A DNA stretch of 64,000 nucleotides. Source: Bremerella sp. P1 (GTDB taxonomy: Bacteria; Planctomycetota; Planctomycetia; Pirellulales; Pirellulaceae). The notes under the pieces were generated by a model. The model was given only the letters and a program-made list of their open reading frames with translations. It made no database searches and had not been told where the DNA came from. The stretch is taken from positions 4,427,814 through 4,491,813 of the forward strand of contig NZ_CP118164.1 in the NCBI RefSeq assembly GCF_028748185.1, read 5' to 3'. A program made the position numbers and the translations under genes. This document shows, one piece after another, positions 1 to 64,000 of this stretch (within the stretch, counting starts at the first letter, position 1; every line of letters begins with the position of its first letter).

Positions 1-984
1 AACACGTTTCGCAATTGCCCGCGAAAATACAAGCATCGCTACGTCGACCATCTCCGTCCTCGCGAGCGTCCCGAGGCGCTGTCGTTCGGCAGCGTCATCC
101 ACGGTGCGATTGAGCTTTGGTATCAGTTGCCCGCGGATGACGGTCGCCTGTGGTCAGTGCTGGATTACATCGACCAGCAATTCCCCGAGCGCGTGGGCGA
201 CGAGCAGCAGATAGCCGCCTGGCATCTGGCTCGCGCCATGATCACAGGTTATGCGAGTCGCTACCCCAGCGAAGACTTCGACGTGGTAGAGGTCGAGAAG
301 ACTTTCACCGGCGAGATTCGCAATCCCGACACCGGTCGTCCCAGCCAGACGTTCGTGATCGCGGGTAAGGCGGACGCCATCGTCCAGCAGCCCGATGGGA
401 TGTATCTGCTGGAACACAAGACCGCATCCACCATCGATGCCAACTACCTCGACAAGCTGTGGACCGACACGCAGATCGCGCTCTACAGCCATTACCTCCG
501 GCAGCTTGGCTATCCGATCGTCGGCGTGATCTACAACGTCCTGCTCAAGTGTCGGCTCAAGCAGAAAGCCGGTGAAACGCAGGAAGAGTACGAGGCCCGT
601 CGCGCGGAACTGGCTGCCAAGAACAAGAGTGGCCGCTCCACCGCCAAGCGACAGATGCCCGAGTCGGACGAGGAGTATCAGGCCCGACTGGCTGAATGGT
701 ACGCGCGTCCCGAAGTGTTCCATCGCGAGCACATTTACTTGTCCGAAGATCGCCTGGCAATGCTCCAGGAAGAGGTCTGGGAAATCACGCAGCAGTACCT
801 CGACGCGCGACGTCGGGGCAAGTGGCTGCTCAACACGTCGAGCTGTTTCTCGTACCAGCGACCGTGTGAGTACCTGCCTTACTGCCAGTCCGGATTCAAT
901 CCCAACGTCTCGGACAACCTCTACGAAATCGTTCCTCCGCACGAGGAACTCTCCCCGGCTGAATCCGACGCACCCCTGTTTTGA
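1..984 (+). CDS. PD-(D/E)XK nuclease, Cas4/RecB-like (5' partial)
   Basis: The reading frame is open from base 1, so the gene begins left of the window. The first visible residues (NTFRNCPRKYKHRYV) match the N-terminal segment of PDDEXK_1-type nucleases, so little is missing. A His in the FGSVIHGAIE segment, an Asp in GKADAIV and the pair EHK in LLEHKTAS form the usual H-D-ExK active site. Cysteines near the C-terminus (CFSYQRPCEYLPYC) together with the N-terminal Cys could bind an iron-sulfur cluster, as in Cas4 and AddB. It heads a recombination/replication operon with a Sak4-like ATPase and an SSB-like protein, so a role in DNA end processing is likely. Family assignment is firm; the exact function is inferred. 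Confidence 0.85.
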   Translation, partial: NTFRNCPRKYKHRYVDHLRPRERPEALSFGSVIHGAIELWYQLPADDGRLWSVLDYIDQQFPERVGDEQQIAAWHLARAMITGYASRYPSEDFDVVEVEKTFTGEIRNPDTGRPSQTFVIAGKADAIVQQPDGMYLLEHKTASTIDANYLDKLWTDTQIALYSHYLRQLGYPIVGVIYNVLLKCRLKQKAGETQEEYEARRAELAAKNKSGRSTAKRQMPESDEEYQARLAEWYARPEVFHREHIYLSEDRLAMLQEEVWEITQQYLDARRRGKWLLNTSSCFSYQRPCEYLPYCQSGFNPNVSDNLYEIVPPHEELSPAESDAPLF

Positions 985-998
985 AAGGAGCACCCCGC

Positions 999-1784
999 AT
1001 GGCACTATCGTTGCCGACACAACGCACCAAACCGATCACGGAGTTGGGCAAGCAGACGATCCTGCTTTACTCAGCGCCCAAACTCGGGAAGTCGACCTTC
1101 GCCAGTCGATTCCCCGAAGCGATCTTCTTCGAGTGCGAGCCCGGCCTCAGTCACCTCGAGGTCTACAAGGTCCCGACCTACACGTGGGAGGACTTCCTGG
1201 CCGCGTGCAAACTCGTGGCCCAGGGCGATCACCCGTTCAAAACGATCGTCATCGACACCGCCGACAACGCTTTCAAGTTCTGCAGCGAACACGTCTGTGG
1301 CAAGCATGGCATCGAGTACGAGGGCGACATGGGCCACGGCAAAGGCTGGGCCCTGGTCAAGAACGAATGGCACCGCGTGCTCACACGATTGGCCAGCCTT
1401 CCCTACGGTCTGATCCTCATCTCGCACGCGCAGGATAAGACCATCGAGACTCGCACCGGCGAGTACACCAAGACGCAGCCCAGTCTTCCGGATCGGGCCC
1501 GCAACGTCGTGCTCGGCCTGGTGGACATGATCCTCTACTGCGACGCGGTGCCGCGCAAGGAAGCCAACGGCACCGTGATGATCGACCGCATGATGCGCAC
1601 CAAACCGCATCCCACCTACGAAGCGGGCGATCGGACAGGCCGGCTGCCTGATCCTCTTCCGCTCGACTACGACGCCTTCGTCAAGGCGTTTCAATCCGCT
1701 GCCCCCGGCTCGATTCCCGGCACCGGCACCGCAGCGGAAGCGACCAAGCCGGGAAGCACCCAAAACGGAAAGGTTAAGCGATGA
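999..1784 (+). CDS. Sak4-like AAA ATPase (AAA_24), phage recombination
   Basis: A 261-residue P-loop ATPase of the phage nucleotide-binding type. The Walker A motif is SAPKLGKST near residue 28 and Walker B is KTIVIDTAD near residue 80. Sak4 proteins are RecA-core-like factors that promote single-strand annealing together with a phage SSB, and here the next gene encodes an SSB-like protein. The ATG at 999 is chosen because AAAGGAG lies just upstream (984-990); an in-frame start at 981 overlaps the previous stop but lacks spacing for this site. The gene overlaps the next one by an ATGA. Confidence 0.8.
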   Translation: MALSLPTQRTKPITELGKQTILLYSAPKLGKSTFASRFPEAIFFECEPGLSHLEVYKVPTYTWEDFLAACKLVAQGDHPFKTIVIDTADNAFKFCSEHVCGKHGIEYEGDMGHGKGWALVKNEWHRVLTRLASLPYGLILISHAQDKTIETRTGEYTKTQPSLPDRARNVVLGLVDMILYCDAVPRKEANGTVMIDRMMRTKPHPTYEAGDRTGRLPDPLPLDYDAFVKAFQSAAPGSIPGTGTAAEATKPGSTQNGKVKR

Positions 1785-2245
1785 GCGATTACGACGACAG
1801 CTTTGCGCCCGGCGGCAACAACGTCGATTTGAGTGACTTCGATGACGACTTCTCGTCGGCGGAAGCACCCAGTTTCGATGAGGTTCCCGACGGCAAATAC
1901 CAAGTGCGGATCGATTCGGTACGGCTCGACCGCAGTCAACGCGGCGACCCGATGATCAAGTGGGATCTGCTGGTGATCGCCGGCCAGCATCAAGGCCGGC
2001 ACATCTTCAAGAACTCGGTGATCACACCCGCGGCGCTGCCTTACGTCAAAGGCGACCTCAAGACGTTGGGACTCGCCCTGGCCAAGTTCAGCGACCTGTC
2101 CGAGCGACTGGACGATTTGCTGGACGTGACCCTGGAGATCACCAAGCGGACGCGCGGTGACTACACCAACGTGTACTTCAACAAGCGGATCGAGATTGCC
2201 GGTGGCAACTCGCAATCGCTGAGCGACGACGAGGTTCCCTTCTAG
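1781..2245 (+). CDS. DUF669-like protein with SSB-type acidic tail
   Basis: A 154-residue protein resembling the DUF669 family of phage replication proteins: an acidic N-terminus, then a beta-rich core beginning DGKYQVRIDSVRL and ending near YTNVYFNKRIEI. The last six residues are DDEVPF, almost the same as the conserved tip of bacterial single-strand binding proteins (DDDIPF). That tip docks partner enzymes onto coated ssDNA. With the Sak4-like ATPase directly upstream (ATGA overlap), it is probably the phage SSB of a Sak4/SSB pair. The tail is seen; ssDNA binding is inferred. Confidence 0.7.
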   Translation: MSDYDDSFAPGGNNVDLSDFDDDFSSAEAPSFDEVPDGKYQVRIDSVRLDRSQRGDPMIKWDLLVIAGQHQGRHIFKNSVITPAALPYVKGDLKTLGLALAKFSDLSERLDDLLDVTLEITKRTRGDYTNVYFNKRIEIAGGNSQSLSDDEVPF

Positions 2246-2292
2246 TCGATCGCTTGCCCGGCACCGAGCACTTCCTTTTGACCAAGGGTGCG

Positions 2293-2400
2293 GCCGGGGC
2301 GGGATGGCGTGCTCCTTGGGCGCTTTTCTGGTGCGTGTTCGCCGGGTCCGCACCAAGCCTGTGGGGCCAGACTCCCCGCGCCCGCCCCGGCTTTTTCTTT
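2293..2400 (+). other. Structured intergenic element / possible terminator or small RNA
   Basis: In the 185-base gap between the SSB-like and ERCC4 genes, an 11-base perfect inverted repeat (2293-2303 with 2381-2391) encloses 77 bases and is followed by CTTTTTCTTT. Inside are two smaller stems: GGTGCG/CGCACC (2330-2335, 2349-2354) and GGGG/CCCC with a 7-base loop (2363-2377). The nested layout plus the T-rich tail fits a structured terminator or a small RNA with an intrinsic terminator. Confidence 0.45.
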
Positions 2401-2430
2401 CGACACAACAACACGGACGGGAACCCCGGC

Positions 2431-2883
2431 ATGGATTTTCAAATTGTCATTGATTCGCGTGAGCAGGAACCGTACGCGTTCTCCTGCTCCACCGTGCGGC
2501 GAAAGCTCGACGCGGGTGATTACTCGATCGCCGGTCACGAACTGAGCGTGGCCGTGGAGCGCAAGAGCCTGGCGGACTTTGTTCACACGGTGATTCACGA
2601 CTTCCAGCGGTTCGCGGCCGAACTCGACAAGCTGCGAGCGATGGACGCTGCCTGCGTCGTCGTGGAAGCGGACCTCGATGCACTGCTCCGCGACCAGCAT
2701 CGCGAAACGCTGCGGGGCGTCGCTCCAACCTCGCTGCTGGGCATGGCCCTCTACATCTCGCTGCGATGGATGGTCCCGGTCTTCTGGTGTGGTTCGCGGC
2801 AAGCGGCATGTGCGTTCACCGACGCCTACCTCCGAACCTTTGTGCGAACCCAAGCGGAACGTGGAGGTGCCCAGCATGGCTAG
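2431..2883 (+). CDS. ERCC4-domain nuclease
   Basis: A 150-residue ERCC4/XPF-type nuclease domain. The N-terminus IVIDSREQEP supplies the first acidic motif, and GDYSIAG followed by VAVERKSLADF is the diagnostic GDY...VERK motif. Members cut branched or flapped DNA, and phages use them in recombination and replication-fork processing. The ATG at 2431 starts exactly at the conserved domain; a longer in-frame extension upstream would run through the structured element and is unlikely. The 3' end overlaps the RecD-like gene by 8 bases, so the two are translationally coupled. Confidence 0.85.
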   Translation: MDFQIVIDSREQEPYAFSCSTVRRKLDAGDYSIAGHELSVAVERKSLADFVHTVIHDFQRFAAELDKLRAMDAACVVVEADLDALLRDQHRETLRGVAPTSLLGMALYISLRWMVPVFWCGSRQAACAFTDAYLRTFVRTQAERGGAQHG

Positions 2884-5062
2884 AAAGATCACCGGCACCG
2901 TTAATCGCGTTTACTTCAGTAGTCCCAAGTTCACAGCGGGAGTGCTCAAGACGGACAAAGACGCAACCGTTCGTTTCCGCGGGCCATTTTGCGCGAGCGA
3001 AGGCGACTGCATCACGCTCGTTGGCAAGTGGCAGAAGGATCCCAAGTACGGACCACAGTTCGCAGCCGAGAGCCTCAGTTACGAATTGCCCGAGAGTCCC
3101 GAGGGGCTGATTCAGTATCTGGCCAAGCATCCAGCGTTCGTTGGCATCGGCGAAGCGACGGCCCGGAAGATCGTGCAGTATGCCACCAGCGCCGCCAACT
3201 TGGACCGACTGATTCGCCAGGACCTGGACGAACTGCGGCAACAACTCCGCATCCCGAAGTCCACGCTCGTTTCGCTGCAGGAAGCCTGGATCGCCAACAG
3301 CGCCGACAACGAGATCCGCTCCTACCTGGCGGGGTTCGGATTGACCAACCACCAGATGGAGACGTTGCTCGAAACTTTCGGCAACTCGGTGGTGGGCGTG
3401 CTTCGTGCCGATCCGTATCAGCTGATTCGCTACGTCAAAGGCTATGGCTTCAAGAAGGTCGACAAGATCGCGCGAGCCATGGGGACGCCCAAGGATCACC
3501 CAGGCCGGATTGCGGCGGGACTGCTGTTCGTCGTCAGCGATGAACTGACATCGGGTCACACCTGGATCAGTCGAGCCAAGTTGATCGAGAAGGCCAACGA
3601 CCTGTTGCTACTCGACGCGATGGACAGTCTCGATGTGATCGGTGCCGCCGTCCACGAACTGCTGGCCGATAACCAGCTGCTTGCCGATGGTAACGCCGTC
3701 GCGATTCCTAGGTGTGTCGAGGCGGAAGAGTACATCCAGTCGATCTTCGACACCTATGGCTGGACCGAGCGTCCTGTGCGGCGCGTGAAGCAGAACCTGG
3801 TCGGCCTCAAGCCTCGACAGGCGGAAGCCTACCAGACCGCAATGGCCTATCCGATAGTCGTCATCTCGGGTGGCGCAGGCACGGGGAAAACGTACGTCGT
3901 CGCGCGATTGGCCGACGCCTATGAAAAGGCAAATCTCCGCGTGGCCCTCTGCTCGCCCACGGGCAAGGCGGCAAAACGGATCGAAGAGTCGTTGCGGGCA
4001 CAGGGAATTAACCTGGAGGCCAAGACGCTGCATCGGCTTCTAGGCTACGACGGGCACAAGTTCAATCGCGTCAGCCTCTCCGACCAAGCGCTCACCGAAG
4101 ACGGCGACATCGATGAGGATGCCGACCCGCCCTACGACGTGGTGGTCGTCGATGAGGTGTCGATGGTTGATGCGCCTCTGATGGCGGAATTGCTGAAGCG
4201 GATCGATTTCACGAGGACTCGTCTTGTCCTGGTGGGCGATCACAACCAACTGCCACCCGTCGGCCCAGGGAACGTCCTGCGGGACATCATCGATCACAAC
4301 CTGGTCCCCACGGTGATCCTCGACGAGGTCGTCCGGCAAGCCGGTATTCTGAAGACCAACAGCACGGCGATTCTCTCGGAGCGGATCGCGCCGACGGCAA
4401 CGGGCGATCCCGCGTGGACCGTGGTGGACGCATTCAAGGACCCGCAGCAGATCCAGGTTTACTTACGGGAACTGGTGCTCGAGAAGATCCCCAGTCGCCT
4501 TGGGCTCGACCCAATCTCCGACGTTCAGATCATCACCCCAACGCACATCGGGACGCTGGGGACCAAGGCAATCAATCAGATGATGCAGCGGGTGCTGCAC
4601 GGCAAAGTCGAGCGAAAGTTCACCGAAGGCGACAAGGTTATCCAGACCGTCAACGACTACGGGCTGGGTGTCATGAACGGGACGATTGGCCGTGTGATCG
4701 GTATCGAACCGGGCTCGGGCGGCGGTTACTGGATCGAATTCGATGGCTCCGGCCAGCGGCTGATTCAGAACGAACAGGTGCTCAACGTCCAGCTTGCCTA
4801 CGCGCTGACAGCGCATAAGGCCCAAGGGAGCGAGTTCCCCTGCGCCGTAGTGCTCTGCCACAAGTCGCACTTCTTTGCCGATCGCAACTGGCTCTACACG
4901 GCCGTCACGCGGGCCAGCCGCTACTGCATCCTCATGGGCGACCGCTGGGGGCTGCACAACGCCGTGAAGAAAAACAGCACGATCGATCGGCGAACGTTTC
5001 TGAGTCTATGGGCCAGCCGCAAGGATGTGATCGCGGAATCACCGCTGGAGGTGCCGGCATGA
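2876..5062 (+). CDS. RecD2-like superfamily 1 DNA helicase
   Basis: A 728-residue helicase of the RecD-like family. An N-terminal OB-like and helix-hairpin-helix region (residues 1-320) is followed by the motor: Walker A GGAGTGKTYVV near residue 335, Walker B VVVDEVSMVD, motif III VGDHNQLPPVG, and C-terminal motifs ALTAHKAQGSEF and LYTAVTRAS. RecD2-type enzymes are 5'-to-3' helicases. Start 2876 follows GTGGAGGTG and overlaps the ERCC4 gene. It sits between a structure-specific nuclease and the primase, so it is a candidate replicative or recombination helicase. Family is secure; polarity is from family knowledge. Confidence 0.88.
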   Translation: MARKITGTVNRVYFSSPKFTAGVLKTDKDATVRFRGPFCASEGDCITLVGKWQKDPKYGPQFAAESLSYELPESPEGLIQYLAKHPAFVGIGEATARKIVQYATSAANLDRLIRQDLDELRQQLRIPKSTLVSLQEAWIANSADNEIRSYLAGFGLTNHQMETLLETFGNSVVGVLRADPYQLIRYVKGYGFKKVDKIARAMGTPKDHPGRIAAGLLFVVSDELTSGHTWISRAKLIEKANDLLLLDAMDSLDVIGAAVHELLADNQLLADGNAVAIPRCVEAEEYIQSIFDTYGWTERPVRRVKQNLVGLKPRQAEAYQTAMAYPIVVISGGAGTGKTYVVARLADAYEKANLRVALCSPTGKAAKRIEESLRAQGINLEAKTLHRLLGYDGHKFNRVSLSDQALTEDGDIDEDADPPYDVVVVDEVSMVDAPLMAELLKRIDFTRTRLVLVGDHNQLPPVGPGNVLRDIIDHNLVPTVILDEVVRQAGILKTNSTAILSERIAPTATGDPAWTVVDAFKDPQQIQVYLRELVLEKIPSRLGLDPISDVQIITPTHIGTLGTKAINQMMQRVLHGKVERKFTEGDKVIQTVNDYGLGVMNGTIGRVIGIEPGSGGGYWIEFDGSGQRLIQNEQVLNVQLAYALTAHKAQGSEFPCAVVLCHKSHFFADRNWLYTAVTRASRYCILMGDRWGLHNAVKKNSTIDRRTFLSLWASRKDVIAESPLEVPA

Positions 5063-5325
5063 CCAGCGATAGCCACAACGGCCACGATCCCGTCGCGCGA
5101 CCTCGCCACTACACCTTCGGCTCGATCGAAGTGATCGACGCCATCGAAGCGTGGGGGCTTGGGTTTCACCTGGGCAACGTCGTGAAGTACACAGCCCGCG
5201 CCGCGCACAAGGGTCGTTACCTCGAGGACCTTCGCAAGGCCCGCTGGTACCTGGAGCGAGAACTTCAGCGGCATGAATCGAATGCACCAGCAGAAGAGGA
5301 GCAGTCACAGGAGGCACACTCTTGA
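5059..5325 (+). CDS. DUF3310 family protein
   Basis: An 88-residue protein whose core (HYTFGSIEVIDAIEAW, then GNVVKYTARAAHKG and EDLRKARWYLERELQ) matches DUF3310, a small family common in phage replication regions and sometimes labelled nucleotide-kinase-like without a proven activity. It overlaps the helicase stop by ATGA and the primase start by TTGA, so three genes are translationally coupled. A role in nucleotide metabolism or replication is suggested only by location. Confidence 0.8.
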   Translation: MTSDSHNGHDPVARPRHYTFGSIEVIDAIEAWGLGFHLGNVVKYTARAAHKGRYLEDLRKARWYLERELQRHESNAPAEEEQSQEAHS

Positions 5326-7883
5326 GTTCAGCGCCGGCCATTGACCCAAGCACCATCACCGAGAACGCTCCCGCGTGCATTCGCCAATTATCACAGTGGG
5401 TTGCGTGGAAATACGTCGAGCGCGACGGAAAGCCAACGAAGGCACCGGTGAATCCCCACACGGGGTCGCTCGCGAAATCCACCGAGCCCGACACGTGGGG
5501 CACTTTCGACAGAGCAATCGCCGCTTGCCAGAGCGATAGCGGGCTTGCCGGCGTCGGCTTTGTGTTCTCGGCCGATGACCAATACTGCGGCGTGGACCTC
5601 GATGACTCGATCAATCCCGACTCCCGTCAGCTCAAGGGCTGGGCGGCCGACATTGTCGAGCGACTCGATAGCTACACCGAGATCAGTCCCTCGGGCACGG
5701 GCCTAAAGGTCTTTCTCAAGGCCAACAAACCGGGCTCCCGCTGCCGCAAGGCCTACCACGACGGTGAAGTCGAGATCTACGACAACGGTCGGTTCTTCAC
5801 GCTCACCGGGCAGCGCCTGGATACCGCATCCTTTGCGATAGAAGATCGCCAAGGCCAACTCGAGCAGGTCTATCGAGCCGTCTTTGGTGAAGACGATGGT
5901 CACACGGCGGGCTGTCCATCCACGACGCCTCGTCCCAAGCCGAGCGACAACGGTCACGTCTCGCTGGATGACGACGAGATCATTCAGCTCGCTTCCAACC
6001 AGCGACGCACCGGAGCGAAGTTCTCGGCGCTCTGGTCGGGCGACTGGAACTCGCACTTCAACTCCGCAAGCGAAGCGGACTCGTCGGTCGTATTCACGCT
6101 GGCGTTCTACACCAAAGATGCTGGGCAGATCGATCGGCTGTTTCGTCAGTCGGGATTGATGCGAGAGAAGTGGGATCAGTTGCACGGCGAGCAGACCTAC
6201 GGCGAGATAACAATCGACAAGGCGCTCGCCAAGGTCACCAAGCAGTACAAACCAAAGGGCAAGCGGAAGCGATCACGACCCCAGCCACCACCGCCAACCA
6301 AGCCCGGCCTGCCGTCGATTCTGATCGATGACATCCAGCTCAGCGATCTGACCGACCAGGCACTCGCCGCACTCATCGGAGCCAACAAGCCACCCAGCGT
6401 ATTCGTCCGTGCGGGATCCGTGGCCCGAGTGATGAGAGACGAGAACGGCGTTCCGAAGATTGAATCCTTCGATCGAGTGCGGATGCGTTGCCGGCTCTCA
6501 GAGGTCGCCAACTTCTTCACGCTTCGCAAGGGCGAAGGTGGAGCCTACGAGCAGGTAGGTACGAATCCACCGCTGTCGCTTGCGGAGAATGTCTTGGCCC
6601 AGACCGCCTGGGATCTGCCGCCGCTGGCCGGTATCGCCCGCGCTCCAATCCTGCGGCAAGACGGGACGATCTGCACGACGCCCGGCTACGACGCCCAGAG
6701 CCGGTTGATGTATTGCCCGGATCCGGATTTGAAGCTCGTGCCGATCCCCGAGTATCCCTGCGGCGAAGAGGTCCGAGCTTGCGTCGATATCCTGCTGGAC
6801 GTGATCAGCGACTTCCCGTTCGCCGACGAACCGAGCCGAGCCAACGCGCTGGCAATTCTGTTCACGCTGCTGATGCGGCCGGTGATCACAGGGCATGTGC
6901 CGCTGGCGATTATTGATGCGCCGATGCAGGGAACCGGCAAGACGCTGCTGGTCACATCGCTTGCCACGATTGCGGTGGGCAACATCTCGTCCGAGTCGAT
7001 CCCCTCGCGGGACAACGACGACGAGTGGCGTAAGAAGATCACGTCGATCTTGCTGGCCGCTTCGCCGTTCGTGCTGCTGGATAACATCCCGGACAACACC
7101 ACGATCGATTCGCCGTCCCTTGCCGCCGCACTCACGAGCGATGAATGGTCCGACCGACTACTCGGTCGCAACAACGCGATCCGGCTGCCTTCACGCGTCG
7201 TCTGGGCTGCCACTGGCAATAACCTGCGGGTCGCCGGCGACATGCCACGCCGTAGCTATGGCATTCGGCTCGACGCCAATGCTGAGCGGCCGTGGGAGCG
7301 CACCGGATTCAAGATCAAAGGCCTCGAGCGACATATCCAAGAGCGGCGTGGTGATCTTCTCTCGGCAGCGCTGACGATCGTTCGGGCCTGGTACACGAAC
7401 GGCAAGCCCACTGCGGATGTGCCCACGCTGGGCAGCTTCGATGAGTGGGCCGAGACCATCGGTAGCGTGCTGGCGTTCGCTGGGATCGACGGCTTTCTAG
7501 GCAACCTGGAGCAGACACAACTGGTCCAGGACGAGGATACGCAGCAGTGGGCTGCCTTCTTCGAGGCGTGGTGGGAAGCGTTCGAATCCACCCCAGTGGT
7601 GGTGGATGAACTGTGCCAACAGATCCTTGCGCACGGTGGCGTACAAGACCGCGCGCTGCCCGATCCGCTCGTTGTACAGCGCGATAAAGGCGAGGGCGCG
7701 CTGCGCAGGTCGCTCGGACGCCATCTCTCACGACTCACGGGCCGCATCTTCAACGGGCGCAAGCTGTTATGCGCCGGCAGCGACACGAAACGGAAGGTTC
7801 GACGGTGGAAGCTGTCGGGGTTAATAACCCCGACGAAAACCAATAACCCCGACACTAACCCCGACCAGCAAAGGCTTTGGTGA
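5322..7883 (+). CDS. Phage primase(-polymerase)/helicase
   Basis: An 853-residue replication protein. The N-terminal third resembles archaeo-eukaryotic primase/NrS-1-polymerase-type domains: an acidic VDLDD near residues 91-95 and a SPSGTGLKVF segment near 125, where the usual His is replaced by Lys. The C-terminal half is a P-loop ATPase with GTGKT near residue 538, a DNIPD Walker B region and a conserved AATGNN sensor stretch. TTG is the chosen start because AGGAGG lies at the right distance and it overlaps the upstream stop. The last 20 codons contain the first iterons of the origin-like cluster. The family is firm; polymerase activity and self-primed initiation are inferred. Confidence 0.8.
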   Translation: MSSAPAIDPSTITENAPACIRQLSQWVAWKYVERDGKPTKAPVNPHTGSLAKSTEPDTWGTFDRAIAACQSDSGLAGVGFVFSADDQYCGVDLDDSINPDSRQLKGWAADIVERLDSYTEISPSGTGLKVFLKANKPGSRCRKAYHDGEVEIYDNGRFFTLTGQRLDTASFAIEDRQGQLEQVYRAVFGEDDGHTAGCPSTTPRPKPSDNGHVSLDDDEIIQLASNQRRTGAKFSALWSGDWNSHFNSASEADSSVVFTLAFYTKDAGQIDRLFRQSGLMREKWDQLHGEQTYGEITIDKALAKVTKQYKPKGKRKRSRPQPPPPTKPGLPSILIDDIQLSDLTDQALAALIGANKPPSVFVRAGSVARVMRDENGVPKIESFDRVRMRCRLSEVANFFTLRKGEGGAYEQVGTNPPLSLAENVLAQTAWDLPPLAGIARAPILRQDGTICTTPGYDAQSRLMYCPDPDLKLVPIPEYPCGEEVRACVDILLDVISDFPFADEPSRANALAILFTLLMRPVITGHVPLAIIDAPMQGTGKTLLVTSLATIAVGNISSESIPSRDNDDEWRKKITSILLAASPFVLLDNIPDNTTIDSPSLAAALTSDEWSDRLLGRNNAIRLPSRVVWAATGNNLRVAGDMPRRSYGIRLDANAERPWERTGFKIKGLERHIQERRGDLLSAALTIVRAWYTNGKPTADVPTLGSFDEWAETIGSVLAFAGIDGFLGNLEQTQLVQDEDTQQWAAFFEAWWEAFESTPVVVDELCQQILAHGGVQDRALPDPLVVQRDKGEGALRRSLGRHLSRLTGRIFNGRKLLCAGSDTKRKVRRWKLSGLITPTKTNNPDTNPDQQRLW

Positions 7884-8036
7884 GAACATGTTACGAACTG
7901 CGTCGGGGTTATCGGGGTTATTTGCCGTCTATGCTTACACGTACGCGAGATGTACGCGCGCTGTAAGAGGCGTACACGTACATGAGCGCAATACAAGTAG
8001 CGGGAAAATAACCCGAGCAACCCCGCTAACCCCGAC
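7814..8036. repeat. Iteron cluster A (TAACCCCGAC), putative replication origin
   Basis: Six exact copies of TAACCCCGAC: forward at 7825, 7844, 7856 and 8027; reverse at 7814 and 7902. Degenerate copies lie at 7911, 8009 and 8018. Neighbouring copies are spaced 9-12 bases, about one helical turn. The first pair forms a 21-base palindrome with a one-base centre. Four copies lie inside the last codons of the primase gene. Between the arms is a GTAC-rich core with TTACACGTA (7935-7943) and a CTTACA/TGTAAG inverted repeat (7934-7967). The gap from 7884 to 8334 holds no convincing gene; 8037-8334 shows only the leader of the next gene. Confidence 0.7.
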
Positions 8037-8334
8037 AGCGTCGATTTCGACCATCTGCCCGCCGGTTCTCAGCTGGCCGCTCGACCACCCCGTTCGCACG
8101 ACGTTGGCCGACGTCGCGCGATCTCTCTTGGCTTGGCGCAACGCTCCGATCTTCTGGTCCATTGCGACACGACGCGACGTGTCGCGTCACGTGGCCAAGG
8201 CCCGCCCGCCGCCTGGCTGTTAACCCATAGGTACTTCCCGGCCCAGAAATGGACGGAAGACGCCAGCGGGAACAGCCGCAAAGCGCTAGAGAGTTTTATT
8301 TCCAGGTCCGCAGACAACGAAAGAGGAAAAACAC

Positions 8335-8586
8335 ATGACCGATTCACCGCAGGAAGCCCGGGGCCGAGATCGCTTCAACGAGATCGTGGTGCCGACGGCC
8401 AAGGGCCTGGAGAAGTTCTTCTGGAACCTCGCCTGGTTCACGTTGCTTTGCGTGTTGCTGCTTGGCGGCACGTGCATTCCCCGACCTAGCCAGCAAGGAG
8501 GCTCCCGTGATCAACAGCACGGTGCTGACGCTACCGGATCAGAGCATCTGCCTGATCTGCAACACGCGTCCGAAGTGGGGAACTGA
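8335..8586 (+). CDS. Small single-pass membrane protein
   Basis: An 83-residue protein with one hydrophobic segment (FFWNLAWFTLLCVLLLGG, residues 29-46) after a charged N-terminus, and a polar C-terminal tail. AGAGGA precedes the ATG. Its 3' part overlaps the next gene in another frame, so the C-terminal tail may be poorly constrained. Element B has a 44-residue membrane protein at the equivalent position after its iterons, which suggests a conserved though unidentified role. Confidence 0.5.
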   Translation: MTDSPQEARGRDRFNEIVVPTAKGLEKFFWNLAWFTLLCVLLLGGTCIPRPSQQGGSRDQQHGADATGSEHLPDLQHASEVGN

Positions 8587-8770
8587 CGACCTATGCGACG
8601 CTTGTGCCTGGCGATTGCACGGCACCGGCGCTCAAGGCAGCCCGCCCATGATTGAACTGGTGGGCAGACCCAACGATCGACATCGCTCTGGCTTCGAACC
8701 ATCCACCGACTTCGACGCCAGCCCCGGACAGGAAAACGCCATTCGTCACTTGGAGGACGCACTCTCATGA
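8507..8770 (+). CDS. Small zinc-finger-like protein
   Basis: An 87-residue protein starting at a GTG with AAGGAGG immediately upstream. Two CxxC knuckles (CLIC and CDAC, residues 14-34) could bind a zinc ion; the rest is polar. It overlaps the membrane-protein gene by 80 bases in another frame and the ParB-methyltransferase gene by ATGA. No specific function is recognised. Confidence 0.55.
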   Translation: MINSTVLTLPDQSICLICNTRPKWGTDDLCDACAWRLHGTGAQGSPPMIELVGRPNDRHRSGFEPSTDFDASPGQENAIRHLEDALS

Positions 8771-10110
8771 AAATCGAACTTCGCAAGCTGGCCGACATTC
8801 GGCCGTACGACAAGAACCCCCGCCTGAACGACAACGCGGTCGCAGCCGTTGCGGCATCCATACGTGAGTTTGGTTTCCGGCAACCGATCGTGGTTGATAC
8901 CGACTCCGTCATCATCTGTGGACACACGCGCTACAAGGCTGCCGTGCAACTGGGCCTTGAGAAGCTGCCGGTCCACACCGCCAAGGATCTGACGCCCGAG
9001 CAGATCAAGGCGTATCGCATCGCCGACAACAAGACCGGTGAGCTGGCCGAGTGGAACTACGACTTGCTGCCGATTGAGTTGGGCGAGCTGCAATCATGCA
9101 ATTACGACCTCGGCCTGTTGGGGTTCGACGCGGATGATCTTGCCAAGCTGCTCGACCCGGGCGTGAACGAAGGCCTCACGGATCCCGACGAGGTGCCGGA
9201 GCCACCGGACGCGCCGGTAACGCAGCCCGGCGACCTGTGGATCCTGGGGGACCACCGACTGCTTTGCGGCGACAGCAGTAAACCGGAAGACTTGGATCGC
9301 CTGCTGGACGGCGCGAAGATCCACCTTGTGAACACGGACCCGCCGTACAACGTCAAGGTGGAACCGCGATCCAACAACGCGATCGCGGCGGGCTTGTCGT
9401 CGTTCCAGGGCACCTCACACCACCAGAAGCTTGACGTGGAGCGTCACCCTGAAAAGGCGAAGCCGACCGGGAAGAAACTGCGAGCCAAGGATCGGCCGCT
9501 TGAGAACGACTTCGTTTCGGACGAGGAATTCAACCGACTGCTCGATGCCTGGTTCGGAAACATGTCTCGCGTGTTGGAACCCGGTCGCGGCTTTTATTGC
9601 TGGGGAGGCTACGCGAACCTCGGGAATTATCCACCGTTCCTCCGCAAGAACGGTCTTTATTTCTCGCAAGCGATCGTCTGGGACAAGCTGCATCCCGTGT
9701 TGACTCGCAAGGATTTCCTTGGGTGCTTCGAGCTTGCCTTCTATGGCTGGAAGGAGGGTGCCGCACATCGGTTCTACGGTCCCAACAACGTCCCCGATCT
9801 GTGGCATGTGAAGAAGATCCCGCCGCAGCAAATGGAGCATTTGACGGCCAAGCCCGCGGAACTGGCTGTTCGCGCCATGCAGTACTCGACCGTCGCTGGT
9901 GAAAACGTCCTGGACCTATTCGGTGGCAGTGGCTCAACGTTGATCGGCGCGGAGCAGACAGGACGCAGCGCATTCCTGATGGAGATCGACATGCCGTATT
10001 GCGACGTCATCGTCGACAGGTTTCAGCGGTTCAGCGGCAAGCAGGCTGTGCTGGAGCGAACCGGTGAATCGCCGATTCCAATGAAGGCGCGAGAGGAGGC
10101 GATGCGATGA
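8767..10110 (+). CDS. ParB/Sulfiredoxin-like domain fused to DNA methyltransferase
   Basis: A 447-residue fusion. The N-terminal ParB-like nuclease domain (residues 1-100) has YDKNPRLND, GFRQPIVVD and GHTRYKAA. The methyltransferase domain starts after the QPGDLWILGDHRLLCGDS segment; its catalytic motif is TDPPYN, and the SAM-binding motif DLFGGSGST lies C-terminal to it, the order of beta-class N4-cytosine or N6-adenine enzymes. Such phage enzymes modify adenine or cytosine, often to evade restriction. The homologue in element B is frameshifted. Target sequence cannot be read from the sequence. ATGA overlaps link it to both neighbours. Confidence 0.9.
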   Translation: MKIELRKLADIRPYDKNPRLNDNAVAAVAASIREFGFRQPIVVDTDSVIICGHTRYKAAVQLGLEKLPVHTAKDLTPEQIKAYRIADNKTGELAEWNYDLLPIELGELQSCNYDLGLLGFDADDLAKLLDPGVNEGLTDPDEVPEPPDAPVTQPGDLWILGDHRLLCGDSSKPEDLDRLLDGAKIHLVNTDPPYNVKVEPRSNNAIAAGLSSFQGTSHHQKLDVERHPEKAKPTGKKLRAKDRPLENDFVSDEEFNRLLDAWFGNMSRVLEPGRGFYCWGGYANLGNYPPFLRKNGLYFSQAIVWDKLHPVLTRKDFLGCFELAFYGWKEGAAHRFYGPNNVPDLWHVKKIPPQQMEHLTAKPAELAVRAMQYSTVAGENVLDLFGGSGSTLIGAEQTGRSAFLMEIDMPYCDVIVDRFQRFSGKQAVLERTGESPIPMKAREEAMR

Positions 10111-10535
10111 CGACCGCGCGAGGGGGCGACGGTAATCGCGGCATGATTTATCTGGCCAGTCCCTACTCACACGCCCAGCGCGAAGTGCGCGAGCGACGGT
10201 TCGAGATGGCATGCCAAGCAACGGCTCAGCTAATCCATCGGGGCGAGCCAGCGTTCTCTCCGATCGTGCATAGCCACCCGCTGGTGCGTTTCGGCTTGCC
10301 GACCGATTGGGAGTTCTGGCAACGGTGTGACCGTGCATTGATGAGCTGCTGCCGGGAGATCGTGGTGCTGCAGCTCGATGGCTGGCGTGAGAGTCGAGGC
10401 GTGCAAGCCGAGATCGATCTGGCGATCGACATGGACCTGCCGGTTCGCTACTTGCCGGCGGAGATGATTTCGAATTGGTCCGGAGGCGACACCAACATGA
10501 GCGTCCGACCGTCATCCCAGGAGACGTCGATCTGA
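10107..10535 (+). CDS. DUF1937 family protein
   Basis: A 142-residue protein of the DUF1937 family, recognised by IYLASPYSH near the N-terminus, FSPIVHSHPL, the LPTDWEFW segment and GWRESRGVQAEIDLA. The fold is related to nucleoside 2-deoxyribosyltransferase-like proteins, so nucleotide metabolism is plausible. ATGA overlap with the methyltransferase gene; an alternative start is the ATG at 10143. Its 3' end overlaps the convergent DUF4314 gene by 88 bases. Confidence 0.8.
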   Translation: MTTARGGDGNRGMIYLASPYSHAQREVRERRFEMACQATAQLIHRGEPAFSPIVHSHPLVRFGLPTDWEFWQRCDRALMSCCREIVVLQLDGWRESRGVQAEIDLAIDMDLPVRYLPAEMISNWSGGDTNMSVRPSSQETSI

Positions 10536-10669
10536 TGCCAGCGGTCCTTGCCTTCCCCGAAACTCGAAACACCGACGACGGTCCCGGTCTGGCAGGGCGC
10601 AATCGGATGGGGATCGTCACTCATGGAGAGCAGGCGGATGCGGTCGCCAGTGCGCGGAAGTGTGGTCAT
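10448..10669 (-). CDS. DUF4314 family protein
   Basis: A 73-residue protein matching DUF4314: GDRIRLLSMSDDPHPI, then GTVVGV and VSWDDGRTLMLV. It resembles a small SH3-like barrel but has no known activity. It is the last gene of a minus-strand transcript that starts at the promoter-like element near 11.0 kb, and it overlaps the end of the plus-strand DUF1937 gene, so the two transcripts converge. Confidence 0.75.
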   Translation of the reverse strand: MTTLPRTGDRIRLLSMSDDPHPIAPCQTGTVVGVSSFGEGKDRWHQIDVSWDDGRTLMLVSPPDQFEIISAGK

Positions 10670-10678
10670 GGTCTTACC

Positions 10679-10933
10679 TCAGAGAATGCGGCCCAGCAGG
10701 CTGTTCTTCATGGCGTCGATTGCCATGCAGGCGTTGAGGTGCTCTTCGATCAACGCGTGGTCGTTCGTTTCCCCGATGCCGATGTCCGCGACCTCGAGCG
10801 TTTCGGCCAACGTGTGCAGCCCCTCGACCGCCTTGTAGTAGGCCTCGCGAATCTCCTGTGCCTGGTGCGGGTCCATCGTGCGGAAGGCTTCGCGGAGCCG
10901 GGTTTCGAGGTCGTTGGTCTTCTTGGCCGTCAT
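10679..10933 (-). CDS. Small conserved phage protein
   Basis: An 84-residue, probably helical protein with the conserved core MDPHQAQEIREAYYKAVEGLHTLA and C-terminal NSLLGRIL. Element B has a clear homologue at 57164-57409, also on the minus strand and also directly behind the same promoter-like element. AAGGAG precedes the ATG. The strict pairing with that promoter suggests a regulatory or accessory role in early or lysogenic expression, but no function is known. Confidence 0.7.
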   Translation of the reverse strand: MTAKKTNDLETRLREAFRTMDPHQAQEIREAYYKAVEGLHTLAETLEVADIGIGETNDHALIEEHLNACMAIDAMKNSLLGRIL

Positions 10934-10981
10934 GTCTGTTTCTCCTTGGTTGGTTTTTGGCGTTCGTCTTTGGACATGACA

Positions 10982-11010
10982 CATGAGCCATGGAAAGCGG
11001 AACACATCAA
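10982..11010 (-). promoter_or_regulatory. Shared promoter-like element, copy 1
   Basis: Read on the minus strand: TTGATG, 12 bases, then CATGGCTCATG. TTGATG could be a -35 box with CTCATG 17 bases downstream in the -10 position. The double CATG could also be an operator. Four copies exist in the window with identical 23-base offsets, each upstream of minus-strand small genes. Confidence 0.6.
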
Positions 11011-11106
11011 GCGCCGTCGCGAACATTCCGGCAGTAATCTTTCGACGCGACACGTTGGCCAGTGTCGCAACCTTTCCGAAGCGACGCCCGACGACGCCAG
11101 CCACGA

Positions 11107-11138
11107 GAAAACGCCCGCACGCGGCAAGCGTCGGGCGT
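11107..11138 (-). terminator. Rho-independent terminator of the minus-strand HARE-HTH transcript
   Basis: ACGCCCG (11111-11117) pairs with CGGGCGT (11132-11138). On the minus strand the stem is followed by TTTTC. It lies after the 11160-11360 gene and before the next promoter element. Element B has the same hairpin at the same place (57577-57606). Confidence 0.7.
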
Positions 11139-11159
11139 GTGTTGGCGGAACGTGGCCGC

Positions 11160-11360
11160 CTATCGGTATTCCTTGCGGGACGCGGGCTTGGGGCCCGGTA
11201 GAGGCGGGTCCAGCTCGTCGGCAACCGAGAGCAGCGTCTCCAGCAGGTCTTCGGCGTCGATCTTCCAACTGCGGAGGCCGTCCCCCAGTTCTTCATCGAT
11301 GCGCCGCGCCACCTTGCGAAGCGCATCGGCCACGGCGTGTTCAGGTTGCTTGTCGGTCAT
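11160..11360 (-). CDS. Hypothetical small protein
   Basis: A 66-residue protein, mostly helical and mixed in charge, with no recognised domain. GAGGAGG lies just upstream of its ATG, which strongly supports it as a real gene. It follows the HARE-HTH gene by 14 bases in the same transcript and precedes the terminator. It has no counterpart in element B. Confidence 0.6.
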   Translation of the reverse strand: MTDKQPEHAVADALRKVARRIDEELGDGLRSWKIDAEDLLETLLSVADELDPPLPGPKPASRKEYR

Positions 11361-11374
11361 GGCTTCGGGCCTCC

Positions 11375-11788
11375 TCAGCTCGCGCGGGCGAACTTGCCCC
11401 GTTCGCTCTTGATGAACCGCGCTTCGGATCCCTTCGCCTTGATCTCTCGAAGGATCGCGCTGTAGAGCGTGGCATGAGGCGTCTTGCCGCCGGGGCTGGT
11501 CCAGTACCCCTTCTCGGCCATCGCCTCGATCATCTCCTTGGTGTTGAGGGGCTCTCCGGCTTCCGCCAGCACCTTGGCGGCCGCGTCGAGCGCCGACGTG
11601 CGTTTGGGCTTGTCGCCCTTCGTCGCCTTCGGCTTCGCTGCCGCCTTCGGTTCGGCGGGAGGCGTTTCCGGCTTGGCCGCCTTCGCGGCGCGGGGCTTCG
11701 ATGCCGGCTTGGTCGATGCAACCTTCTTGGGCGAGACCTTCTTGGCGGCGGCGGGCTTTCGGGTCGTGGTGGTCTTCTTCGTGGTCAT
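11375..11788 (-). CDS. HARE-HTH protein with histone-H1-like basic tail
   Basis: A 137-residue protein. Residues 1-65 are almost entirely Lys, Ala, Pro and Thr, like bacterial histone-H1-type tails. The C-terminal winged-helix domain (about residues 66-137) reads [30 protein letters not shown], then [14 protein letters not shown], the pattern of HARE-HTH domains known from HB1, ASXL and restriction-associated proteins. It probably binds DNA, perhaps modified DNA, and compacts or silences it. The ATG at 11788 is used because the conserved MTTKKT begins there and also in the element B homologue. Function is inferred. Confidence 0.8.
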
Positions 11789-11890
11789 CGGTGGTCTCCG
11801 ATCTGTGGGTGGCGATGGTTTGGCTGCCATCATCAGGCGGCGGGAACCACCCGCCGCGACGCGCCGGCGTCGTCCGGTCGCGTTTCGGCT

Positions 11891-12145
11891 TCAGTACGCC
11901 ACCTCCCAGGCTCGCTTGCTCCCGTAGCCGAGCTGCTGGCCTTCGCAGATGTAGAGCACCTGGTCCGCTTCGACGTCGTCGTCATCTTCGTCGTCGGGGT
12001 CGGCGTTGATCTCCTCGCCGGAAGCCAAGCCGAAGATCGTGTTCTCGAAGGGCCAGTTCTGCTGCGTCATCAATCGCACCTCGGCGTCGCCGCCAATCTC
12101 GTCGCGGTAGTCTTCGAGGCGCTGGATCAATTCGTCGATGGTCAT
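11891..12145 (-). CDS. Acidic hypothetical protein
   Basis: An 84-residue protein with an N-terminal helix (MTIDELIQRLEDYRDEIG), a middle segment and a strongly acidic DPDDEDDDDVEAD patch near residue 55. AGGAGA precedes the ATG. It lies between two other small genes of the minus-strand transcript. Acidic small phage proteins can mimic DNA or bind host regulators, but nothing here proves that. Confidence 0.6.
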   Translation of the reverse strand: MTIDELIQRLEDYRDEIGGDAEVRLMTQQNWPFENTIFGLASGEEINADPDDEDDDDVEADQVLYICEGQQLGYGSKRAWEVAY

Positions 12146-12169
12146 GGTCGTTCTCCTGTTGGGTTGGCG

Positions 12170-12502
12170 TTAGCGTGCGTAGATGTGTTCGGCGAGGCCG
12201 GCGGCGAGGAAGTCGATCACCGCCTGCGTCTTGTCGGTGGCGGCGGGTACGTCGAGCCCGCGGTCCCAGTTGAAAACCGTCTGCTTCGTGTCGAGCCGGG
12301 CGATCCAAAGCTTCGAGATGCGGCTTTCTCCGATCTCCCAATCCGGGTTGTCGGCGTGTTCCGGAAAGACCAATGCGTCGAAGCGGAACTCGTCGATCGT
12401 TCCCGCCACCCAAGTCCCGCCCCCGGAAGCGCGGCGGGTCGTTCGCAGGATTCGCAGGTCGTCGCCCAGGTCGTACTCGAAAGGTTCGTGCGTGTCGGTC
12501 AT
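12170..12502 (-). CDS. Hypothetical protein, first gene of minus-strand operon
   Basis: A 110-residue protein of mixed beta/alpha character (GGGTWVAGTIDEFRFDALVF, then WIARLD and VFNWDRGLDVP) with no domain I can name. GGAGAAACGACC precedes the ATG. It is the first gene behind promoter-like copy 2, so its transcript probably continues through the acidic protein, HARE-HTH and 66-residue protein to the terminator near 11.1 kb. Confidence 0.6.
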   Translation of the reverse strand: MTDTHEPFEYDLGDDLRILRTTRRASGGGTWVAGTIDEFRFDALVFPEHADNPDWEIGESRISKLWIARLDTKQTVFNWDRGLDVPAATDKTQAVIDFLAAGLAEHIYAR

Positions 12503-12552
12503 GGTCGTTTCTCCGTGGTTTGGTGGTCCGCGATCCGCATCGCGATGACACA

Positions 12553-12581
12553 CATGAGCCATGCGTTCGGAAACACATCAA
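12553..12581 (-). promoter_or_regulatory. Shared promoter-like element, copy 2
   Basis: Same TTGATG-N12-CATGGCTCATG layout as copy 1. Similarity to copy 4 in element B continues for more than 80 bases across the whole divergent region before the packaging genes, so this region may also hold the plus-strand late promoter or a packaging site. Confidence 0.6.
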
Positions 12582-12749
12582 GCGATCCTGGCAGCAATTC
12601 CGGAGATTCTCTTGGACCGCGAAAGGGCCGCGAAATTGGCCCGTGTCCGCGTCCTCAAGACATGCCAACGAGGAGGCGAGAAGTCAGAAACATCGCCACG
12701 TGTGGCCCCGTGTTGGCCCACACGCAAAGTCCGCGAAATGGAGCCAGCC

Positions 12750-12956
12750 ATGTCGAATGAGAAAGGCCCCTTGGACCCGAATCGGCTGACTCCCGCGCAA
12801 GCTTCGAAGTTGCTCTCGGCAGCCGCGAAGGTGCAGATCCCAGTCGGGCAGATTGAAGAAGACATTCAAAGCGGCGCTCCAACCAATCCGGATGGAACGC
12901 TGAACCTAATGCATTACGCGGCTTGGCTCGTGAAGGGGATGGGACGTGGCAGCTGA
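12750..12956 (+). CDS. Possible terminase small subunit
   Basis: A 68-residue protein: LTPAQASKLLSAAAKV, then a helix and LMHYAAWLVKGM. The same pattern (RPSELCRLLNSTPLGEV ... LLRYVAWLVELR) begins the next protein, the large terminase. A short HTH-like DNA-binding unit directly before the large terminase suggests a small subunit. GGAG precedes the ATG; the gene overlaps the terminase start by 11 bases. Assignment rests on position and this internal similarity. Confidence 0.5.
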   Translation: MSNEKGPLDPNRLTPAQASKLLSAAAKVQIPVGQIEEDIQSGAPTNPDGTLNLMHYAAWLVKGMGRGS

Positions 12957-15213
12957 CCCGCGGAAGCTCCGGCCCAGTGAGTTGTGCCGGCTGCTCAATT
13001 CAACACCGCTAGGCGAGGTGATCAGCGAACGACAGCTGCATCGCCATCGCACGCGCGCTGGGCTACGGATCGGCGACGCCAGGCACATCGACTTGCTGCG
13101 CTACGTCGCGTGGCTGGTCGAACTGAGGCATGCACCCAAATCCGAACCCGATGGCGATTCGTACGAGAAGCTGAAAGAACGGGCCCGCGCGCGAAACGTG
13201 GCACTGGCGATCGCCGGTCGAGACATCGGCGACTTGCCAGAAGTGGTTGACCCGCAGCGGAAGGCGAAGGCCGCGAGCGACTTTCGCTACTTCTGCGAAG
13301 CCTATTTCCCGCTCACGTTTCATCTGGCTTGGTCGACCGATCACCTCAAGGTCATCACGCGCATCGAGCAGGCAGTACTGCGTGGTGGACTCTTCGCCAT
13401 GGCTATGCCTCGCGGATCGGGTAAGACGACCATCTGTGAGTGCGCATGCATTTGGGCGGTACTCAACGGCCACCGGGAATTCGTCTGTCTGATCGGCAGC
13501 GACGAAGGCCACGCGATGGACATGCTCGACTCGATCAAGATGGAACTCGATGGCAACGATCTGCTACTCGAGGACTATCCGGAAGTCGTCTATCCGATTC
13601 AGGCACTCGACGGGATCGCCAACCGCTGCAATGGACAGCTCTACCAGGGACACCGGACGCACATCGGCTGGACGGCTCGCGAAGTCGTGTTGCCGACCAT
13701 TCCTGGAAGCGTTGGCAGCGGCGCGATCATCAAGGTCGCTGGGATCACCGGTCGCATTCGCGGGATGAAATACAAGCGATCCGATGGCCAGACGATGCGA
13801 CCATCGCTTGTGGTCATCGACGACCCGCAAACGGACGAGTCCGCCCGGTCGCTATCGCAGTGTGCAACCCGTGAGAGCATTCTGGCTGGGGCGATTCTGG
13901 GCTTGGCGGGACCGGGCAAAAAGATCTCCGGCATCATGCCGTGCACGGTCATTCGTCCCGGTGACATGGCAGACAACATCCTCTGCCGCGACAAGCATCC
14001 GGAATGGAATGGCGAACGGACCAAGATGGTCGACGCGTTTCCGAGCAACGAATCGCTGTGGCTACGATACGGCGAGCTTCGGGCAGAGAGTCTTCGCCAA
14101 CATGGAGACATCCGATTGGCGACCGACTTCTACGTGGCAAATCGCGAGGCGATGGACGAGGGAGCCAAAGTCGCCTGGCCCGAGCGATACAACCACGACG
14201 AGGTGTCGGCGATCCAGCACGCGATGAATCTGAAGCTTCAAGATGAGGCTGCCTTCTTTGCGGAGTATCAGAACGAGCCGCTCCCCGAGGACACCGGCAC
14301 CGACGACGAACTGACGCCCGATCAGATTGCTCGCAAGTTCAACCGCATGGAGCGTCTCGCGATACCCATCGGTTGCAACCACGTCACCACGTTCATCGAT
14401 GTGCAGGCCAACCTGCTGTTCTATGTCGTGGCCGCCTGGGAGGAGGATTTCACGGGGTACGTGGTCGACTACGGCACGTTCCCCGACCAGCAGCGTCCGT
14501 ACTTCACGCTCCGTGACGCTCGCCAGACGTTAACCACGGCAACCATGAACACCGGACTAGAAGGATCGATCTTCGCAGGCTTGGAATCGTTGACCGCCAC
14601 ACTCCTTGGCCGCGAATGGAAACGTGATGACGGCGCCATGCTGCGAAGCGAACGCTGCCTGATCGACGCGAACTGGGGATCCTCAACCGACGTGGTGTAT
14701 CAGTTCTGCCGGCAGTCCGCGCACGCCAGCATCGTGATGCCCAGCCACGGCCGTTTCGTGGGAGCGTCCAGTCAGCCTTTCTCCGAGTACAAGCGTCGCC
14801 CCGGCGATCGCGTCGGCCACAACTGGCGTGTACCCAATGTCCGTGGCAAACGCGCGGTGCGGCACGTGGTCTACGACACCAACTACTGGAAGTCGTTCAT
14901 TCACGCGCGGCTCGCGGTTGCGATGGGAGATCGCGGGTGTTTGTCGCTCTTCGGTACCAGCCCCGAAACGCACCGGCTTTTTGCCGACCATCTGTCCGCC
15001 GAATACCGCGTGAAGACGGAAGGCCGTGGACGCACGGTGGATGAGTGGAAGATGCGGCCGGAGCGAGCCGACAACCACTGGTTCGATTGTCTCGTAGGCT
15101 GTGCCGTGGCTGCTTCCATGCAGGGCGTCGTGCTCGGCGGTACCGAAGCGAAGCTACAGCCCGAGAAGAAACGCGTGAGCTTCGCAGCACTCCAGCGGAG
15201 GCGGCGTGCATGA
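12946..15213 (+). CDS. Terminase large subunit, GpA-type
   Basis: A 755-residue packaging motor. A small HTH-like N-terminal domain (residues 5-60) precedes the ATPase: Walker A MPRGSGKTT near residue 160 and Walker B SLVVIDDPQ. The C-terminal nuclease part has THVTTFIDVQANLLFY, LIDANWGSS and a final DNHWFDCLVG segment, as in GpA-type terminases. The enzyme cuts concatemeric DNA and pumps it into proheads. Start is a GTG at 12946. Element B uses an unrelated HK97-type terminase. Confidence 0.88.
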   Translation: MAADPRKLRPSELCRLLNSTPLGEVISERQLHRHRTRAGLRIGDARHIDLLRYVAWLVELRHAPKSEPDGDSYEKLKERARARNVALAIAGRDIGDLPEVVDPQRKAKAASDFRYFCEAYFPLTFHLAWSTDHLKVITRIEQAVLRGGLFAMAMPRGSGKTTICECACIWAVLNGHREFVCLIGSDEGHAMDMLDSIKMELDGNDLLLEDYPEVVYPIQALDGIANRCNGQLYQGHRTHIGWTAREVVLPTIPGSVGSGAIIKVAGITGRIRGMKYKRSDGQTMRPSLVVIDDPQTDESARSLSQCATRESILAGAILGLAGPGKKISGIMPCTVIRPGDMADNILCRDKHPEWNGERTKMVDAFPSNESLWLRYGELRAESLRQHGDIRLATDFYVANREAMDEGAKVAWPERYNHDEVSAIQHAMNLKLQDEAAFFAEYQNEPLPEDTGTDDELTPDQIARKFNRMERLAIPIGCNHVTTFIDVQANLLFYVVAAWEEDFTGYVVDYGTFPDQQRPYFTLRDARQTLTTATMNTGLEGSIFAGLESLTATLLGREWKRDDGAMLRSERCLIDANWGSSTDVVYQFCRQSAHASIVMPSHGRFVGASSQPFSEYKRRPGDRVGHNWRVPNVRGKRAVRHVVYDTNYWKSFIHARLAVAMGDRGCLSLFGTSPETHRLFADHLSAEYRVKTEGRGRTVDEWKMRPERADNHWFDCLVGCAVAASMQGVVLGGTEAKLQPEKKRVSFAALQRRRRA

Positions 15214-15404
15214 ATCACAAAGATCCGCCGGAGCAACCACGCGGAATCGAATGTCCCCAGTGTGGCTGCCGCCATTTCTACACGACGCACACTGAGCCTC
15301 TTCGGGACGGACGGATCCGCCGCCGGAAGTCCTGCCGGCATTGTGGAAGACGAATCGTGACTTACGAGTCACCACAAGGCATTTCCAAAGCAGCGGATCG
15401 CTAG
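15210..15404 (+). CDS. NrdR-like zinc-ribbon protein
   Basis: A 64-residue protein with CPQCGCRHFYTTHTEPLRDG and RRRKSCRHCGRRIVTYE, the four-cysteine zinc ribbon that begins the NrdR repressor, including the RRRxC and TYE ends. It lacks the NrdR ATP-cone. It is coupled to the terminase gene by ATGA. It may be a small nucleic-acid-binding protein for packaging; the resemblance to NrdR is limited to the ribbon. Confidence 0.7.
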   Translation: MNHKDPPEQPRGIECPQCGCRHFYTTHTEPLRDGRIRRRKSCRHCGRRIVTYESPQGISKAADR

Positions 15405-15516
15405 ATGTAGCACCATTCGATCGACGCACCAACTTCTTTCGTCAAATCGCAGGTCGACCGGGTAGGTCAACAGATAGGGGAGCATCGTTCCATGCTCTCC
15501 GCTGGAGTACCTGCCG

Positions 15517-15714
15517 ATGCCTGACGACCTCTCCAATGACATTCGCCAGAATGCCCAGGGACCTGCCAAGGCCGCTGGGGACGCTGGCAGCGTCGAGCAG
15601 CACAAACTCCCGGACCAGATCGCAGCCGACAAGTACCTGGCCTCCAAAGAGGCGGCCAAGACGAAGCGGCGCGGCCTGGTGTTCAACAAGCTCGTTCCAC
15701 CGGGAGCCGATTGA
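15517..15714 (+). CDS. Small protein between terminase and portal
   Basis: A 65-residue protein (QIAADKYLASKEAAKTKRRGLVFNKL in two parts) with no named domain. Its position between terminase and portal matches that of small head-completion proteins. It overlaps the portal start. A hairpin at 15478-15500 (GGGAGCAT/ATGCTCTCC) lies just upstream and may influence its translation. Confidence 0.55.
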   Translation: MPDDLSNDIRQNAQGPAKAAGDAGSVEQHKLPDQIAADKYLASKEAAKTKRRGLVFNKLVPPGAD

Positions 15715-17186
15715 CCGTGCTGAACTGGCTGTCCAAGCGACTGTTCTCGAACCAGAAGTCCCAAGTGCGCGGCGTGCTGCGTCACCGTGGACTGCGACTG
15801 CGCTACGACGCAGCCGTGACCACGGAGGACAACCGTCGCCACTGGGCCAACGCCGATGGCCTATCCGCCAATGCGGCCAATAGCCCAGAAGTACGCCGCG
15901 TTCTGCGGAATCGATCGCGCTACGAAGTCGCCAATAACAGCTATGCACGCGGCATCGTGCTCACGCTGGCCCACGACGTGATCGGCACCGGTCCCCGTCT
16001 CCAATTGCTCACCAGCGATGGCGAAGCCAACCGACGCATCGAACAGGCGTTCATGCAGTGGGCTCGCGCCATCGATCTTCCGCAAAAGCTCCGCACGATG
16101 CGGGTATCGCGCGCCACGGATGGCGAATCTTTCGCCGTTCTGACCAGCAACCCGCGTCTGACTACCGATATCCAACTCGACCTGCGATTGGTCGAGGCGG
16201 ATCAGGTGGCGACCCCGGATCTCAATCAACTCACGGGTGACTCCGTCGATGGCATCGTATTCGACGCGTACGGAAACCCCGTCGAATACCACATCCTCCA
16301 GGGGCATCCGGGTGAAGGAACCGCCGGGATCCTTCGGGGCTACGACCGGATTCCGGCTTCCAGTGTTGTGCACTGGTTTCGCTGCGATCGCCCCGGTCAG
16401 GCTCGCGGGATTCCGGACATCATGCCGGCGTTGCCGCTATTCGCTCAGCTACGCCGCTTCACGCTCGCGGTTCTCTCCGCTGCGGAGACGGCAGCCGACT
16501 TCGCGGGCATCCTCTACACCGACGCTCCCGCCAACGGTGAAGCCGACGCGGCCGAACCCTTCGAGCCAATCGAACTTGAAAAGCGTGCGCTGCTGACGAT
16601 GCCTGGCGGATGGAAGATGAGTCAGATGGAGGCCCAGCAGCCATCGACGACTTACGCAGAGTTCAAGCACGAACTACTGAACGAAATCAGCCGCTGCCTG
16701 AACATGCCGTACAACATCGCTGCGGCGAACAGCAGTGGATACAACTACGCCTCGGGTCGCCTCGATCATCAGACCTACTTCAAAGCCATTCGCGTCGAGC
16801 AATCACATCTGGAAAGCGTCGTGCTCGATCGCATTCTCGCCGCCTGGTTCGACGAAGCCGCGTTGATTCCAGGCCTTCTGCCAGCCGGTCTCGGCCCAAT
16901 CGCTCAATGGTCCCATCAGTGGTTTTGGGACGGACACGAGCATGTGGATCCTGCCAAGGAGGCGTCGGCACAAGCCACGCGTCTGGCCAGTCACACAACC
17001 ACGCTCGCTGACGAATACGCGCGGCGCGGTCTCGACTGGGAAACGCAACTAAGGCAGCGGGCCAAAGAGCTCGCACTGATGAATGAACTCGGGCTCACCG
17101 CTGCAGAGAGCCAACCCTCAACTTCCACGGAGGACACCGATGAAGGCGACGAAGCCGACGAAGAAGTCCCAGCCAACCGATCCTGA
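15711..17186 (+). CDS. Phage portal protein, lambda family
   Basis: A 491-residue portal protein. The N-terminal region (residues 20-110, with HWANADGLSANAANSPEVRR and NNSYARGIVLTLAHDVIG) and the central portal core are typical of the lambda-type family. Twelve copies form the channel at one capsid vertex, where terminase docks and DNA passes. The TTG at 15711 overlaps the upstream stop; a GTG at 15717 is an alternative. The C-terminus is acidic and overlaps the next start by 47 bases. Confidence 0.88.
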   Translation: MTVLNWLSKRLFSNQKSQVRGVLRHRGLRLRYDAAVTTEDNRRHWANADGLSANAANSPEVRRVLRNRSRYEVANNSYARGIVLTLAHDVIGTGPRLQLLTSDGEANRRIEQAFMQWARAIDLPQKLRTMRVSRATDGESFAVLTSNPRLTTDIQLDLRLVEADQVATPDLNQLTGDSVDGIVFDAYGNPVEYHILQGHPGEGTAGILRGYDRIPASSVVHWFRCDRPGQARGIPDIMPALPLFAQLRRFTLAVLSAAETAADFAGILYTDAPANGEADAAEPFEPIELEKRALLTMPGGWKMSQMEAQQPSTTYAEFKHELLNEISRCLNMPYNIAAANSSGYNYASGRLDHQTYFKAIRVEQSHLESVVLDRILAAWFDEAALIPGLLPAGLGPIAQWSHQWFWDGHEHVDPAKEASAQATRLASHTTTLADEYARRGLDWETQLRQRAKELALMNELGLTAAESQPSTSTEDTDEGDEADEEVPANRS

Positions 17187-19194
17187 TCAGCCAGCGACGC
17201 CAACCAGCCTCAACTTCACAGCGAATGCCGTGATCGATATCGACGCGTCGGCTGCCGGTGAAAGCGGATCGGCGCTGCCCCGGTTCAAGATGCTCGCCTA
17301 CACCGGCGCACCGATGCGAGTCGGTGGTTGGCGTTATCCGGTGATCATCGACCTGGCCGGACTTTCGATCCCATCCCAGTCGCGTCCCATCCGATTCGGG
17401 CACGATCCGCTTTCGGGCGTGGGGCACACCGATGCGATCCGAATCGAGCAAGGCCAGTTGATGGCCAGCGGCGTGGTCTCGCGTGATACGCCAGCGGCCC
17501 GCGAAGTCGTCATCAGTTCCAAGAACGGTTTTCCCTGGCAAGCGTCGATCGGTGCGAGCGTCGAGGAATTCGAGTTCGTCAAGGATCGCCAGACCGTGAC
17601 CGTCAATGGCCGCCAGTACGACGGCCCTCTCAATGTCGTCCGCAAAGCTTCGCTGGGCGAAATCAGCTTCGTCGATCTCGGTGCCGACGGTGCCACCAGC
17701 GCCAGCGTCGCCGCGCAATCCCCTTCAGGAGAAGAGTCCATGGATGAGTCCTCTACCGTCGACCACGACGACACCCAATCTACCAGCCAAACACCAACGG
17801 CCCCTGCGACGCCTCCGGCAAATGATCCGCCGGCTTCGCCTCCGCCTGCCGCCAGCGCCGCGGCACAGACCGCGACCACGGTCGAGGAGATTCGCGCGGC
17901 GGCCGCAGCGGAAGTCGAGCGAATCGGAGCCATCCGTCGCCAGTGCGGCGGACGTTACCCGGACATCGAAGCTCGAGCCATTCGTGATGGCTGGAGCGAA
18001 CAGCGAACGGAACTGGAGATCCTCCGAATCACCCGCCCCGTCGCTCCTTCGGTTCACGTGCCTGACAACCAGATGACCAGTTCGGTCCTGGAGGCGGCCT
18101 GCATGATGACCGCCGGACTGAGCCGACTGGAAGACTTCGCCGAACCTCGCGCTCTCGATGCCGCGTCACGACGATTCAAGGGCGGTATCGGCCTGCAAGA
18201 GTTGATGCTTGAAGCGGCGTGGGCCAACGGCTACACGGGACGCACTTTCCGTGATCCGCGGGCCGTGTTCGATCATGCCTTCAGTCGCAGCGTGCAGGCT
18301 TCGTTCTCGACGATTGACCTGGGGGGCATCCTGTCGAACGTTGCCAACAAGTTTCTGCTGGAAGGCTTCTTCAGTGTGGAGCGGACGTGGCGAAACATCT
18401 GCGCGATCCGCAATGTGAGCGATTTCAAGACGGTCACCAGTTACCGGATGATCGGCAAAGAGCAGTACGAGCAGGTAGCTCCTGGTGGAGAACTCAAACA
18501 CGGAACGCTCGGCGAGGAGCAGTACAGCAACAAGGCCGACACCTATGGATTGATGCTGTCGATCGACCGCCGCGACATCGTCAACGATGACCTCGGTGCG
18601 ATCACTACGGTGCCTCGCAAGCTGGGACGTGGGTCGGGCCTGAAGATCAACGACATCTTCTGGTCCACCTTTATGGATAACGCCAGCTTCTTCACCGCTG
18701 GCAACAACAACTACATCAGTGGCGCCACGACGGGACTGTCGATTGATGGGCTGACCCAGGGCGAGGTCACCTTCATGGATCAGACCGACGCCGATGGTAA
18801 GCCGATCGGCGTCATGCCCGCCATCTTGCTGGTGCCCACTGCGCTCTCCGCGCTGGGATCACAGCTCTTCAAGTCGATGGAGCTGCGAGACACCACCTCC
18901 AGCACCAAGTACCCCGTGAGCAACCCGCACCAAGGGAAGTTCCGGGTCGAGGTCAGCCGGTACCTGTCCAACTCTCAGTACACCGGCAACTCGGCGAAGG
19001 CTTGGTTCCTGTTGGCCGAGCCTACCGATCTGCCCGTGATCGAGGTCGCGTTCCTCAATGGCCAGGAGGCGCCCACGATCGAAACGGCTGACGCCGACTT
19101 CAACGTGCTCGGCGTGCAGATGCGTGGCTATCACGACTTCGGTGTGGCTCTGCAGGATCCTCGCGGCGGTCTGAAGAGCAAGGGCGAAGCGTAA
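17140..19194 (+). CDS. Prohead protease fused to major capsid protein
   Basis: A 684-residue fusion. Residues about 20-200 resemble the HK97-type prohead protease: IRFGHDPLSGVGH carries the candidate catalytic His, and FPWQASIGASV the candidate Ser. A Pro/Ala/Thr-rich linker follows (about 205-255), then a helical scaffold-like stretch (TTVEEIRAAAAAEVERIG), then the capsid domain (about 300-684, including LGVQMRGYHDFGVAL at the end). Protease, scaffold and shell are therefore one polypeptide, expected to be cut during maturation. ATG 17140 follows ACGGAGGA. Confidence 0.8.
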   Translation: MKATKPTKKSQPTDPDQPATPTSLNFTANAVIDIDASAAGESGSALPRFKMLAYTGAPMRVGGWRYPVIIDLAGLSIPSQSRPIRFGHDPLSGVGHTDAIRIEQGQLMASGVVSRDTPAAREVVISSKNGFPWQASIGASVEEFEFVKDRQTVTVNGRQYDGPLNVVRKASLGEISFVDLGADGATSASVAAQSPSGEESMDESSTVDHDDTQSTSQTPTAPATPPANDPPASPPPAASAAAQTATTVEEIRAAAAAEVERIGAIRRQCGGRYPDIEARAIRDGWSEQRTELEILRITRPVAPSVHVPDNQMTSSVLEAACMMTAGLSRLEDFAEPRALDAASRRFKGGIGLQELMLEAAWANGYTGRTFRDPRAVFDHAFSRSVQASFSTIDLGGILSNVANKFLLEGFFSVERTWRNICAIRNVSDFKTVTSYRMIGKEQYEQVAPGGELKHGTLGEEQYSNKADTYGLMLSIDRRDIVNDDLGAITTVPRKLGRGSGLKINDIFWSTFMDNASFFTAGNNNYISGATTGLSIDGLTQGEVTFMDQTDADGKPIGVMPAILLVPTALSALGSQLFKSMELRDTTSSTKYPVSNPHQGKFRVEVSRYLSNSQYTGNSAKAWFLLAEPTDLPVIEVAFLNGQEAPTIETADADFNVLGVQMRGYHDFGVALQDPRGGLKSKGEA

Positions 19195-19237
19195 GCAAGC
19201 TCGACGTACACAAGCTGAAACTCAAGGAGCCTGATTC

Positions 19238-19579
19238 ATGGCACAAGCAACTTTCATTCAAGACGGCAAATACGTCGACCACACGCCGGTCGGTGCGTTG
19301 GCATCCGGCGACGTCGTCGTCCAAGGCGATCTGGTCGGCGTGGTGGTTCGTCCGCTCGCGGCGGGTGAAGTCGGAGCCCTCGTTGTCGATGGCGTCTTCG
19401 ACTTCGCCAAGGAGGCCGGCGGTGGCGTGACCTTCGCGGTCGGTGCGATCGCGTATTGGGACGACACCAACAACGTGGCCGTAGCGACCGACGGTGCCGG
19501 CGCGAACAAGCAGATCGGCAAGGTTGTGAAGGCGGCAGCCGACGCGGACGCCACCGTTCGCGTGCGTCTCAGTCAGTAG
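19238..19579 (+). CDS. DUF2190 capsid decoration protein
   Basis: A 113-residue protein of the DUF2190 family: VDHTPVGALASGDVV near the start, then VGVVVRPLAAGEVGAL and a final VRVRLSQ. Members are trimeric cement proteins on phage heads, normally encoded just after the capsid gene, as here. AAGGAG precedes the ATG. Confidence 0.85.
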   Translation: MAQATFIQDGKYVDHTPVGALASGDVVVQGDLVGVVVRPLAAGEVGALVVDGVFDFAKEAGGGVTFAVGAIAYWDDTNNVAVATDGAGANKQIGKVVKAAADADATVRVRLSQ

Positions 19580-19614
19580 TCCCCGTCTCTGATGTTCTCC
19601 AAGGAGGAAGAACC

Positions 19615-19896
19615 GTGAAGCGTTCCCTGTTGATTGCTGTTCTGGCCGTTGCGGCTGCTTGTTGGATGGTGCCTTGCGAGGCCCATGCGTGTGGCCGGTT
19701 CGGGCATCGTCTGCGTGCGGTGGTTCGCGCTCCCCTGCGAGTCGCTCGCGCCCCCGTTCGTTTGGTCCGAACCATTCGCCAGCGCCGGTGCGGCTGCGGT
19801 CCGTCGTGCTACTGCAGCCCCGTTTGCTACTGCGCTCCCGCCGCGACGCTGGTCGGGGCAACGGATTGTGCGACCGGAGCCTGTCCGGCGCAGTGA
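19615..19896 (+). CDS. Exported cysteine-rich small protein
   Basis: A 93-residue protein beginning with a GTG behind AAGGAGG. It has a signal peptide (KRSLLIAVLAVAAACWMVP, cleavage likely after EAHA) and an arginine-rich middle. The C-terminal part holds repeated cysteines (CGCGPSCYCSPVCYC). It is the first of three consecutive exported proteins placed between head decoration and neck genes. No function is recognised; it could coat the cell envelope or be oxidised by the thioredoxin-like protein encoded two genes downstream. Confidence 0.65.
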   Translation: MKRSLLIAVLAVAAACWMVPCEAHACGRFGHRLRAVVRAPLRVARAPVRLVRTIRQRRCGCGPSCYCSPVCYCAPAATLVGATDCATGACPAQ

Positions 19897-19923
19897 TTCC
19901 CACGTGTGACAAGGAAGAGAAGC

Positions 19924-20502
19924 GTGAAGTCCACCTTGATTGCTTTGGTGCTCGTCATGACCGCTGGAGCCCAACTCTCCAGCGGTCAATCCGTCGAGTG
20001 CCCCGATAACCGCTTGGCGGTCGACCTGCCCCGCGACATTCGGACCTGGTTTCGCAACCCGGACGGATCGTGCGTGCAGTGCTCGATCGGCATGTGCGGC
20101 GTCGATCAGAACGTGCCCGAAGCGGCAACGCTGCTGTGGGATACCGAGTACGGCCCGCGGGAGCGTGGCGGCTCGGGACCGTCGCGCGTTTCCGCCTATT
20201 GCCATCGTCGCGGCATCCGAGCGTTCAACATCACCGGATCCAACACCTGGGACTGGATGAAGTGGGCGGCTGAAACGGGGCGCGGTGCGGCGATCGGCGC
20301 TGGGACGGCGCACTTCCAGACGCTCATGGGGTACGAGCCGGAAACGGGCACTTGGTACGTCTGCAACAACAACTCTCCGACGCGGATCGACACGTACGAC
20401 GAAGCGTCGTTCAGGCGGCTCCATCTGGCCAGCGGCCAATGGGTCGTGGTTCTCGATTACCCGCCGCATCCGGAGCGGCCTCAGTACTACCAGTGGTGGT
20501 GA
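19924..20502 (+). CDS. Exported papain-like (C39/C1-type) cysteine peptidase candidate
   Basis: A 192-residue protein with a signal peptide (VKSTLIALVLVMTAGAQLSSG). The mature part has GSCVQCSIGMCGV, where a nucleophile Cys is expected, and later GTAHFQTLMGYE followed by WYVCNNNSP, the His and Asn arrangement of papain-like and C39-like peptidases. GTG 19924 is favoured over 19906 because AAGGAAGAG sits just upstream. Inside a phage head operon it could act on the envelope at lysis or on exported partners. The fold is a motif-based inference, not proven. Confidence 0.6.
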   Translation: MKSTLIALVLVMTAGAQLSSGQSVECPDNRLAVDLPRDIRTWFRNPDGSCVQCSIGMCGVDQNVPEAATLLWDTEYGPRERGGSGPSRVSAYCHRRGIRAFNITGSNTWDWMKWAAETGRGAAIGAGTAHFQTLMGYEPETGTWYVCNNNSPTRIDTYDEASFRRLHLASGQWVVVLDYPPHPERPQYYQWW

Positions 20503-20528
20503 CCACCCACAGGCGAAAGGAAGTAACC

Positions 20529-21458
20529 ATGCGATTTTTGTTTCTGGCGCTGATGGCGATCGGCTGCCTGACGACCAACGCCCTCGCCCAAAGCGATCCG
20601 CCCGAAGTGGATCAGGCGGAAGTGATGCGGCTGGGCGATACGGTCCAGCACGTGGGCGACCATGCGGCTGGCGAGGAGAACGCCGACGCCTTCATCGCGG
20701 CCATGAGTCCCCCGGAAAGCGACGCGGACAAGTGGTTCATCAGCGTGCTCTCGATGAGGGGCTGCGCCGCGTGCGAGAAGCTCAAGCGGGACTGGGCGAC
20801 GAACGAATGGCTACTCGCGCTGGCCAATCCCAACGACCCGAAGAAGTCGTGGGCGCACTACAAGGTCTACGACAAAGACGACGAGAGCCAGAAGTTCCGT
20901 TGGGAGAAGATCAAGGTCACTGCCTACCCGACCATCATCGTCCAGCCTCCGCGAAGTGGCATCTACGGCGATGCGGCCACGGTTGTGTTCCAGGGCGTCT
21001 ACCAAGGCGATCCCGAACGATTGGCTCGCGGCATCAGCAGCGCAATCCGTCGGTATATCGCTCGGCTGCAAACCATTCACGAAGCGGAACCTCCCGGGCT
21101 CATCGGCCAGTCCGGTCCACCGTGGCAACCGACGCCGCGAGTCGATCCGGTTCGGCCCCAGCCCAACACGCCGTTCCCCCTGTTCGACCCGACCATTCCG
21201 CCCCAACCGCCCGAGCCTGCTCCAGCGCCTGTGCCTGTTTCCACGTTTCCGTGGTCGGCCGTGCTGACGCTGGTGATGGCGGGCTTCTCGATTCCTGCAG
21301 CCATCGCCCTCGTAGTTTGGGGCATCAGTTTCATTCGGGCGCGACGCCAAGCGGCCGGCAAACCGCTGCTGCTCGACCAAGAGGCGTTTGACGAACTGGT
21401 TGCGCTCTTGCGTCAGTTGTCACAAACCCAGATCCAACCATCCTCGAGCGGGCAATAG
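20529..21458 (+). CDS. Exported, membrane-anchored thioredoxin-fold protein
   Basis: A 309-residue protein: signal peptide (RFLFLALMAIGCLTTNALAQ), a thioredoxin-like domain (about residues 60-180) with active-site-like RGCAACEKL and a cis-proline segment AYPTIIVQP, a Pro-rich linker (PFPLFDPTIPPQPPEPAPAP) and a C-terminal membrane helix (VLTLVMAGFSIPAAIALVVWGI) with a cytoplasmic tail. It is likely periplasmic and membrane-bound and may handle thiols of the adjacent Cys-rich and Cys-peptidase proteins. AGGAAG precedes the ATG. Confidence 0.7.
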   Translation: MRFLFLALMAIGCLTTNALAQSDPPEVDQAEVMRLGDTVQHVGDHAAGEENADAFIAAMSPPESDADKWFISVLSMRGCAACEKLKRDWATNEWLLALANPNDPKKSWAHYKVYDKDDESQKFRWEKIKVTAYPTIIVQPPRSGIYGDAATVVFQGVYQGDPERLARGISSAIRRYIARLQTIHEAEPPGLIGQSGPPWQPTPRVDPVRPQPNTPFPLFDPTIPPQPPEPAPAPVPVSTFPWSAVLTLVMAGFSIPAAIALVVWGISFIRARRQAAGKPLLLDQEAFDELVALLRQLSQTQIQPSSSGQ

Positions 21459-21461
21459 CAC

Positions 21462-21848
21462 ATGGCTGATCTGCTCGAGAGCGGACAAGACTGGCTCGCT
21501 GGCAAGTTGAAGGCTCACGCCTCGCGTGAAGTCCTTTACCTGCGCGGCGCGAGCCAAGTCGCCGTCTCTGCCACGATCGGCCGCACATTGCTCAAGCTCG
21601 ATGACGGCTATGGCGGCATCCGCATGGAGTGGACCGATCGCGACTACTTGATTCAGGCCGTCGAAATCGACTTCGGTGCCGGGCCGGTCACACCGCAGCG
21701 CGGCGACCGCATCCAGGACACAGTCGGTTCGATCGTTTCCACGTACGAGGTAGCCGCCTACGGAGGCGAGCCGCCGTTTCGCCCCAGCGATCCGTTCGGA
21801 ATCGTGCTGAGGATCCACACCAAATGCATCGAACAGGAGAGCGTCTGA
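21462..21848 (+). CDS. Head-tail connector/neck protein candidate
   Basis: A 128-residue, beta-rich protein located between capsid and tail genes, with features of a phage head-closure protein: DYLIQAVEIDFGAGPVTPQRGD followed by YEVAAYGGEPPF and a polar end. It follows the thioredoxin-like gene by three bases. The assignment relies mainly on position and size. Confidence 0.55.
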   Translation: MADLLESGQDWLAGKLKAHASREVLYLRGASQVAVSATIGRTLLKLDDGYGGIRMEWTDRDYLIQAVEIDFGAGPVTPQRGDRIQDTVGSIVSTYEVAAYGGEPPFRPSDPFGIVLRIHTKCIEQESV

Positions 21849-21849
21849 A

Positions 21850-22281
21850 ATGACTGATTCGCTACTCCTGACCGTCGCCGATGGCATCGTCGAAGGGATC
21901 AACCTGGCATCGTTCAGCCAGCCGGTCACGGCGGTGCGTCATTACCAGCCCAAGTTCGATCTCAAGGAGATGGACCAACTGCACGTGAGCGTTGTGCCAC
22001 GGTCGATCACCGAGAAACGATTGTCGCGAGCGCTCACTGCCTTCGACTGTGCTGTGGACATCGGCGTGCAGCAGCGAAGCAGCATGGACCAGCCGACGCT
22101 CGACGGGCTCACGGATCTGGTCGCGGAGATTGCGGAACTGCTACGAGCCAATCCGCTGTGGGGATTCCCTGAAGCCAGGCTGATTGAACTCAGCAACGAT
22201 CCCGTGTTCGCCCCCGAACACCTGGACGAGTTGCGGCAGTTCACCAGCGTCGTGCGTGCCACTTACCGAGTCTGGAGGTGA
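21850..22281 (+). CDS. Tail terminator/completion protein candidate
   Basis: A 143-residue alpha/beta protein: LADGIV-type N-terminal helix, FDLKEMDQLHVSVVPRS and a final TSVVRATYRVWR strand. Proteins of this size and pattern just before the gp10-like and tail tube genes usually cap the tail tube or link it to the neck. The call is by position and general fold. Confidence 0.55.
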   Translation: MTDSLLLTVADGIVEGINLASFSQPVTAVRHYQPKFDLKEMDQLHVSVVPRSITEKRLSRALTAFDCAVDIGVQQRSSMDQPTLDGLTDLVAEIAELLRANPLWGFPEARLIELSNDPVFAPEHLDELRQFTSVVRATYRVWR

Positions 22282-22286
22282 CCGCG

Positions 22287-22751
22287 ATGGCGATGGTGGG
22301 ATTCAACCAGAAACAGATGTTCTTCGACCGCCAGGCAGTGATCGATGCGGTGGGTCGCGCCAACGCGAAGAACCTGTCGCGTGCCGGCAGCTTCATACGC
22401 CGTGCGGCGAGGTCATCGCTACGGAAACGCAAACGCGCGTCGGAGCCGGGCCAACCCCCGAGCGTTCATACGCAGGACCGCGTGGCAACGCTCAAGAACA
22501 TCTGGTTCGTGTTCGAACGCCGGCGAGCATCGGTCGTCGTGGGGCCGTTGCGGCTCAACGGATCGACCTTGCAAGGCAGCAACCGATCCACCGTTCCCGA
22601 ACTCCATGAGCTTGGCGGCAGCGCCGTGCTCGAGAGTCGCAAAACCAAACGAAGACGCCGAGCCCGCTACGCGCCGCGTCCCTACATGGGACCGGCAATG
22701 AAACGCGAGCTTCCCAAGTTCGAGGGCCTGTGGGCCAACAGCGTGAAGTAA
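22287..22751 (+). CDS. Minor tail/neck protein, HK97 gp10-like
   Basis: A 154-residue, strongly basic protein with an N-terminal helix (RANAKNLSRAGSFIRRAAR), a beta core (WFVFERRRASVVVGPLRL) and RYAPRPYMGPAMKRELPKF near the end, a segment usual in gp10-like tail-completion proteins. ATG 22287 has GGAGG upstream; GTG 22278 overlapping the previous stop is an alternative. Confidence 0.65.
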   Translation: MAMVGFNQKQMFFDRQAVIDAVGRANAKNLSRAGSFIRRAARSSLRKRKRASEPGQPPSVHTQDRVATLKNIWFVFERRRASVVVGPLRLNGSTLQGSNRSTVPELHELGGSAVLESRKTKRRRRARYAPRPYMGPAMKRELPKFEGLWANSVK

Positions 22752-22766
22752 CCAAGGAGGAAACCA

Positions 22767-23207
22767 ATGGCGGTCAAACTCGGGCTTGATGCCAAGCTCT
22801 TTCACAACACCGGATCTTACGCCACGCCGACGTGGGACGAGATCACCAACGTCCGCGACCTAACGCTCAATCTGGAAGCGGGCGAAGCCGACGTTACGAC
22901 GCGCGGCAACGCCGGCTGGCGAGCCACGGTCGCGACGCTCAAGGACGGGTCGATCGAGTTCGAGATGGTCTGGGACTCGGAAGATACCGACTTCATCGCG
23001 ATCCGCGATGCCTTCCTCAACAAGACAGCCGTGGAACTGGCGGTCCTCGATGGGGACGTGGTCGCCTCCGGTTCCCAAGGGCTGCGTGCCAGCTTCATGG
23101 TCACCAGCTTCAGCCGCAACGAGCCGCTGGAAGAGGCGATCACGGTGAGCGTCACGATGAAGCCAACCTACTCGGCCAACCCACCAGAATGGATGACGAT
23201 CCCCTAA
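22767..23207 (+). CDS. Major tail tube protein
   Basis: A 146-residue tail tube protein. The motif WDEITNVRDLTLNLEAGEAD, with TTRGNAGWRATVATLKDGSI after it, is the typical start of the siphophage tube family. VSVTMKPTYSANPPEW closes it. Rings of it form the tail tube around the tape measure. AAGGAGG precedes the ATG. Confidence 0.85.
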   Translation: MAVKLGLDAKLFHNTGSYATPTWDEITNVRDLTLNLEAGEADVTTRGNAGWRATVATLKDGSIEFEMVWDSEDTDFIAIRDAFLNKTAVELAVLDGDVVASGSQGLRASFMVTSFSRNEPLEEAITVSVTMKPTYSANPPEWMTIP

Positions 23208-23225
23208 TGATGGAGTGAGTGAAGC

Positions 23226-23708
23226 GTGAAGACCTTCAAAGACAATGCGGATCGCACCTGGACGGTGACCGTCAACGTCGACGCAATCAAACGCGTGCGT
23301 TCGTTGCTGAACATCGACCTGATGGAAGCAGTCGAGGGGAAGCTGATCGAACGGTTAATTGGCGATCCGATTCTGCTGTGCGACGTCATCTATTGCGTGT
23401 GCAAGGAGGACGCCGACGCCAAGGGCATCACGGACGAAGAGTTCGGCCGAGCCATGGCGGGCGATGCGATCGAACTGGCAACCACGGCACTGCTCGAGGA
23501 GCTGGTCGATTTTTTCCCGCAGGGCAAGCGTCAGCTACTGAGGAAGGCGCTTGCCAAGTTGGAGACGCTCCAGGAGACGATGCTGGCGGTGGTGAGCGAG
23601 CGGCTGGACAGTCCGGAACTCGACGCACAACTGCTGGCGGAGCTGCGAAGGCTTGGCGACTCGTCTGGCGATTCGCCGGCATCCTCGGAATCCACCCCGG
23701 TCTCCTGA
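23226..23708 (+). CDS. Tail assembly chaperone, G-type
   Basis: A 160-residue, mainly helical protein between the tail tube and tape measure genes, starting at GTG 23226. This is the standard place for the G protein of the G/GT tail chaperone pair, which binds the tape measure before tube assembly. Its C-terminus becomes polar (GDSSGDSPASSESTPVS). A long open frame one base back covers the gene and continues into a T-like domain, implying a -1 frameshift. Confidence 0.7.
   Translation: MKTFKDNADRTWTVTVNVDAIKRVRSLLNIDLMEAVEGKLIERLIGDPILLCDVIYCVCKEDADAKGITDEEFGRAMAGDAIELATTALLEELVDFFPQGKRQLLRKALAKLETLQETMLAVVSERLDSPELDAQLLAELRRLGDSSGDSPASSESTPVS
23510..23516 (+). other. Candidate -1 slippery heptamer
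   Basis: T_TTT_TTC in the zero frame of the chaperone gene, a canonical X_XXY_YYZ site. A shift here would replace the last 64 G codons with an unusual composition, so a less canonical site nearer 23.64-23.70 kb is also possible. Confidence 0.4.
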
Positions 23709-23938
23709 CGCTGCGTGAACTGTGGCTGATGGCCGAGGAGCGACAACGGGATCATTGGTCTCACACGTCGCTGGTGTTGTCGGTGCTGGCGAACATCCAC
23801 CGCGATCCCAAGCGAGCTGGTCGCTACACAGCCGACGACTTCAATCCATTCACCGCACGCAAGCCCGTCACCATGAAGGCGGGCGTCGGCATTTTGAAAC
23901 ATGTGTTCGTGGACAACCGGAAAGGAAACGCGAAATAG
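23639..23938 (+). CDS. Tail assembly chaperone T-like extension (expressed by -1 frameshift)
   Basis: The -1 frame relative to the G gene is open to 23938 and its last part reads as a real protein: FAGILGIHPGLLTLRELW, then MAEERQRDHWSHTS, VLANIHRDPKR and DFNPFTARK. This resembles the T domain of tail chaperones. No good start codon precedes it in this frame, which supports expression only as a GT fusion. The start given here is a nominal in-frame position, not a translation start. Confidence 0.6.
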   Translation, partial: GAAKAWRLVWRFAGILGIHPGLLTLRELWLMAEERQRDHWSHTSLVLSVLANIHRDPKRAGRYTADDFNPFTARKPVTMKAGVGILKHVFVDNRKGNAK

Positions 23939-23941
23939 ATC

Positions 23942-26281
23942 ATGGCGACGGCATCGGGAATTCGCGCTGGTCGGGCGTTCGTCGAACTGTTCGTCGACGA
24001 CTCACGCCTCGTGCGCGGACTCAGGCGAGCGCAGGCCAAGCTGAAAGCGTTTGGTCGCTCCGTATCCCAGATGGGCAGGCAGTTGCTCACCGCCGGGACG
24101 CTCGCCGCGACGCCGTTCGCACTCTCGGCGCGGACGTTCGCCAACTTCGAGTCGCAGATGGCCCGCGTCAAAGCGCTGACCGGGGCCACGGAAGATGATT
24201 TCGCGCGGCTGGAGAACGCCGCCAAGCAACTGGGCGCGACCACCGTGTTCTCGGCCAGCCAGGCAGCGGAGGCGATGAGCTACTTCGCCTTGGCCGGATT
24301 CGACGTCGACAAGATCCTGGGAGCGATCGGTCCGGCGCTGAACCTCGCAGCCGCTGGTCAGATTGAGATCGCCGAAGCGGCTGACATCGCCGCCAAGATC
24401 ATGGCCGGAATGGGACTCTCTGCCGACGAACTGGGCAACGCCGTGGATGTGATGGCCAAGGCGATGACCACAGCGAACACCGATCTGACGATGTTGGGCG
24501 ATGCCTTCAAGTTCGTGGGACCGATGGCGAAGACGGCCGGTGTGTCTCTTGAGGAAGTCACAGCCGCGATTCAGTTGCTTTCCAACGCCGGCATTCAAGG
24601 CGAGATGGCGGGCACCACGCTCCGGGGAATGCTGCTTTCGCTCACGTCCCCTTCGGCCGAAGCCGAGAAGGAACTGAAGCGACTGGGAGTTCGCGTACTC
24701 GATGGCGCCGGCAACGTCCGTTCGCTGACCGAGATCATCGCCGACCTGGAAAATGCTCTGGCAGATGCTGGTTCGGGCGAAAAGCTCCGATCGCTGGGGA
24801 CCATCTTCCCCGCACGCCAAGCTGCGGGTGCCGCCGAGCTGGTATCGCAGGGCGCTGACCGGCTGCGTGAAGCCACCGAGGCACTCGGTGATTCGTCGGG
24901 TACCGCATCCCGCATTGCCGGCACGCAACTCGACACGCTCAAAGGCGATGTGACCATTTTGCTCTCGGCGCTCGAAGGCGTGGCGATCGCCATCGGCGAA
25001 GCATTCGGGACCGAACTCCGATCGGCGGTGCGCGGTGTCACTTCGTTCCTATCTGCCTTGGGAAAATGGATCGGTGAGAACCGCCAAGTCGTCCTGACCA
25101 CGGTGGCCATCGTCAGCGGAATCCTTGCTGCGGGGGTCGCGCTGGTGGGGCTCGGTGGAACGATTAGCGTTCTCGCATTCGCGGCTGGTGGACTCGCCAC
25201 GGCGCTAAGCGCCATTGGTTCCCTGCTGGCTGCGATTGTTTCCCCGGTGGGCCTGGTCATCGCGGCGCTCGTGGGACTGGGAGCCTACCTGATCACGACG
25301 ACTGGCGCGGGAGCCGAGGCGCTCAGCTGGCTCGGCGAGAGGTTCCAGGCACTTAAAACCACGGCACTCGCAGCGTTCCAGGGGATCGGTGATGCCCTAG
25401 CAGCCGGCGATCTGTCGCTGGCGGCCAAGATCCTATGGCTGACGCTCAAGATGGAGTGGCAGAAAGGCATCAACTGGCTCGAAGCCAAGTGGCTCGACTT
25501 CAAAGGCTTCTTCGTCAGCGTCTTTCAGAACGCGGTCTACAACCTGGCGCGGTTCCTCACCGATGCCTGGGCCGGGATCCAGGTCGCATGGGTGGAGACG
25601 ATCGCGTTTCTCACTGACGCCTGGACGATCTTCATCAGCGCGCTGCAGAAGGGCTGGTATCGCTTCGCCGGCTTCTTCAAGAAGGTCTGGGCCCGCGTGA
25701 AATCGGTATTCACGGACACCGACGCGGAAGCGGAGATCCAACGGATCAATGACGAGATCGCGCAGCAGGATCAGGAGATCGACCAGCGGCAGAACGAACA
25801 GATCCTAGAGCGCGATCAGCAGCGACAGCGGAGACGTCGGGAAATCGAACGGGACCGGACTGGCGCTCAAGAGCAACTCGACCAGATGCAGGCCCAGGAA
25901 CAAGCCGAGCGTGAACAACGCCACCGGGCCGCTCTGGAAACCTCCGAAGACAAACTCGCCGAGGCTCGTCGCGAGTGGGAAGCAGCGCTCAAGGAAGCCG
26001 CCGAGAAGCGAGCCGCCGCAGAAGTCACGGGCGAGGACGACGGCCCGGATCGCCTTGAGCAATTCAAACAGCAGCTCTCCGAGATCGGCAACGTCGGTGG
26101 CTCGTTGGACCAGGTCGAGAACAAGTCGGTTGGTGTCCAGGGCGCATTCAATGCGGCTGCACTGCGCGGACTCGGTGCGGGCGGGCCCGCGGATCGGACG
26201 GCCAGGTCGGTGGAAGCCATGGACAAGAAGCTCGGCGTGTTGGTGCGCGAAGCCCAGCATGGCGGATTGGTGTTTGCGTAG
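23942..26281 (+). CDS. Tail tape measure protein, TP901 family
   Basis: A 779-residue tape measure protein. Residues 70-330 match the TP901 core (FESQMARVKALTGATEDDF, TTVFSASQAAEAM, GIQGEMAGTTLRGMLLSL). Hydrophobic segments follow (residues 380-460), which may enter the host membrane during DNA injection, then a long Gln/Glu/Arg coiled coil (about 595-700). Tail length scales with this protein, so the tail should be about 100 nm or a little more by the usual ratio. Confidence 0.9.
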   Translation: MATASGIRAGRAFVELFVDDSRLVRGLRRAQAKLKAFGRSVSQMGRQLLTAGTLAATPFALSARTFANFESQMARVKALTGATEDDFARLENAAKQLGATTVFSASQAAEAMSYFALAGFDVDKILGAIGPALNLAAAGQIEIAEAADIAAKIMAGMGLSADELGNAVDVMAKAMTTANTDLTMLGDAFKFVGPMAKTAGVSLEEVTAAIQLLSNAGIQGEMAGTTLRGMLLSLTSPSAEAEKELKRLGVRVLDGAGNVRSLTEIIADLENALADAGSGEKLRSLGTIFPARQAAGAAELVSQGADRLREATEALGDSSGTASRIAGTQLDTLKGDVTILLSALEGVAIAIGEAFGTELRSAVRGVTSFLSALGKWIGENRQVVLTTVAIVSGILAAGVALVGLGGTISVLAFAAGGLATALSAIGSLLAAIVSPVGLVIAALVGLGAYLITTTGAGAEALSWLGERFQALKTTALAAFQGIGDALAAGDLSLAAKILWLTLKMEWQKGINWLEAKWLDFKGFFVSVFQNAVYNLARFLTDAWAGIQVAWVETIAFLTDAWTIFISALQKGWYRFAGFFKKVWARVKSVFTDTDAEAEIQRINDEIAQQDQEIDQRQNEQILERDQQRQRRRREIERDRTGAQEQLDQMQAQEQAEREQRHRAALETSEDKLAEARREWEAALKEAAEKRAAAEVTGEDDGPDRLEQFKQQLSEIGNVGGSLDQVENKSVGVQGAFNAAALRGLGAGGPADRTARSVEAMDKKLGVLVREAQHGGLVFA

Positions 26282-26293
26282 GACGGTTCCCAC

Positions 26294-27088
26294 ATGCCTG
26301 TAACCATTGATGAGAAATTCGACAGTCGCGAGTCGACGGTGGGTATCGAAAGCCCGTCGGTCGATCTTCTCTACGTGGTTCAGGGAACGGACAACGACGC
26401 CACGGTCCGCGCTACGGTCGAATCGACGATTCCCGCGATCTATGCCGGCCTCGTGTTCCAGGACTACCACATCGCACACCAGGGCGATGGCACGTGGGAT
26501 GTCTCGGTTCGCTACGGCAAGAAGGAACCAAAGGACACTGGCGACTCATCGTTCTCGTTTGACACCGGCGGCGGCACGACGCACATCACGCAGAGCCTGC
26601 AGACGATTTCCAAGCACGCGCCAGCGGGTAAGGTCGCACCCGATTTCAAAGGAGCGATCGGCGTCACGCACGACAGCGTCGAAGGGACCGACGTCACGAT
26701 CCCCGTCTACAGCTTCACCGAGACACACTACATCGACATTGCGCTGGTGACCGGAGCGTACAAGGCGACTCTCTTTGGACTCACCGGCCGTGTGAACAAC
26801 GCCGGATTCAAAGGGTTCGCTGCGGGTGAAGTGCTGTTCCTAGGAGCGTCGGGATCGCAGCGGGGCGAAGAAGACTGGGAGATCACGTATCGCTTTGCCG
26901 CAAGCCCGAACGTATCGGGGCTCACCATCGGCGACATCACGGGCATCAACAAAAAGGGGTGGGAATACATCTGGGTCCGGTACGCCGACGCCGAGGATGA
27001 GAAGGTCCTGGTGAAGCAACCGATCGCCGTCTACGTCGAGAAGGTTTACGACGAGGGCAACTTCGCTGGCCTGGGCATAGGGACGTAG
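26294..27088 (+). CDS. Tail protein of unknown type
   Basis: A 264-residue, beta-rich protein between tape measure and fibre. Segments include TIPAIYAGLVFQDYHIAHQG, GTWDVSVRYGKKEP, then FKGAIGVTHDS and a C-terminal KQPIAVYVEKVYDEGNFAGLG. The place suits a distal tail or baseplate protein. No named family is recognised. Confidence 0.6.
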   Translation: MPVTIDEKFDSRESTVGIESPSVDLLYVVQGTDNDATVRATVESTIPAIYAGLVFQDYHIAHQGDGTWDVSVRYGKKEPKDTGDSSFSFDTGGGTTHITQSLQTISKHAPAGKVAPDFKGAIGVTHDSVEGTDVTIPVYSFTETHYIDIALVTGAYKATLFGLTGRVNNAGFKGFAAGEVLFLGASGSQRGEEDWEITYRFAASPNVSGLTIGDITGINKKGWEYIWVRYADAEDEKVLVKQPIAVYVEKVYDEGNFAGLGIGT

Positions 27089-27091
27089 CCG

Positions 27092-29119
27092 ATGGGAGAC
27101 GCTCTCAAGAAGGCTCAGGCTGGTCAGAAGCTGGAGATTCCCGCCGAGGCGTACAACGCGTTTCTGGATGCGGTGCGGTTCGTCCGCGAGCGCCGGCATG
27201 ATGTCGCGCAGGAGTCGACCGAGCCGCTGCGTCAAAGCGGGATCATCAAGGTCCGCAACAAGAGCGGAGCTGATCGGGACCGCTACGACGTACTGATGAT
27301 CGACGACCCGATCATTAGCCCCACGGATAACGAGCAGCAGTTCAAGAACCAGGTCGCCTTCGAGGGCTACGAGCCGAGCGAGCAAGCGCAGCCAAGTGAT
27401 CCAAAGACGCCGGTGCACTGTCAGAAGTTCGTTGTCTTGCTCGAGCCGCTCCCTGTGGATGGCATTGGCCGCGCGACGGCAGCCGGTGTCACGGTGGCGC
27501 GCGTCAACGTGATCCGTGAGTCGGACGGTTTTGCGGATATCGAAGCGGGCAACGCGACTTCGCTGCGCTCGGTGCCGTACGGCTCTGCCCGCATCCTGTG
27601 GAAAGAAGCGGGCACCGGCGTGAAGTGGGCGGTCGTGCGTCTGAGCGATCGTCCACGGTTCGCGATCTTTGAACTGGCTGGAACCTGGGCTCCGGGCAGC
27701 ACGCTGGCCGATCCGCCGGAACCGGACGGTTGGATGAAGATGACCGGTTGCCGGCCCGTCTTCTACTTCAACAGCGGCAGCACGTATTCGGCCGATGTCA
27801 GTGAGCCGGCGCAAACGGTCTGGCACGCCGTGGGGTATCCGCCGGCGGAACGGTCCAGCGTCATTGCTCTGCACAAAGCGACTGGCCAAGTGCCGGCGAA
27901 GTTCGGTTGCGGCGACTGGGTGTGGTGCATCTGGAACGACCAGGAATGCCGCTGGCAGGTGCTTGGCGGCTACGAAGACCACTGGCGATTCAAGCTGACG
28001 ACAACGCTAGCCCGCTGCGGCTCGGCCCAGGCCCAGCTGGTGCTTTACAAGGACGGCAAGTGGTGCCCGGTCGCGCTGACATTCACGGTCCACGATGCGC
28101 TCGGCGTCGTCTGTCTTGAAAAATGCCAGGGAAGCGGAGGTGGCGGTGGTACGGCGTCGAGTGTGCCCGCGGGAACCTACGGATTCGCGAAGCACTTTGC
28201 CGACAGCTGCAAGTGGGAAGTCATCTCGCTGGGTGAAGGTTGCTGCGAAGGTTCGAGCAGCGGCACGTCCAGTTCGTCGTCGGGATATTCGTCCAGTTCA
28301 TCGGGTTCGTCTTCGGGTAGCAGCAGCGGCTCCTCTTCAGGATCTTCATCTGGTTCCTCGTCCGGATCATCGTCGTCGGGCTCGTCCTCCGGTTCCTCAT
28401 CTGGCAGCAGTTCGTCGGGACCTTCAAGCAGTGGATCGTCAGGCTCCTCTGGAAGCGGACCCGAAAGCTGTGTGACGATCTACGAAACCGACGTGCGCTG
28501 CGAGAACGACAAACTCAACGTCTACACGCGGGCAGTCTCCATCTGTTTCTCAAACGGATCCCTGTCGCGATACGAAGGTCCGTGGACATTCAGCCATCAA
28601 GCTGGCTGTTGCTGCTGTGCCAACTGTTCAAGTTCGTCGAGCGGATCCAGCAGCGGTTCGTCGTCGTGGAGTTCGAGCAGCTCGTGGTCTTCCAGCTCGT
28701 CTTGGTCTTCCAGTGGATCGTCGAGCGGATCTTCCAGCGGTTCGTCCAGTGCTCCCTCAAGCTCGGCACCGTCGTCCTCGCTGCCGTCATCATCGCTTCC
28801 GTCATCGAGTGTGGTGGAACCGAGCAGCAGCACCGTTGAGCCAAGTAGCAGCGTGGTGGAGCCAAGTTCGAGCGTGGTCGAGCCGAGCAGTAGCGACGTT
28901 TCTGGTTCGTCCAGCGGGTCAAGCTCTGGCGCGTCCGGCAGCAGTAGCTATTCGTCTGGCAGCGGTTCGTCCTCAGGGGATTCCGGCAGTGGACCAGAGA
29001 GCAGCGTTGTGACGGAGTCATCAACTTACGAAAGCTCATCAAGCGAAAGCAGCTCGAGTTCGTCCAGTGGACCGGAGCCCGAACTCAGCAGTAGCGAAGT
29101 CATCCCACCCCCGCCTTAA
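27092..29119 (+). CDS. Tail fibre/adhesin with Ser/Gly-rich low-complexity arms
   Basis: A 675-residue protein. Residues 1-385 form an ordered N-terminal region (helical start, then beta-rich) that probably attaches to the tail. After this come two serine/glycine-rich arms (28,251-28,460 and 28,623-29,100) separated by a Cys-containing island (CVTIYETDVRCENDKLNVY ... CCCCANC). Serine codons are mixed (tcg, agc, tca, tcc, agt), so the amino-acid pattern is conserved rather than produced by simple DNA slippage. The second arm ends in repeats of VVEPSSS. A host-binding fibre or O-glycosylated stalk is likely; two glycosyltransferase genes follow. Confidence 0.65.
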   Translation: MGDALKKAQAGQKLEIPAEAYNAFLDAVRFVRERRHDVAQESTEPLRQSGIIKVRNKSGADRDRYDVLMIDDPIISPTDNEQQFKNQVAFEGYEPSEQAQPSDPKTPVHCQKFVVLLEPLPVDGIGRATAAGVTVARVNVIRESDGFADIEAGNATSLRSVPYGSARILWKEAGTGVKWAVVRLSDRPRFAIFELAGTWAPGSTLADPPEPDGWMKMTGCRPVFYFNSGSTYSADVSEPAQTVWHAVGYPPAERSSVIALHKATGQVPAKFGCGDWVWCIWNDQECRWQVLGGYEDHWRFKLTTTLARCGSAQAQLVLYKDGKWCPVALTFTVHDALGVVCLEKCQGSGGGGGTASSVPAGTYGFAKHFADSCKWEVISLGEGCCEGSSSGTSSSSSGYSSSSSGSSSGSSSGSSSGSSSGSSSGSSSSGSSSGSSSGSSSSGPSSSGSSGSSGSGPESCVTIYETDVRCENDKLNVYTRAVSICFSNGSLSRYEGPWTFSHQAGCCCCANCSSSSSGSSSGSSSWSSSSSWSSSSSWSSSGSSSGSSSGSSSAPSSSAPSSSLPSSSLPSSSVVEPSSSTVEPSSSVVEPSSSVVEPSSSDVSGSSSGSSSGASGSSSYSSGSGSSSGDSGSGPESSVVTESSTYESSSSESSSSSSSGPEPELSSSEVIPPPP

Positions 29120-29136
29120 CACGGAGCAGTTCACGA

Positions 29137-30243
29137 ATGCGCGTTTTTCTGATTGGATACCCTGGAGAGATGGGCGGCGCTAACACCGAAGCCTGGCACA
29201 CGGTGAAGCTGTGGGTTGAGTACGGCGTCGACGTCCATCTGATTCCGACGTGGGGATGTGACGAAGCATGGCGTGCGCGCGTCGACGCCCTTGGCTGCAC
29301 GACGCACGTAGTGAGTCCCGACAAGCTTGACCAGGTGCCCAATTTGCCTGGCTCTCCGGTCGTGAGCTTCTGTAACAGTCAATTCATCGCCCACGCCGAG
29401 CAGTTTCGCAAGTTGGGATGCCCGCTGGTGTGGGCCAACTGCATGACGTTCATGTTCGATCATGAGCGGGAGTGCTTCGGGAAGATCGGTCCAGCCGACG
29501 CTTACGTGTTTCAGTCGGAGTTTCAGCGTTCGGAACTGGAACCGCAGCTCGCTGAGCTGGGCTACACACCCGAGCGTGGCCATCTAATTCGCGGTGCCTT
29601 CGATCTCGATGAATTCGAGTTCACCCCACGTCCACACGCTCCCGGCGAGGTCTTCGTCGTCGGTCGCATGGCACGTCCCGACACGGACAAATGGTCGAGC
29701 AACACCTGGCCCATCTACTCAGGGATTCAGTACGCCAACAAACGGGCGTTGATGCTTGGCATGGACCAGCGGACACACGAGAAACTCGGAGCGCCGCCGG
29801 TGTTTGCTGATTGTCTGAAGCCGATGGCGATCTCGGTCAAACAGTTTTTGTCCACACTGCATTGTCTCTTGCCCATCAATGGCGGCGCCCGCGAAAACTG
29901 GCCGCGCGCAGGGCTGGAAGCGATGGCGGCCGGCGTCCCGATCGTCGCCCAGAACGACTGGGGCTGGCGTGAGTTGATCGAACATGGCGTGACGGGATTC
30001 CTTGGCAGCAACGACTGTGAATTGGCCCACTACGCCGCGTGCCTTGCCTACGACGAAGATCTGCGGCAGCGCATTGTCCACACGGCGCGCGAGCGGCTCG
30101 TCGAGGACCTGGCCAATCCCAAACGCCTGTGGGAATCCTGGAAGCAGCTCTTCCGCTCGGTGGGCCAGTACGTCAGCGACGTCGATGGGATTCCGCACGC
30201 TCACACATACGCAGGGACGCTCGAGCCGGAGGAGGTGGCATGA
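29137..30243 (+). CDS. Glycosyltransferase, GT4-like (GT-B fold)
   Basis: A 368-residue enzyme with an N-terminal GYPGEMGGANTEAWHTVKLW segment and a C-terminal donor-binding part: NWPRAGLEAMAAGVPIVAQN and GWRELIEHGVTGFL, the ExxAxGxP-type pattern of GT4 family retaining transferases. It transfers a sugar from an activated donor to an unknown acceptor. It starts 17 bases after the fibre gene and overlaps the radical SAM gene by ATGA, so it sits in the fibre operon. Acceptor is unknown; the fibre's serine arms are a candidate. Confidence 0.8.
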   Translation: MRVFLIGYPGEMGGANTEAWHTVKLWVEYGVDVHLIPTWGCDEAWRARVDALGCTTHVVSPDKLDQVPNLPGSPVVSFCNSQFIAHAEQFRKLGCPLVWANCMTFMFDHERECFGKIGPADAYVFQSEFQRSELEPQLAELGYTPERGHLIRGAFDLDEFEFTPRPHAPGEVFVVGRMARPDTDKWSSNTWPIYSGIQYANKRALMLGMDQRTHEKLGAPPVFADCLKPMAISVKQFLSTLHCLLPINGGARENWPRAGLEAMAAGVPIVAQNDWGWRELIEHGVTGFLGSNDCELAHYAACLAYDEDLRQRIVHTARERLVEDLANPKRLWESWKQLFRSVGQYVSDVDGIPHAHTYAGTLEPEEVA

Positions 30244-31001
30244 ACGACAAGCCCGACTACACACCCAAGAGCAACGAAGCCGAGTGGCATATCACTTACA
30301 AGTGCGATCTCAACTGTCCGAACTGCAATCGTCTCTGCTTCCTGCCGCCGACGACACCCGACATGACGCTGGACGACGCCCGCGAGTTCAATCGGCAGGC
30401 GCGAGAGCTTGGCTGGTTTCCACGGATCGTGATTCTCGGCGGCGAGCCGACACTCCACCGCGACTTGTTCGCATTTATCGACATTGCCAACGAACTGTCG
30501 CCCGGCCGTGTGGAAATCTGGTCGAACGGCTACCGACCAGCGGCGAAGGAAATGCTCGAGCGAATTCGCGCGGAGGGCAAGGCTAAAGTCTGTGAGGAGA
30601 CGATCAAAGCCGACGGGTGCATGGTGTTGCCGCAGGCGGATTTCTTTCTGGCTCCCACGGACTTCGGCGTCATCAACCATCGGCCGTGCCATAACCACGC
30701 GGCGATTGGCTGCGGAATCTCCGTCGATGCCGGCGGCTACGCGATCTGCTCCATCGGTGGCGCAATCGACAGCGTATTGGATCTGAAAGTCCGCACCAAG
30801 CAACTCAAGGATCTGTTCGATCCCGAGTTCGCCCACCAGCAGACGTGTGCGCTGTGCGATGTCTGCGGACGTGAGCTGGGCATCACGAGTCATCACATCG
30901 CCAAGAGCCAGGTGATGCACGGCACGCTCATGTCGCCGACGTGGCAGACGGCTGTGAAACGGATCGAACAGCGTGGCAAGCGAAGGGAGGAGTCGGCATG
31001 A
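30240..31001 (+). CDS. Radical SAM enzyme
   Basis: A 253-residue protein with the CxxxCxxC cluster motif in TYKCDLNCPNCNRLC and the glycine-rich ILGGEPTLHRD. Four or more extra cysteines toward the C-terminus (GCGISVDAGG YAICS region and CALCDVCGRE) could bind a second cluster as in SPASM-type proteins. Such enzymes modify peptides, sugars or cofactors by radical chemistry. GGAGG precedes the ATG, and the gene is translationally coupled to both the glycosyltransferase and the methyltransferase. Substrate is unknown. Confidence 0.8.
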   Translation: MNDKPDYTPKSNEAEWHITYKCDLNCPNCNRLCFLPPTTPDMTLDDAREFNRQARELGWFPRIVILGGEPTLHRDLFAFIDIANELSPGRVEIWSNGYRPAAKEMLERIRAEGKAKVCEETIKADGCMVLPQADFFLAPTDFGVINHRPCHNHAAIGCGISVDAGGYAICSIGGAIDSVLDLKVRTKQLKDLFDPEFAHQQTCALCDVCGRELGITSHHIAKSQVMHGTLMSPTWQTAVKRIEQRGKRREESA

Positions 31002-31510
31002 ACCCGTTTGCAACACACATCCCAGCGCTGCTTGCCTGTCTCGAACACACCTCGGGACCGGTGCTGGAACTTGGCAGCGGCTGGTTCAGCACGCCGATCG
31101 TTTCCGCGTTCGCCACGGATCGGCTTGTGCGGACGATTGAAACGAATCCCGAGTGGTACAGCCGCGTGTCGGCTCTTGGAATCTACCAGCCAATCACGCG
31201 GCACCGGCACCAGTTTCTGTTCGTGCCCGATTACAACGACGCGATGATTCTTGACCAGGACTGGGACGTGGTAATCCTCGACCACGAACCGCCACCACGC
31301 CGTGGACATGACGCGCTCGTGCTTCGCGATCGCTGCCGGCTCATGATCGGCCACGACTCCGAGCATCCCGACTATCGCTACGGCGAAGCTTTCGACCAGT
31401 TTCATTACCGATTCACCGATTCCCGGCGACTCCCCTGGACCACAGTCGTCAGCGACGAGCCGCTTGACTGGCTGGCGGACGCACTTCGGTTTCCAGGAGG
31501 CCTCGCATGA
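30998..31510 (+). CDS. Class I SAM-dependent methyltransferase-like protein
   Basis: A 170-residue protein whose GPVLELGSGWFSTPIV segment is a SAM-binding motif I, followed by an acidic second strand (RTIETNPEW) and DVVILDHEPPP as motif IV-like. It starts with ATGA overlap on the radical SAM gene and ends with ATGA overlap on the next glycosyltransferase. It probably methylates a small molecule or glycan. The catalytic residues are not certain. Confidence 0.7.
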   Translation: MNPFATHIPALLACLEHTSGPVLELGSGWFSTPIVSAFATDRLVRTIETNPEWYSRVSALGIYQPITRHRHQFLFVPDYNDAMILDQDWDVVILDHEPPPRRGHDALVLRDRCRLMIGHDSEHPDYRYGEAFDQFHYRFTDSRRLPWTTVVSDEPLDWLADALRFPGGLA

Positions 31511-33195
31511 AGCTGGCTGCACTCTGCTGTACGTTCCGACGTCCCCACACGCTGGGACAACTCGTCGAATCATTCCTCCGGCAGGATTATCCCGCCGAAC
31601 TGCGCGAACTCGTGATCCTCGACGACGCGGGCCAGTACGAGAACCAGGCCGGCGATGGCTGGCGGCTGGTGTCGATCCCGCGGCGATTCAGATCGCTGGG
31701 CGAGAAGCGAAACGCGTGCGCCGCGTTGGCATCGCCCGACGTTGAGGGAGTCTTGATCGCTGATGACGACGACATCTATTTACCCCATTGGTTTCGAGCA
31801 ACCGCAGAAGCGCTCAGCCAAGCAGAATGGTCGCGGCCCGGTCTCGTGTTGCTTGAACATGGCGATGGGCTGAAAGAACATGATACAGCCGGTCTTTATC
31901 ACGGCGGATGGGCATTTCGAAAGACCGCCTTCGATCGCGTTCGCGGTTATGGACCTCACAACAACGGCGAGGACCAGGAACTGGCCGGTCGCTTGAACGA
32001 AGCAGGCGTCACCGCATTCGATCCGTGCGAGTTGAACGATCCTTTCTACATCTACCGATATGACAACTGCAGTTACCACCTGAGTTACATGGACGACAAC
32101 GGATACCGAGAGCTGGGAAATGACCGAGATCAAACCAAATCAACGGTCGCAGCCGGTTGGCCTCGTGACTTCTCGACATTGCCCGTTATTCGTCGATTCA
32201 CGTTCGCGCCCCACGTTTCACATGACGATGGCAAGATGCGAGTCGAATTGATCGGCCCGGTAGATTCGCCAGGTGGCAACGGGCCATCGAACGGGATGTT
32301 TGCATTGCAAAAAGAACTCAAGAAACGAATCGCCGAAGGTCTCGACTGGCTTTCAATCAAATCGCTACCTGTCAGTAAAGGAGCATTACCTTGGTTCTGG
32401 AACTGGGCCGACCGCCGTTACGCGGCCTGGTGGGATTCCGAGGGCCTCCCTTTCGTTCAAGGCCCAAACATGCTCTTTACCGACTCTTCATGCCCACGAA
32501 TCGATGCGGAAGAATGCGCATTACTGGACGCCAAGAACTGCCGCGCCATGTTCTGCCACTCGGAATGGTATCGCGACCTAATCACCAAGCACCGCGGGCC
32601 GGACAATCAGTCCGAAATCGTCATGTGGCCCTACCCAATCGATCCCAGGCCCGGCGGACCATTGTCCGACAAATACGACTTGCTGATTTATGCCAAGAAC
32701 GGTCACCGTCCCCAACTCCTGGAACATTTGGCCGAACTCTACCCGCGCCACATCCAAATCCACTACGGAAAATACAAGCGCGAAGAACTCTACGCGGCCG
32801 CCCGACAATCCCGCGCGTGTGCTTACCTTGCGGACGACGATCACGGGCCGTTGGCTTTGCAGGAAATCCTGCTGGCTGGTTGTCCTACTGTGGGTGTTCG
32901 TACTGGTGCACCGTTTGTCGAACATGGCAAAACCGGATTCGTGGTTGATCGTTTACCGCCGGGTCGTCAGTGCGTGTCTGGAGACGAAGACGCCGCCGCA
33001 CTCGCCAAATTCTTACAGGCGATTGATCAAGCACAATCACAGAGCCGAAAAACGGTTCGCCTGTGCGCCATGGAAATATTCGACACCAAGCATGTTGTCG
33101 AAAACGTCATCGACGTATTGGCGAACATCCGAAAATCAATCGCTTCCGACGCAGTTACCGCCGACCATTTACAAAAGGGGAATGGAATTCCATGA
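31507..33195 (+). CDS. Two-domain glycosyltransferase (GT2-like plus GT4-like)
   Basis: A 562-residue protein. The first 220 residues are GT2-like: LAALCCTFRRPHTLGQLVES, LVILDDAG and VLIADDDDIYLPHW, which holds the DxD metal-binding site. The C-terminal half resembles a GT-B domain: PLALQEILLAGCPTVGVRTG and FVEHGKTGFVVD. GC content and codon choice drop after about 31.78 kb, inside the GT2-like domain, which suggests a mosaic gene. It is coupled to the serine recombinase by ATGA. Confidence 0.75.
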   Translation: MKLAALCCTFRRPHTLGQLVESFLRQDYPAELRELVILDDAGQYENQAGDGWRLVSIPRRFRSLGEKRNACAALASPDVEGVLIADDDDIYLPHWFRATAEALSQAEWSRPGLVLLEHGDGLKEHDTAGLYHGGWAFRKTAFDRVRGYGPHNNGEDQELAGRLNEAGVTAFDPCELNDPFYIYRYDNCSYHLSYMDDNGYRELGNDRDQTKSTVAAGWPRDFSTLPVIRRFTFAPHVSHDDGKMRVELIGPVDSPGGNGPSNGMFALQKELKKRIAEGLDWLSIKSLPVSKGALPWFWNWADRRYAAWWDSEGLPFVQGPNMLFTDSSCPRIDAEECALLDAKNCRAMFCHSEWYRDLITKHRGPDNQSEIVMWPYPIDPRPGGPLSDKYDLLIYAKNGHRPQLLEHLAELYPRHIQIHYGKYKREELYAAARQSRACAYLADDDHGPLALQEILLAGCPTVGVRTGAPFVEHGKTGFVVDRLPPGRQCVSGDEDAAALAKFLQAIDQAQSQSRKTVRLCAMEIFDTKHVVENVIDVLANIRKSIASDAVTADHLQKGNGIP

Positions 33196-33803
33196 ACAGC
33201 CAACTCATCGTACCGGTAGTGGAACATTCTCAGCCAAAGCCACGACTTTTCGGTTACGCTCGCGTATCAACCGACGATCAGGATTTGAGTTTGCAGATCG
33301 ATGCTTTGACCAAGCAAGGCATCCCCACGAAGGCAATCTTCATGGATAAGGTGTCGGGAGCAAAAACTGACCGGCCAGGTTTGAACGAATGCCTGGAGAC
33401 CCTACAACCGGGTGACATTCTTGTTGTCTGGCGTTTGGATCGTTTGGGGCGATCGATGCGTCATTTGATAACGTTGGTCGAAGACTTGCGTAACAAAGGG
33501 ATTGGCTTTCGGTCGGTTAGCGAAGGTGCAATTGACACCACCTGTGCCTCGGGTGAGTTGATCTTCAACATATTCTCGGCGTTGGCCCAGTTTGAACGGC
33601 GTTTGATTCAGGAACGAACCAAAGCCGGTTTGGCTGCCGCCCGCGCACGAGGCCGAATGGGAGGCCGTCCGAAAACGAGTCCCAACGACGCCAAGGTCAG
33701 GCTGGCGAAAACTCTGTTGGCGGACAAATCCCTGGAGGTGGACGATATTTGCGAAACGCTGAAAATCTCGCGGTCCACGCTGTATCGGTACGCGAATCTG
33801 TAA
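33192..33803 (+). CDS. Small serine recombinase (resolvase/invertase family)
   Basis: A 203-residue serine recombinase. FGYARVSTDDQD carries the catalytic Ser (residue 26), with VWRLDRLGRS and the long E helix around FSALAQFERRLIQERTKAGL. A C-terminal HTH (ICETLKISRSTLYRY) binds the site. It lies directly behind a fibre-glycosylation operon with ATGA overlap, a position like that of Gin/Hin invertases controlling phage fibres, but no invertible segment was found. A 12-base palindrome (33182-33193) overlaps its start. GC is lower than in the structural genes. Confidence 0.85.
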   Translation: MNSQLIVPVVEHSQPKPRLFGYARVSTDDQDLSLQIDALTKQGIPTKAIFMDKVSGAKTDRPGLNECLETLQPGDILVVWRLDRLGRSMRHLITLVEDLRNKGIGFRSVSEGAIDTTCASGELIFNIFSALAQFERRLIQERTKAGLAAARARGRMGGRPKTSPNDAKVRLAKTLLADKSLEVDDICETLKISRSTLYRYANL

Positions 33804-33805
33804 AA

Positions 33806-34146
33806 TTGGCTCCGGCGGGCAATGTCAGAATCCGGTGGTTTGATGCGCGACCCAGAAAAGGTACGGGTTGTTGAAAGCGGAGCCGGTTATCGCACTTGCC
33901 CGTGCCTGGCAGTGGCAGGAAGAGCTGGAGTCGGGTGAGTTTTCGACAGTGGAGGATTTAGCATCCGCGAAAAAGATTGATGTGAGTTACGTTCGCCGAA
34001 TGCTCCGCCTCAATTCTCTGGCTCCCGATATCGTCGAGGTGATTCTGGATGATCGGGCTCCGGTTGGCCTCAGTCTGACCAAGCTTCATTGTGGGATCCC
34101 GTTGAATTGGCGGGAGCAAAGCAAGAGATTCCTCGTCGTCGGCTGA
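33806..34146 (+). pseudogene. Frameshifted recombinase-associated HTH gene
   Basis: Two frames together make one protein of a family found beside recombinases. The first part (RIRWFDARPRKGTGC, from 33806) stops at 33872-33874; the second part in another frame (LKAEPVIALARAWQWQEELE from 33868, then YVRRMLRLNSLAPDIVEVIL) continues to 34146. A single-base-type shift near 33,868 joins them. The intact relative is at 46311-46688. The end also retains LNWREQSKRFLVV, typical of the family. Confidence 0.65.
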
Positions 34147-34508
34147 TCGACGTAACAACGCCGGAAAATTCGTTTGATTCACGGCCCTATATTGATGCAG
34201 GCTGGCCGAAGTCTTTCCTCGACACATCCAGATTGGTTGACACTACAACTCAACGGTGAACGTCATCTTAGACCTTACTGGGATTGCCTCCAGTCAAGTC
34301 GAGAAGCATGTTGTCGCGATGTACTGGCTCTGGACTGACGGGAGCCAGGGTCGGTCAAGGATCCAACTGGTCCGGTTCCGGGGCCAGCGACTGGGTGTGC
34401 AGGTGTTTCCGGCGTTGACTTAAGCGGCGACAATAGGGGATTGGAGTCCAAATCGGCATCAACCCTGGAACTCGGACCCATGGAACCTGTAGATGGGTTC
34501 GGTTGGAC
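34147..34508. other. Non-coding junction between element A and host genes
   Basis: No convincing gene. A 7-base-stem hairpin lies at 34324-34348 (CTGGCTC/GAGCCAG). The right attachment site of element A may lie here but no repeat was recognised. Confidence 0.4.
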
Positions 34509-35291
34509 CTACGGTACTCGAAACCGCTGGCGATACTTAAGCGGTGTCAGGCCCGTACTTGACTTGAAGTGTCTGGTCAGGTGACTTTGATCATAAAATC
34601 CGCAGTCGGTTGCAATCGTGCTCAACGGCTGGTCGCTGTTTGCGAGCAGGTGACGCACGACCCCGACACGCACCTCGCGCAAATAACGGTTGGGTGTAAT
34701 GCCGAAGCTCCTTGAGAATTCTCTCTGCAACTGACTGACCGACAGGTGCACATGTTCGGCCATATCGGTGACTTCAATGTCATGAGCGTAGTTCTTCGTC
34801 ACGAACGTGATGACGCTCATGAGTCGACTGTAGCCCGCAGAATCGTCAGCAGAGAATTCGTAAGGGCGATTCAATCCGGCGAGGCCGATCACATTGTCTT
34901 TGCGGTCGTGCAACGGAATCTTGCTGCACAGATAGAGTCGCGGTAGGCCGTTCAATCCGGGAACCATCCATACCTGATCCAACACCGCTTCCCCGGAAAG
35001 GATGACTCGCTGATCTTCCGACACGTACTGGGCCGCCAATGCAGGCGGGAAAAAATCGAAATCGGTACGGCCAATCAAATCGTCCGCATGCTCGACTCCC
35101 ACAAGCTCGCACACGGAGCGACTGCATTGCACCCATCTACTCTCGGTGTCCTTGATGTACATGCTCACGCCCGGAATCACGTCGAACAGATCCAGCAATG
35201 TGCGGGGGCGAGCAAGACGTTTGAAGAACTGGCCCTGCCATTGCGAAGCGGGCTTCGTTGCAGCGTTCACTTGTTTTTTCGGATTTGCCAT
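34509..35291 (-). CDS. PAS-AraC family transcriptional regulator
   Basis: A 260-residue regulator. The N-terminal half is a PAS-like sensor (DLFDVIPGVSMYIKDTESRW, then ADDLIGRTDFDFFP and NVIGLAGLNRPYEF). The C-terminal half is an AraC DNA-binding domain with two HTH motifs (DMAEHVHLSVSQLQREFSRSF and IATDCGFYDQSHLTRHF). ATG 35291 is preferred; a TTG at 35306 would add five residues. It is divergently placed to the heme-binding-type gene, which it probably controls together with the PSD1 operon. Its ligand is unknown. Confidence 0.85.
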   Translation of the reverse strand: MANPKKQVNAATKPASQWQGQFFKRLARPRTLLDLFDVIPGVSMYIKDTESRWVQCSRSVCELVGVEHADDLIGRTDFDFFPPALAAQYVSEDQRVILSGEAVLDQVWMVPGLNGLPRLYLCSKIPLHDRKDNVIGLAGLNRPYEFSADDSAGYSRLMSVITFVTKNYAHDIEVTDMAEHVHLSVSQLQREFSRSFGITPNRYLREVRVGVVRHLLANSDQPLSTIATDCGFYDQSHLTRHFKSSTGLTPLKYRQRFRVP

Positions 35292-35441
35292 GCGGCAAAT
35301 GTACAATGTTTTGCGACGTCTCTACAAGACCATCGAAACGCCTCCTGGCATAATTGGATCCGTTGAGAGGCATCACTGGGCAGGCCTCCGAGAAGACTGC
35401 AACGCAACGATTTTACAAGATTGAAAACAGAGAACAGAACG

Positions 35442-35861
35442 ATGATGAAAGAGATGGACGAAAAAACGGCGGAGAAGATGTTGGCGGCTGCGATTCAAAA
35501 GTCCGAGGACATCGGTGCAAAAATGAACATCGCAATCGTCGATGCAGGAGCCAACCTGAAGTCATTCCATCGTATGGATGGGGCGTGGCTTGGAAGTATT
35601 GACATCGCCTGCAAAAAGGCCCGAACGGCTCGACAATTTGATATGGCCACCGGCGAGATTGGTTTACTGTCTCAGCCCGGCGGAGCGTTATTCAACATCG
35701 AACATTCCAACGGAGGCCTGATTTCCTTCCCTGGCGGCCTTCCAGTTACCAACGAAAGCGGTGACGTGATCGGTGCCGTTGGAGTTTCCGGGTCCACAGT
35801 TGAAGACGATCACGCTGTTGCGATGGCTGCTGTGGAGTCCGTCAGCACGGTCTGCGCCTAA
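35442..35861 (+). CDS. GlcG/HbpS family heme-degrading or binding protein
   Basis: A 139-residue protein of the GlcG/HbpS family: [46 protein letters not shown] in two steps, and [10 protein letters not shown] with [17 protein letters not shown]. Members bind heme or cobalamin-like cofactors and often accompany sensors. It begins at ATGATG 35442 with a short purine tract upstream. The PSD1 gene follows 37 bases later, so it could be the first gene of that operon. Confidence 0.8.
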
Positions 35862-35898
35862 ACACGACGAAACGAATTCTTATTTGGATTGATGCCGT

Positions 35899-38800
35899 AT
35901 GTCTAACTCGACGTTCCGATTGAACTCCTCGCGATTCCTGTGTGCGTTGGGCACGGTCTTCGCAATGTTACTGTCCGCCAAGTGCTCTGGGCAAGAGATC
36001 AGTTTTCGCGAGCGAGTCCAGCCCTTGCTCGCCAATAGGTGCCTCGCATGCCATGGCCCCGACGAGAACGGTCGAAAAGCTGACTTGCGACTGGATACGG
36101 AGGCCGGGGCAAAAGACTTCGCGATCGAGCCGGGAAATGCAGATGACAGTGAATTGATATCACGGATCGAATCGGACGATCCCGACGTCGTCATGCCGCC
36201 GCCTGGGCATGGAAAACCATTAAGTTCCTCGGAACAAAAACTTCTTCGGGACTGGATTGACCAAGGGGCTCCATGGCAGGGTCACTGGGCATTTGAGCCA
36301 ATCAAACGACCGAGCGTTCCCGCCGACAACAGTGGCTGGTCCAAAGGGGCGATCGACGGGTTTGTGCTGCAACGCATCAAAGAAGCAGGTCTGGAGGCAT
36401 CCGGAAGAGCGGACGATCGGACACTTATTCGCCGCGTGTACCTCGACCTGATCGGATTGCCCCCGACCCCCGAACAGGTACAGCAATTTATGGATGATAC
36501 GTCGTCTGATCGGTTCGAGAAGGTCGTTGATCAGCTTCTTCGATCAAAGCATTACGGCGAACAGATGGCCGTGTCTTGGCTCGACATCGCTCGATATGCG
36601 GACACCAACGGCTACCAAAACGATTTCGTCCGCAGCATGTGGGTATGGCGTGATTGGGTAATCGATGCATACAACAGCAACATGCCCTATGACCAGTTCA
36701 TCATTCAGCAAATAGCTGGTGATATGTTGCCTGAGCCGACGACATCTCAATTGATCGCGTCGGGATTCAATCGAAATAACCCGACAGTGACGGAGGGTGG
36801 AGCAATCGATGAAGAGTGGCGAATCGAGAATTGCGTCGATCGGACCGAGACGACAGCCGCAGCCTTTCTCGGGCTGACGATGGGCTGTGCCCGTTGCCAC
36901 GACCACAAGTACGACCCGGTCAGCCAGAAAGAGTTCTTCGAATTCTTCGCGTTCTTTAACAACGTTGATGAGCCGGGTGTTTACACAGAAAGACGCGGCA
37001 ATACCCAGCCGTTAATCAAGACACCAACGCCTGCGCAGGTGGCCGCATTAGCCTCGCTTGATGGACAAATCGAGGCACTCGACCGAAAGGCCGCGGCAAG
37101 TGACGACTCCGGCGCGATAGCTGTCCTGCAAGAATGGCGAACTTCGAAGGAATCCGGCCCCTCCATTCCGCAATCTTCCTGGTCCTGTGACGATACGGGC
37201 GTCAAAGAACTGCAGTGGTCGCCCGCGGGCAAGGCCATTTCGTTCGAAGGTAAAGAGAACGCGTTTTCGTCGGATAACAATCCCGACACGACTTTCGAAC
37301 GAGACCAACCTTTTTCGTGGACTTGCTGGGTACACGGCGAGGCACGCGGCGCAATCTTCGGAAAAATGAATGAAGCTCAAGGCTACCGAGGTGTTGATAC
37401 TCTGATACTCGGCGACGGAAGACTCAAAGTCCATTTGATTTCGGCCTGGGATTCGAATGCCATTGCGGTCTTGTCGAAGGATGCATTGCCGAGCAAATGG
37501 AACCACGTCGCTGTGACGTATACAGGCAATTCGAAAGCTGCAGGGTTCAAAATCTACGTTGATGGCAAGCCCGTTGCGACGACAACCGAACGGGACAGCC
37601 TCACCGAATCAACGGTGACCGAAGCAGCGTTCAAGATCGGACAACGGAGTCAGTCGTCGCACCTGCGGGGGAAGATCTCCCAATTCAGCCTGTACGACTC
37701 TGTTCTTACAGACGAACAAGTTGCATTGAAAATGAAGCTGGATGTCATCCAGCACGTCGATCGTGTGGCGAAATCCGGTCTCGATTCAACTGCGGACGAT
37801 GCTGCGTTGGACTTCCTCGAGTTTTCAAACAGTCTTCAGTCAGAAAAAGCAAAACTTCTGGAACAACGAAAGCAGTTGATCGCGTCGCAGCAAACGACGA
37901 TGGTCATGCGGGAGCGAGCCGGTCAGTATCGTCCGACCTGGCGGCTCAATCGGGGGCAGTATGATCAGCCCGACAAAAGTGTCGATCTTTTGCCCGGTGT
38001 TCCAGAAGCACTTCCGCCGTTGACGGAGGATCAGCCCCGGAACCGACTTGGTTTGGCACGCTGGTTGGTCGACGAAAGAAATCCTCTCGTTGCTCGTGTG
38101 ATCGTCAATCGCGCGTGGATGAAGTTCTTTGGGCGAGGCCTTGTGAATCCACCCGACAACTTTGGAATTCAGGGGTCGCCGCCTTCGCACCCGGAGCTTC
38201 TTGACTGGCTGGCGGACGACTTTCGTTCGCACGGCTGGGACCTAAAACGGTTGCATCGCCAAATCGTAATTAGTGCAACCTACCAGCAGGCTTCTGAATT
38301 GACTCAGGAAAAGCTCGAACTTGACCGTGAAAACAGGTGGCTTTCGCGAGGCCCCCGCTATCGCTTGTCCGCCGAGCAGATTCGAGACGGCGCGCTGCTG
38401 ATGAGTGGATTGCTCAGCAAAGAAATCGGCGGTCCGTCCGTCTTTCCGTATCAGCCCGATGGTCTTTGGGACGAATTGGCGGGAGGTGCCAACAACGGTC
38501 CCTACAAACAATCCAGTGGAGACGATCTTTACCGAAGAAGCCTGTACACCTACCGAAAGCGAACGGTTCCTCATCCAACGACTTCCACCTTTGATGCTCC
38601 AAGTTGGGAGAAGTGTCAAATCAAACGAGCGAACACGAACACTCCGCTGCAGGCGCTTGCCCTTCTCAATGACACAACTTACGTCGAAGCAGCAAAGAAG
38701 TTTGCGGAGCGAATTTTGAGTGAAGGCGGCGAAACTCTGGACGATCGCATTGACTTTGCGGTGTTTGCTGCAATGTCTCGTCCAGCGACCCTTGTTGAAA

Positions 38801-38985
38801 AGACAACGCTCAAGGATGGCTTCCGGTACTACTTGCAAATCTACAACGCGCAGCCGGGCGAAGCGAAAAAGCTTCTCGCCATTGGAGAGTCAACCACCAA
38901 GACCTCGGATCCTGCCGAACTTGCTGCGATGACCTCGGTCGCCTCGATTATCTTAAACCTCGATACAACTATCACCAAGGAATAG
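35899..38985 (+). CDS. PSD1-type exported protein (CxxCH, DUF1549, LamG-like, DUF1553)
   Basis: A 1028-residue protein characteristic of Planctomycetota. A signal peptide (residues 1-32) precedes the cytochrome-like domain with RCLACHG. DUF1549 occupies about residues 150-360 and includes a second CARCHDHKYDP. A concanavalin/LamG-like insert (about 420-600, with WTCWVHGEARGAIFG and VDGKPVATT) separates it from DUF1553 (about 690-960, with LARWLVDERNPLVARV and YRKRTVPHPT). These proteins are thought to take part in polysaccharide degradation or related redox chemistry outside the cytoplasm. It is four bases upstream of the DUF1501 gene, its usual partner. Confidence 0.92.
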   Translation: MSNSTFRLNSSRFLCALGTVFAMLLSAKCSGQEISFRERVQPLLANRCLACHGPDENGRKADLRLDTEAGAKDFAIEPGNADDSELISRIESDDPDVVMPPPGHGKPLSSSEQKLLRDWIDQGAPWQGHWAFEPIKRPSVPADNSGWSKGAIDGFVLQRIKEAGLEASGRADDRTLIRRVYLDLIGLPPTPEQVQQFMDDTSSDRFEKVVDQLLRSKHYGEQMAVSWLDIARYADTNGYQNDFVRSMWVWRDWVIDAYNSNMPYDQFIIQQIAGDMLPEPTTSQLIASGFNRNNPTVTEGGAIDEEWRIENCVDRTETTAAAFLGLTMGCARCHDHKYDPVSQKEFFEFFAFFNNVDEPGVYTERRGNTQPLIKTPTPAQVAALASLDGQIEALDRKAAASDDSGAIAVLQEWRTSKESGPSIPQSSWSCDDTGVKELQWSPAGKAISFEGKENAFSSDNNPDTTFERDQPFSWTCWVHGEARGAIFGKMNEAQGYRGVDTLILGDGRLKVHLISAWDSNAIAVLSKDALPSKWNHVAVTYTGNSKAAGFKIYVDGKPVATTTERDSLTESTVTEAAFKIGQRSQSSHLRGKISQFSLYDSVLTDEQVALKMKLDVIQHVDRVAKSGLDSTADDAALDFLEFSNSLQSEKAKLLEQRKQLIASQQTTMVMRERAGQYRPTWRLNRGQYDQPDKSVDLLPGVPEALPPLTEDQPRNRLGLARWLVDERNPLVARVIVNRAWMKFFGRGLVNPPDNFGIQGSPPSHPELLDWLADDFRSHGWDLKRLHRQIVISATYQQASELTQEKLELDRENRWLSRGPRYRLSAEQIRDGALLMSGLLSKEIGGPSVFPYQPDGLWDELAGGANNGPYKQSSGDDLYRRSLYTYRKRTVPHPTTSTFDAPSWEKCQIKRANTNTPLQALALLNDTTYVEAAKKFAERILSEGGETLDDRIDFAVFAAMSRPATLVEKTTLKDGFRYYLQIYNAQPGEAKKLLAIGESTTKTSDPAELAAMTSVASIILNLDTTITKE

Positions 38986-38989
38986 TGCC

Positions 38990-40441
38990 ATGACTGCTGA
39001 ATTTGGAATGCGTGCCAATCGCCGTGCTTTCTTGCGGAACACCGGCGTTGGCTTGGGCTCAATCGCTGCGTGTACGTTAGCCCCCGAATTTTTGTCCGCC
39101 TCAAGCTCCGATGTATCAGGCAAGTTGCCAGGCTTGCCACATCACGAACCCAAGGCAAAACGTGTCATTTACCTGTTTCAATCAGGAGCGCCATCTCAGT
39201 TTGAATCATTTGATTACAAACCGGGGCTGAACAAGCTTGCCAAGACTGAGCTTCCGGAATCGGTGCGTATGGGACAACGCTTAACTGGAATGACGGCCGG
39301 CCAACAGTCGTTTCCGATTGCTCCATCCCTATTCAAATTTTCCCAGCATGGCGAGGCCGGCACATGGGTCAGCGATCGACTGCCATATATTGCCGACCAG
39401 GCTGACAAGCTCTGTGTGATTCGGTCGATGCACACCGAAGCCATCAACCATGATCCTGCAATTACGTTTTTTCAAACGGGGTCGCAGCTTCCCGGACGAC
39501 CAAGCATGGGATCTTGGGTGGCATACGGTTTGGGAACAGCGAATGAGAATCTGCCCAGCTACATAGTCTTGGTTTCTCGCGGAACCGGGCGAGCCGCCGG
39601 GCAACCTTTGTACGATCGATTGTGGGGAAGCGGTGTGCTACCCGGCAAACACCAAGGCGTCAAACTGCGTGGCGGTAACGATCCGATTCTGTATTTGACG
39701 GATCCGGCCGGCTGTCCACCGCAGGTTCGCCGAAGAATGTTAGATGATATTGGCAAACTCAATCAGGCAACTGCGCAGCGCACGCTTGACCCCGAAGTTA
39801 CCACGCGGATCGAGCAGTACGAATTAGCCTTTCGAATGCAGACTGCGGTTCCAGATCTCGTGGATCTTTCGCAGGAACCGGAACACGTTTTGAAACGCTA
39901 TGGACCTGAGGTGACCAAGCCCGGCACGTACGCCAGAAACTGCCTTCTTGCACGGCGTTTGGCGGAACGTGACGTGCGTTTCATTCAGTTGTTTCACATG
40001 GGCTGGGACCAGCACGACAATCTGCCCGACCATATGACAAAGCAGTGTTACGACACGGACCAGCCAACGGCCGCTTTGCTTCAGGACCTGGAAGAACGTG
40101 GTTTGCTGGAGGATACGCTCGTCGTATGGGGAGGTGAATTTGGGCGGACCGTTTATTGCCAGGGCACGTTGACGGAGACCAATTATGGTCGCGACCATCA
40201 CCCCAGGAGCTTTTCGATCTTCATGGCCGGAGGAGGCGTGAAGCCTGGCTTGACCTACGGCGCGACGGATGAGTTCGGCTACAACATCACGGAGAATCCG
40301 GTCCACGTGAATGACTTGCACGCAACGATCCTTCATTTACTTGGAATCGATCACCGTCGACTCACGATTCCGTTTCAGGGTCTGGCTCTCAAGCTTTCTG
40401 GAGTGGAGGACAGGCATCCGGTAACAGAGATCTTTGCGTGA
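38990..40441 (+). CDS. DUF1501 protein, Tat-exported
   Basis: A 483-residue protein with a twin-arginine signal (NRRAFLRNTGVGLGSIAACTLA). The DUF1501 core shows VIYLFQSGAPSQFESFDYKP, HTEAINHDPAITFFQTGSQL, then GWDQHDNLPDHM and WGGEFGRT with HHPRSFSIFMAGGG, which fits an alkaline-phosphatase/sulfatase-like fold. It is paired with PSD1-type proteins across planctomycetes, where the pair is linked to carbohydrate or sulfated polymer use. The pair overlaps no mobile genes and marks the host chromosome. Confidence 0.92.
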   Translation: MTAEFGMRANRRAFLRNTGVGLGSIAACTLAPEFLSASSSDVSGKLPGLPHHEPKAKRVIYLFQSGAPSQFESFDYKPGLNKLAKTELPESVRMGQRLTGMTAGQQSFPIAPSLFKFSQHGEAGTWVSDRLPYIADQADKLCVIRSMHTEAINHDPAITFFQTGSQLPGRPSMGSWVAYGLGTANENLPSYIVLVSRGTGRAAGQPLYDRLWGSGVLPGKHQGVKLRGGNDPILYLTDPAGCPPQVRRRMLDDIGKLNQATAQRTLDPEVTTRIEQYELAFRMQTAVPDLVDLSQEPEHVLKRYGPEVTKPGTYARNCLLARRLAERDVRFIQLFHMGWDQHDNLPDHMTKQCYDTDQPTAALLQDLEERGLLEDTLVVWGGEFGRTVYCQGTLTETNYGRDHHPRSFSIFMAGGGVKPGLTYGATDEFGYNITENPVHVNDLHATILHLLGIDHRRLTIPFQGLALKLSGVEDRHPVTEIFA

Positions 40442-40956
40442 AGCACGTTTTAAGACGGAACGCTTCCCGACCGCGAGCGTCAATCGGCGCGTAACTCACC
40501 GTTCGAGGAGCGTCCTGCCTTCTAGTCGAAAGTCGAGTTTCAGTGATTTGTAGCGTCATCAGAGAACTCGAATTTCACTTTTGATGGTGTCTCCCCCAGC
40601 GCAATGCAAAACCCCACGGCCGCGATGTTTCGCTACCGTGGGTTTCAAGTGGACCGAACCGAATTCGAACCTTAGACCACCGGATTGTGACGCCACCCAA
40701 TAAGTTGCAGGACGGGGTCTTTCGCCATGTTGCTACCGGCGGGGTGATGCAAAACCCCATTTTGTGCCAACGCGTTTCACCCCTGTTTTTTCAACGTCAT
40801 CTATCGCAGGACGAATTTGGCCTCGTCCCGTGACTTTGAGCCTTTGGGCCGATTTTAGCCTTTTTGGTGCCGATTTTCGGAGAGGTGCGTCCTGTGAACT
40901 CGCCGGCCGATTTTCGGAAAGCGATAAAAACCCGCGACACGTTGCGCAAAAAACGA

Positions 40957-40982
40957 GGCCCGGAAGAATGAACTTCCGGGCC
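40957..40982 (+). terminator. Strong intrinsic terminator
   Basis: GGCCCGGAAG (40957-40966) and CTTCCGGGCC (40973-40982) form a perfect 10-base stem with a 6-base loop, followed by TGTTTT. An A-rich stretch on the left means it could work in both directions. No gene is visible just upstream. Confidence 0.75.
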
Positions 40983-41470
40983 TGTTTTCATTCGAGCCGA
41001 GTTTTACGTCGACTCTGTATGGAGGCGAGGTGGATCGAACCCTCCTCCTGTGGGAGTTCAAAATACGTTCGATTTCCCGGATTCACTGGGGACCCCGCCA
41101 AACCAGTCCATTTCCCGGTCCGCACGTCCATTTTGCCATCTTGGAAATCAAAATGCCGTTTCGCCGTGAAAGCCGGAGTTTTCAGGAATTGCCCGGAAAC
41201 TCGCCCGCTGGTCATAACCTGATTTGGAGACTTGCCGGTTCGTGCAAAGCGCTTACCGAAAGCAACCCTGTCTAAAACGACCGGTCGAGAGGTCCCAACC
41301 CCTGATAACCCGAACGGCGTGAGAGTCAGAGAGTGGTGAGAGTTTGGCCAAATTTGAGACCGAGATCGGCCAACGTTCGTGGCACAAAATCATCGCGCGA
41401 CTTTACGAGAGCGAGAGTCCGAGAGTCGGTCGAATAGAAACAGCTGGCAAAACTCGGCGTAGAAACGAAA

Positions 41471-41500
41471 AAAGGCCGACGTCATGGGACACCGGCCTTT
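41471..41500. terminator. Bidirectional terminator-like hairpin
   Basis: AAAGGCCG (41471-41478) pairs with CGGCCTTT (41493-41500), with A-tract on the left and T-rich on the right. It lies 67 bases left of the IS-like element. Confidence 0.6.
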
Positions 41501-41566
41501 GTTATAACCCTGCGGTCTTCCAGTTTCGCTACTGGAAAAACAAGTTGCGGGAAGCCAATTCGGACC

Positions 41567-42754
41567 TGTGACTGCGGGGTTATGGCCGGCCTTCGTCACG
41601 CGGCCATTCGGCGGTAGTGCTTCAGGAGCCCACCTAGCCGCTGTCGGCATTCGATGCCGGTGGGATCCGGGGCCGATGAACCACCGCTGCTGGATTTCTC
41701 GTCGCCGTCCGAGCTCGCCACCGGCAGTTTCAGTATGTCGTTGTCCTTCGACTGATGTGGGCGCTCTTCGTGATAGTGTGTGACGAACTCGCTCACGATG
41801 TGGTCCATGTGCTCCTGGCCGAATACCACGAAGTAATCCAGGCATTCCTGCTGCAGCGTCTGGATGAACCGCTCGACGAACGCGTTGGTGTTGGGCGACC
41901 GGAATGCAGCATGCTTGACATCCACACTCGTGGACTCGAACACTGCGTCGAATGACTCGGTGAACTTCGTGTCGCGGTCATGCATCAGAATCTTTACTTC
42001 CAGGCCTTCCGACTCGGCGTGCTTAAGGAAGTGCTCCGCCTGCTGAGAAACCCATTCTTCGTTCGGATGGAACGTCGATGGCGAGATGTAGACGCGGCGG
42101 GAATCGACGTGGAGGAAGATCAGCAGGTAGAGGTCGCGATAGCCCTTCAGTGTGAGCACCTTCTTTGCGTAGAAATCACATTGCCACAGCGAGGCAGCGT
42201 GCATCTTGAGGAACTCGTCCCAGGTGCCCTCGCCGCGCTTGGGACCTGGCTCGAGGCCGTTCTCTTTGAGGATGTTCTTCACCGTGTTTCGCGACGGAGG
42301 TTTGATCCCAAGCTTCTTGAGTTCGCCCATGATCCGCGTGTAGCCCCAGTCATTCTCCCGCGCGAAGCGAATGATCAGCTCGCGGATTTCCTCCTTGGTC
42401 CGAGGACGCCCCTTTCGAGTCTGCTTGATGCCTCCGGGCTTCTTCGATTCCCGGATCCAGCGGCGTAGGGTGTCGGGGGCGACGATGCTCACAATCTCGT
42501 TGATCGCCTTGCCGAGCTTGGATCCGAACTTCACCAGCCGGTTCTTCTCTTGGGCGGTGACCGAGACGCGCTTGGGCAATTTGGACCGCAGCACCTCGTT
42601 CTCGACCTTGAGGTAGCGGATCTGGGCGGCCAGCTCTTTCTGGGTCGATCCGGCGATCAAAAGCAGCAAGCTGTGGTACAGATTCTTCATCGCGATACAA
42701 TGCCGAAGTCATTGGTAAAACTGGGGATGACTTCTTTTTTGCACCCCTGTGACA
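41567..42754 (-). mobile_element. IS-like element with DDE transposase
   Basis: The limits are estimates. The transposase gene is intact. Candidate ends are TGTGACTGCGGGGT at 41567 and GCACCCCTGTGACA at 42741; their match is imperfect. CCTGTGAC occurs at both ends as a direct repeat, which could be target duplication. Confidence 0.45.
41596..42690 (-). CDS. DDE transposase (IS3/IS481-like integrase core)
   Basis: A 364-residue transposase. An N-terminal coiled/HTH part (residues 1-110) is followed by an HTH near [20 protein letters not shown] and an rve core: Asp in [10 protein letters not shown], Asp in LMHDRDTKF and Glu in [12 protein letters not shown], the DDE triad. The C-terminal tail is Ser/Gly-rich. 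It looks intact and could be active. It is transcribed toward the non-coding kilobase. Confidence 0.85.
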
Positions 42755-42771
42755 CGGCTCGGCAAGACGCT

Positions 42772-43473
42772 TCAGAGCGCCCGGATTCGATTCGCCAAAG
42801 ACGGTGGCCGGTCGTACCGTTCGCGCAAACTGTTAACTCGGCTGTCGAAAGTTCGATACCCCCTGAAAGATGACAGCGGGGTTAACGCAAAGCGCGACGT
42901 TTCTGTTAACCGAAAGCTGCTCGGTTCGTGACGGGTCCCTTTTGTTCTGAGGGGGGACCGAGAGAGACTCGAACTCCCGAAGTCTCGCATCTTCAACGAC
43001 TTAGGCGTTTGAGACAACGAGAGTATTGTTACGAAGAGGGTTCCGCACGGGGAGGTCGGCGGATTCGGGCAATTGCGATTATCAAGGCGACACTGTTTGG
43101 CCTCCCTGGCCAATTCGAGCAGGCGACATTCCATCCGTTGGACGTGAGCTTTGTTGAGGCTGCTATCCTTGGTGACAAAGAAAACACACCAATCCCAGAA
43201 GTCCTTGTTGCTATTATGCGCCTTGAGTCGCTCTCGGACAGGATCGCCTTCGCCTACATATACGATCGGTAAGGCACCATCTTCTGGGCGGCCAATGAGA
43301 ACGTAGACACCCGTCCGATCGATCTCCGGTCTACCAAGGGCTTCCTTGATGTTTGATCGATTAAAGACGACGCCAATACCTGTCCAGTTGGACTTCTCTA
43401 CGAGGCGCAAACCGTCTGGATCGCCGTTGGGGACGAAGATGCGGATAGAAAAGGGACGGAGCGTGGATTCCAT
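42772..43473 (-). pseudogene. GIY-YIG nuclease, 3' end replaced at a junction
   Basis: The first about 140 residues are a normal GIY-YIG protein: [26 protein letters not shown], a catalytic-type Arg and a Glu in [12 protein letters not shown]. After CPNPPTS (about 43,050) the reading frame continues for about 95 codons of Ser/Arg-rich, unfamily-like sequence before a stop at 42,772. Relatives usually continue with a further domain. The break coincides with a tRNA-like T-arm on the minus strand (42,957-43,010), so recombination probably removed the natural end. Confidence 0.65.
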
Positions 43474-43554
43474 GGCTCAGTGGATGACTTAAGGTAGCGA
43501 AAACGCAAGTCGGATTGACGGTGAGTACTAGAAATCTGGAGAAGTACCGCTGCC

Positions 43555-43752
43555 TCAATCCTTTCTTACAAGATGATCGGGAACAGTTTCCCACGATCCG
43601 CACTTTCGACCAACAGCACGACGGAACTCGCGGAAAAGTTGGTATTGATCGAATTGTGCTCCAGGGATTGTGCTTTTCACGGCATCTTCAAGAGCTCTCC
43701 GCATTTCAGAGCTGAGGTGATCAACGATATCTTCAATATTTATTTGAGCCAT
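43555..43752 (-). CDS. Small helical protein upstream of GIY-YIG gene
   Basis: A 65-residue protein (INIEDIVDHLSSEMRRALED, then FDQYQLFREFRRAVGRKC) that looks like a small accessory protein or antitoxin. It precedes the GIY-YIG gene on the same strand by 81 bases. Function is unknown. Confidence 0.6.
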   Translation of the reverse strand: MAQINIEDIVDHLSSEMRRALEDAVKSTIPGAQFDQYQLFREFRRAVGRKCGSWETVPDHLVRKD

Positions 43753-43837
43753 CAGTCTATCTCTCTGCGTACGATTTAGAACAAAGATCGTTGCGTTCGG
43801 ATACAGTTACTCGCATTGAACTATTCTATGGACATTC

Positions 43838-44791
43838 TCAAGGCCCTGGCTCAACAAAACGCTTCGACCAAGAAGGTCCAGCTTTTACAGCGATTCCGTC
43901 AATGTTGTATCCCCCTTCTTTGAGCTCATTGGCTATTTCGGAGCAAAGGCTACGGGCCACCTCCCAATTCTCTTTCTCCAACGCTTCAAGGATAATAGGG
44001 TGAATCTTTACGCTCACATCAGTGATGGCTTCGCGTGATTCCACAGTGTTGGGAACCGCTCGCTCGTCTTCACGAACAAATGCCATCGCAAGCTGGTAGT
44101 AGTATCGCCATGCTTCAGGATCGACTTCAACCTTGTAACCGCTGCTATCTTCTAAGCTGTTCTCGTTCATGGGATCCCTCCAAAAAAACGTAATGGCGTC
44201 ACGTCGAAGATAAGTCACTGCCCCAATGTGATAAGACGGAGCAACACCTGAAATGCTGGTAACTCGTAAAGACTGATTCTTTGCCTTTTCTTTTGCGTCG
44301 TCATCTGGAGCACTAACTCGCCCCTTACATTCAAGGACGATCCATTGATTGGTTCCATTGATTTGACCAATAAGATCTGGTCTTGAGCGACCGGACAGCA
44401 TGACATTGAGTTGAGCACGAAATATGTCGAGATGAAGTAGCCACGGAGCGCCGAGTAGTCTCCAGGCAAAAAGCTTTGCGATCACCATCCCAATGAAATA
44501 GTTTACCGCTCCTTTCTCAGTCGGGTCGAGATGCTTTGCGGCTGGAGTCCTGCGAAGTTGCGTTGAGTTCTGGCTGGTCTGTTCCAGTGCCATTCGTAAC
44601 ATTGACCAGCGGAAGATAACTTCATAGAACGATGAACGGCCGTGCGCGATTACATGGAACCAATCAGGGCGACCAATTGTGATAGCTGCCCAAAGTATCT
44701 CATCCCATTCGACCGAAAGAATTTGCGTGCCGTTTGTGACCGGGCCTAAATTCGGAAAATCTTCGGAGAGATAGCTGATTTGAAGTGGCAT
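43838..44791 (-). CDS. PD-(D/E)XK-like nuclease candidate
   Basis: A 317-residue protein with a nuclease-like core: RPDLIGQINGTNQWIVLECKGR, which gives the D-(x)n-ExK pattern of PD-(D/E)XK enzymes. Helical regions surround it. It is AT-richer than phage genes. The start is the ATG at 44791; the longer form from 44863 would include a TATATATC stretch that looks more like a promoter. Placed beside a GIY-YIG gene, it may be part of a restriction or defence island. Function is inferred from one motif. Confidence 0.6.
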   Translation of the reverse strand: MPLQISYLSEDFPNLGPVTNGTQILSVEWDEILWAAITIGRPDWFHVIAHGRSSFYEVIFRWSMLRMALEQTSQNSTQLRRTPAAKHLDPTEKGAVNYFIGMVIAKLFAWRLLGAPWLLHLDIFRAQLNVMLSGRSRPDLIGQINGTNQWIVLECKGRVSAPDDDAKEKAKNQSLRVTSISGVAPSYHIGAVTYLRRDAITFFWRDPMNENSLEDSSGYKVEVDPEAWRYYYQLAMAFVREDERAVPNTVESREAITDVSVKIHPIILEALEKENWEVARSLCSEIANELKEGGYNIDGIAVKAGPSWSKRFVEPGP

Positions 44792-44929
44792 TGGGTTGGG
44801 TGCAAATAAGGTAAGTCGAGAAGACTGGTCATGGAGTGGCGAGCATATAGCTGATATATACACTACGATGATATGCAGATGCCAGCACTAAAATGAATCT
44901 ACGCCTTACTTGTCTCTAGCAAGGGCATC

Positions 44930-45015
44930 ACTTTATTGAAAAAGGACCTTTCTCGTAAATTGCCTGCGAAAAGAGATTCTCCTCCTGAATATTCGGCGCC
45001 AATTGCGCCTGACGG
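44930..45015 (-). pseudogene. Remnant of recombinase-associated HTH gene
   Basis: Read on the minus strand, this stretch gives QLAPNIQEENLF, almost the same as LQLAPDIQEEILF in the intact protein at 46311-46688. No other part of the gene survives, so it is a decayed relic of an earlier recombinase cassette. Confidence 0.6.
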
Positions 45016-45366
45016 TGGCTATCGAGTCAATTGTCGACTGTCGGCTCGTTCTAGGGCGTGAATGAAGCTTGCCGATTCGACGGGGCTAAGACCATTGCAG
45101 GGACGGCGTGGTTTGATCCAAATGGCCTACAAGAATCATCGCATCACGATTGTTCACGTCCATATTTTGAATCGAAGTGGCCGACGCGTCGGCCCGATGT
45201 GTATTAGGCAGGGATTCCTTATCACGCACCAATAGATATGACAATAGAGCAATCTACAGCTACAATTCGACTTACAAAGTGAACCACCTGCGTGTTAGGT
45301 TGCACATTCGCGGCCCAAAGGTGGTGGGCAGGATTTTTCTATAAACAAACTAGCACAAACAGTCCG
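45016..45366. other. Non-coding, AT-richer stretch
   Basis: No gene, terminator or clear repeat is seen. It joins a recombinase relic to an unrecognised gene. Its base composition is lower in GC than both prophage elements. Confidence 0.35.
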
Positions 45367-46149
45367 ATGCGCATACGAATAGGCAATGGCGAATTTGGCG
45401 AAGTTTATCACGCGGCGTGTGCTTACATATTGGATGAAACCGTCACTGTGGAATTCGAGGACTTTGCCGCGGGACAAGAGTTCTTCAATGCTTTTGTCGT
45501 CGGCGACCCCCGAGACCATCTGGCAGGCGAAGAAGTGGCCCATCCAGGCGAAACCGCGAATGTGATACGCGACGCCTACTACGAAGGATGCTTGGACGAG
45601 GTGTCGACTGAAATCTTGCAGCGTGCCCAAGATGAGAATTGGGTGCTTCCACCACAATTCAACACGCTGATGACAAAAGAACCAAAGGTATTACTGTGGC
45701 ACCGAAACAAGACGTATAAAGCTCATCGAAATTCAACGGCCGAGCTAATTCGTCAATTGGCAGACCTTTGTCGAATGCGTGGTACAAAGCCAATTCTAAT
45801 TGGCCCGGACTCTTTCGATACCACATGCTACGAACTCGGTGAATTTTGGACGCATGAATTCTTCAATGAACATTCCATCGCCAAGCAATTGTGGTCGATC
45901 GATCAAGTTTTCAGGGGCGGCAGTGCTCTCGCCAACGTTGGGGTGATGAGCGGTGCGATGGACGGCATACCAATGTTTTTCGGACACAAGACAGTTTTTC
46001 TCGCGCGTCACCGCGACGCTACTCCGAGAATGCAAAAAGTGGCCGGAAGCGTACCTAATCTGATTTGGCAGCAGATTGAGTTCTCTGGAAACCTTGCGAC
46101 ACTAAATGATAGTGATCTCGCCGCTATCGAACGACTTATTTGGTGCTAA
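45367..46149 (+). CDS. Unrecognised protein, possibly glycosyltransferase-like
   Basis: A 260-residue protein. Its C-terminal half has KVLLWHRNKTYKAHRNS, LIRQLADLCRMRGTKPILIG and NVGVMSGAMDGIPMFFGHKTVFLA, which recalls the donor half of GT-B glycosyltransferases, but no diagnostic motif is present. The start at ATG 45367 is uncertain since there is no clear ribosome site. It stands alone between the recombinase relic and element B and is AT-rich, which suggests transfer. Confidence 0.45.
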   Translation: MRIRIGNGEFGEVYHAACAYILDETVTVEFEDFAAGQEFFNAFVVGDPRDHLAGEEVAHPGETANVIRDAYYEGCLDEVSTEILQRAQDENWVLPPQFNTLMTKEPKVLLWHRNKTYKAHRNSTAELIRQLADLCRMRGTKPILIGPDSFDTTCYELGEFWTHEFFNEHSIAKQLWSIDQVFRGGSALANVGVMSGAMDGIPMFFGHKTVFLARHRDATPRMQKVAGSVPNLIWQQIEFSGNLATLNDSDLAAIERLIWC

Positions 46150-46310
46150 TAGATCGCTGGACCGCAGTGGCCGATCCAGCAGGATTTCGGCTGGTACGCG
46201 GATTGGCAGCCACTGGGGCATCTCAGACAGTGTCTTGCCAATTAATTGGCTGATCATTGCGATGCCCGCCTTTCAAAACGCGTGAGGTGGGAGTGTCCTA
46301 GTTTAACTGG

Positions 46311-46688
46311 CTACTGCAATATCTCTTTCCATTTCCACCGCTGTATCTTCCAATCTACAAACGCCGCAATCGACCTCAGATCCCGCTCCGTTACCGGATC
46401 CCGCCCGCGCTCAGTCATCGGCAAGAACAGAATCTCTTCCTGAATATCGGGCGCCAACTGCAACAGATTCATGATCTGCGTCAACCTAGCTCGGGTGACG
46501 TGACCAACCCGCGCCAGTTCGGCCTGGTCGGTAACCTCACCGCTCTGAATCAAATGGTCGAGTCGAATCGCCAACGCCATGAGCCGGGCCACACGTGGCA
46601 CACGACCGCCCTTAGTTGAAGGTCTTGCATTGCGCTTTCTTTCGCGTCCACGCGCATTGAAATCCACCTTCCGCTTAATCGTGGTCAT
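46311..46688 (-). CDS. Recombinase-associated HTH protein
   Basis: A 125-residue basic protein with an Arg/Lys-rich N-terminus and a HTH region (QAELARVGHVTRARLTQIMNL) followed by LAPDIQEEILFLP. This family regularly lies just downstream of large serine recombinases with a four-base overlap, as here. It may direct or regulate recombination. Two degraded relatives exist in the window (33.8 and 44.9 kb). Confidence 0.75.
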   Translation of the reverse strand: MTTIKRKVDFNARGRERKRNARPSTKGGRVPRVARLMALAIRLDHLIQSGEVTDQAELARVGHVTRARLTQIMNLLQLAPDIQEEILFLPMTERGRDPVTERDLRSIAAFVDWKIQRWKWKEILQ

Positions 46689-48244
46689 ACCGCCACCTCC
46701 TCTCGATTTGGTAACTCACCAGCCAATGCCCGAATCCCGCTGGGCCGAAAAGTTATCGATACGTTCCCCGCATCACCGTCGTACTCAATCCGCTCAATCA
46801 AGAGCTCGACAATCCGAATCTGTTCGTGCGGCTCCAGGCATTGCCATACGACGTCGAAGTCGGCCAAAGCTGCAGTGACCTCGGTCTCGTCAATTAGATC
46901 GCTAGCGAGCGTGGCCAACTCGTTCTCAACTTCAGTCAGCCGTCGCTCTGCATCACCGATCCGGTCGTGAGCGATTACCAGCCGTGAGTCGCCAGGACCA
47001 ACCGTCGCGGCCACCTGCGCTAGTTCTGCGTGGTAGTCGCGTAGTTCGCCCCGAAGGTCGTTGCGTTCGACTGTTAGCCGCTGGGATTGGTTTTCCATCT
47101 GAATGCGTGCTTCTTTCAACGTCGCTTCGATCACCTGGGGATCGCGCCCGATCGCCTTGATCTCTTCGACAATGAACCGCTCAATTTCACCTGCGGGGAT
47201 CGATGGGGCAGGGCAGTGTTTCCAACCTCGTTTCTGAGCCCTTTGGCAGACGTAGTACCGATAGAGGCGGCTTCCTTTCTTCTGCGAGTAGGAATGGCTC
47301 ATCCCACAATTACAGGCCGCACATCTCAGGATCCCCCGTAGCAGGGCCTTGTGCTTGTTCCGAACCGCCCTGCCTCCACTCCGGCCATTCTTCTGCAGCA
47401 GCTTTTGAACTTTATCGAACGTCTCCGGATCAATAATCGCGTCCTGCTCGCCTTCGTGGACCTCCTTCTTGTAGCGAACCTTGCCGATGTAGATCACGCT
47501 GGTCAGCAGGGCGTACAGCGACCCCTTATCGAAGCGTCGACCACCTCGTTCGGTTCCGCGTTTCGTTTTCCATAGCTTGTTCCGCCAACCGCGATTGTGG
47601 AGTTCCTGAGCCACATCGAGCAGGGATTGCCGTTCCAGGTACATCCCGAAGATATCTTGAACCCGTCGTGCTTCGGCCTCGTTTATGACTAACTTCGTGT
47701 TCTCAACGTTGTACCCCAGGATCGGCGTCCCACCGGACCATTTGCCCTTCCGGCGTGCCGCGGCCATTTTGTCTCGGGTACGTTCCGAAATCATCTCACG
47801 TTCAAATTGGGCGAAACTTAGAAGTACGTTGAGGACCAGCCGCCCCATTGAGGAAGCCGTGTTGAAGGCCTGGGTCACGCTGACGAAGGAAACCTCGTGC
47901 TTGTCGAAGACCTCCATGATCCGTGAGAAGTCGAGCAGGCTACGGCTGAGGCGATCGACTTTATAAACCACCACGCAGTTTACCTTCCCCGATTCGATAT
48001 CCGCCAAGAGCCGCCGGAGGGCAGGGCGTTCCATATTGGCCCCAGTGAAGCCACCGTCGTCGTATTGGTCCGGAAGACATACCCACCCCTCGTGCATTTG
48101 GCTCTTGATGTAGGCCTCACCCGCTTCCCGTTGGGCATCGAGGGTGTTGAAGTCCTGATCGAGACCCTCCTCCGTCGATTTTCTTGTGTAAATCGCACAC
48201 CGGATCACCTTGGGTTTCGACGGTGGTTTAACGCGTTTGTTCAT
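46685..48244 (-). CDS. Large serine recombinase
   Basis: A 519-residue site-specific recombinase. The catalytic domain has CAIYTRKSTEEG (nucleophile Ser 23), then VYKVDRLSRSLLDF and FAQFEREMISERTRDK. The recombinase domain (about 190-290) and a zinc ribbon (CAACNCGMSHSY, later YVCQRAQKRGWKHC) follow, with a coiled coil (about 380-460). It probably integrates and excises element B. It is intact and overlaps both neighbours by ATGA, which supports one transcript. Confidence 0.9.
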   Translation of the reverse strand: MNKRVKPPSKPKVIRCAIYTRKSTEEGLDQDFNTLDAQREAGEAYIKSQMHEGWVCLPDQYDDGGFTGANMERPALRRLLADIESGKVNCVVVYKVDRLSRSLLDFSRIMEVFDKHEVSFVSVTQAFNTASSMGRLVLNVLLSFAQFEREMISERTRDKMAAARRKGKWSGGTPILGYNVENTKLVINEAEARRVQDIFGMYLERQSLLDVAQELHNRGWRNKLWKTKRGTERGGRRFDKGSLYALLTSVIYIGKVRYKKEVHEGEQDAIIDPETFDKVQKLLQKNGRSGGRAVRNKHKALLRGILRCAACNCGMSHSYSQKKGSRLYRYYVCQRAQKRGWKHCPAPSIPAGEIERFIVEEIKAIGRDPQVIEATLKEARIQMENQSQRLTVERNDLRGELRDYHAELAQVAATVGPGDSRLVIAHDRIGDAERRLTEVENELATLASDLIDETEVTAALADFDVVWQCLEPHEQIRIVELLIERIEYDGDAGNVSITFRPSGIRALAGELPNREEVAV

Positions 48245-48738
48245 TTACCACCTCTGTTCTTACGAAGGCCAAAGAAGTGAAAACCGTTCCAGTGTTTGCC
48301 GGTGACCGCCTTGGCAACCGCGGTGAGCGATTTGTAGCGTTCGCCTTCCCATTCGAAACCGTCGGCCAGGACTGCTACTCGGATCGTGTTACCTTTGTAC
48401 ACACGCTGTAGGAGCATGCCTGGAAGGAGGTGTGTACTTAGTGGGGTCTTTGTTGGGGAGGATATGGTCTGTACCTCAGACATAGGTTTCGGTTTCTTCG
48501 CCCGAGGCATGGTGACGCGGAGATCGGCGTCATTGGCCAGTTCCATCGCACGGCGCCGGGCACGTTCGGAGAGGCCACCTTCCGCATTGGCTTGCATCCG
48601 CCAGGCGATCCGTTTGATCAGCCATTGCTTGTGCCTGCCGTTGGTCGGCTCGCCGAAGACGTCGTCGTACTTCTCCCGCAGCTGGTTGACGGTCATCCGC
48701 TCCATGGCAGCGACCTCTTTGTCGATGTTCAAAGACAT
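48241..48738 (-). CDS. DUF2924 protein
   Basis: A 165-residue protein. The N-terminus has LREKYDDVFGEPTNGRHKQWLIKRIAW in consecutive segments and the C-terminus reads LLPGMLLQRVYKGNTIRVAVL, then KSLTAVAKAVTGKHWNGFHFF, the DUF2924 signature. This family is nearly always next to a serine recombinase and is suspected to bind DNA or assist recombination. It overlaps the recombinase start by four bases. Confidence 0.85.
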   Translation of the reverse strand: MSLNIDKEVAAMERMTVNQLREKYDDVFGEPTNGRHKQWLIKRIAWRMQANAEGGLSERARRRAMELANDADLRVTMPRAKKPKPMSEVQTISSPTKTPLSTHLLPGMLLQRVYKGNTIRVAVLADGFEWEGERYKSLTAVAKAVTGKHWNGFHFFGLRKNRGGK

Positions 48739-48959
48739 GCATCTTCTCCTGGGTTGAGAGTTTGGTAGTCAACAGGAGTGTCCAGAGAGCGGGATCGTGC
48801 GACGGAACTCAAGCGGTCGTCGGGATAAGTTTCCGAGTTCGATGGGAGAGTTTGCCGATGGCGCAAGACACCTCGAGCCAAGAGGCAAACGATCTCTGCC
48901 CGACGTTGGTCTGGTGTCGATTCTTCGGGCGATAGGTACGACCGCACGACGACCTCCAT
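48729..48959 (-). CDS. Small protein at head of recombinase cassette
   Basis: A 76-residue protein (STPDQRRAEIVCLLARGVLRHRQ then a polar tail). Such a short helical protein often opens the DUF2924-recombinase cassette. It overlaps the DUF2924 gene by 10 bases. An alternative start is the TTG at 48971. Confidence 0.6.
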   Translation of the reverse strand: MEVVVRSYLSPEESTPDQRRAEIVCLLARGVLRHRQTLPSNSETYPDDRLSSVARSRSLDTPVDYQTLNPGEDACL

Positions 48960-49366
48960 TTCTTTGTTCAACGGTTAACAAGTAGATTTCCCTACCCCGT
49001 TAACAACCCAGTCGCGACTCGAAATGACGAAAGAAGGCCCGAAAAAATCGATGCGGAACTTTTCAGATAAAAAGGGTTGTGCCTGCTAGCGGTGTTGATA
49101 TGATAGGACTCGCTACATGGACATCTGTCCACTCTAGAGGTTGTCCGGTGCCGGGACGAACGGGCTCCGGGGATATCTGCGGCTCTCCCCGTTTCAATGC
49201 CGCACGCATCCATGGCACGCGCGTCCGCGCTGCTTTCTTTGCCTGATCAATTCGATTTAGTCGCACTGCGTACATGATGTTCTTGAGGCATCTTCGTTGC
49301 GCGCTGGGACAATACGCGCTGAGGCAAGGGAACGCCTGTGTCGATGGAATGAGGGTATTTGGCATT
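48960..49366. other. Divergent intergenic region
   Basis: It separates the minus-strand recombinase cassette from the plus-strand unknown operon and must hold both promoters. GTTAACAA occurs twice 26 bases apart (near 48.98 and 49.00 kb), a possible operator or half-site. An open frame running into this region upstream of 49367 is not convincing as coding. Confidence 0.4.
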
Positions 49367-50620
49367 ATGGCAACACGACCCTTTTCGCTGTTAACCACTT
49401 TGCGGATGGTTCCGAACCGTCTATTGCGGGAATATCTGGTCAGACTTGGGCATGTCGAGTTTGTGACGGAGTGGGATGGGGAGAAAGAACGAGATGTTGG
49501 TCCGGTCTTCAAGTACGTTCAGTTGCTCGACGACCGAGAGCGAGATGAAATCGAGAGCGGTTTGCACAGCGTGTCCGATCTTGCATCGGATGCAGGACTG
49601 ACCGCTCTTTTCCAAGCGGCTAGAGACTACAGTCTGTCTGAATTGGTGAATGAAGCACCTGAGGAACTCGGGATCTGGGGCCGGACGATGTGGATCTGGT
49701 TGCACTATCCCGGCATCTTCGACAAAGGCCAGATCCTTTTCCAAATCGATCAGATGTCGTTTTGGCGGAAGCGAACAGACTTGCCCAACAATGGTTCACC
49801 AGACACTTCCGATCCGGCGCTCGAGAATCTGAAGGAAGAGATCACGGACCTACTTCGCGAACAGGGCCGTGGCAAAGACTGCACGATTGACTGGCTCAGA
49901 CGTGGCGACGTGTTTTACTTCTTTGCCTATCCCGACGACTTCGTATCGAGCGTCTTGGTGCACGACAAGGAGGGGCACCTCGCACCCAAGTCGATCCGGA
50001 CAACCTTATCGATCGTGTTCGCGTACGATCCGAAACACGAGTCGCTCGAGCTATTTGCGAAAGGGCTGCACAAACCGGTTAAGGAACGCCTGGAGAAGAT
50101 CTTCGCCAAGTCGATCTTGCACTGGAAACTCAATGACTATGACCCGGACGCTGCATACGATCTCGATCGGCTGAAGTATGTATTTGATGGCCTGAACGTT
50201 GAGCCCGCGGATAAGGTTAGTGTACGGATCCGCAAGCTGCGTCTCTCTAGCCTCGTCGACGGAAGGGAAGTTGAAATCAAGATCGATGACGCCGATCCAA
50301 AGGACACCATTGGTAAAGCGATCCAAGAGGTTATCCAGATTGAGGAGAGGCCGCTCTCTCAATGGCAGGTGACACGCGCATCGTTCTGCTTCATCTTCCA
50401 CCCAATGGATGGTCGCAAACATGGCCGACAAAGTTTTGACATTGGATATCCACGTTCATGTTCATTGCGAAACGCTCGTCCAGAACGCGTCGAGTTGATT
50501 CAGAAGTACCTCAAGAAGTGGGATGTCGACCTTGCAGATCCTCCTAAATACGCTGCTGTCTCGGTGGGAGAGTGTGACGCCAGTTTTTCAGGCTTCCGAG
50601 ACGATCCGCTGGAAGAGTGA
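49367..50620 (+). CDS. Unrecognised protein A of a two-gene operon
   Basis: A 417-residue protein with no domain I can name. It has a basic N-terminal helix (VPNRLLREYLVRLGHVEF), an aromatic central stretch (TMWIWLHYPGIFDKGQ, DVFYFFAYPDDF) and a beta-rich C-terminal half (KVSVRIRKLRLSSLVDGREVEI). It has no membrane segment or signal peptide, so it should be cytoplasmic. It overlaps the next gene by 98 bases in another frame, assuming the start chosen there. It lies in a typical cargo position beside a recombinase, so accessory or defence roles are possible but unproven. Confidence 0.55.
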   Translation: MATRPFSLLTTLRMVPNRLLREYLVRLGHVEFVTEWDGEKERDVGPVFKYVQLLDDRERDEIESGLHSVSDLASDAGLTALFQAARDYSLSELVNEAPEELGIWGRTMWIWLHYPGIFDKGQILFQIDQMSFWRKRTDLPNNGSPDTSDPALENLKEEITDLLREQGRGKDCTIDWLRRGDVFYFFAYPDDFVSSVLVHDKEGHLAPKSIRTTLSIVFAYDPKHESLELFAKGLHKPVKERLEKIFAKSILHWKLNDYDPDAAYDLDRLKYVFDGLNVEPADKVSVRIRKLRLSSLVDGREVEIKIDDADPKDTIGKAIQEVIQIEERPLSQWQVTRASFCFIFHPMDGRKHGRQSFDIGYPRSCSLRNARPERVELIQKYLKKWDVDLADPPKYAAVSVGECDASFSGFRDDPLEE

Positions 50621-51485
50621 CGATTGGGCCTTCGTTGAACAGCACAAACTCCTTCGTGAAATCGAGCCTGCTGGTTCAGCCAACTGCAGTGATTGTAGTC
50701 GCCGCTACGAGGTGGAGTACATCTCCGATCGAGCCGGAAATCGCAATGGCTACATCAACTGCGGAGACTGTGGCCTAGAACGCGTCGATCCAGATCGACT
50801 CAAGCAATGGGAGATTGATACGAATGCCATGCTGCGCGCCTTATTCGGTGGTCTAAAGTTGTCGCTGGAAGAGCAGGTACCGGACTACCTGTGGAAGGTC
50901 GGGCGAGCCAATTGGGCGGGATCTTCGCGTCGAGTGTGGTTCGTTCGATCGTTTCCTGGTCACCATCGTGATGCCGTGGAGATCTTGAAGAGGAACAAGA
51001 AGGCGATCGTGTTCGCGCCGACTCAGAGCGGTTCAACCCAGTGGCATGAAGTTGCGGGCAGTTTGGTTGTCCCGCTCGATAGGGTAGCTTCGACCAAGGC
51101 TGCCAAGCTGGTGCTCAATGTCGAGGAGATTGAAGGATGGGTCAAAGATGCTTGGCCAACGTCGAAAGGGTCGAAGAACGCAACACCCAAAAGACGAGGA
51201 TCCCGTCTCAATAGTATCGCCAAGTTGCGAAAGGCCTTGATTGAGCATGTTTTTAACGCTCGGGAGCACGCATATTCCACGAAGGAAATTACCGGGACGC
51301 CAAGGTTACTTCCGCGTCCTCAACAGAAGGAACTCGCCAAGCAGCTCGACATGACGACGTCAGACGTCAATCGAGCCCTAAAGGATGATGATGCGGTCGA
51401 GCTCAGAATCTACTGGGAACTTGCCTTGGATGTGGACCAAGTAATGTCGTTCGCTGGGCCTATTACTCGAGGACGCAAAACCTAG
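50523..51485 (+). CDS. Unrecognised zinc-ribbon protein B of a two-gene operon
   Basis: A 320-residue protein. Four cysteines form CSDCSRRYEVEYIS and YINCGDCG, a treble-clef-like zinc ribbon near residues 50-85. The middle has no known motif. The C-terminal part includes ITGTPRLLPRPQQKELAKQLDMTTSDVNRALKD, a HTH-like stretch. DNA or RNA binding is likely. The start overlaps protein A by 98 bases; an internal start is possible. The operon ends in an intrinsic terminator. Confidence 0.55.
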   Translation: MSTLQILLNTLLSRWESVTPVFQASETIRWKSDDWAFVEQHKLLREIEPAGSANCSDCSRRYEVEYISDRAGNRNGYINCGDCGLERVDPDRLKQWEIDTNAMLRALFGGLKLSLEEQVPDYLWKVGRANWAGSSRRVWFVRSFPGHHRDAVEILKRNKKAIVFAPTQSGSTQWHEVAGSLVVPLDRVASTKAAKLVLNVEEIEGWVKDAWPTSKGSKNATPKRRGSRLNSIAKLRKALIEHVFNAREHAYSTKEITGTPRLLPRPQQKELAKQLDMTTSDVNRALKDDDAVELRIYWELALDVDQVMSFAGPITRGRKT

Positions 51486-51486
51486 A

Positions 51487-51521
51487 AATTGCAGTTTGCT
51501 TGATTTTGTGCAACTGCAATT
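51487..51521 (+). promoter_or_regulatory. Hairpin or operator after the unknown operon
   Basis: AATTGCAGTTTGC (51487-51499) is nearly the reverse complement of GCAACTGCAATT (51510-51521). A third partial copy (AAACTGCAAAT) follows. It could be a processing hairpin or repressor site for the operon. Confidence 0.4.
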
Positions 51522-51543
51522 CGAACAATTGGAAACTGCAAAT

Positions 51544-51584
51544 GCCTGCGGGGTAGCGACTTAGGTCGAGCCGCAGGCTTTTTT
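51544..51584 (+). terminator. Rho-independent terminator
   Basis: GCCTGCGG (51544-51551) pairs with CCGCAGGC (51571-51578), then six T residues. It ends the transcript of the unknown operon before the sigma-like gene. Confidence 0.8.
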
Positions 51585-51665
51585 GTTCGATTTGCTGCAA
51601 TTCCGCCGGGGGTTGTCATCGCAAGTTTCGCGGTGGCAATCACCCTCGACATGGAGATTGCAGAA

Positions 51666-52298
51666 ATGAAGGACCGACACACGTCCGCGGACTCTCCGGA
51701 GCCCATCACCTCGGAGCCCAAGCCGCTCGATTCGTTCACGCAGGGCTATGTGCAGAAATGTGCTCGCCAGCTGATTGGTCGCCACGGCTTCACCGACTCT
51801 GACCGCGCCGAACTTGAGCAGACACTCTTTCTGAAACTGGCTGGGAAGTTCGACCAGGCCAACCCCGACGATCCGCATTGGAAGGCCTTTGTCGCTAAGA
51901 CGGTCAGTCGTCACATCGCAAGCGTGATCCGGGACCGAAAGGCTCCCAAGCGGGATCACCGCCGAACGATCTCGATCCATGTTCAAGTGACGACCGAGGA
52001 AGAAGGGCCGATGGAACTAGCCAACGTGCTGCAGGACCACGAGAAGCCCTCGCGCCGTAGCCAGGAGCTTCGCTGTGAACAGGAACTTGCCGAGCTTCGG
52101 GAAGATGTGGCGGCCTGTATCCAGCGACTACGTGATCCTCGGTTTCGCGTACTTTGTAAACATCTGATGAATGGTACCGTCGCCGAGGCCGCGCGAAACA
52201 TGGATGTTCCACGATCAACCATTGACGCATGGCTCCCAAAGATCCGTCATCGATTTGAGGAGATGGGACTTTCAGAATATTTGCAAATTCCTTCGTGA
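51666..52298 (+). CDS. Sigma-70/ECF-like RNA polymerase sigma factor
   Basis: A 210-residue protein with a sigma region 2-like segment (YVQKCARQLIGRHGF, then KAFVAKTVSRHIASVIRDRK) and a region 4-like HTH (AEAARNMDVPRSTIDAWLPKIRHRFEE). Phage-encoded factors of this type redirect host polymerase. The start is set at 51666 where GGAGA lies upstream; 51651 or 51633 are alternatives. It may recognise the shared promoter-like elements, but that is untested. Confidence 0.7.
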   Translation: MKDRHTSADSPEPITSEPKPLDSFTQGYVQKCARQLIGRHGFTDSDRAELEQTLFLKLAGKFDQANPDDPHWKAFVAKTVSRHIASVIRDRKAPKRDHRRTISIHVQVTTEEEGPMELANVLQDHEKPSRRSQELRCEQELAELREDVAACIQRLRDPRFRVLCKHLMNGTVAEAARNMDVPRSTIDAWLPKIRHRFEEMGLSEYLQIPS

Positions 52299-52358
52299 TT
52301 TCGCGACGGAGTTGGGTTGTTAATAGATAGGGACCAATACGTAAGTAAGGAACGACCT

Positions 52359-52652
52359 ATGAAGACTGAAGTGTATCGATACCGTTTTGCTAAAGACGTT
52401 TCTAGTGATGATGTCGAGGCCGCGATTCTGCTATCGATCTGGGCGTGTGAGTCTCTCCGCGGCGAGTCGCAAACCCGAATGGATGCCACGCATTTCTTCG
52501 ACACCGAAGAGATGAGCTGCGTCATTGATGCAGGGACGGATATCGGCATGGATTTCAATCGGCTGTTCGTCGGGTTTCTGACCCGGGAGATGGGGCCAGA
52601 TGCGTTTCGTATCGAACGGGTGAAGAAGCCCGTGGAGGCCGTTGCTGCTTAG
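52359..52652 (+). CDS. Small conserved hypothetical protein
   Basis: A 97-residue protein: VYRYRFAKDVSSDDVEAAIL, ESLRGESQTRMDATHF, CVIDAGTDIGMDFNRLFVGF and DAFRIERV. The repeated acidic/hydrophobic pattern suggests a small alpha/beta fold. Similar proteins occur in phage and plasmid regions. No function is known. AAGGAA precedes the ATG. Confidence 0.6.
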   Translation: MKTEVYRYRFAKDVSSDDVEAAILLSIWACESLRGESQTRMDATHFFDTEEMSCVIDAGTDIGMDFNRLFVGFLTREMGPDAFRIERVKKPVEAVAA

Positions 52653-52700
52653 TCGTCGCACATCAAACGCTCGGATGCCAGGTTTAGGAGGGCCGATTGA

Positions 52701-55361
52701 ATGGAGTCAAACACGCAGGGAGATCATCCTCCAGGCGACATGCTCGAAGACGTCGAAATCGCCAATCGATTTCTGACCACACTTTTTGGCGAGCACGACA
52801 CGATTCTGTTCCGGCCCATTGAGACCTGGACTGAAGAGGGAAAGAAACGCAGCAGCGTTGATTATCGCAACACGTGCTATCGAGAAGCTGATCCCTCTCA
52901 GTTGAATGAAACCTTGCTGCAGCTAATTCGTAAGTCTGCGGCATACCGTTTGAACTTGTTCTTTGGAGTATGTCCACGATTAGGCGGTGACGGTCAGTAC
53001 GATCTGGCTTGGCAAATCAGGACCGTTCGGTCGCTGTGGTGTGATATCGATCATGCCACCCTCGACGAGGTTCGCGCACGTTTGAAAGAGTCATCGCTGC
53101 CTGAGCCGTCTATCGTGGTTCACTCCGGGAATGGAGTTCATCTTTATTGGCTGCTCGACCAGCCTTTCATGATTGATGATATTGGCGATCCGCCCGCGGT
53201 ACAGCTCGAATGGCAAGAGGGAAGCAAGAAGCCCCGAAAGTACATCGTCCAGGACCAGGAAAAGATCTATCTCGAGCAACGACAGAAGCTGCCTACGCTA
53301 AGTCCCAAGGCCCAACACGTCCAGGACATCTTGGCAGGTATCGCGGATACCGTCGGTGGTGACCACACGACTGATTTGTCGCGTCTTCTGCGGATACCGG
53401 GTTCTCTCAACCGAAAAGATGAGCGATCTGGCCAAGAGCCTGTGCCCACAGCACTCGTTGAGTGCCATCCGACGCGAAAGTATTCGCTCACAGACTTCGA
53501 GTCGTTCAAAAGAGCATCAGCGGAAGAGGAGCGAGCCAAGAAGATTGCCAGCATGCCTCTGCCACAGCCCCGTCGCATGTCGGCTGGAAAGGCAGACAAA
53601 CTATCAGAACTGATTGCGATCAGCGAACTGACGGAGCCAGGCAGGCGTTCTGAAGCGGACTTCTCGGTGTGTTGCTTCGCTATTCAGAACGGCATTTATA
53701 AAGACGAAGTCTGGCGGCGCGTAGAAGGCGTTGGCAAATTCGCCGAAGAGGGTGAACGGTACTTCGATCGCACTTGGGATAAGGCGGAAGAGCTCGTTCG
53801 CGCCAAGACGCTCGAGAAACTGGAATTCCAGGCTGGGTTCCATCGACCTACAGATGGTGATGGACTCAATGAAGAGGACGCACATCTCCCAGGCAAGCCG
53901 CCAGAAGAGACATATCCGACGATCTGTGTGAAGACATCCTTCACGCCTGTTGCCAAGACGATGTCGCGAATCACCGATATGCTGCTGGAGATAGGTGGCA
54001 GTTACGTCCGAGCCGATCAAGTTGTGTTCGTCAGCGGCGAGGAGATCATTCCGATTCTTTCATCAGCCGAATTATCTGGCCTTTTGAATCAATACGTCGA
54101 GTTTCTCTTTGTTGAGCACAAGCGGTACAGCTACAAGCCTTTGCCACCGAATTACGGCAGCACTTGGCTGAACCATCCTGGGGAACGTTCTCGCTTACCG
54201 GCGATCGACCTGTTCACCCGCAATCCGGTTTATTCCCACGACTGGCGATTGGTGACTCCTGGATATGATCCGAAGTCGAAGATTTTCTATGCCGGACCCG
54301 AGGTAACTTCACGTCGCGGGACACATCACCTCGATCGATTGCTCCGCGACTTCTGCTTTAAGACGCCAGGCGACCGCACCAACTACATCGGCATGCTCTT
54401 AACGACCGTGTTGATCCCGCACTTTATCGGCTCGAAGCCTGCGGTTCTTTTTAACGGGAACCAGCCGGGGCTAGGTAAGACGGTCCTCGGACAGATCATC
54501 TCCATCCTGCGGGACGGTAAAGCGGTTGAGACGGCCTCGTACAACGCCAACGACGAGGAGTTCGAGAAGCGTCTAGGATCCATCGTACGGCGCGGTGCCA
54601 CCATGATCATTGTGGACAACGCGAAGGGTAAAGGTCGCAGTCCACGCATCGATTCGGCTTGCCTGGAGCGTTCGATTACGGACCCGATTCTATCATTTCG
54701 ACTGCTCGGTCATTCTCAGGATATCCGTGCGGAAAACGCACACATCTTCTGTTTGACAGCTAACTCGCCTGACGTAAGCCGGGACCTGGTCACACGAAGC
54801 ATCGTGGTTAATCTCTTCCATGAAGGAAACCCTGAGCGTCGTTCGTTCTCGATCGATGATCCAGAAGGATATGCCATGGAACATCGCCTCGAGATACTCG
54901 GTGAGCTCATTGGCATGGTGGAGCATTGGAAAGCGTCGGGTAAGACCCTTGCCACAACTCACTCACGATTCAACAAGCGGGGCTGGGGCAATGTTATCGG
55001 CGGCATCCTCGAAGCCAACGGTGAACCCGACTTCCTGCTAAACAGTGAGGAAGCCGCGGTGCAACTCGATGACACACGTCGTGAGTTCAGTGACCTCGTC
55101 GCCTCGATGGCCGAACATCCCCAAGGCATGTGGGCGCCCAAAGAGCTGGTCGAGCACTGCGACATGAACGGATTCCTGAGTGAAGAACTTGGAGACGGTT
55201 CCCTTCGCTCGAAGACGACGAAGCTCGGAATGCTGGCCGGACGATTTGTTGCCGAATGTTTTGAGCTGACCGACGGCCGCACAGCTACGTTCATTCGATC
55301 AGAAGAACGCAAAGGAAACGTCTATCGCGTCGGAATCACCGAGAAAGTGCCGAACCTTTAG
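52701..55361 (+). CDS. Primase/helicase of element B (AEP-type)
   Basis: An 886-residue replication protein. The N-terminal domain has LWCDIDHA (DxD, near residue 113), VVHSGNGVHLYWLL (near 142) and DLSRLLRIPGSLNRK, the pattern of AEP primases of the RepB-like type. The C-terminal half is a P-loop ATPase with GNQPGLGKTVLG near residue 590, IIVDNAKGK as Walker B and FCLTANSPD as sensor. GGAGGG precedes the ATG. The final codons (VPNL) contain the first copy of the TGCCGAAC repeat. It differs in sequence from the element A enzyme but occupies the same position. Confidence 0.8.
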   Translation: MESNTQGDHPPGDMLEDVEIANRFLTTLFGEHDTILFRPIETWTEEGKKRSSVDYRNTCYREADPSQLNETLLQLIRKSAAYRLNLFFGVCPRLGGDGQYDLAWQIRTVRSLWCDIDHATLDEVRARLKESSLPEPSIVVHSGNGVHLYWLLDQPFMIDDIGDPPAVQLEWQEGSKKPRKYIVQDQEKIYLEQRQKLPTLSPKAQHVQDILAGIADTVGGDHTTDLSRLLRIPGSLNRKDERSGQEPVPTALVECHPTRKYSLTDFESFKRASAEEERAKKIASMPLPQPRRMSAGKADKLSELIAISELTEPGRRSEADFSVCCFAIQNGIYKDEVWRRVEGVGKFAEEGERYFDRTWDKAEELVRAKTLEKLEFQAGFHRPTDGDGLNEEDAHLPGKPPEETYPTICVKTSFTPVAKTMSRITDMLLEIGGSYVRADQVVFVSGEEIIPILSSAELSGLLNQYVEFLFVEHKRYSYKPLPPNYGSTWLNHPGERSRLPAIDLFTRNPVYSHDWRLVTPGYDPKSKIFYAGPEVTSRRGTHHLDRLLRDFCFKTPGDRTNYIGMLLTTVLIPHFIGSKPAVLFNGNQPGLGKTVLGQIISILRDGKAVETASYNANDEEFEKRLGSIVRRGATMIIVDNAKGKGRSPRIDSACLERSITDPILSFRLLGHSQDIRAENAHIFCLTANSPDVSRDLVTRSIVVNLFHEGNPERRSFSIDDPEGYAMEHRLEILGELIGMVEHWKASGKTLATTHSRFNKRGWGNVIGGILEANGEPDFLLNSEEAAVQLDDTRREFSDLVASMAEHPQGMWAPKELVEHCDMNGFLSEELGDGSLRSKTTKLGMLAGRFVAECFELTDGRTATFIRSEERKGNVYRVGITEKVPNL

Positions 55362-55718
55362 GGCTTTGCCGAACCTTTGCCGAACGTTGAATTGACGAAG
55401 GTTCGGCACACTTAAGTACAAGGATAGTAACGAGATGCAAACAGACTGCCGAACCTGCCGAACCTTAAAAGCAACCGAGAGCAATGCGCGAGTAAATAAC
55501 ATCATGCATTACACGTATACGTGTATAGGGTGTACTGGAAAAAGGTTCGGCAAGGTTCGGCAAGACCATCTAAGTAACTGTTTGCCAACCACTTATGTCG
55601 ACGCAAAGGTTCGGCACAACGTTCGGCAAGGGTTCGGCACCATGCAGGTGTCACCCATCTTAAGTCGTGTATCTGCAACGACCTACGTGCACGTTGAAGG
55701 TTCGGCAAACGTTCGGCA
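55348..55718. repeat. Iteron cluster B (TGCCGAAC), putative replication origin
   Basis: Thirteen exact copies of TGCCGAAC: five forward (55348, 55367, 55378, 55447, 55456) and eight reverse (55401, 55545, 55555, 55609, 55621, 55632, 55700, 55711). Neighbouring copies are mostly 9-12 bases apart. The first copy lies in the last codons of the primase gene. Between the arms is a 16-base palindrome TACACGTATACGTGTA (55510-55525) inside TTACACGTA. This is the layout seen at 7814-8036 with an unrelated repeat. The 388-base gap from 55362 to 55749 holds no gene. Confidence 0.75.
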
Positions 55719-55749
55719 GCGATCTATCTGAACGAAATGGAGGCAAATC

Positions 55750-55884
55750 ATGTGGCAATGGAAGAAGCGAATCGAACGACTAGTGACGCGCCGTGGCGGG
55801 ATGGTCCTAGCGCTGGACGCGTTCTTTGTTTTCATGGTGATCTTGTCCGCCGCGATTTGGATTCAGTTCTTTATCAACCTGTGA
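55750..55884 (+). CDS. Small membrane protein
   Basis: A 44-residue protein: a charged N-terminus (MWQWKKRIERLVTRRGG) and one membrane helix (VLALDAFFVFMVILSAAIWIQFFI). A GGAGG lies upstream. It occupies the same position as the 83-residue membrane protein of element A, between iterons and the ParB-methyltransferase. Confidence 0.65.
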   Translation: MWQWKKRIERLVTRRGGMVLALDAFFVFMVILSAAIWIQFFINL

Positions 55885-55900
55885 ACTCACGGAGGTACTT

Positions 55901-57158
55901 ATGAAGATCGAACAGTGGAATATCGCGGACGTCACACCGTACCCTAGCAACCCGCGCGTGAGCAACGGCGCAGTTGATGCCGTGGCGAAGTCCCTGGTCG
56001 AGTTTGGGTTTCGGCAGCCGATCGTGGTGGACGAAGCGGGCGTGATTATCGTCGGACACACGCGGCTCAAGGCGGCTCAGAAACTGGGCATGACCCATGT
56101 GCCGGTGCACATTGCTGAAGGCCTGTCGGATCGCGGACAATCAAACGGCGACCATTGCCGAATGGGACTTGGATCTCTTGCCGATCGAACTGAGTGCCCT
56201 CAAGGACGCCGACTACGAACTAGGGCTGCTTGGTTTCAAGGACGACGAACTGGCCAAGATGCTCAGTGGCGACGTGAAGGACGGGCTGAACGATCCCGAC
56301 GATGTGCCTGAGCCACCAGATGATCCGGTCACCCAGCCAGGCGACTTGTGGATCCTCGGCGACCATCGACTTTTGTGTGGAGATAGTTCTAAGGCGGAGG
56401 ATGTTGATCGCCTCCTCGACGGTGCCGTGATTCATCTTGTGAATACCGATCCGCCGTACAACGTGAAGGTGGAACCACGCAGCCGAAACGCCATCGCCGC
56501 GGGGAATAGCAGCTTTGCAGACTCGAGTAAACGTAAGTCGAATGGTGCCCCCAAGAAGATGCGGGCCAAGGATCGACCGCTGGCGAATGACTTCGTGACG
56601 GACGAGGAGTTCGATCGGTTACTCGACGCTTGGTTCGGCAACATGGCACGAGTGTTGGCGCCTGGACGTGCCATCTATATTTGGGGCGGATTCAGCAACT
56701 GTGCGAACTATCCGCCATTTCTCAAGAAGCATGGATTGTACTTCAGTCAGGCGATTATCTGGGATAAACAGCATCCGGTGTTGACGCGAAAAGATTTCAT
56801 GGGCGCGCACGAATGGTGCTTTTACGGTTGGAAAGAAGGCTCAGCCCACCAGTTCTTTGGTCCCAACAACGCCACCGACCTGTGGCACGTGAAGAAGGTC
56901 AATCCGCAGGCAATGGTCCATTTGACGGAGAAGCCCGTGGAGCTGGCTGTACGAGCGATTCAATACTCGTCGCGAGAGAGTGAAAACGTGCTCGACCTAT
57001 TTGGTGGGAGCGGCTCGACGTTGATTGGCTGTGAGCAGACTGGTCGCAAAGCGTATCTGATGGAACTGGATCAGGCCTACGCGGACGTAATTGTTGAAAG
57101 GTGGGAATCTTTTACTGGGAAGAAGGCTGAACGTGTTTCGGCGGAGGTGGTGGCGTGA
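55901..57158 (+). pseudogene. Frameshifted ParB-methyltransferase
   Basis: The ParB-like domain (GFRQPIVVDEAG, GHTRLKAAQKLG) is read from 55901 and is lost after HIAEGLS. The rest is in another frame from about 56,118: CRIADNQTATIAEW, DPPYN and DLFGGSGST. Relative to the element A protein, the residues between the two parts are missing and the frame is shifted. The break is at AAGGCCTGTCG (56118-56128), which would serve both frames, as expected after a short deletion between two copies of that word. The methyltransferase domain itself is otherwise intact. An internal start may still give a methyltransferase. Confidence 0.8.
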
Positions 57159-57163
57159 GCGTT

Positions 57164-57409
57164 CTACAGAATCTTCCCCAACAAGCTCTGGTTCATCACG
57201 TGGATCGCCTCGACCGCAACCAGGTGCTCCTGAATCAGGACATGGTCGTTGGTGTCGCCCACCCCGATGTCAGCGAACTCCAGCGATTGGGCCAGGCTCT
57301 GCAGGCCTTCGACCGCTTTGTAGTACGCGTCGCGGATCTCCTGGTACTGGTGTGGATCCATCTTCTGGAAGGCATCGCGAAGTTTGGTTTCGTGGGCGTT
57401 GGCGGGCAT
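57164..57409 (-). CDS. Small conserved protein, homologue of 10679-10933
   Basis: An 81-residue protein with the core KMDPHQYQEIRDAYYKAVEGL and C-terminal QSLLGKIL. It is the counterpart of the element A gene and lies right behind promoter-like copy 3. ATG 57409 is used because it matches the homologue's start. Function is unknown. Confidence 0.7.
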   Translation of the reverse strand: MPANAHETKLRDAFQKMDPHQYQEIRDAYYKAVEGLQSLAQSLEFADIGVGDTNDHVLIQEHLVAVEAIHVMNQSLLGKIL

Positions 57410-57448
57410 GGTTCGGTCTCCGGTTTGGGTTGCGTTTCGTATGACACA

Positions 57449-57477
57449 CATGAGCCATGGAAAGCTGAAAACATCAA
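57449..57477 (-). promoter_or_regulatory. Shared promoter-like element, copy 3
   Basis: TTGATG-N12-CATGGCTCATG on the minus strand, placed as in copy 1 and in front of the homologous gene. Confidence 0.6.
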
Positions 57478-57572
57478 GCTTCGTTCGCAGCGATTCAGCA
57501 GCTTTCTTTTGGGCCGCGAGGTTGGGCCGTGTGGCGCCGGAGTAGAAGACTGGCGTAACGAAGCCACCAACG

Positions 57573-57606
57573 AAAAAACGCCCAAACGTAGCGAACGTCG
57601 GGCGTT
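57573..57606 (-). terminator. Rho-independent terminator after HARE-HTH gene
   Basis: AACGCCC (57577-57583) pairs with GGGCGTT (57600-57606). On the minus strand the stem is followed by TTTTTT. Equivalent to the terminator at 11107-11138. Confidence 0.8.
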
Positions 57607-57628
57607 GTGTGGCAATTTACCGAGTGGC

Positions 57629-57988
57629 CTAGCCGTTGGTCGTGAACTTGCCTCGTTCGGTCTTCTTGAACCGGGCGTCTTTACCTTTCGTGTTGATCTC
57701 TCGGAGGATCGCCGAGTAGAGCGTGGCGTGCGGCGTCTTACCGCCTGGGCTGGACCAGTATTTCTTCTCGGCCATCGCGTCGATCATCTGCTTGGCGTTC
57801 AGCGGCTCCTTCGATTCGGTCAGTACCTTGGCCGCGGCGTCGAGAGCCGACAGGCGTTTGGTGGCGGGTTGTTTAGCGGGCTTGGCTTCGGCTGGCTTCG
57901 TGCCTTTTGCGGATCGTCCTTTCGTGGTGCCCTTGGTGCTGCCCTTCTTCGTAGCAGCGGTCGTGCGAGTGGTTTTCTTCGTGGTCAT
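57629..57988 (-). CDS. HARE-HTH protein with basic tail, homologue of 11375-11788
   Basis: A 119-residue protein. Residues 1-45 are Lys/Thr/Ala/Gly-rich (MTTKKTTRTTAATKKG and more), the rest a HARE-HTH winged helix ([41 protein letters not shown]). The tail sequence differs from the element A copy while the HTH part is conserved. It probably binds DNA through both parts. The gene has its own promoter element (copy 4) and terminator. Confidence 0.8.
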   Translation of the reverse strand: MTTKKTTRTTAATKKGSTKGTTKGRSAKGTKPAEAKPAKQPATKRLSALDAAAKVLTESKEPLNAKQMIDAMAEKKYWSSPGGKTPHATLYSAILREINTKGKDARFKKTERGKFTTNG

Positions 57989-58041
57989 GGTTCTTCTCCA
58001 AATAGTAAATGGTTGGTCGCGATCCGTGTCGCGTGGACACA

Positions 58042-58070
58042 CATGAGCCATGCATTTGAAAACACATCAA
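58042..58070 (-). promoter_or_regulatory. Shared promoter-like element, copy 4
   Basis: TTGATG-N12-CATGGCTCATG on the minus strand, with similarity to copy 2 extending more than 80 bases into the region before the packaging genes. Confidence 0.6.
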
Positions 58071-58119
58071 GCGCATCCAGCAGCAATTCAGAAGATTCTC
58101 TCTACACGGAGGTAGTGCC

Positions 58120-58623
58120 ATGCCTAAGCGTTTGAAAAGGCGGAGCGATACGAAGAGACGCGTCGGTCGAGACATCTACGAGGTGCGGCGCGGTTCGTCT
58201 TCCTCGCAAGGCTACGACGCCGATTGGGAACGGATCGCCAAGCGTCGGCGCCAACTCGATTACTACTTGTGCCAGGAGTGTTTGAAGCGTGGTCTAAGCA
58301 CTTCAGCCAAGGACGTCGACCACATCATCCCGTTGCACGTCCGACTCGACTGGCGACTCGAGATAGACAACACGCAGGTGCTTTGTCGCATGCATCATCG
58401 AGCTAAAACAGAGCGAGATAACGAACTTTTCGGGTCGAGTACGGAGGTCAATGTGAGTGCCATTCAGCAAGCCCGCAGAGATGCCGCTAGAAGGCTCCAG
58501 GAGCCTCTCAGAGGCCCGGGGGCGGGTCAAATAGTGACGCTGGTCGGCATGGGAACGCGTGCCCCCAAACACATATGCGCCCGCGAATTTAGAAGCCAGG
58601 GGGTGAAGAATGAGAGGTCGTAA
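58120..58623 (+). CDS. HNH endonuclease, packaging-associated
   Basis: A 167-residue protein. The HNH core is CQECLKRGLSTSAKDVDHIIPLH in two parts, with Asn in IDNTQVLC and the final MHHRAKTERD. HNH proteins next to HK97-type terminases help the terminase cut DNA at the cos site. GGAGGTAG precedes the ATG. It overlaps the P27 gene by 14 bases. The C-terminal 50 residues are not typical for the family. Confidence 0.8.
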   Translation: MPKRLKRRSDTKRRVGRDIYEVRRGSSSSQGYDADWERIAKRRRQLDYYLCQECLKRGLSTSAKDVDHIIPLHVRLDWRLEIDNTQVLCRMHHRAKTERDNELFGSSTEVNVSAIQQARRDAARRLQEPLRGPGAGQIVTLVGMGTRAPKHICAREFRSQGVKNERS

Positions 58624-59074
58624 ACCGAAGCCGACGGTACTGAAAATCCGCGAGGGGAATCCTGGTAAGCGTTCGCTCAATAAGGCCGAGCCGAATGCTC
58701 CTAGCGATGTACCGACGTGCCCAGAGTTCCTGGACGAAGTGGCTCAGGAGGAGTGGGACCGCATCTCGGGAATTCTCACGGAAATGGGCCTGCTCAGTAC
58801 AGCCGATCGCGCCGCACTTGCTGCCTATTGCACGGTGTACAGCCGCTGGGTTCACGCAGAAGAACAAGTGAAGAAGTTCGGCACGATCGTGAAGTCCCCC
58901 GAAAAGAATTTCCCCATGAAATCGCCGTATCTAACGGTCGCTGACCAAGCGATGGAATCGATGCGGAAGTTTCTGGTCGAGTTCGGTCTGACGCCATCCA
59001 GCCGCAGTCGTATCCGCGTGGAAACCAAGAAGTCTGCCGAGGATGAGTTTGACGCATTTGTGGGGGCAGGGTAG
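58610..59074 (+). CDS. Terminase small subunit, P27 family
   Basis: A 154-residue protein: GRKPKPTVLKIREGNPGKR at the start and PSDVPTCPEFL then EEWDRISGILTEMGLLSTADRAAL in consecutive segments, the P27-type signature. It binds phage DNA and loads the large subunit. It overlaps the HNH gene and ends one base inside the large subunit start. Confidence 0.85.
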   Translation: MRGRKPKPTVLKIREGNPGKRSLNKAEPNAPSDVPTCPEFLDEVAQEEWDRISGILTEMGLLSTADRAALAAYCTVYSRWVHAEEQVKKFGTIVKSPEKNFPMKSPYLTVADQAMESMRKFLVEFGLTPSSRSRIRVETKKSAEDEFDAFVGAG

Positions 59075-60669
59075 TGGACGTAACTCAGCAGTGGGTGAGA
59101 AGCTCCAGTGACGAGCGTGCCGTAGACGATGGCTGTTGGTTCGATGAAGAAGCGGCCCAACGCGTGCGTGAGTTCTTCCTCCGGTTTCTGAAGCACTCGA
59201 AGGGCCAGTGGGCCGGTAAACCGTTCGAGCTGTTAGGTTGGCAATGGACCGACGTGGTGGCCCCACTGTTCGGTTGGAAGCGAGCTGACGGGACTCGTCG
59301 CTTTCGCCGCGGCTATATCGAGGTGCCTAAGAAGAATGGGAAGAGCACACTGTTTGCTGGCTTGAGCTTGTACCTGCTGACGTGCGATGGCGAACCGGGG
59401 GCCGAAATCTACAGCGCAGCCTCGGATCGGGATCAGGCTTCCATCGTGTTCAATGAAGCAGCTAATATGGTCGACTACTCACCGCACCTGGCGTCGCGTC
59501 TTAAAGTGGTCCGTTCCACCAAGCGGATCGTGGACCATCGCAGTCGTTCTTTCTATCGCGCCCTATCCGCAGAGGTGCCGACCAAAGAAGGCCTCAATGC
59601 CCATGCGGTGCTGATGGACGAACTCCATGCTCAGAAGTCTCGGGAACTGTGGGACACGCTACGTTACGCGGGTGCTTCACGTAGACAGCCCCTCATGCTG
59701 GCCATTACGACTGCGGGGTTCGATCGGTTGAGCATCTGTTGGGAACAGCACGAATACGCGCGGCAGGTCCTGGAGGGGATCGTTGAGGATACGGCCTTCT
59801 TCCCCTACATCTCCGCCGCGGATGTTGAGGAAGACTGGACCACGCCTGAGGTGTGGCAGAAGGCGAACCCTAGTTTCGGCATTACCATCGACGCGGAACA
59901 GTTCGCCGAGGACTGTCGGGAAGCCCAGGAATCACCCGCCAAGGAGAACTCCTTCCGTCGGTACAGGCTTAACCAGTGGACGCAGCAGGAGTCGAGGTGG
60001 CTGAACATGGAGAAGTGGGACGCATGCGATGATGCCCTGGCGGAACTGGATGGTCGCACTTGTTTCGCGGGACTAGACCTATCCTCAACCACCGATATCT
60101 CCGCCCTTGTCCTTGTATTTGAGGAAGATGACCAATACGACGTGCTGCCGTTCTTCTGGGTACCGGAGGAAGGTGCCAAGCGGCGTGAGAAACGAGACCA
60201 CGCCCCCTACGTGCCGTGGATTCAGCATAGGTACGTCGAAGCGTCACCGGGTGAAGTTGTCGACTACGAACGCATCCGGGCCCGGATCAACGAATCGGGC
60301 AAACGATTCAAGATCGAACAGATCGCGATCGACCGATGGAATGCGACACAATTGGCCACGCAACTCGATGACGATGGATTCGAGATCGTATCGTTTGTCC
60401 AGGGATATGCGAGTATGTCGGCACCGACGAAGAAGCTGGAAGAATTAGTCCTGTCCAGGAAGCTACGTCACGCCGGGCACCCTGTGCTCCGCTGGATGGC
60501 TGGCAACGTGGCAATCGAGCAAGATGCGGCCGACAACTGGAAACCGTCCTAGAAGAAGAGTCAGGAGCGGATTGATGGGATCGTGGCGCTCGTGATGGCG
60601 GTGGACTTGGCGACTCGACATGTGGAAGACAAGAGCATCTACTCGGAGCGGGGAATGTTGTTTCTCTAG
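59074..60669 (+). pseudogene. HK97-type terminase large subunit with in-frame amber stop
   Basis: The ATPase part has EVPKKNGKSTLFAGLSL (Walker A variant) and HAVLMDELHAQ (Walker B); the nuclease part has CFAGLDLSSTTDISALVLVF and later IEQIAIDRWNATQLA. The frame meets TAG at 60550-60552 after DNWKPS. It then continues in the same frame as KKSQERIDGIVALVMAVDLA and ends IYSERGMLFL at 60669, the usual end of this family. So a Lys codon AAG probably became TAG and the last 39 residues are lost. Start is the GTG at 59074. Confidence 0.8.
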
Positions 60670-60874
60670 CTGAATTGTGATACGCCTTCCTTCGCTTCTT
60701 TGAAATCGTTCGGGTAATTGTTGGATAGCCTCAATGCCGGTGTTATTCCGTGGCCAGCGGACCAAAATCAACTCCTACTCAGACTTCCTAAATGGTTTGC
60801 GATAATTGCCGCCTAAGTAAAAACGACCAACGCAAGACATGTGAAGAGATCGACACACAAAGCCGCAGACTACC

Positions 60875-61165
60875 TCAGGTAGAACTTCGCATTTCGGCAT
60901 AGCCGCTACGAGTTAGCGAGAATGCACCGGCGAATTTTTCACGAACAAGGAATCGTTTGGTGACCAAGCTGTCCAAGGCAGGCGTCTTGGCAATCAAGTC
61001 CACACCGTTGAAGCAGAGCATTTCGCCAGGTTCCATATAAAACTTGCGAAATGATTGCAGGACGGTTATCTCGGTAGAGGAGAGCATCATTCGTCGCTCG
61101 CGATAAAATTGGGAAGCGGCGCGCGATCGAATCCATTCCCAAGTCAACGCGCGTTGGGGCGTCAT
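60875..61165 (-). CDS. Hypothetical host protein
   Basis: A 96-residue protein: ALTWEWIRSRAASQFYRERRMMLS, then FRKFYMEPGEMLCFNGVDL and a winged-helix-like end (KRFLVREKFAGAFSLTRSGYAEM). It has no named domain. It sits beside a conserved tiny basic protein and is likely chromosomal. The 205 bases between it and element B show no gene. Confidence 0.55.
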   Translation of the reverse strand: MTPQRALTWEWIRSRAASQFYRERRMMLSSTEITVLQSFRKFYMEPGEMLCFNGVDLIAKTPALDSLVTKRFLVREKFAGAFSLTRSGYAEMRSST

Positions 61166-61184
61166 CGTTGATAACGAAGAATTG

Positions 61185-61292
61185 CTAGGTTGATTCCTTG
61201 CGGATGCGTTTCCGTTTGCGTTTTTCTTCCGCTTTGCGTTTCTTTTCTACCTCGCGGCGATGCTTTTCAATAGTGTTTGTATTCTTGGCCAT
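61185..61292 (-). CDS. Very small Lys/Arg-rich protein
   Basis: A 35-residue protein (MAKNTNTIEKHRREVEKKRK, then AEEKRKRKRIRKEST). It is helical and highly basic, with alternating Lys/Arg and Glu. GGGGAAG precedes the ATG. Such short basic proteins are common in planctomycete genomes and could bind nucleic acid or ribosomes. Its length explains why it is easily missed. Confidence 0.7.
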   Translation of the reverse strand: MAKNTNTIEKHRREVEKKRKAEEKRKRKRIRKEST

Positions 61293-61310
61293 GACTTCCC
61301 CGTGGCAGTA

Positions 61311-61351
61311 GAAGAAAAGATAGCGTATGCGGACGTGCTGCCACATCCGCA
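61311..61351 (-). terminator. Probable terminator of the RRM gene
   Basis: TGCGGACGTG (61328-61337) pairs with CACATCCGCA (61342-61351), one mismatch; on the minus strand TATCTTTTCTTC follows. Confidence 0.55.
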
Positions 61352-61407
61352 CACGCGCGACCTAATTGAACCCTTGGATCCAGATTTAGAAATCGCGTTT
61401 GTTGCGA

Positions 61408-61731
61408 TTAATAACGTCGACCACGATCGCCGCCGTGACCACGTCCACCGCCATATCCGCCGCCACTGCCACTACGACTTTCACGCGGCTTGGCTTCATT
61501 GACCGTCAAGCTTCGGCCGCCTTGCATCGATTCGTTCAGTCCATTGATGGCCGCTTCCGCTTCGGAATCGGAATTCATTTCCACGAAACCAAAGCCCTTG
61601 CTGCGACCCGTGTCGCGATCGATCACGATCTGGGCGTTTTCGACTTGGCCGAAAGCACCGAACATTTGTTCCAGGTCCGATGTGGAAACTTCGTAACTAA
61701 GATTGCCGCAATACAGTTTTTTACCCAACAC
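61408..61731 (-). CDS. RRM RNA-binding protein, glycine-rich
   Basis: A 107-residue protein with one RRM domain (residues 1-82): RNP2 KLYCGNLSYEV and RNP1 SKGFGFVEM, followed by a Gly/Arg-rich tail (GSGGGYGGGRGHGGDRGRR). Bacterial proteins of this kind bind RNA and are often cold-inducible. The start is a GTG at 61731 with GGAGA upstream. A long leader (61,740-61,900) could carry regulation, as in other cold-shock RNA-binding genes. Confidence 0.9.
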   Translation of the reverse strand: MLGKKLYCGNLSYEVSTSDLEQMFGAFGQVENAQIVIDRDTGRSKGFGFVEMNSDSEAEAAINGLNESMQGGRSLTVNEAKPRESRSGSGGGYGGGRGHGGDRGRRY

Positions 61732-62187
61732 AGATCTCCAAATTGAGTACCAGGAAATGGCACATAGCCGCGTCCCGAAAGAAAAAAGAAAGTGATCGAA
61801 AGTACGATCTACTAGTTGGGACGGGCGAAAGAGCGTCGGGGACCAGCCCTTTGAGAAGGGGTGAAAGCGTAGTCACGATCGACTGACCAACCGTAAGCAG
61901 TCTACGCCCCATTCAAGGAACAGGATAGGTCAAATCCCAAAGTAATCGGCAAACAACGCAGCGGTATTGGGCATTCGCCTCAGTGCGGACGCTCGTCCGG
62001 CATCTATTTCGGACGCACAATGTGGCCCTCGAAACTCTGCTCCAAATGATGTAACCACTGTGCTGACCATCAGATCCAGTCATGCCAATACCGGCGTGCA
62101 GGATGTGATAGCAGAACCGATAGCATGAATCGTTGACCTTGTTCAAAGTTTTTCCATATCCTCAGCACGAAATAAAAGATACAATAT

Positions 62188-62215
62188 TTGTACGTCAAAA
62201 AAGGGGATCTAATAA
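62188..62215 (+). promoter_or_regulatory. Predicted sigma-70-type promoter
   Basis: TTGTAC (62188-62193), a 16-base spacer, and TAATAA (62210-62215), in front of the gene at 62249. Confidence 0.5.
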
Positions 62216-62248
62216 AAGATCTCGGAAGAAGAGGCACAGGAGAACCCA

Positions 62249-62791
62249 ATGTCGCGTATACGAATCACACGCAATGCATTCTTGGCCGACCGGCAAGGTA
62301 ATAAGTTTGCCGATGTCGTGAACGATCAAGAACAACCCTTCGATGCGGTGCTCAAATTCTTTAGCGATGCGGATCGGCAGCGACGAATGGAAGAGTCAGA
62401 AACTCATCACGATCGAGCACCACTTGCTGGTGTCGTGCGTGAACTCGAAGCTCAGCCAGAGATTAATCAGTTTCTGGCCGGGGTTCATGTAAAACGTACA
62501 ACGCGTTTGCGACAAGCTATTGGGGTCATCGTTCGAATGATTATGGAGCGTCGAGGCTGGCAGAAAACGGGAAAGAAAGGCTCGTTAGGTGTTCGCGCTG
62601 CGACCTCTGACGAAACTCCGAAGCATAATAGCGGAGGTCTGGCATTTTGGTTCGTTCGAGCCGAGCGATACGAGCGCACCGATGGAAAACGATTCCTTAC
62701 CGTGCAGGAACGCTGCTTGGAGTTTCCGGCGGCAGTCGCCCGCAAACGTTCATCAAAAGGACGCAAACGCGTCACAGAAAGGACGGCCTAG
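62249..62791 (+). CDS. Conserved hypothetical planctomycete protein
   Basis: A 180-residue protein with GVVRELEAQPEINQFLAG, TTRLRQAIGVIVRMIMERRGWQKTG in consecutive segments and GGLAFWFVRAERYE, followed by a basic tail. The basic, aromatic pattern suggests nucleic-acid binding. AGGAG precedes the ATG. It is coupled to the next TPR gene (stop/start overlap at 62791). Confidence 0.65.
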   Translation: MSRIRITRNAFLADRQGNKFADVVNDQEQPFDAVLKFFSDADRQRRMEESETHHDRAPLAGVVRELEAQPEINQFLAGVHVKRTTRLRQAIGVIVRMIMERRGWQKTGKKGSLGVRAATSDETPKHNSGGLAFWFVRAERYERTDGKRFLTVQERCLEFPAAVARKRSSKGRKRVTERTA

Positions 62792-63126
62792 TGACACTAT
62801 TGGAATGGATGATCAGTTACTTATCGGACCGCAACAAAGCAAATTCTTTGTACCGAAGAGGTATGAGCAAGGCTAAGAAGCACAATCATCAAGGGGCAAT
62901 TGAGGACTATACAATGGCCCTTGGTGTACCGGACACGCCGTCCGAAATGAGGGCCATGATTCTTTATAATCGTGGACTTGTCCATGTCGCTGCAGGAATG
63001 GCCTCCGAGGGGGCCGATGACTTGAACGCGGTATTGGCGATGGACGAAGTTGCGCCAAATGTAAAAACAGCCGCAGAGAGGAAGCTTAGTCGGATTAAAG
63101 CTCGAAAGAGCAAGCGAATTGCTTAA
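62791..63126 (+). CDS. TPR repeat protein
   Basis: A 111-residue protein with tetratricopeptide-like helices: SLYRRGMSKAKKHNHQGAIEDY, then AMILYNRGLVHVAAGMASEGADDL. It starts at GTG 62791, overlapping the previous stop by one base. It probably mediates protein contacts; the partner is unknown. Confidence 0.7.
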   Translation: MTLLEWMISYLSDRNKANSLYRRGMSKAKKHNHQGAIEDYTMALGVPDTPSEMRAMILYNRGLVHVAAGMASEGADDLNAVLAMDEVAPNVKTAAERKLSRIKARKSKRIA

Positions 63127-63499
63127 TTCCGCAGGCATCCGAAGTCGGCTCATAAGATCGGAAGCATTTGCGTATTTGACTGGGATACGCACGTACAAAT
63201 CACAAAGGTGGTGACTTGGAAATATCGACTTCCGAGAGCTATCGCGTTTGCGTCTGACTTAGCCTCATTGGCGGGTAGGCAGATCTCTAGAAGTACCGAT
63301 CCTGAGTCGTACGCTAGGCTGATTTATCGAGCTTGAAGCACGAGGCCGGTCATTTCTCACGTGGGCAACACTCTCAGTGATGCTGGCCCGCGTGACTCAA
63401 GCTATTCGAGTTTTGCTTCCTTGCACGGATTTCTTGTCTCATCGAAGCGTGCATCGATGCAATTGAATGCACATCAACGATGTGCGAAAGCGAACGAAC
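63127..63499. other. Intergenic region before floA
   Basis: No convincing gene, hairpin or clear promoter. It must include the floA promoter. Confidence 0.35.
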
Positions 63500-64000
63500 A
63501 TGATCGCATACTTGAGCTTAGTTCTAGCCGGGGGCATCCTGGCCGTCGTAGTCATCCTCTTGATCTGGTACTTCCGACTATGGTTGCAGGCCTATTCAAC
63601 CGGAGCAAGTATTGGCTTTGTCAATCTCATTTTCATGTCCTTGCGAGGAGTCAATCCACACGCCGTGGTTGAATGCAAGATCATGGCGGTTCAGTCAAGA
63701 TTGGCCATAGTGGAGACTCGCGTTATCGAAGCATTATACCTGGCCGGAGGTGATATCCGTCGCGTGACACTAGCTGTGATCGCGGCCGATCGGGCAGGCA
63801 TTCGCTTGGATTGGGATACGGCAGCCGCGATTGATCTTGCCGGACGAGATATTCTGGATGCGGTCAAGACGAGCATCCTTCCCAAGGTCATCCTGATCCC
63901 CGATCCCGACGATGCTCGAAGCGACGTGTTATACGGTGTCGCGAAGGATGGTGTCCAACTTAAAGTCATGGTAAGAGTAACCGTCCGGACAAATCTGCTG
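63500..64000 (+). CDS. floA: Flotillin-like protein FloA (3' partial)
   Basis: A 167-codon N-terminal part of a flotillin-like protein. A membrane hairpin (LSLVLAGGILAVVVILLIWYF) is followed by LIFMSLRGVNPHAVV, EALYLAGGDIRRVTLAVIAADRA in two parts, and AAAIDLAGRDILDAVKTSI, all typical of FloA. A short Asp-rich insert (IPDPDDARSD) comes before the conserved VAKDGVQLKV. FloA organises membrane microdomains. The gene continues beyond base 64000. ATG 63500 is preferred; GTG 63482 is an alternative. Confidence 0.85.
   Translation, partial: MIAYLSLVLAGGILAVVVILLIWYFRLWLQAYSTGASIGFVNLIFMSLRGVNPHAVVECKIMAVQSRLAIVETRVIEALYLAGGDIRRVTLAVIAADRAGIRLDWDTAAAIDLAGRDILDAVKTSILPKVILIPDPDDARSDVLYGVAKDGVQLKVMVRVTVRTNLL

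Follow-up and report, generated by a model that had tools for sequence, protein, structure and literature searches.

Element B occupies about 14 kb of the window (the whole 64-kb stretch of DNA that was analysed, to which all positions refer), from the gene of a large serine recombinase, an integrase, at one end (46685–48244, reverse strand) to the terminase genes at the opposite end. Its initiator gene (52701–55361, forward strand) is followed by a repeat array and then by two overlapping forward frames (55901–57158), which encode a ParB-like domain (55901–56311) and an N6/N4 DNA methylase (56097–57158). Further along the same strand lie the small terminase subunit (58610–59074; phrog_83, E = 1.6e-52) and the large one (59074–60552), whose frame stops ∼39 codons earlier than its counterpart in the second copy described below. 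A weak match to a phage sigma factor was found upstream of the array (51633–52298, E = 3e-7), and host genes (an RRM protein and FloA) come after the element.

Portal, capsid and tail genes were absent from the element B ORFs scanned and, judged by this gene content, element B therefore resembles a satellite or a remnant; element A carries terminase, portal, capsid/protease and tape-measure genes. The gene order recurs unchanged in three copies (element B, the second copy and the copy in genome G008), which points to a satellite rather than a remnant. A large terminase is unusual for PICIs. Homology between element B and G008 resumes at 60875 and continues for 5.9 kb at 93%. A search for attachment-site repeats of at least 11 bases at the element ends gave nothing convincing, and the left flank of the G008 element had no match in the genome of element B.

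The initiator is a predicted primase-helicase of 886 amino acids, composed of an N-terminal AEP-like primase, a D5/SF3-like helicase (residues ∼415–790) and a C-terminal winged helix (residues ∼782–880; 55044–55340, forward strand), the proposed reader of the repeats. No Pfam domain was detected in it at E 0.001, and the assignment comes from structure. An AlphaFold model built from 30 sequences (pLDDT 83.5, pTM 0.52) was compared with the PDB using Foldseek; the best matches were the AEP primases RepB′ (3h20, E = 2.6e-7) and S-2L PrimPol (6zp9, 4e-7) and the D5-like helicases poxvirus E5/D5 (7e-5) and NrS-1 (6k9e, 7e-5), with a weaker match to PriRep1 (7pds, 5e-3). The winged-helix domain, modelled with a pLDDT of 88, gave middling and unspecific matches, including Fur, MecI, cullin WHB and FoxP4. 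The C-terminal domain of P4 alpha, the structure of which has been solved (1ka8), was not among the matches listed, a result that is uninformative.

The original prediction had placed thirteen exact copies of TGCCGAAC next to this gene, and recounting gave the same number within a 370-base cluster (55348–55718). The complete window contains 17 copies, as opposed to 3.6 ± 1.75 in shuffled sequences, none of 100 of which reached 17. In the whole genome (one contig of 6,955,728 bases) the word occurs 597 times, about once per 12 kb outside the cluster, so that its density in the array is ∼400 times that of the rest of the genome; the predicted local enrichment thus holds, and nothing like equal density is seen elsewhere. 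Direct pairs of the word separated by 0–30 bases number eight genome-wide, seven of them inside the array. As had also been foreseen, the array starts in the final codons of the primase gene, with the first copy at 55348 and the stop codon at 55359–55361.

The orientation of the copies is mixed. The left half-module (55348–55463) contains six exact copies, five forward and one reverse (55348+, 55367+, 55378+, 55401−, 55447+ and 55456+), at offsets of −108+, −89+, −78+, −55−, −9+ and 0+ from the innermost site. The right half (55545–55718) contains seven, all reverse (55545, 55555, 55609, 55621, 55632, 55700 and 55711), and is devoid of the opposed site present in L060, L073 and L048. Between the inner pairs lies a core of 81 bp (55464–55544). 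It does include TTACACGTA, at 55509–55517, as predicted; the perfect 16-base palindrome TACACGTATACGTGTA, which had been thought to enclose this sequence, covers 55510–55525 and leaves one of its bases outside. The palindrome is part of an alternating purine-pyrimidine run of 18 bases (55510–55527). The array strand folds well (z −7.9), which is expected from inverted copies and was not counted as evidence. There was no switch of GC skew at the array, and no RNA families were found in 52500–58500. A DnaA-dependent iteron plasmid was considered and rejected: TTWTCCACA, the E. coli-type DnaA box, was not found in 54737–60620 with up to one mismatch, a search that bears on that E. coli-type consensus.

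Many relatives of the initiator, which sit in planctomycete genomes and viral contigs, have an array directly after the helicase gene, likewise starting in its last codons. Copy number and phasing are both kept in these relatives, and poor conservation, which would have spoken against the original prediction, was not observed. The relatives keep the spacing yet carry other words, each recurring throughout its own array: TGCGGAACGT, TGCCGAACGT, TGCGGAACCT, TGCCGGACGT, TGCAGACGT, TCCGGACGT and TGCGGATAGT and, in more distant relatives, GGTGAACCT, ATTAACCT or GGGTGAAG. In a tree built from the helicase part only (25 rows), base 9 of the word changes at least eight times. Some helicase relatives show no array within 600 bases past the stop codon; it lies further off in L078 and L080 and before a late stop in L105, and L076 is among those where none was found. 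The arrays of L066 and L035 (the latter on the same contig as L079) have five exact copies each, and the next relative found there is an integrase ∼1.1 kb on, with no ParB or methylase relative. In L093, a B-type replication module adjoins A-like terminase and portal genes.

The spacing resembles that of the origin of phage P4, whose annotated type-I repeats lie at −96+, −86+, −75+, −53−, −10+ and 0+ from the innermost one. The left half of element B agrees with five of these six positions within 3 bp. Comparable offsets were found in L074 (−86+, −75+, −53−, −10+ and 0+) and L060 (left half −93, −85, −75, −53 opposed, −8 and 0; right half nearly its mirror image), and L073 is likewise symmetric in both halves. 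We compared ten halves from eight loci, hand-picked among the loci with arrays, with random placements, requiring agreement within 3 bp and in orientation. Both halves of L060 and the right half of L073 match all six P4 positions, a score reached by 0, 0 and 4 of 20,000 random placements, respectively; the five of element B were equalled in 127 of 20,000, and the four of the weakest half, from L048, in 1,078 of 20,000. In a table of 30 loci, also hand-picked among those with arrays, 22 have convergent inner pairs, 20 of which are accompanied by an opposed site at −53 to −57. No convergent pair was seen in the other eight (L034, L079, L066, L075, L036, L068, L044 and L057).

A scan given the spacing only, blind to the word, produced 24 matches in the window, all at 55366–55712, that is, in the element B array alone. 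In P4 it detected the origin and one lone match at 7502. In the Streptococcus thermophilus satellite Javan614, the stretch that follows the primase also scored, with sites at −86, −75, −54 (opposed), −8 and 0 on the left and, mirrored, at −86, −75, −65, −54 (opposed), −8 and 0 on the right (up to two mismatches), around an AT-rich core. The scan was empty in 11 other phages with such helicases, in 41 mononucleotide shuffles and in all eight three-kilobase pieces taken from the genome of element B around single copies. Five further records were scanned: MissG2 scored (4), and Javan304, Sfi19, AcaML1 and Mae-JY28 did not. However, one of 100 shuffles of the streptococcal loci also scored 3 or more; the shuffles used for the module scans, and for the core test below, preserve single-base composition only. 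Among 89 B-family loci, a set including duplicates, truncated contigs, N-terminal-only matches and distant ones, 48 scored, 25 of them with the full score, and at least L041, L083, L090 and L092 are probable chance matches. By comparison, 2 of 30 A-family loci scored.

The GC content of the core in element B is 0.41 versus 0.53 in the surrounding kilobase, which makes it somewhat AT-richer than its surroundings; over 21 loci the values range from 0.41 to 0.68, and the family as a whole is not AT-rich. Two occurrences of TTACACGTA in one window were unexpected (0.02). As a common core, however, this sequence did not survive comparison: it was present in 3 of 19 regions (element B, element A and L029), the sole relative among them being L029, a 94% copy. 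It was dropped in favour of an alternating purine-pyrimidine tract, itself not general, the run being longer than expected in 16 of 21 cores (P<0.01, shuffling) and not significant at 0.01 in L094, L095, L062, L060 and L058.

The changes of word are accompanied by changes in the winged helix. Residue 841, in the helix 835–847 (in element B a lysine, codon 55221–55223, forward strand), tracks base 9 of the repeat: lysine occurs with C and arginine with G in 20 of 21 loci. These 21 rows remained from 30 after thinning of loci >85% alike, with the registers of the nine-letter words TGCAGACGT, TCCGGACGT and TGCGGACGT matched by hand from the 3′ end, and the arrays of L036 and L080 are weak or mixed at base 9. 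Position 841 was the best of 570 columns (z 11.1, next 4.1). In the first alignment, K841 corresponded to …ACCT and R841 to …ACGT; eight predictions were set down, of which seven were right and one, L073, was wrong. Counted per copy over 27 loci, lysine is associated with 62 C and 8 G, and arginine with 102 G, 30 C (12 from L073) and 3 others. L105, which has asparagine at 841, is split six and six at base 9. The rule is broken by L073 and its near-copy L186, where arginine goes with C in 12 copies each.

Residue 871, located between the two wing strands (a lysine in element B, codon 55311–55313, forward strand), tracks base 4 in the same manner, lysine with C in 11 loci and asparagine with G in 6, with none against (17 of 17), and scores z 11.5 in a second scan of the residues (next 5.1). 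Label shuffles, in which kinship is ignored, reached the observed value in 0 of 1,000 cases for 871 and 7 of 1,000 for 841. When kinship was considered, three supported independent contrasts were left for each residue; every one of them went the predicted way for 871, and for 841 an average of 2.8 of three did so, with none against; because the rows are related and the contrasts only three, a sign test cannot reach 0.05. Another 17 loci were fetched later, most of which, judged from the helix and wing segments, nearly duplicate loci of the earlier set. Both letters are as expected in L187 and L189, and base 9 is so in L197; L168 and L198 have weak repeats only, and no array was found in the stretch searched of L170, L191, L192, L193, L199 and L201. 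Half a helical turn separates bases 9 and 4, an arrangement that a winged helix could read.

The same genome contains a second element at 5.75 Mb (L030), with an initiator 74% identical to that of element B. It carries the word TGCGGAACGT together with R841 and N871, so that both letters are switched relative to element B. Most 400-base blocks of the flanks are 80–93% identical at the DNA level between the two elements, with lower values of 0.72–0.73 at 48.5–48.9 and 56.5–57.3 kb. In 53.3–55.7 kb, which comprises the helicase, the winged helix and the array, identity falls to 0.62–0.78, whereas the comparison of element B with the G008 copy shows no dip there (0.89–0.94). From the alignments, this diverged block fits a swap of initiator and origin together between the two resident elements, and faster divergence of the helicase-origin block might also have produced it. 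An exchange of this kind has been reported for PLE replicons (in the portion of PMC8263062 available).

These results indicate that the array is very probably the origin from which element B replicates and the binding site of the adjacent primase-helicase, with the word and the residues proposed to read it changing together. As originally predicted, the best-supported reading is an origin whose primase is not the one that reads cluster A, given the P4-like spacing, the position of the array after the helicase gene in relatives and the two C-terminal residues that track two bases. We infer a course from binding to replication in which the primase-helicase would bind the TGCCGAAC words through its C-terminal winged helix, the recognition helix lying in the major groove near base 9 and the wing near base 4. 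With six sites available in either half, one hexamer would sit to the left of the core and another to the right, and the two rings, facing each other across it, would melt the core and then load for replication. Joint changes of word and reading residues would give each element an origin specificity of its own, comparable to that of incompatibility groups. Observations that count against this reading are the exceptions L073 and L186 to the base-9 rule, the helicase relatives for which no array was found, the probable chance matches of the word-blind scan, the missing opposed site in the right half of element B, the unswitched GC skew and the undetected homology to P4 alpha.

Other functions of the array have to be weighed against this. 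It takes up the space from the primase gene to the methylase-terminase genes, downstream of the weak sigma-factor match, as might be expected of a transcription-control region for the following genes with the words as operator sites. We consider this improbable, since no sigma-70-type promoter-like site was found in 55200–56000, arrays follow the helicase also where the following genes differ (L066 and L035) and the word tracks residues of the primase. The last observation also disfavours a packaging start site (pac) for the small terminase, whose gene lies 2.9 kb downstream and which would bind there, as such a site would have no reason to follow the primase winged helix. The terminase pair does come after the array, but among 31 targets (29 loci plus two joined regions, partly overlapping or incomplete) only the second copy and G008 yielded relatives of the small terminase, whereas many of the other targets have arrays, and a pac function is very unlikely. 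The ParB-like domain and methylase, beginning 180 bases downstream, could suggest that the array is a centromere of the ParB type or is acted on by the ParB-methylase itself. L035 (the contig of L079) and L066 keep the array with no ParB or methylase relative found in their loci, and partition sites are not known to have mixed orientation in P4-like spacing; we give this reading hardly any weight.

A different question is why an origin of element B should share its spacing with P4 and PICI-like satellites. Convergence on a six-subunit ring, in place of common descent, is a serious candidate, to which we would give somewhat less than an even chance. No sequence homology to P4 alpha is detectable, hhalign aligning only the Walker A stretch with a probability of 0.7%, and the two primases are of different kinds, AEP-like in element B and TOPRIM in P4. 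Against convergence, both helicases are of the D5-like type, and agreement within 3 bp and in orientation extends to four to six positions.

Turning back to an origin read by the adjacent initiator, we lean slightly towards a single half-module of six sites at fixed spacing in base pairs, common to P4, streptococcal satellites and planctomycete elements whatever the word, host phylum or primase type, combined in the planctomycete elements with a code of two residues, 841 reading base 9 and 871 reading base 4. Compatibility would then be predictable, and changeable, from the sequence, and the unwinding core would in these elements be alternating rather than AT-rich. If the code is true, the element B protein would prefer TGCCGAACCT and that of the second copy TGCGGAACGT, and two point changes in the protein (K841R for base 9, K871N for base 4) would go with two base changes in the word. 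The match of a starter protein to its start site may thus be readable from sequence, which bears on how satellites and phages with self-loading helicases switch origin specificity yet keep the origin. Near-fixed spacing, with word copies and two residues shifting together, is seen in several sister pairs and in the two elements of one genome, and spacing taken blind to the word offers a word-independent means of finding such origins.

PICI origins are the closest in layout, lying directly 3′ of the rep gene with two iteron sets around a core that is an AT-rich region (PMC6092414, as far as its text was available). The element B array is also immediately 3′ of its primase gene, with 6 + 7 copies around the core at 55464–55544; for Staphylococcus aureus SaPIs this comparison was drawn from papers only, and Javan614 has both halves with the spacing found here. 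According to the accessible parts of PMC7581432, the C-terminal domain of PICI Rep reads the iterons. Primase-helicase fusions occur in PICIs too (PMC6092414, in part), and element B has an AEP-like primase fused to its helicase in one protein of 886 amino acids. It differs in its planctomycete hosts, in modules that also stand beside phage portal and terminase genes (L093) and in the cores of its relatives, most of which are not AT-rich (GC up to 0.68) and 16 of 21 of which are alternating. A layout described as unique to PICIs would thereby extend to planctomycete elements, most of whose cores are not AT-rich.

P4 shares the six type-I sites in the order +++−++ at nearly equal offsets and a D5-type helicase (Pfam Pox_D5 and D5_N in alpha; D5-like by fold in element B), and the alpha C-terminal domain binds the repeats (PMC4234260, parts available). 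P4 alpha, however, has a TOPRIM primase whereas the N terminus of the element B protein models as an AEP primase, the P4 crr is 4.7 kb from ori, and the P4 word is GGTGAACA. The array is accordingly a variant of the PICI/P4 origin type that belongs to neither family, since the AT-rich core and the TOPRIM primase are not found and homology to alpha was not seen. In the Vibrio cholerae satellite PLE, the DNA-binding domain covaries with the origin, and both are exchanged among elements (PMC8263062, available sections), but the iterons are about 30 bp, and neither a helicase nor a primase is predicted in the RepA_N initiator in the accessible text of PMC7145576. In the plasmid pRN1, a single protein unites an AEP primase and a helicase with a C-terminal winged helix, and the origin is 3′ of its gene (PMC4234260, same parts); that origin is a stem-loop without iterons, unlike the 13 iterons of element B. 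No published report of the array, the shared spacing or the residue code was found in the portions consulted of the literature on satellite and planctomycete origins, iterons and covariation (including PMC8628076).

The original prediction gave element B the same layout as cluster A (7815–8035), and this is borne out in part. Cluster A also begins in the last codons at the 3′ end of a primase-helicase gene, has convergent pairs 9 bp apart flanking a core with alternating stretches, and has an opposed site at −55. The fine spacing is not shared: its other left sites are at −67−, −86− and −97+, and its word is TCGGGGTTA. Cluster A was rejected as an instance of the same module, as it was not found by the word-blind scan and its family scored at only the two loci given above. 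Close relatives of cluster A carry arrays of other words.

Arrays with varying repeat words are also found in the family of element A, the neighbour of element B, both in the window (7815-8035) and at the related loci L118-L122 (AACCCCGA, GAGGTTAC, ACCCCGCA, CCGGGTTA and CGAGGTTA). With positions and orientations expressed relative to the innermost site, the left half of the A array reads 0+ -9+ -55- -67- -86- -97+, resembling the mirrored order of crr, the second repeat region of phage P4 (0+ -9+ -52- -70- -84+). When mirrored, each of the crr repeats (L148:4291-4590, P4 coordinates) opens with 0+ -9+ -52-, the pattern of the ori half-module, the P4-like six-site spacing. This shared opening of site positions suggests that crr may be the right half of the P4 origin, displaced.

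Among the relatives of the B helicase, the array is not always directly behind the helicase gene, lying ∼3 kb downstream of it in L078 (6030-6240) and ∼7 kb downstream in L080 (17964-18180). In the distant relatives L044-L048 the helicases are ∼330-600 aa long and lack the primase part, and a frame that, judged by eye, is putatively DNA polymerase-like follows the array in some of these loci. In L105 (4849-5182), which carries N at residue 841, the winged-helix position tracking base 9 of the repeat word (K with C, R with G), base 9 is C and G equally (six each).

Element B (window 46685-60552) encodes an integrase, the primase-helicase, a ParB-methylase, HNH, TerS and TerL; no virion genes were found in the ORFs scanned up to the start of the host genes. 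Element A is a full prophage, as judged by its genes. Together, A and B may constitute a satellite-helper neighbourhood.

In B, the ParB-like domain and methylase occupy two overlapping frames (window 55901-57158), and correspond to a single protein in element A. The TerL frame of B stops ∼39 codons earlier than that of the second, B-like copy in the same genome (window 60550-60670 for the region of the frame ends).
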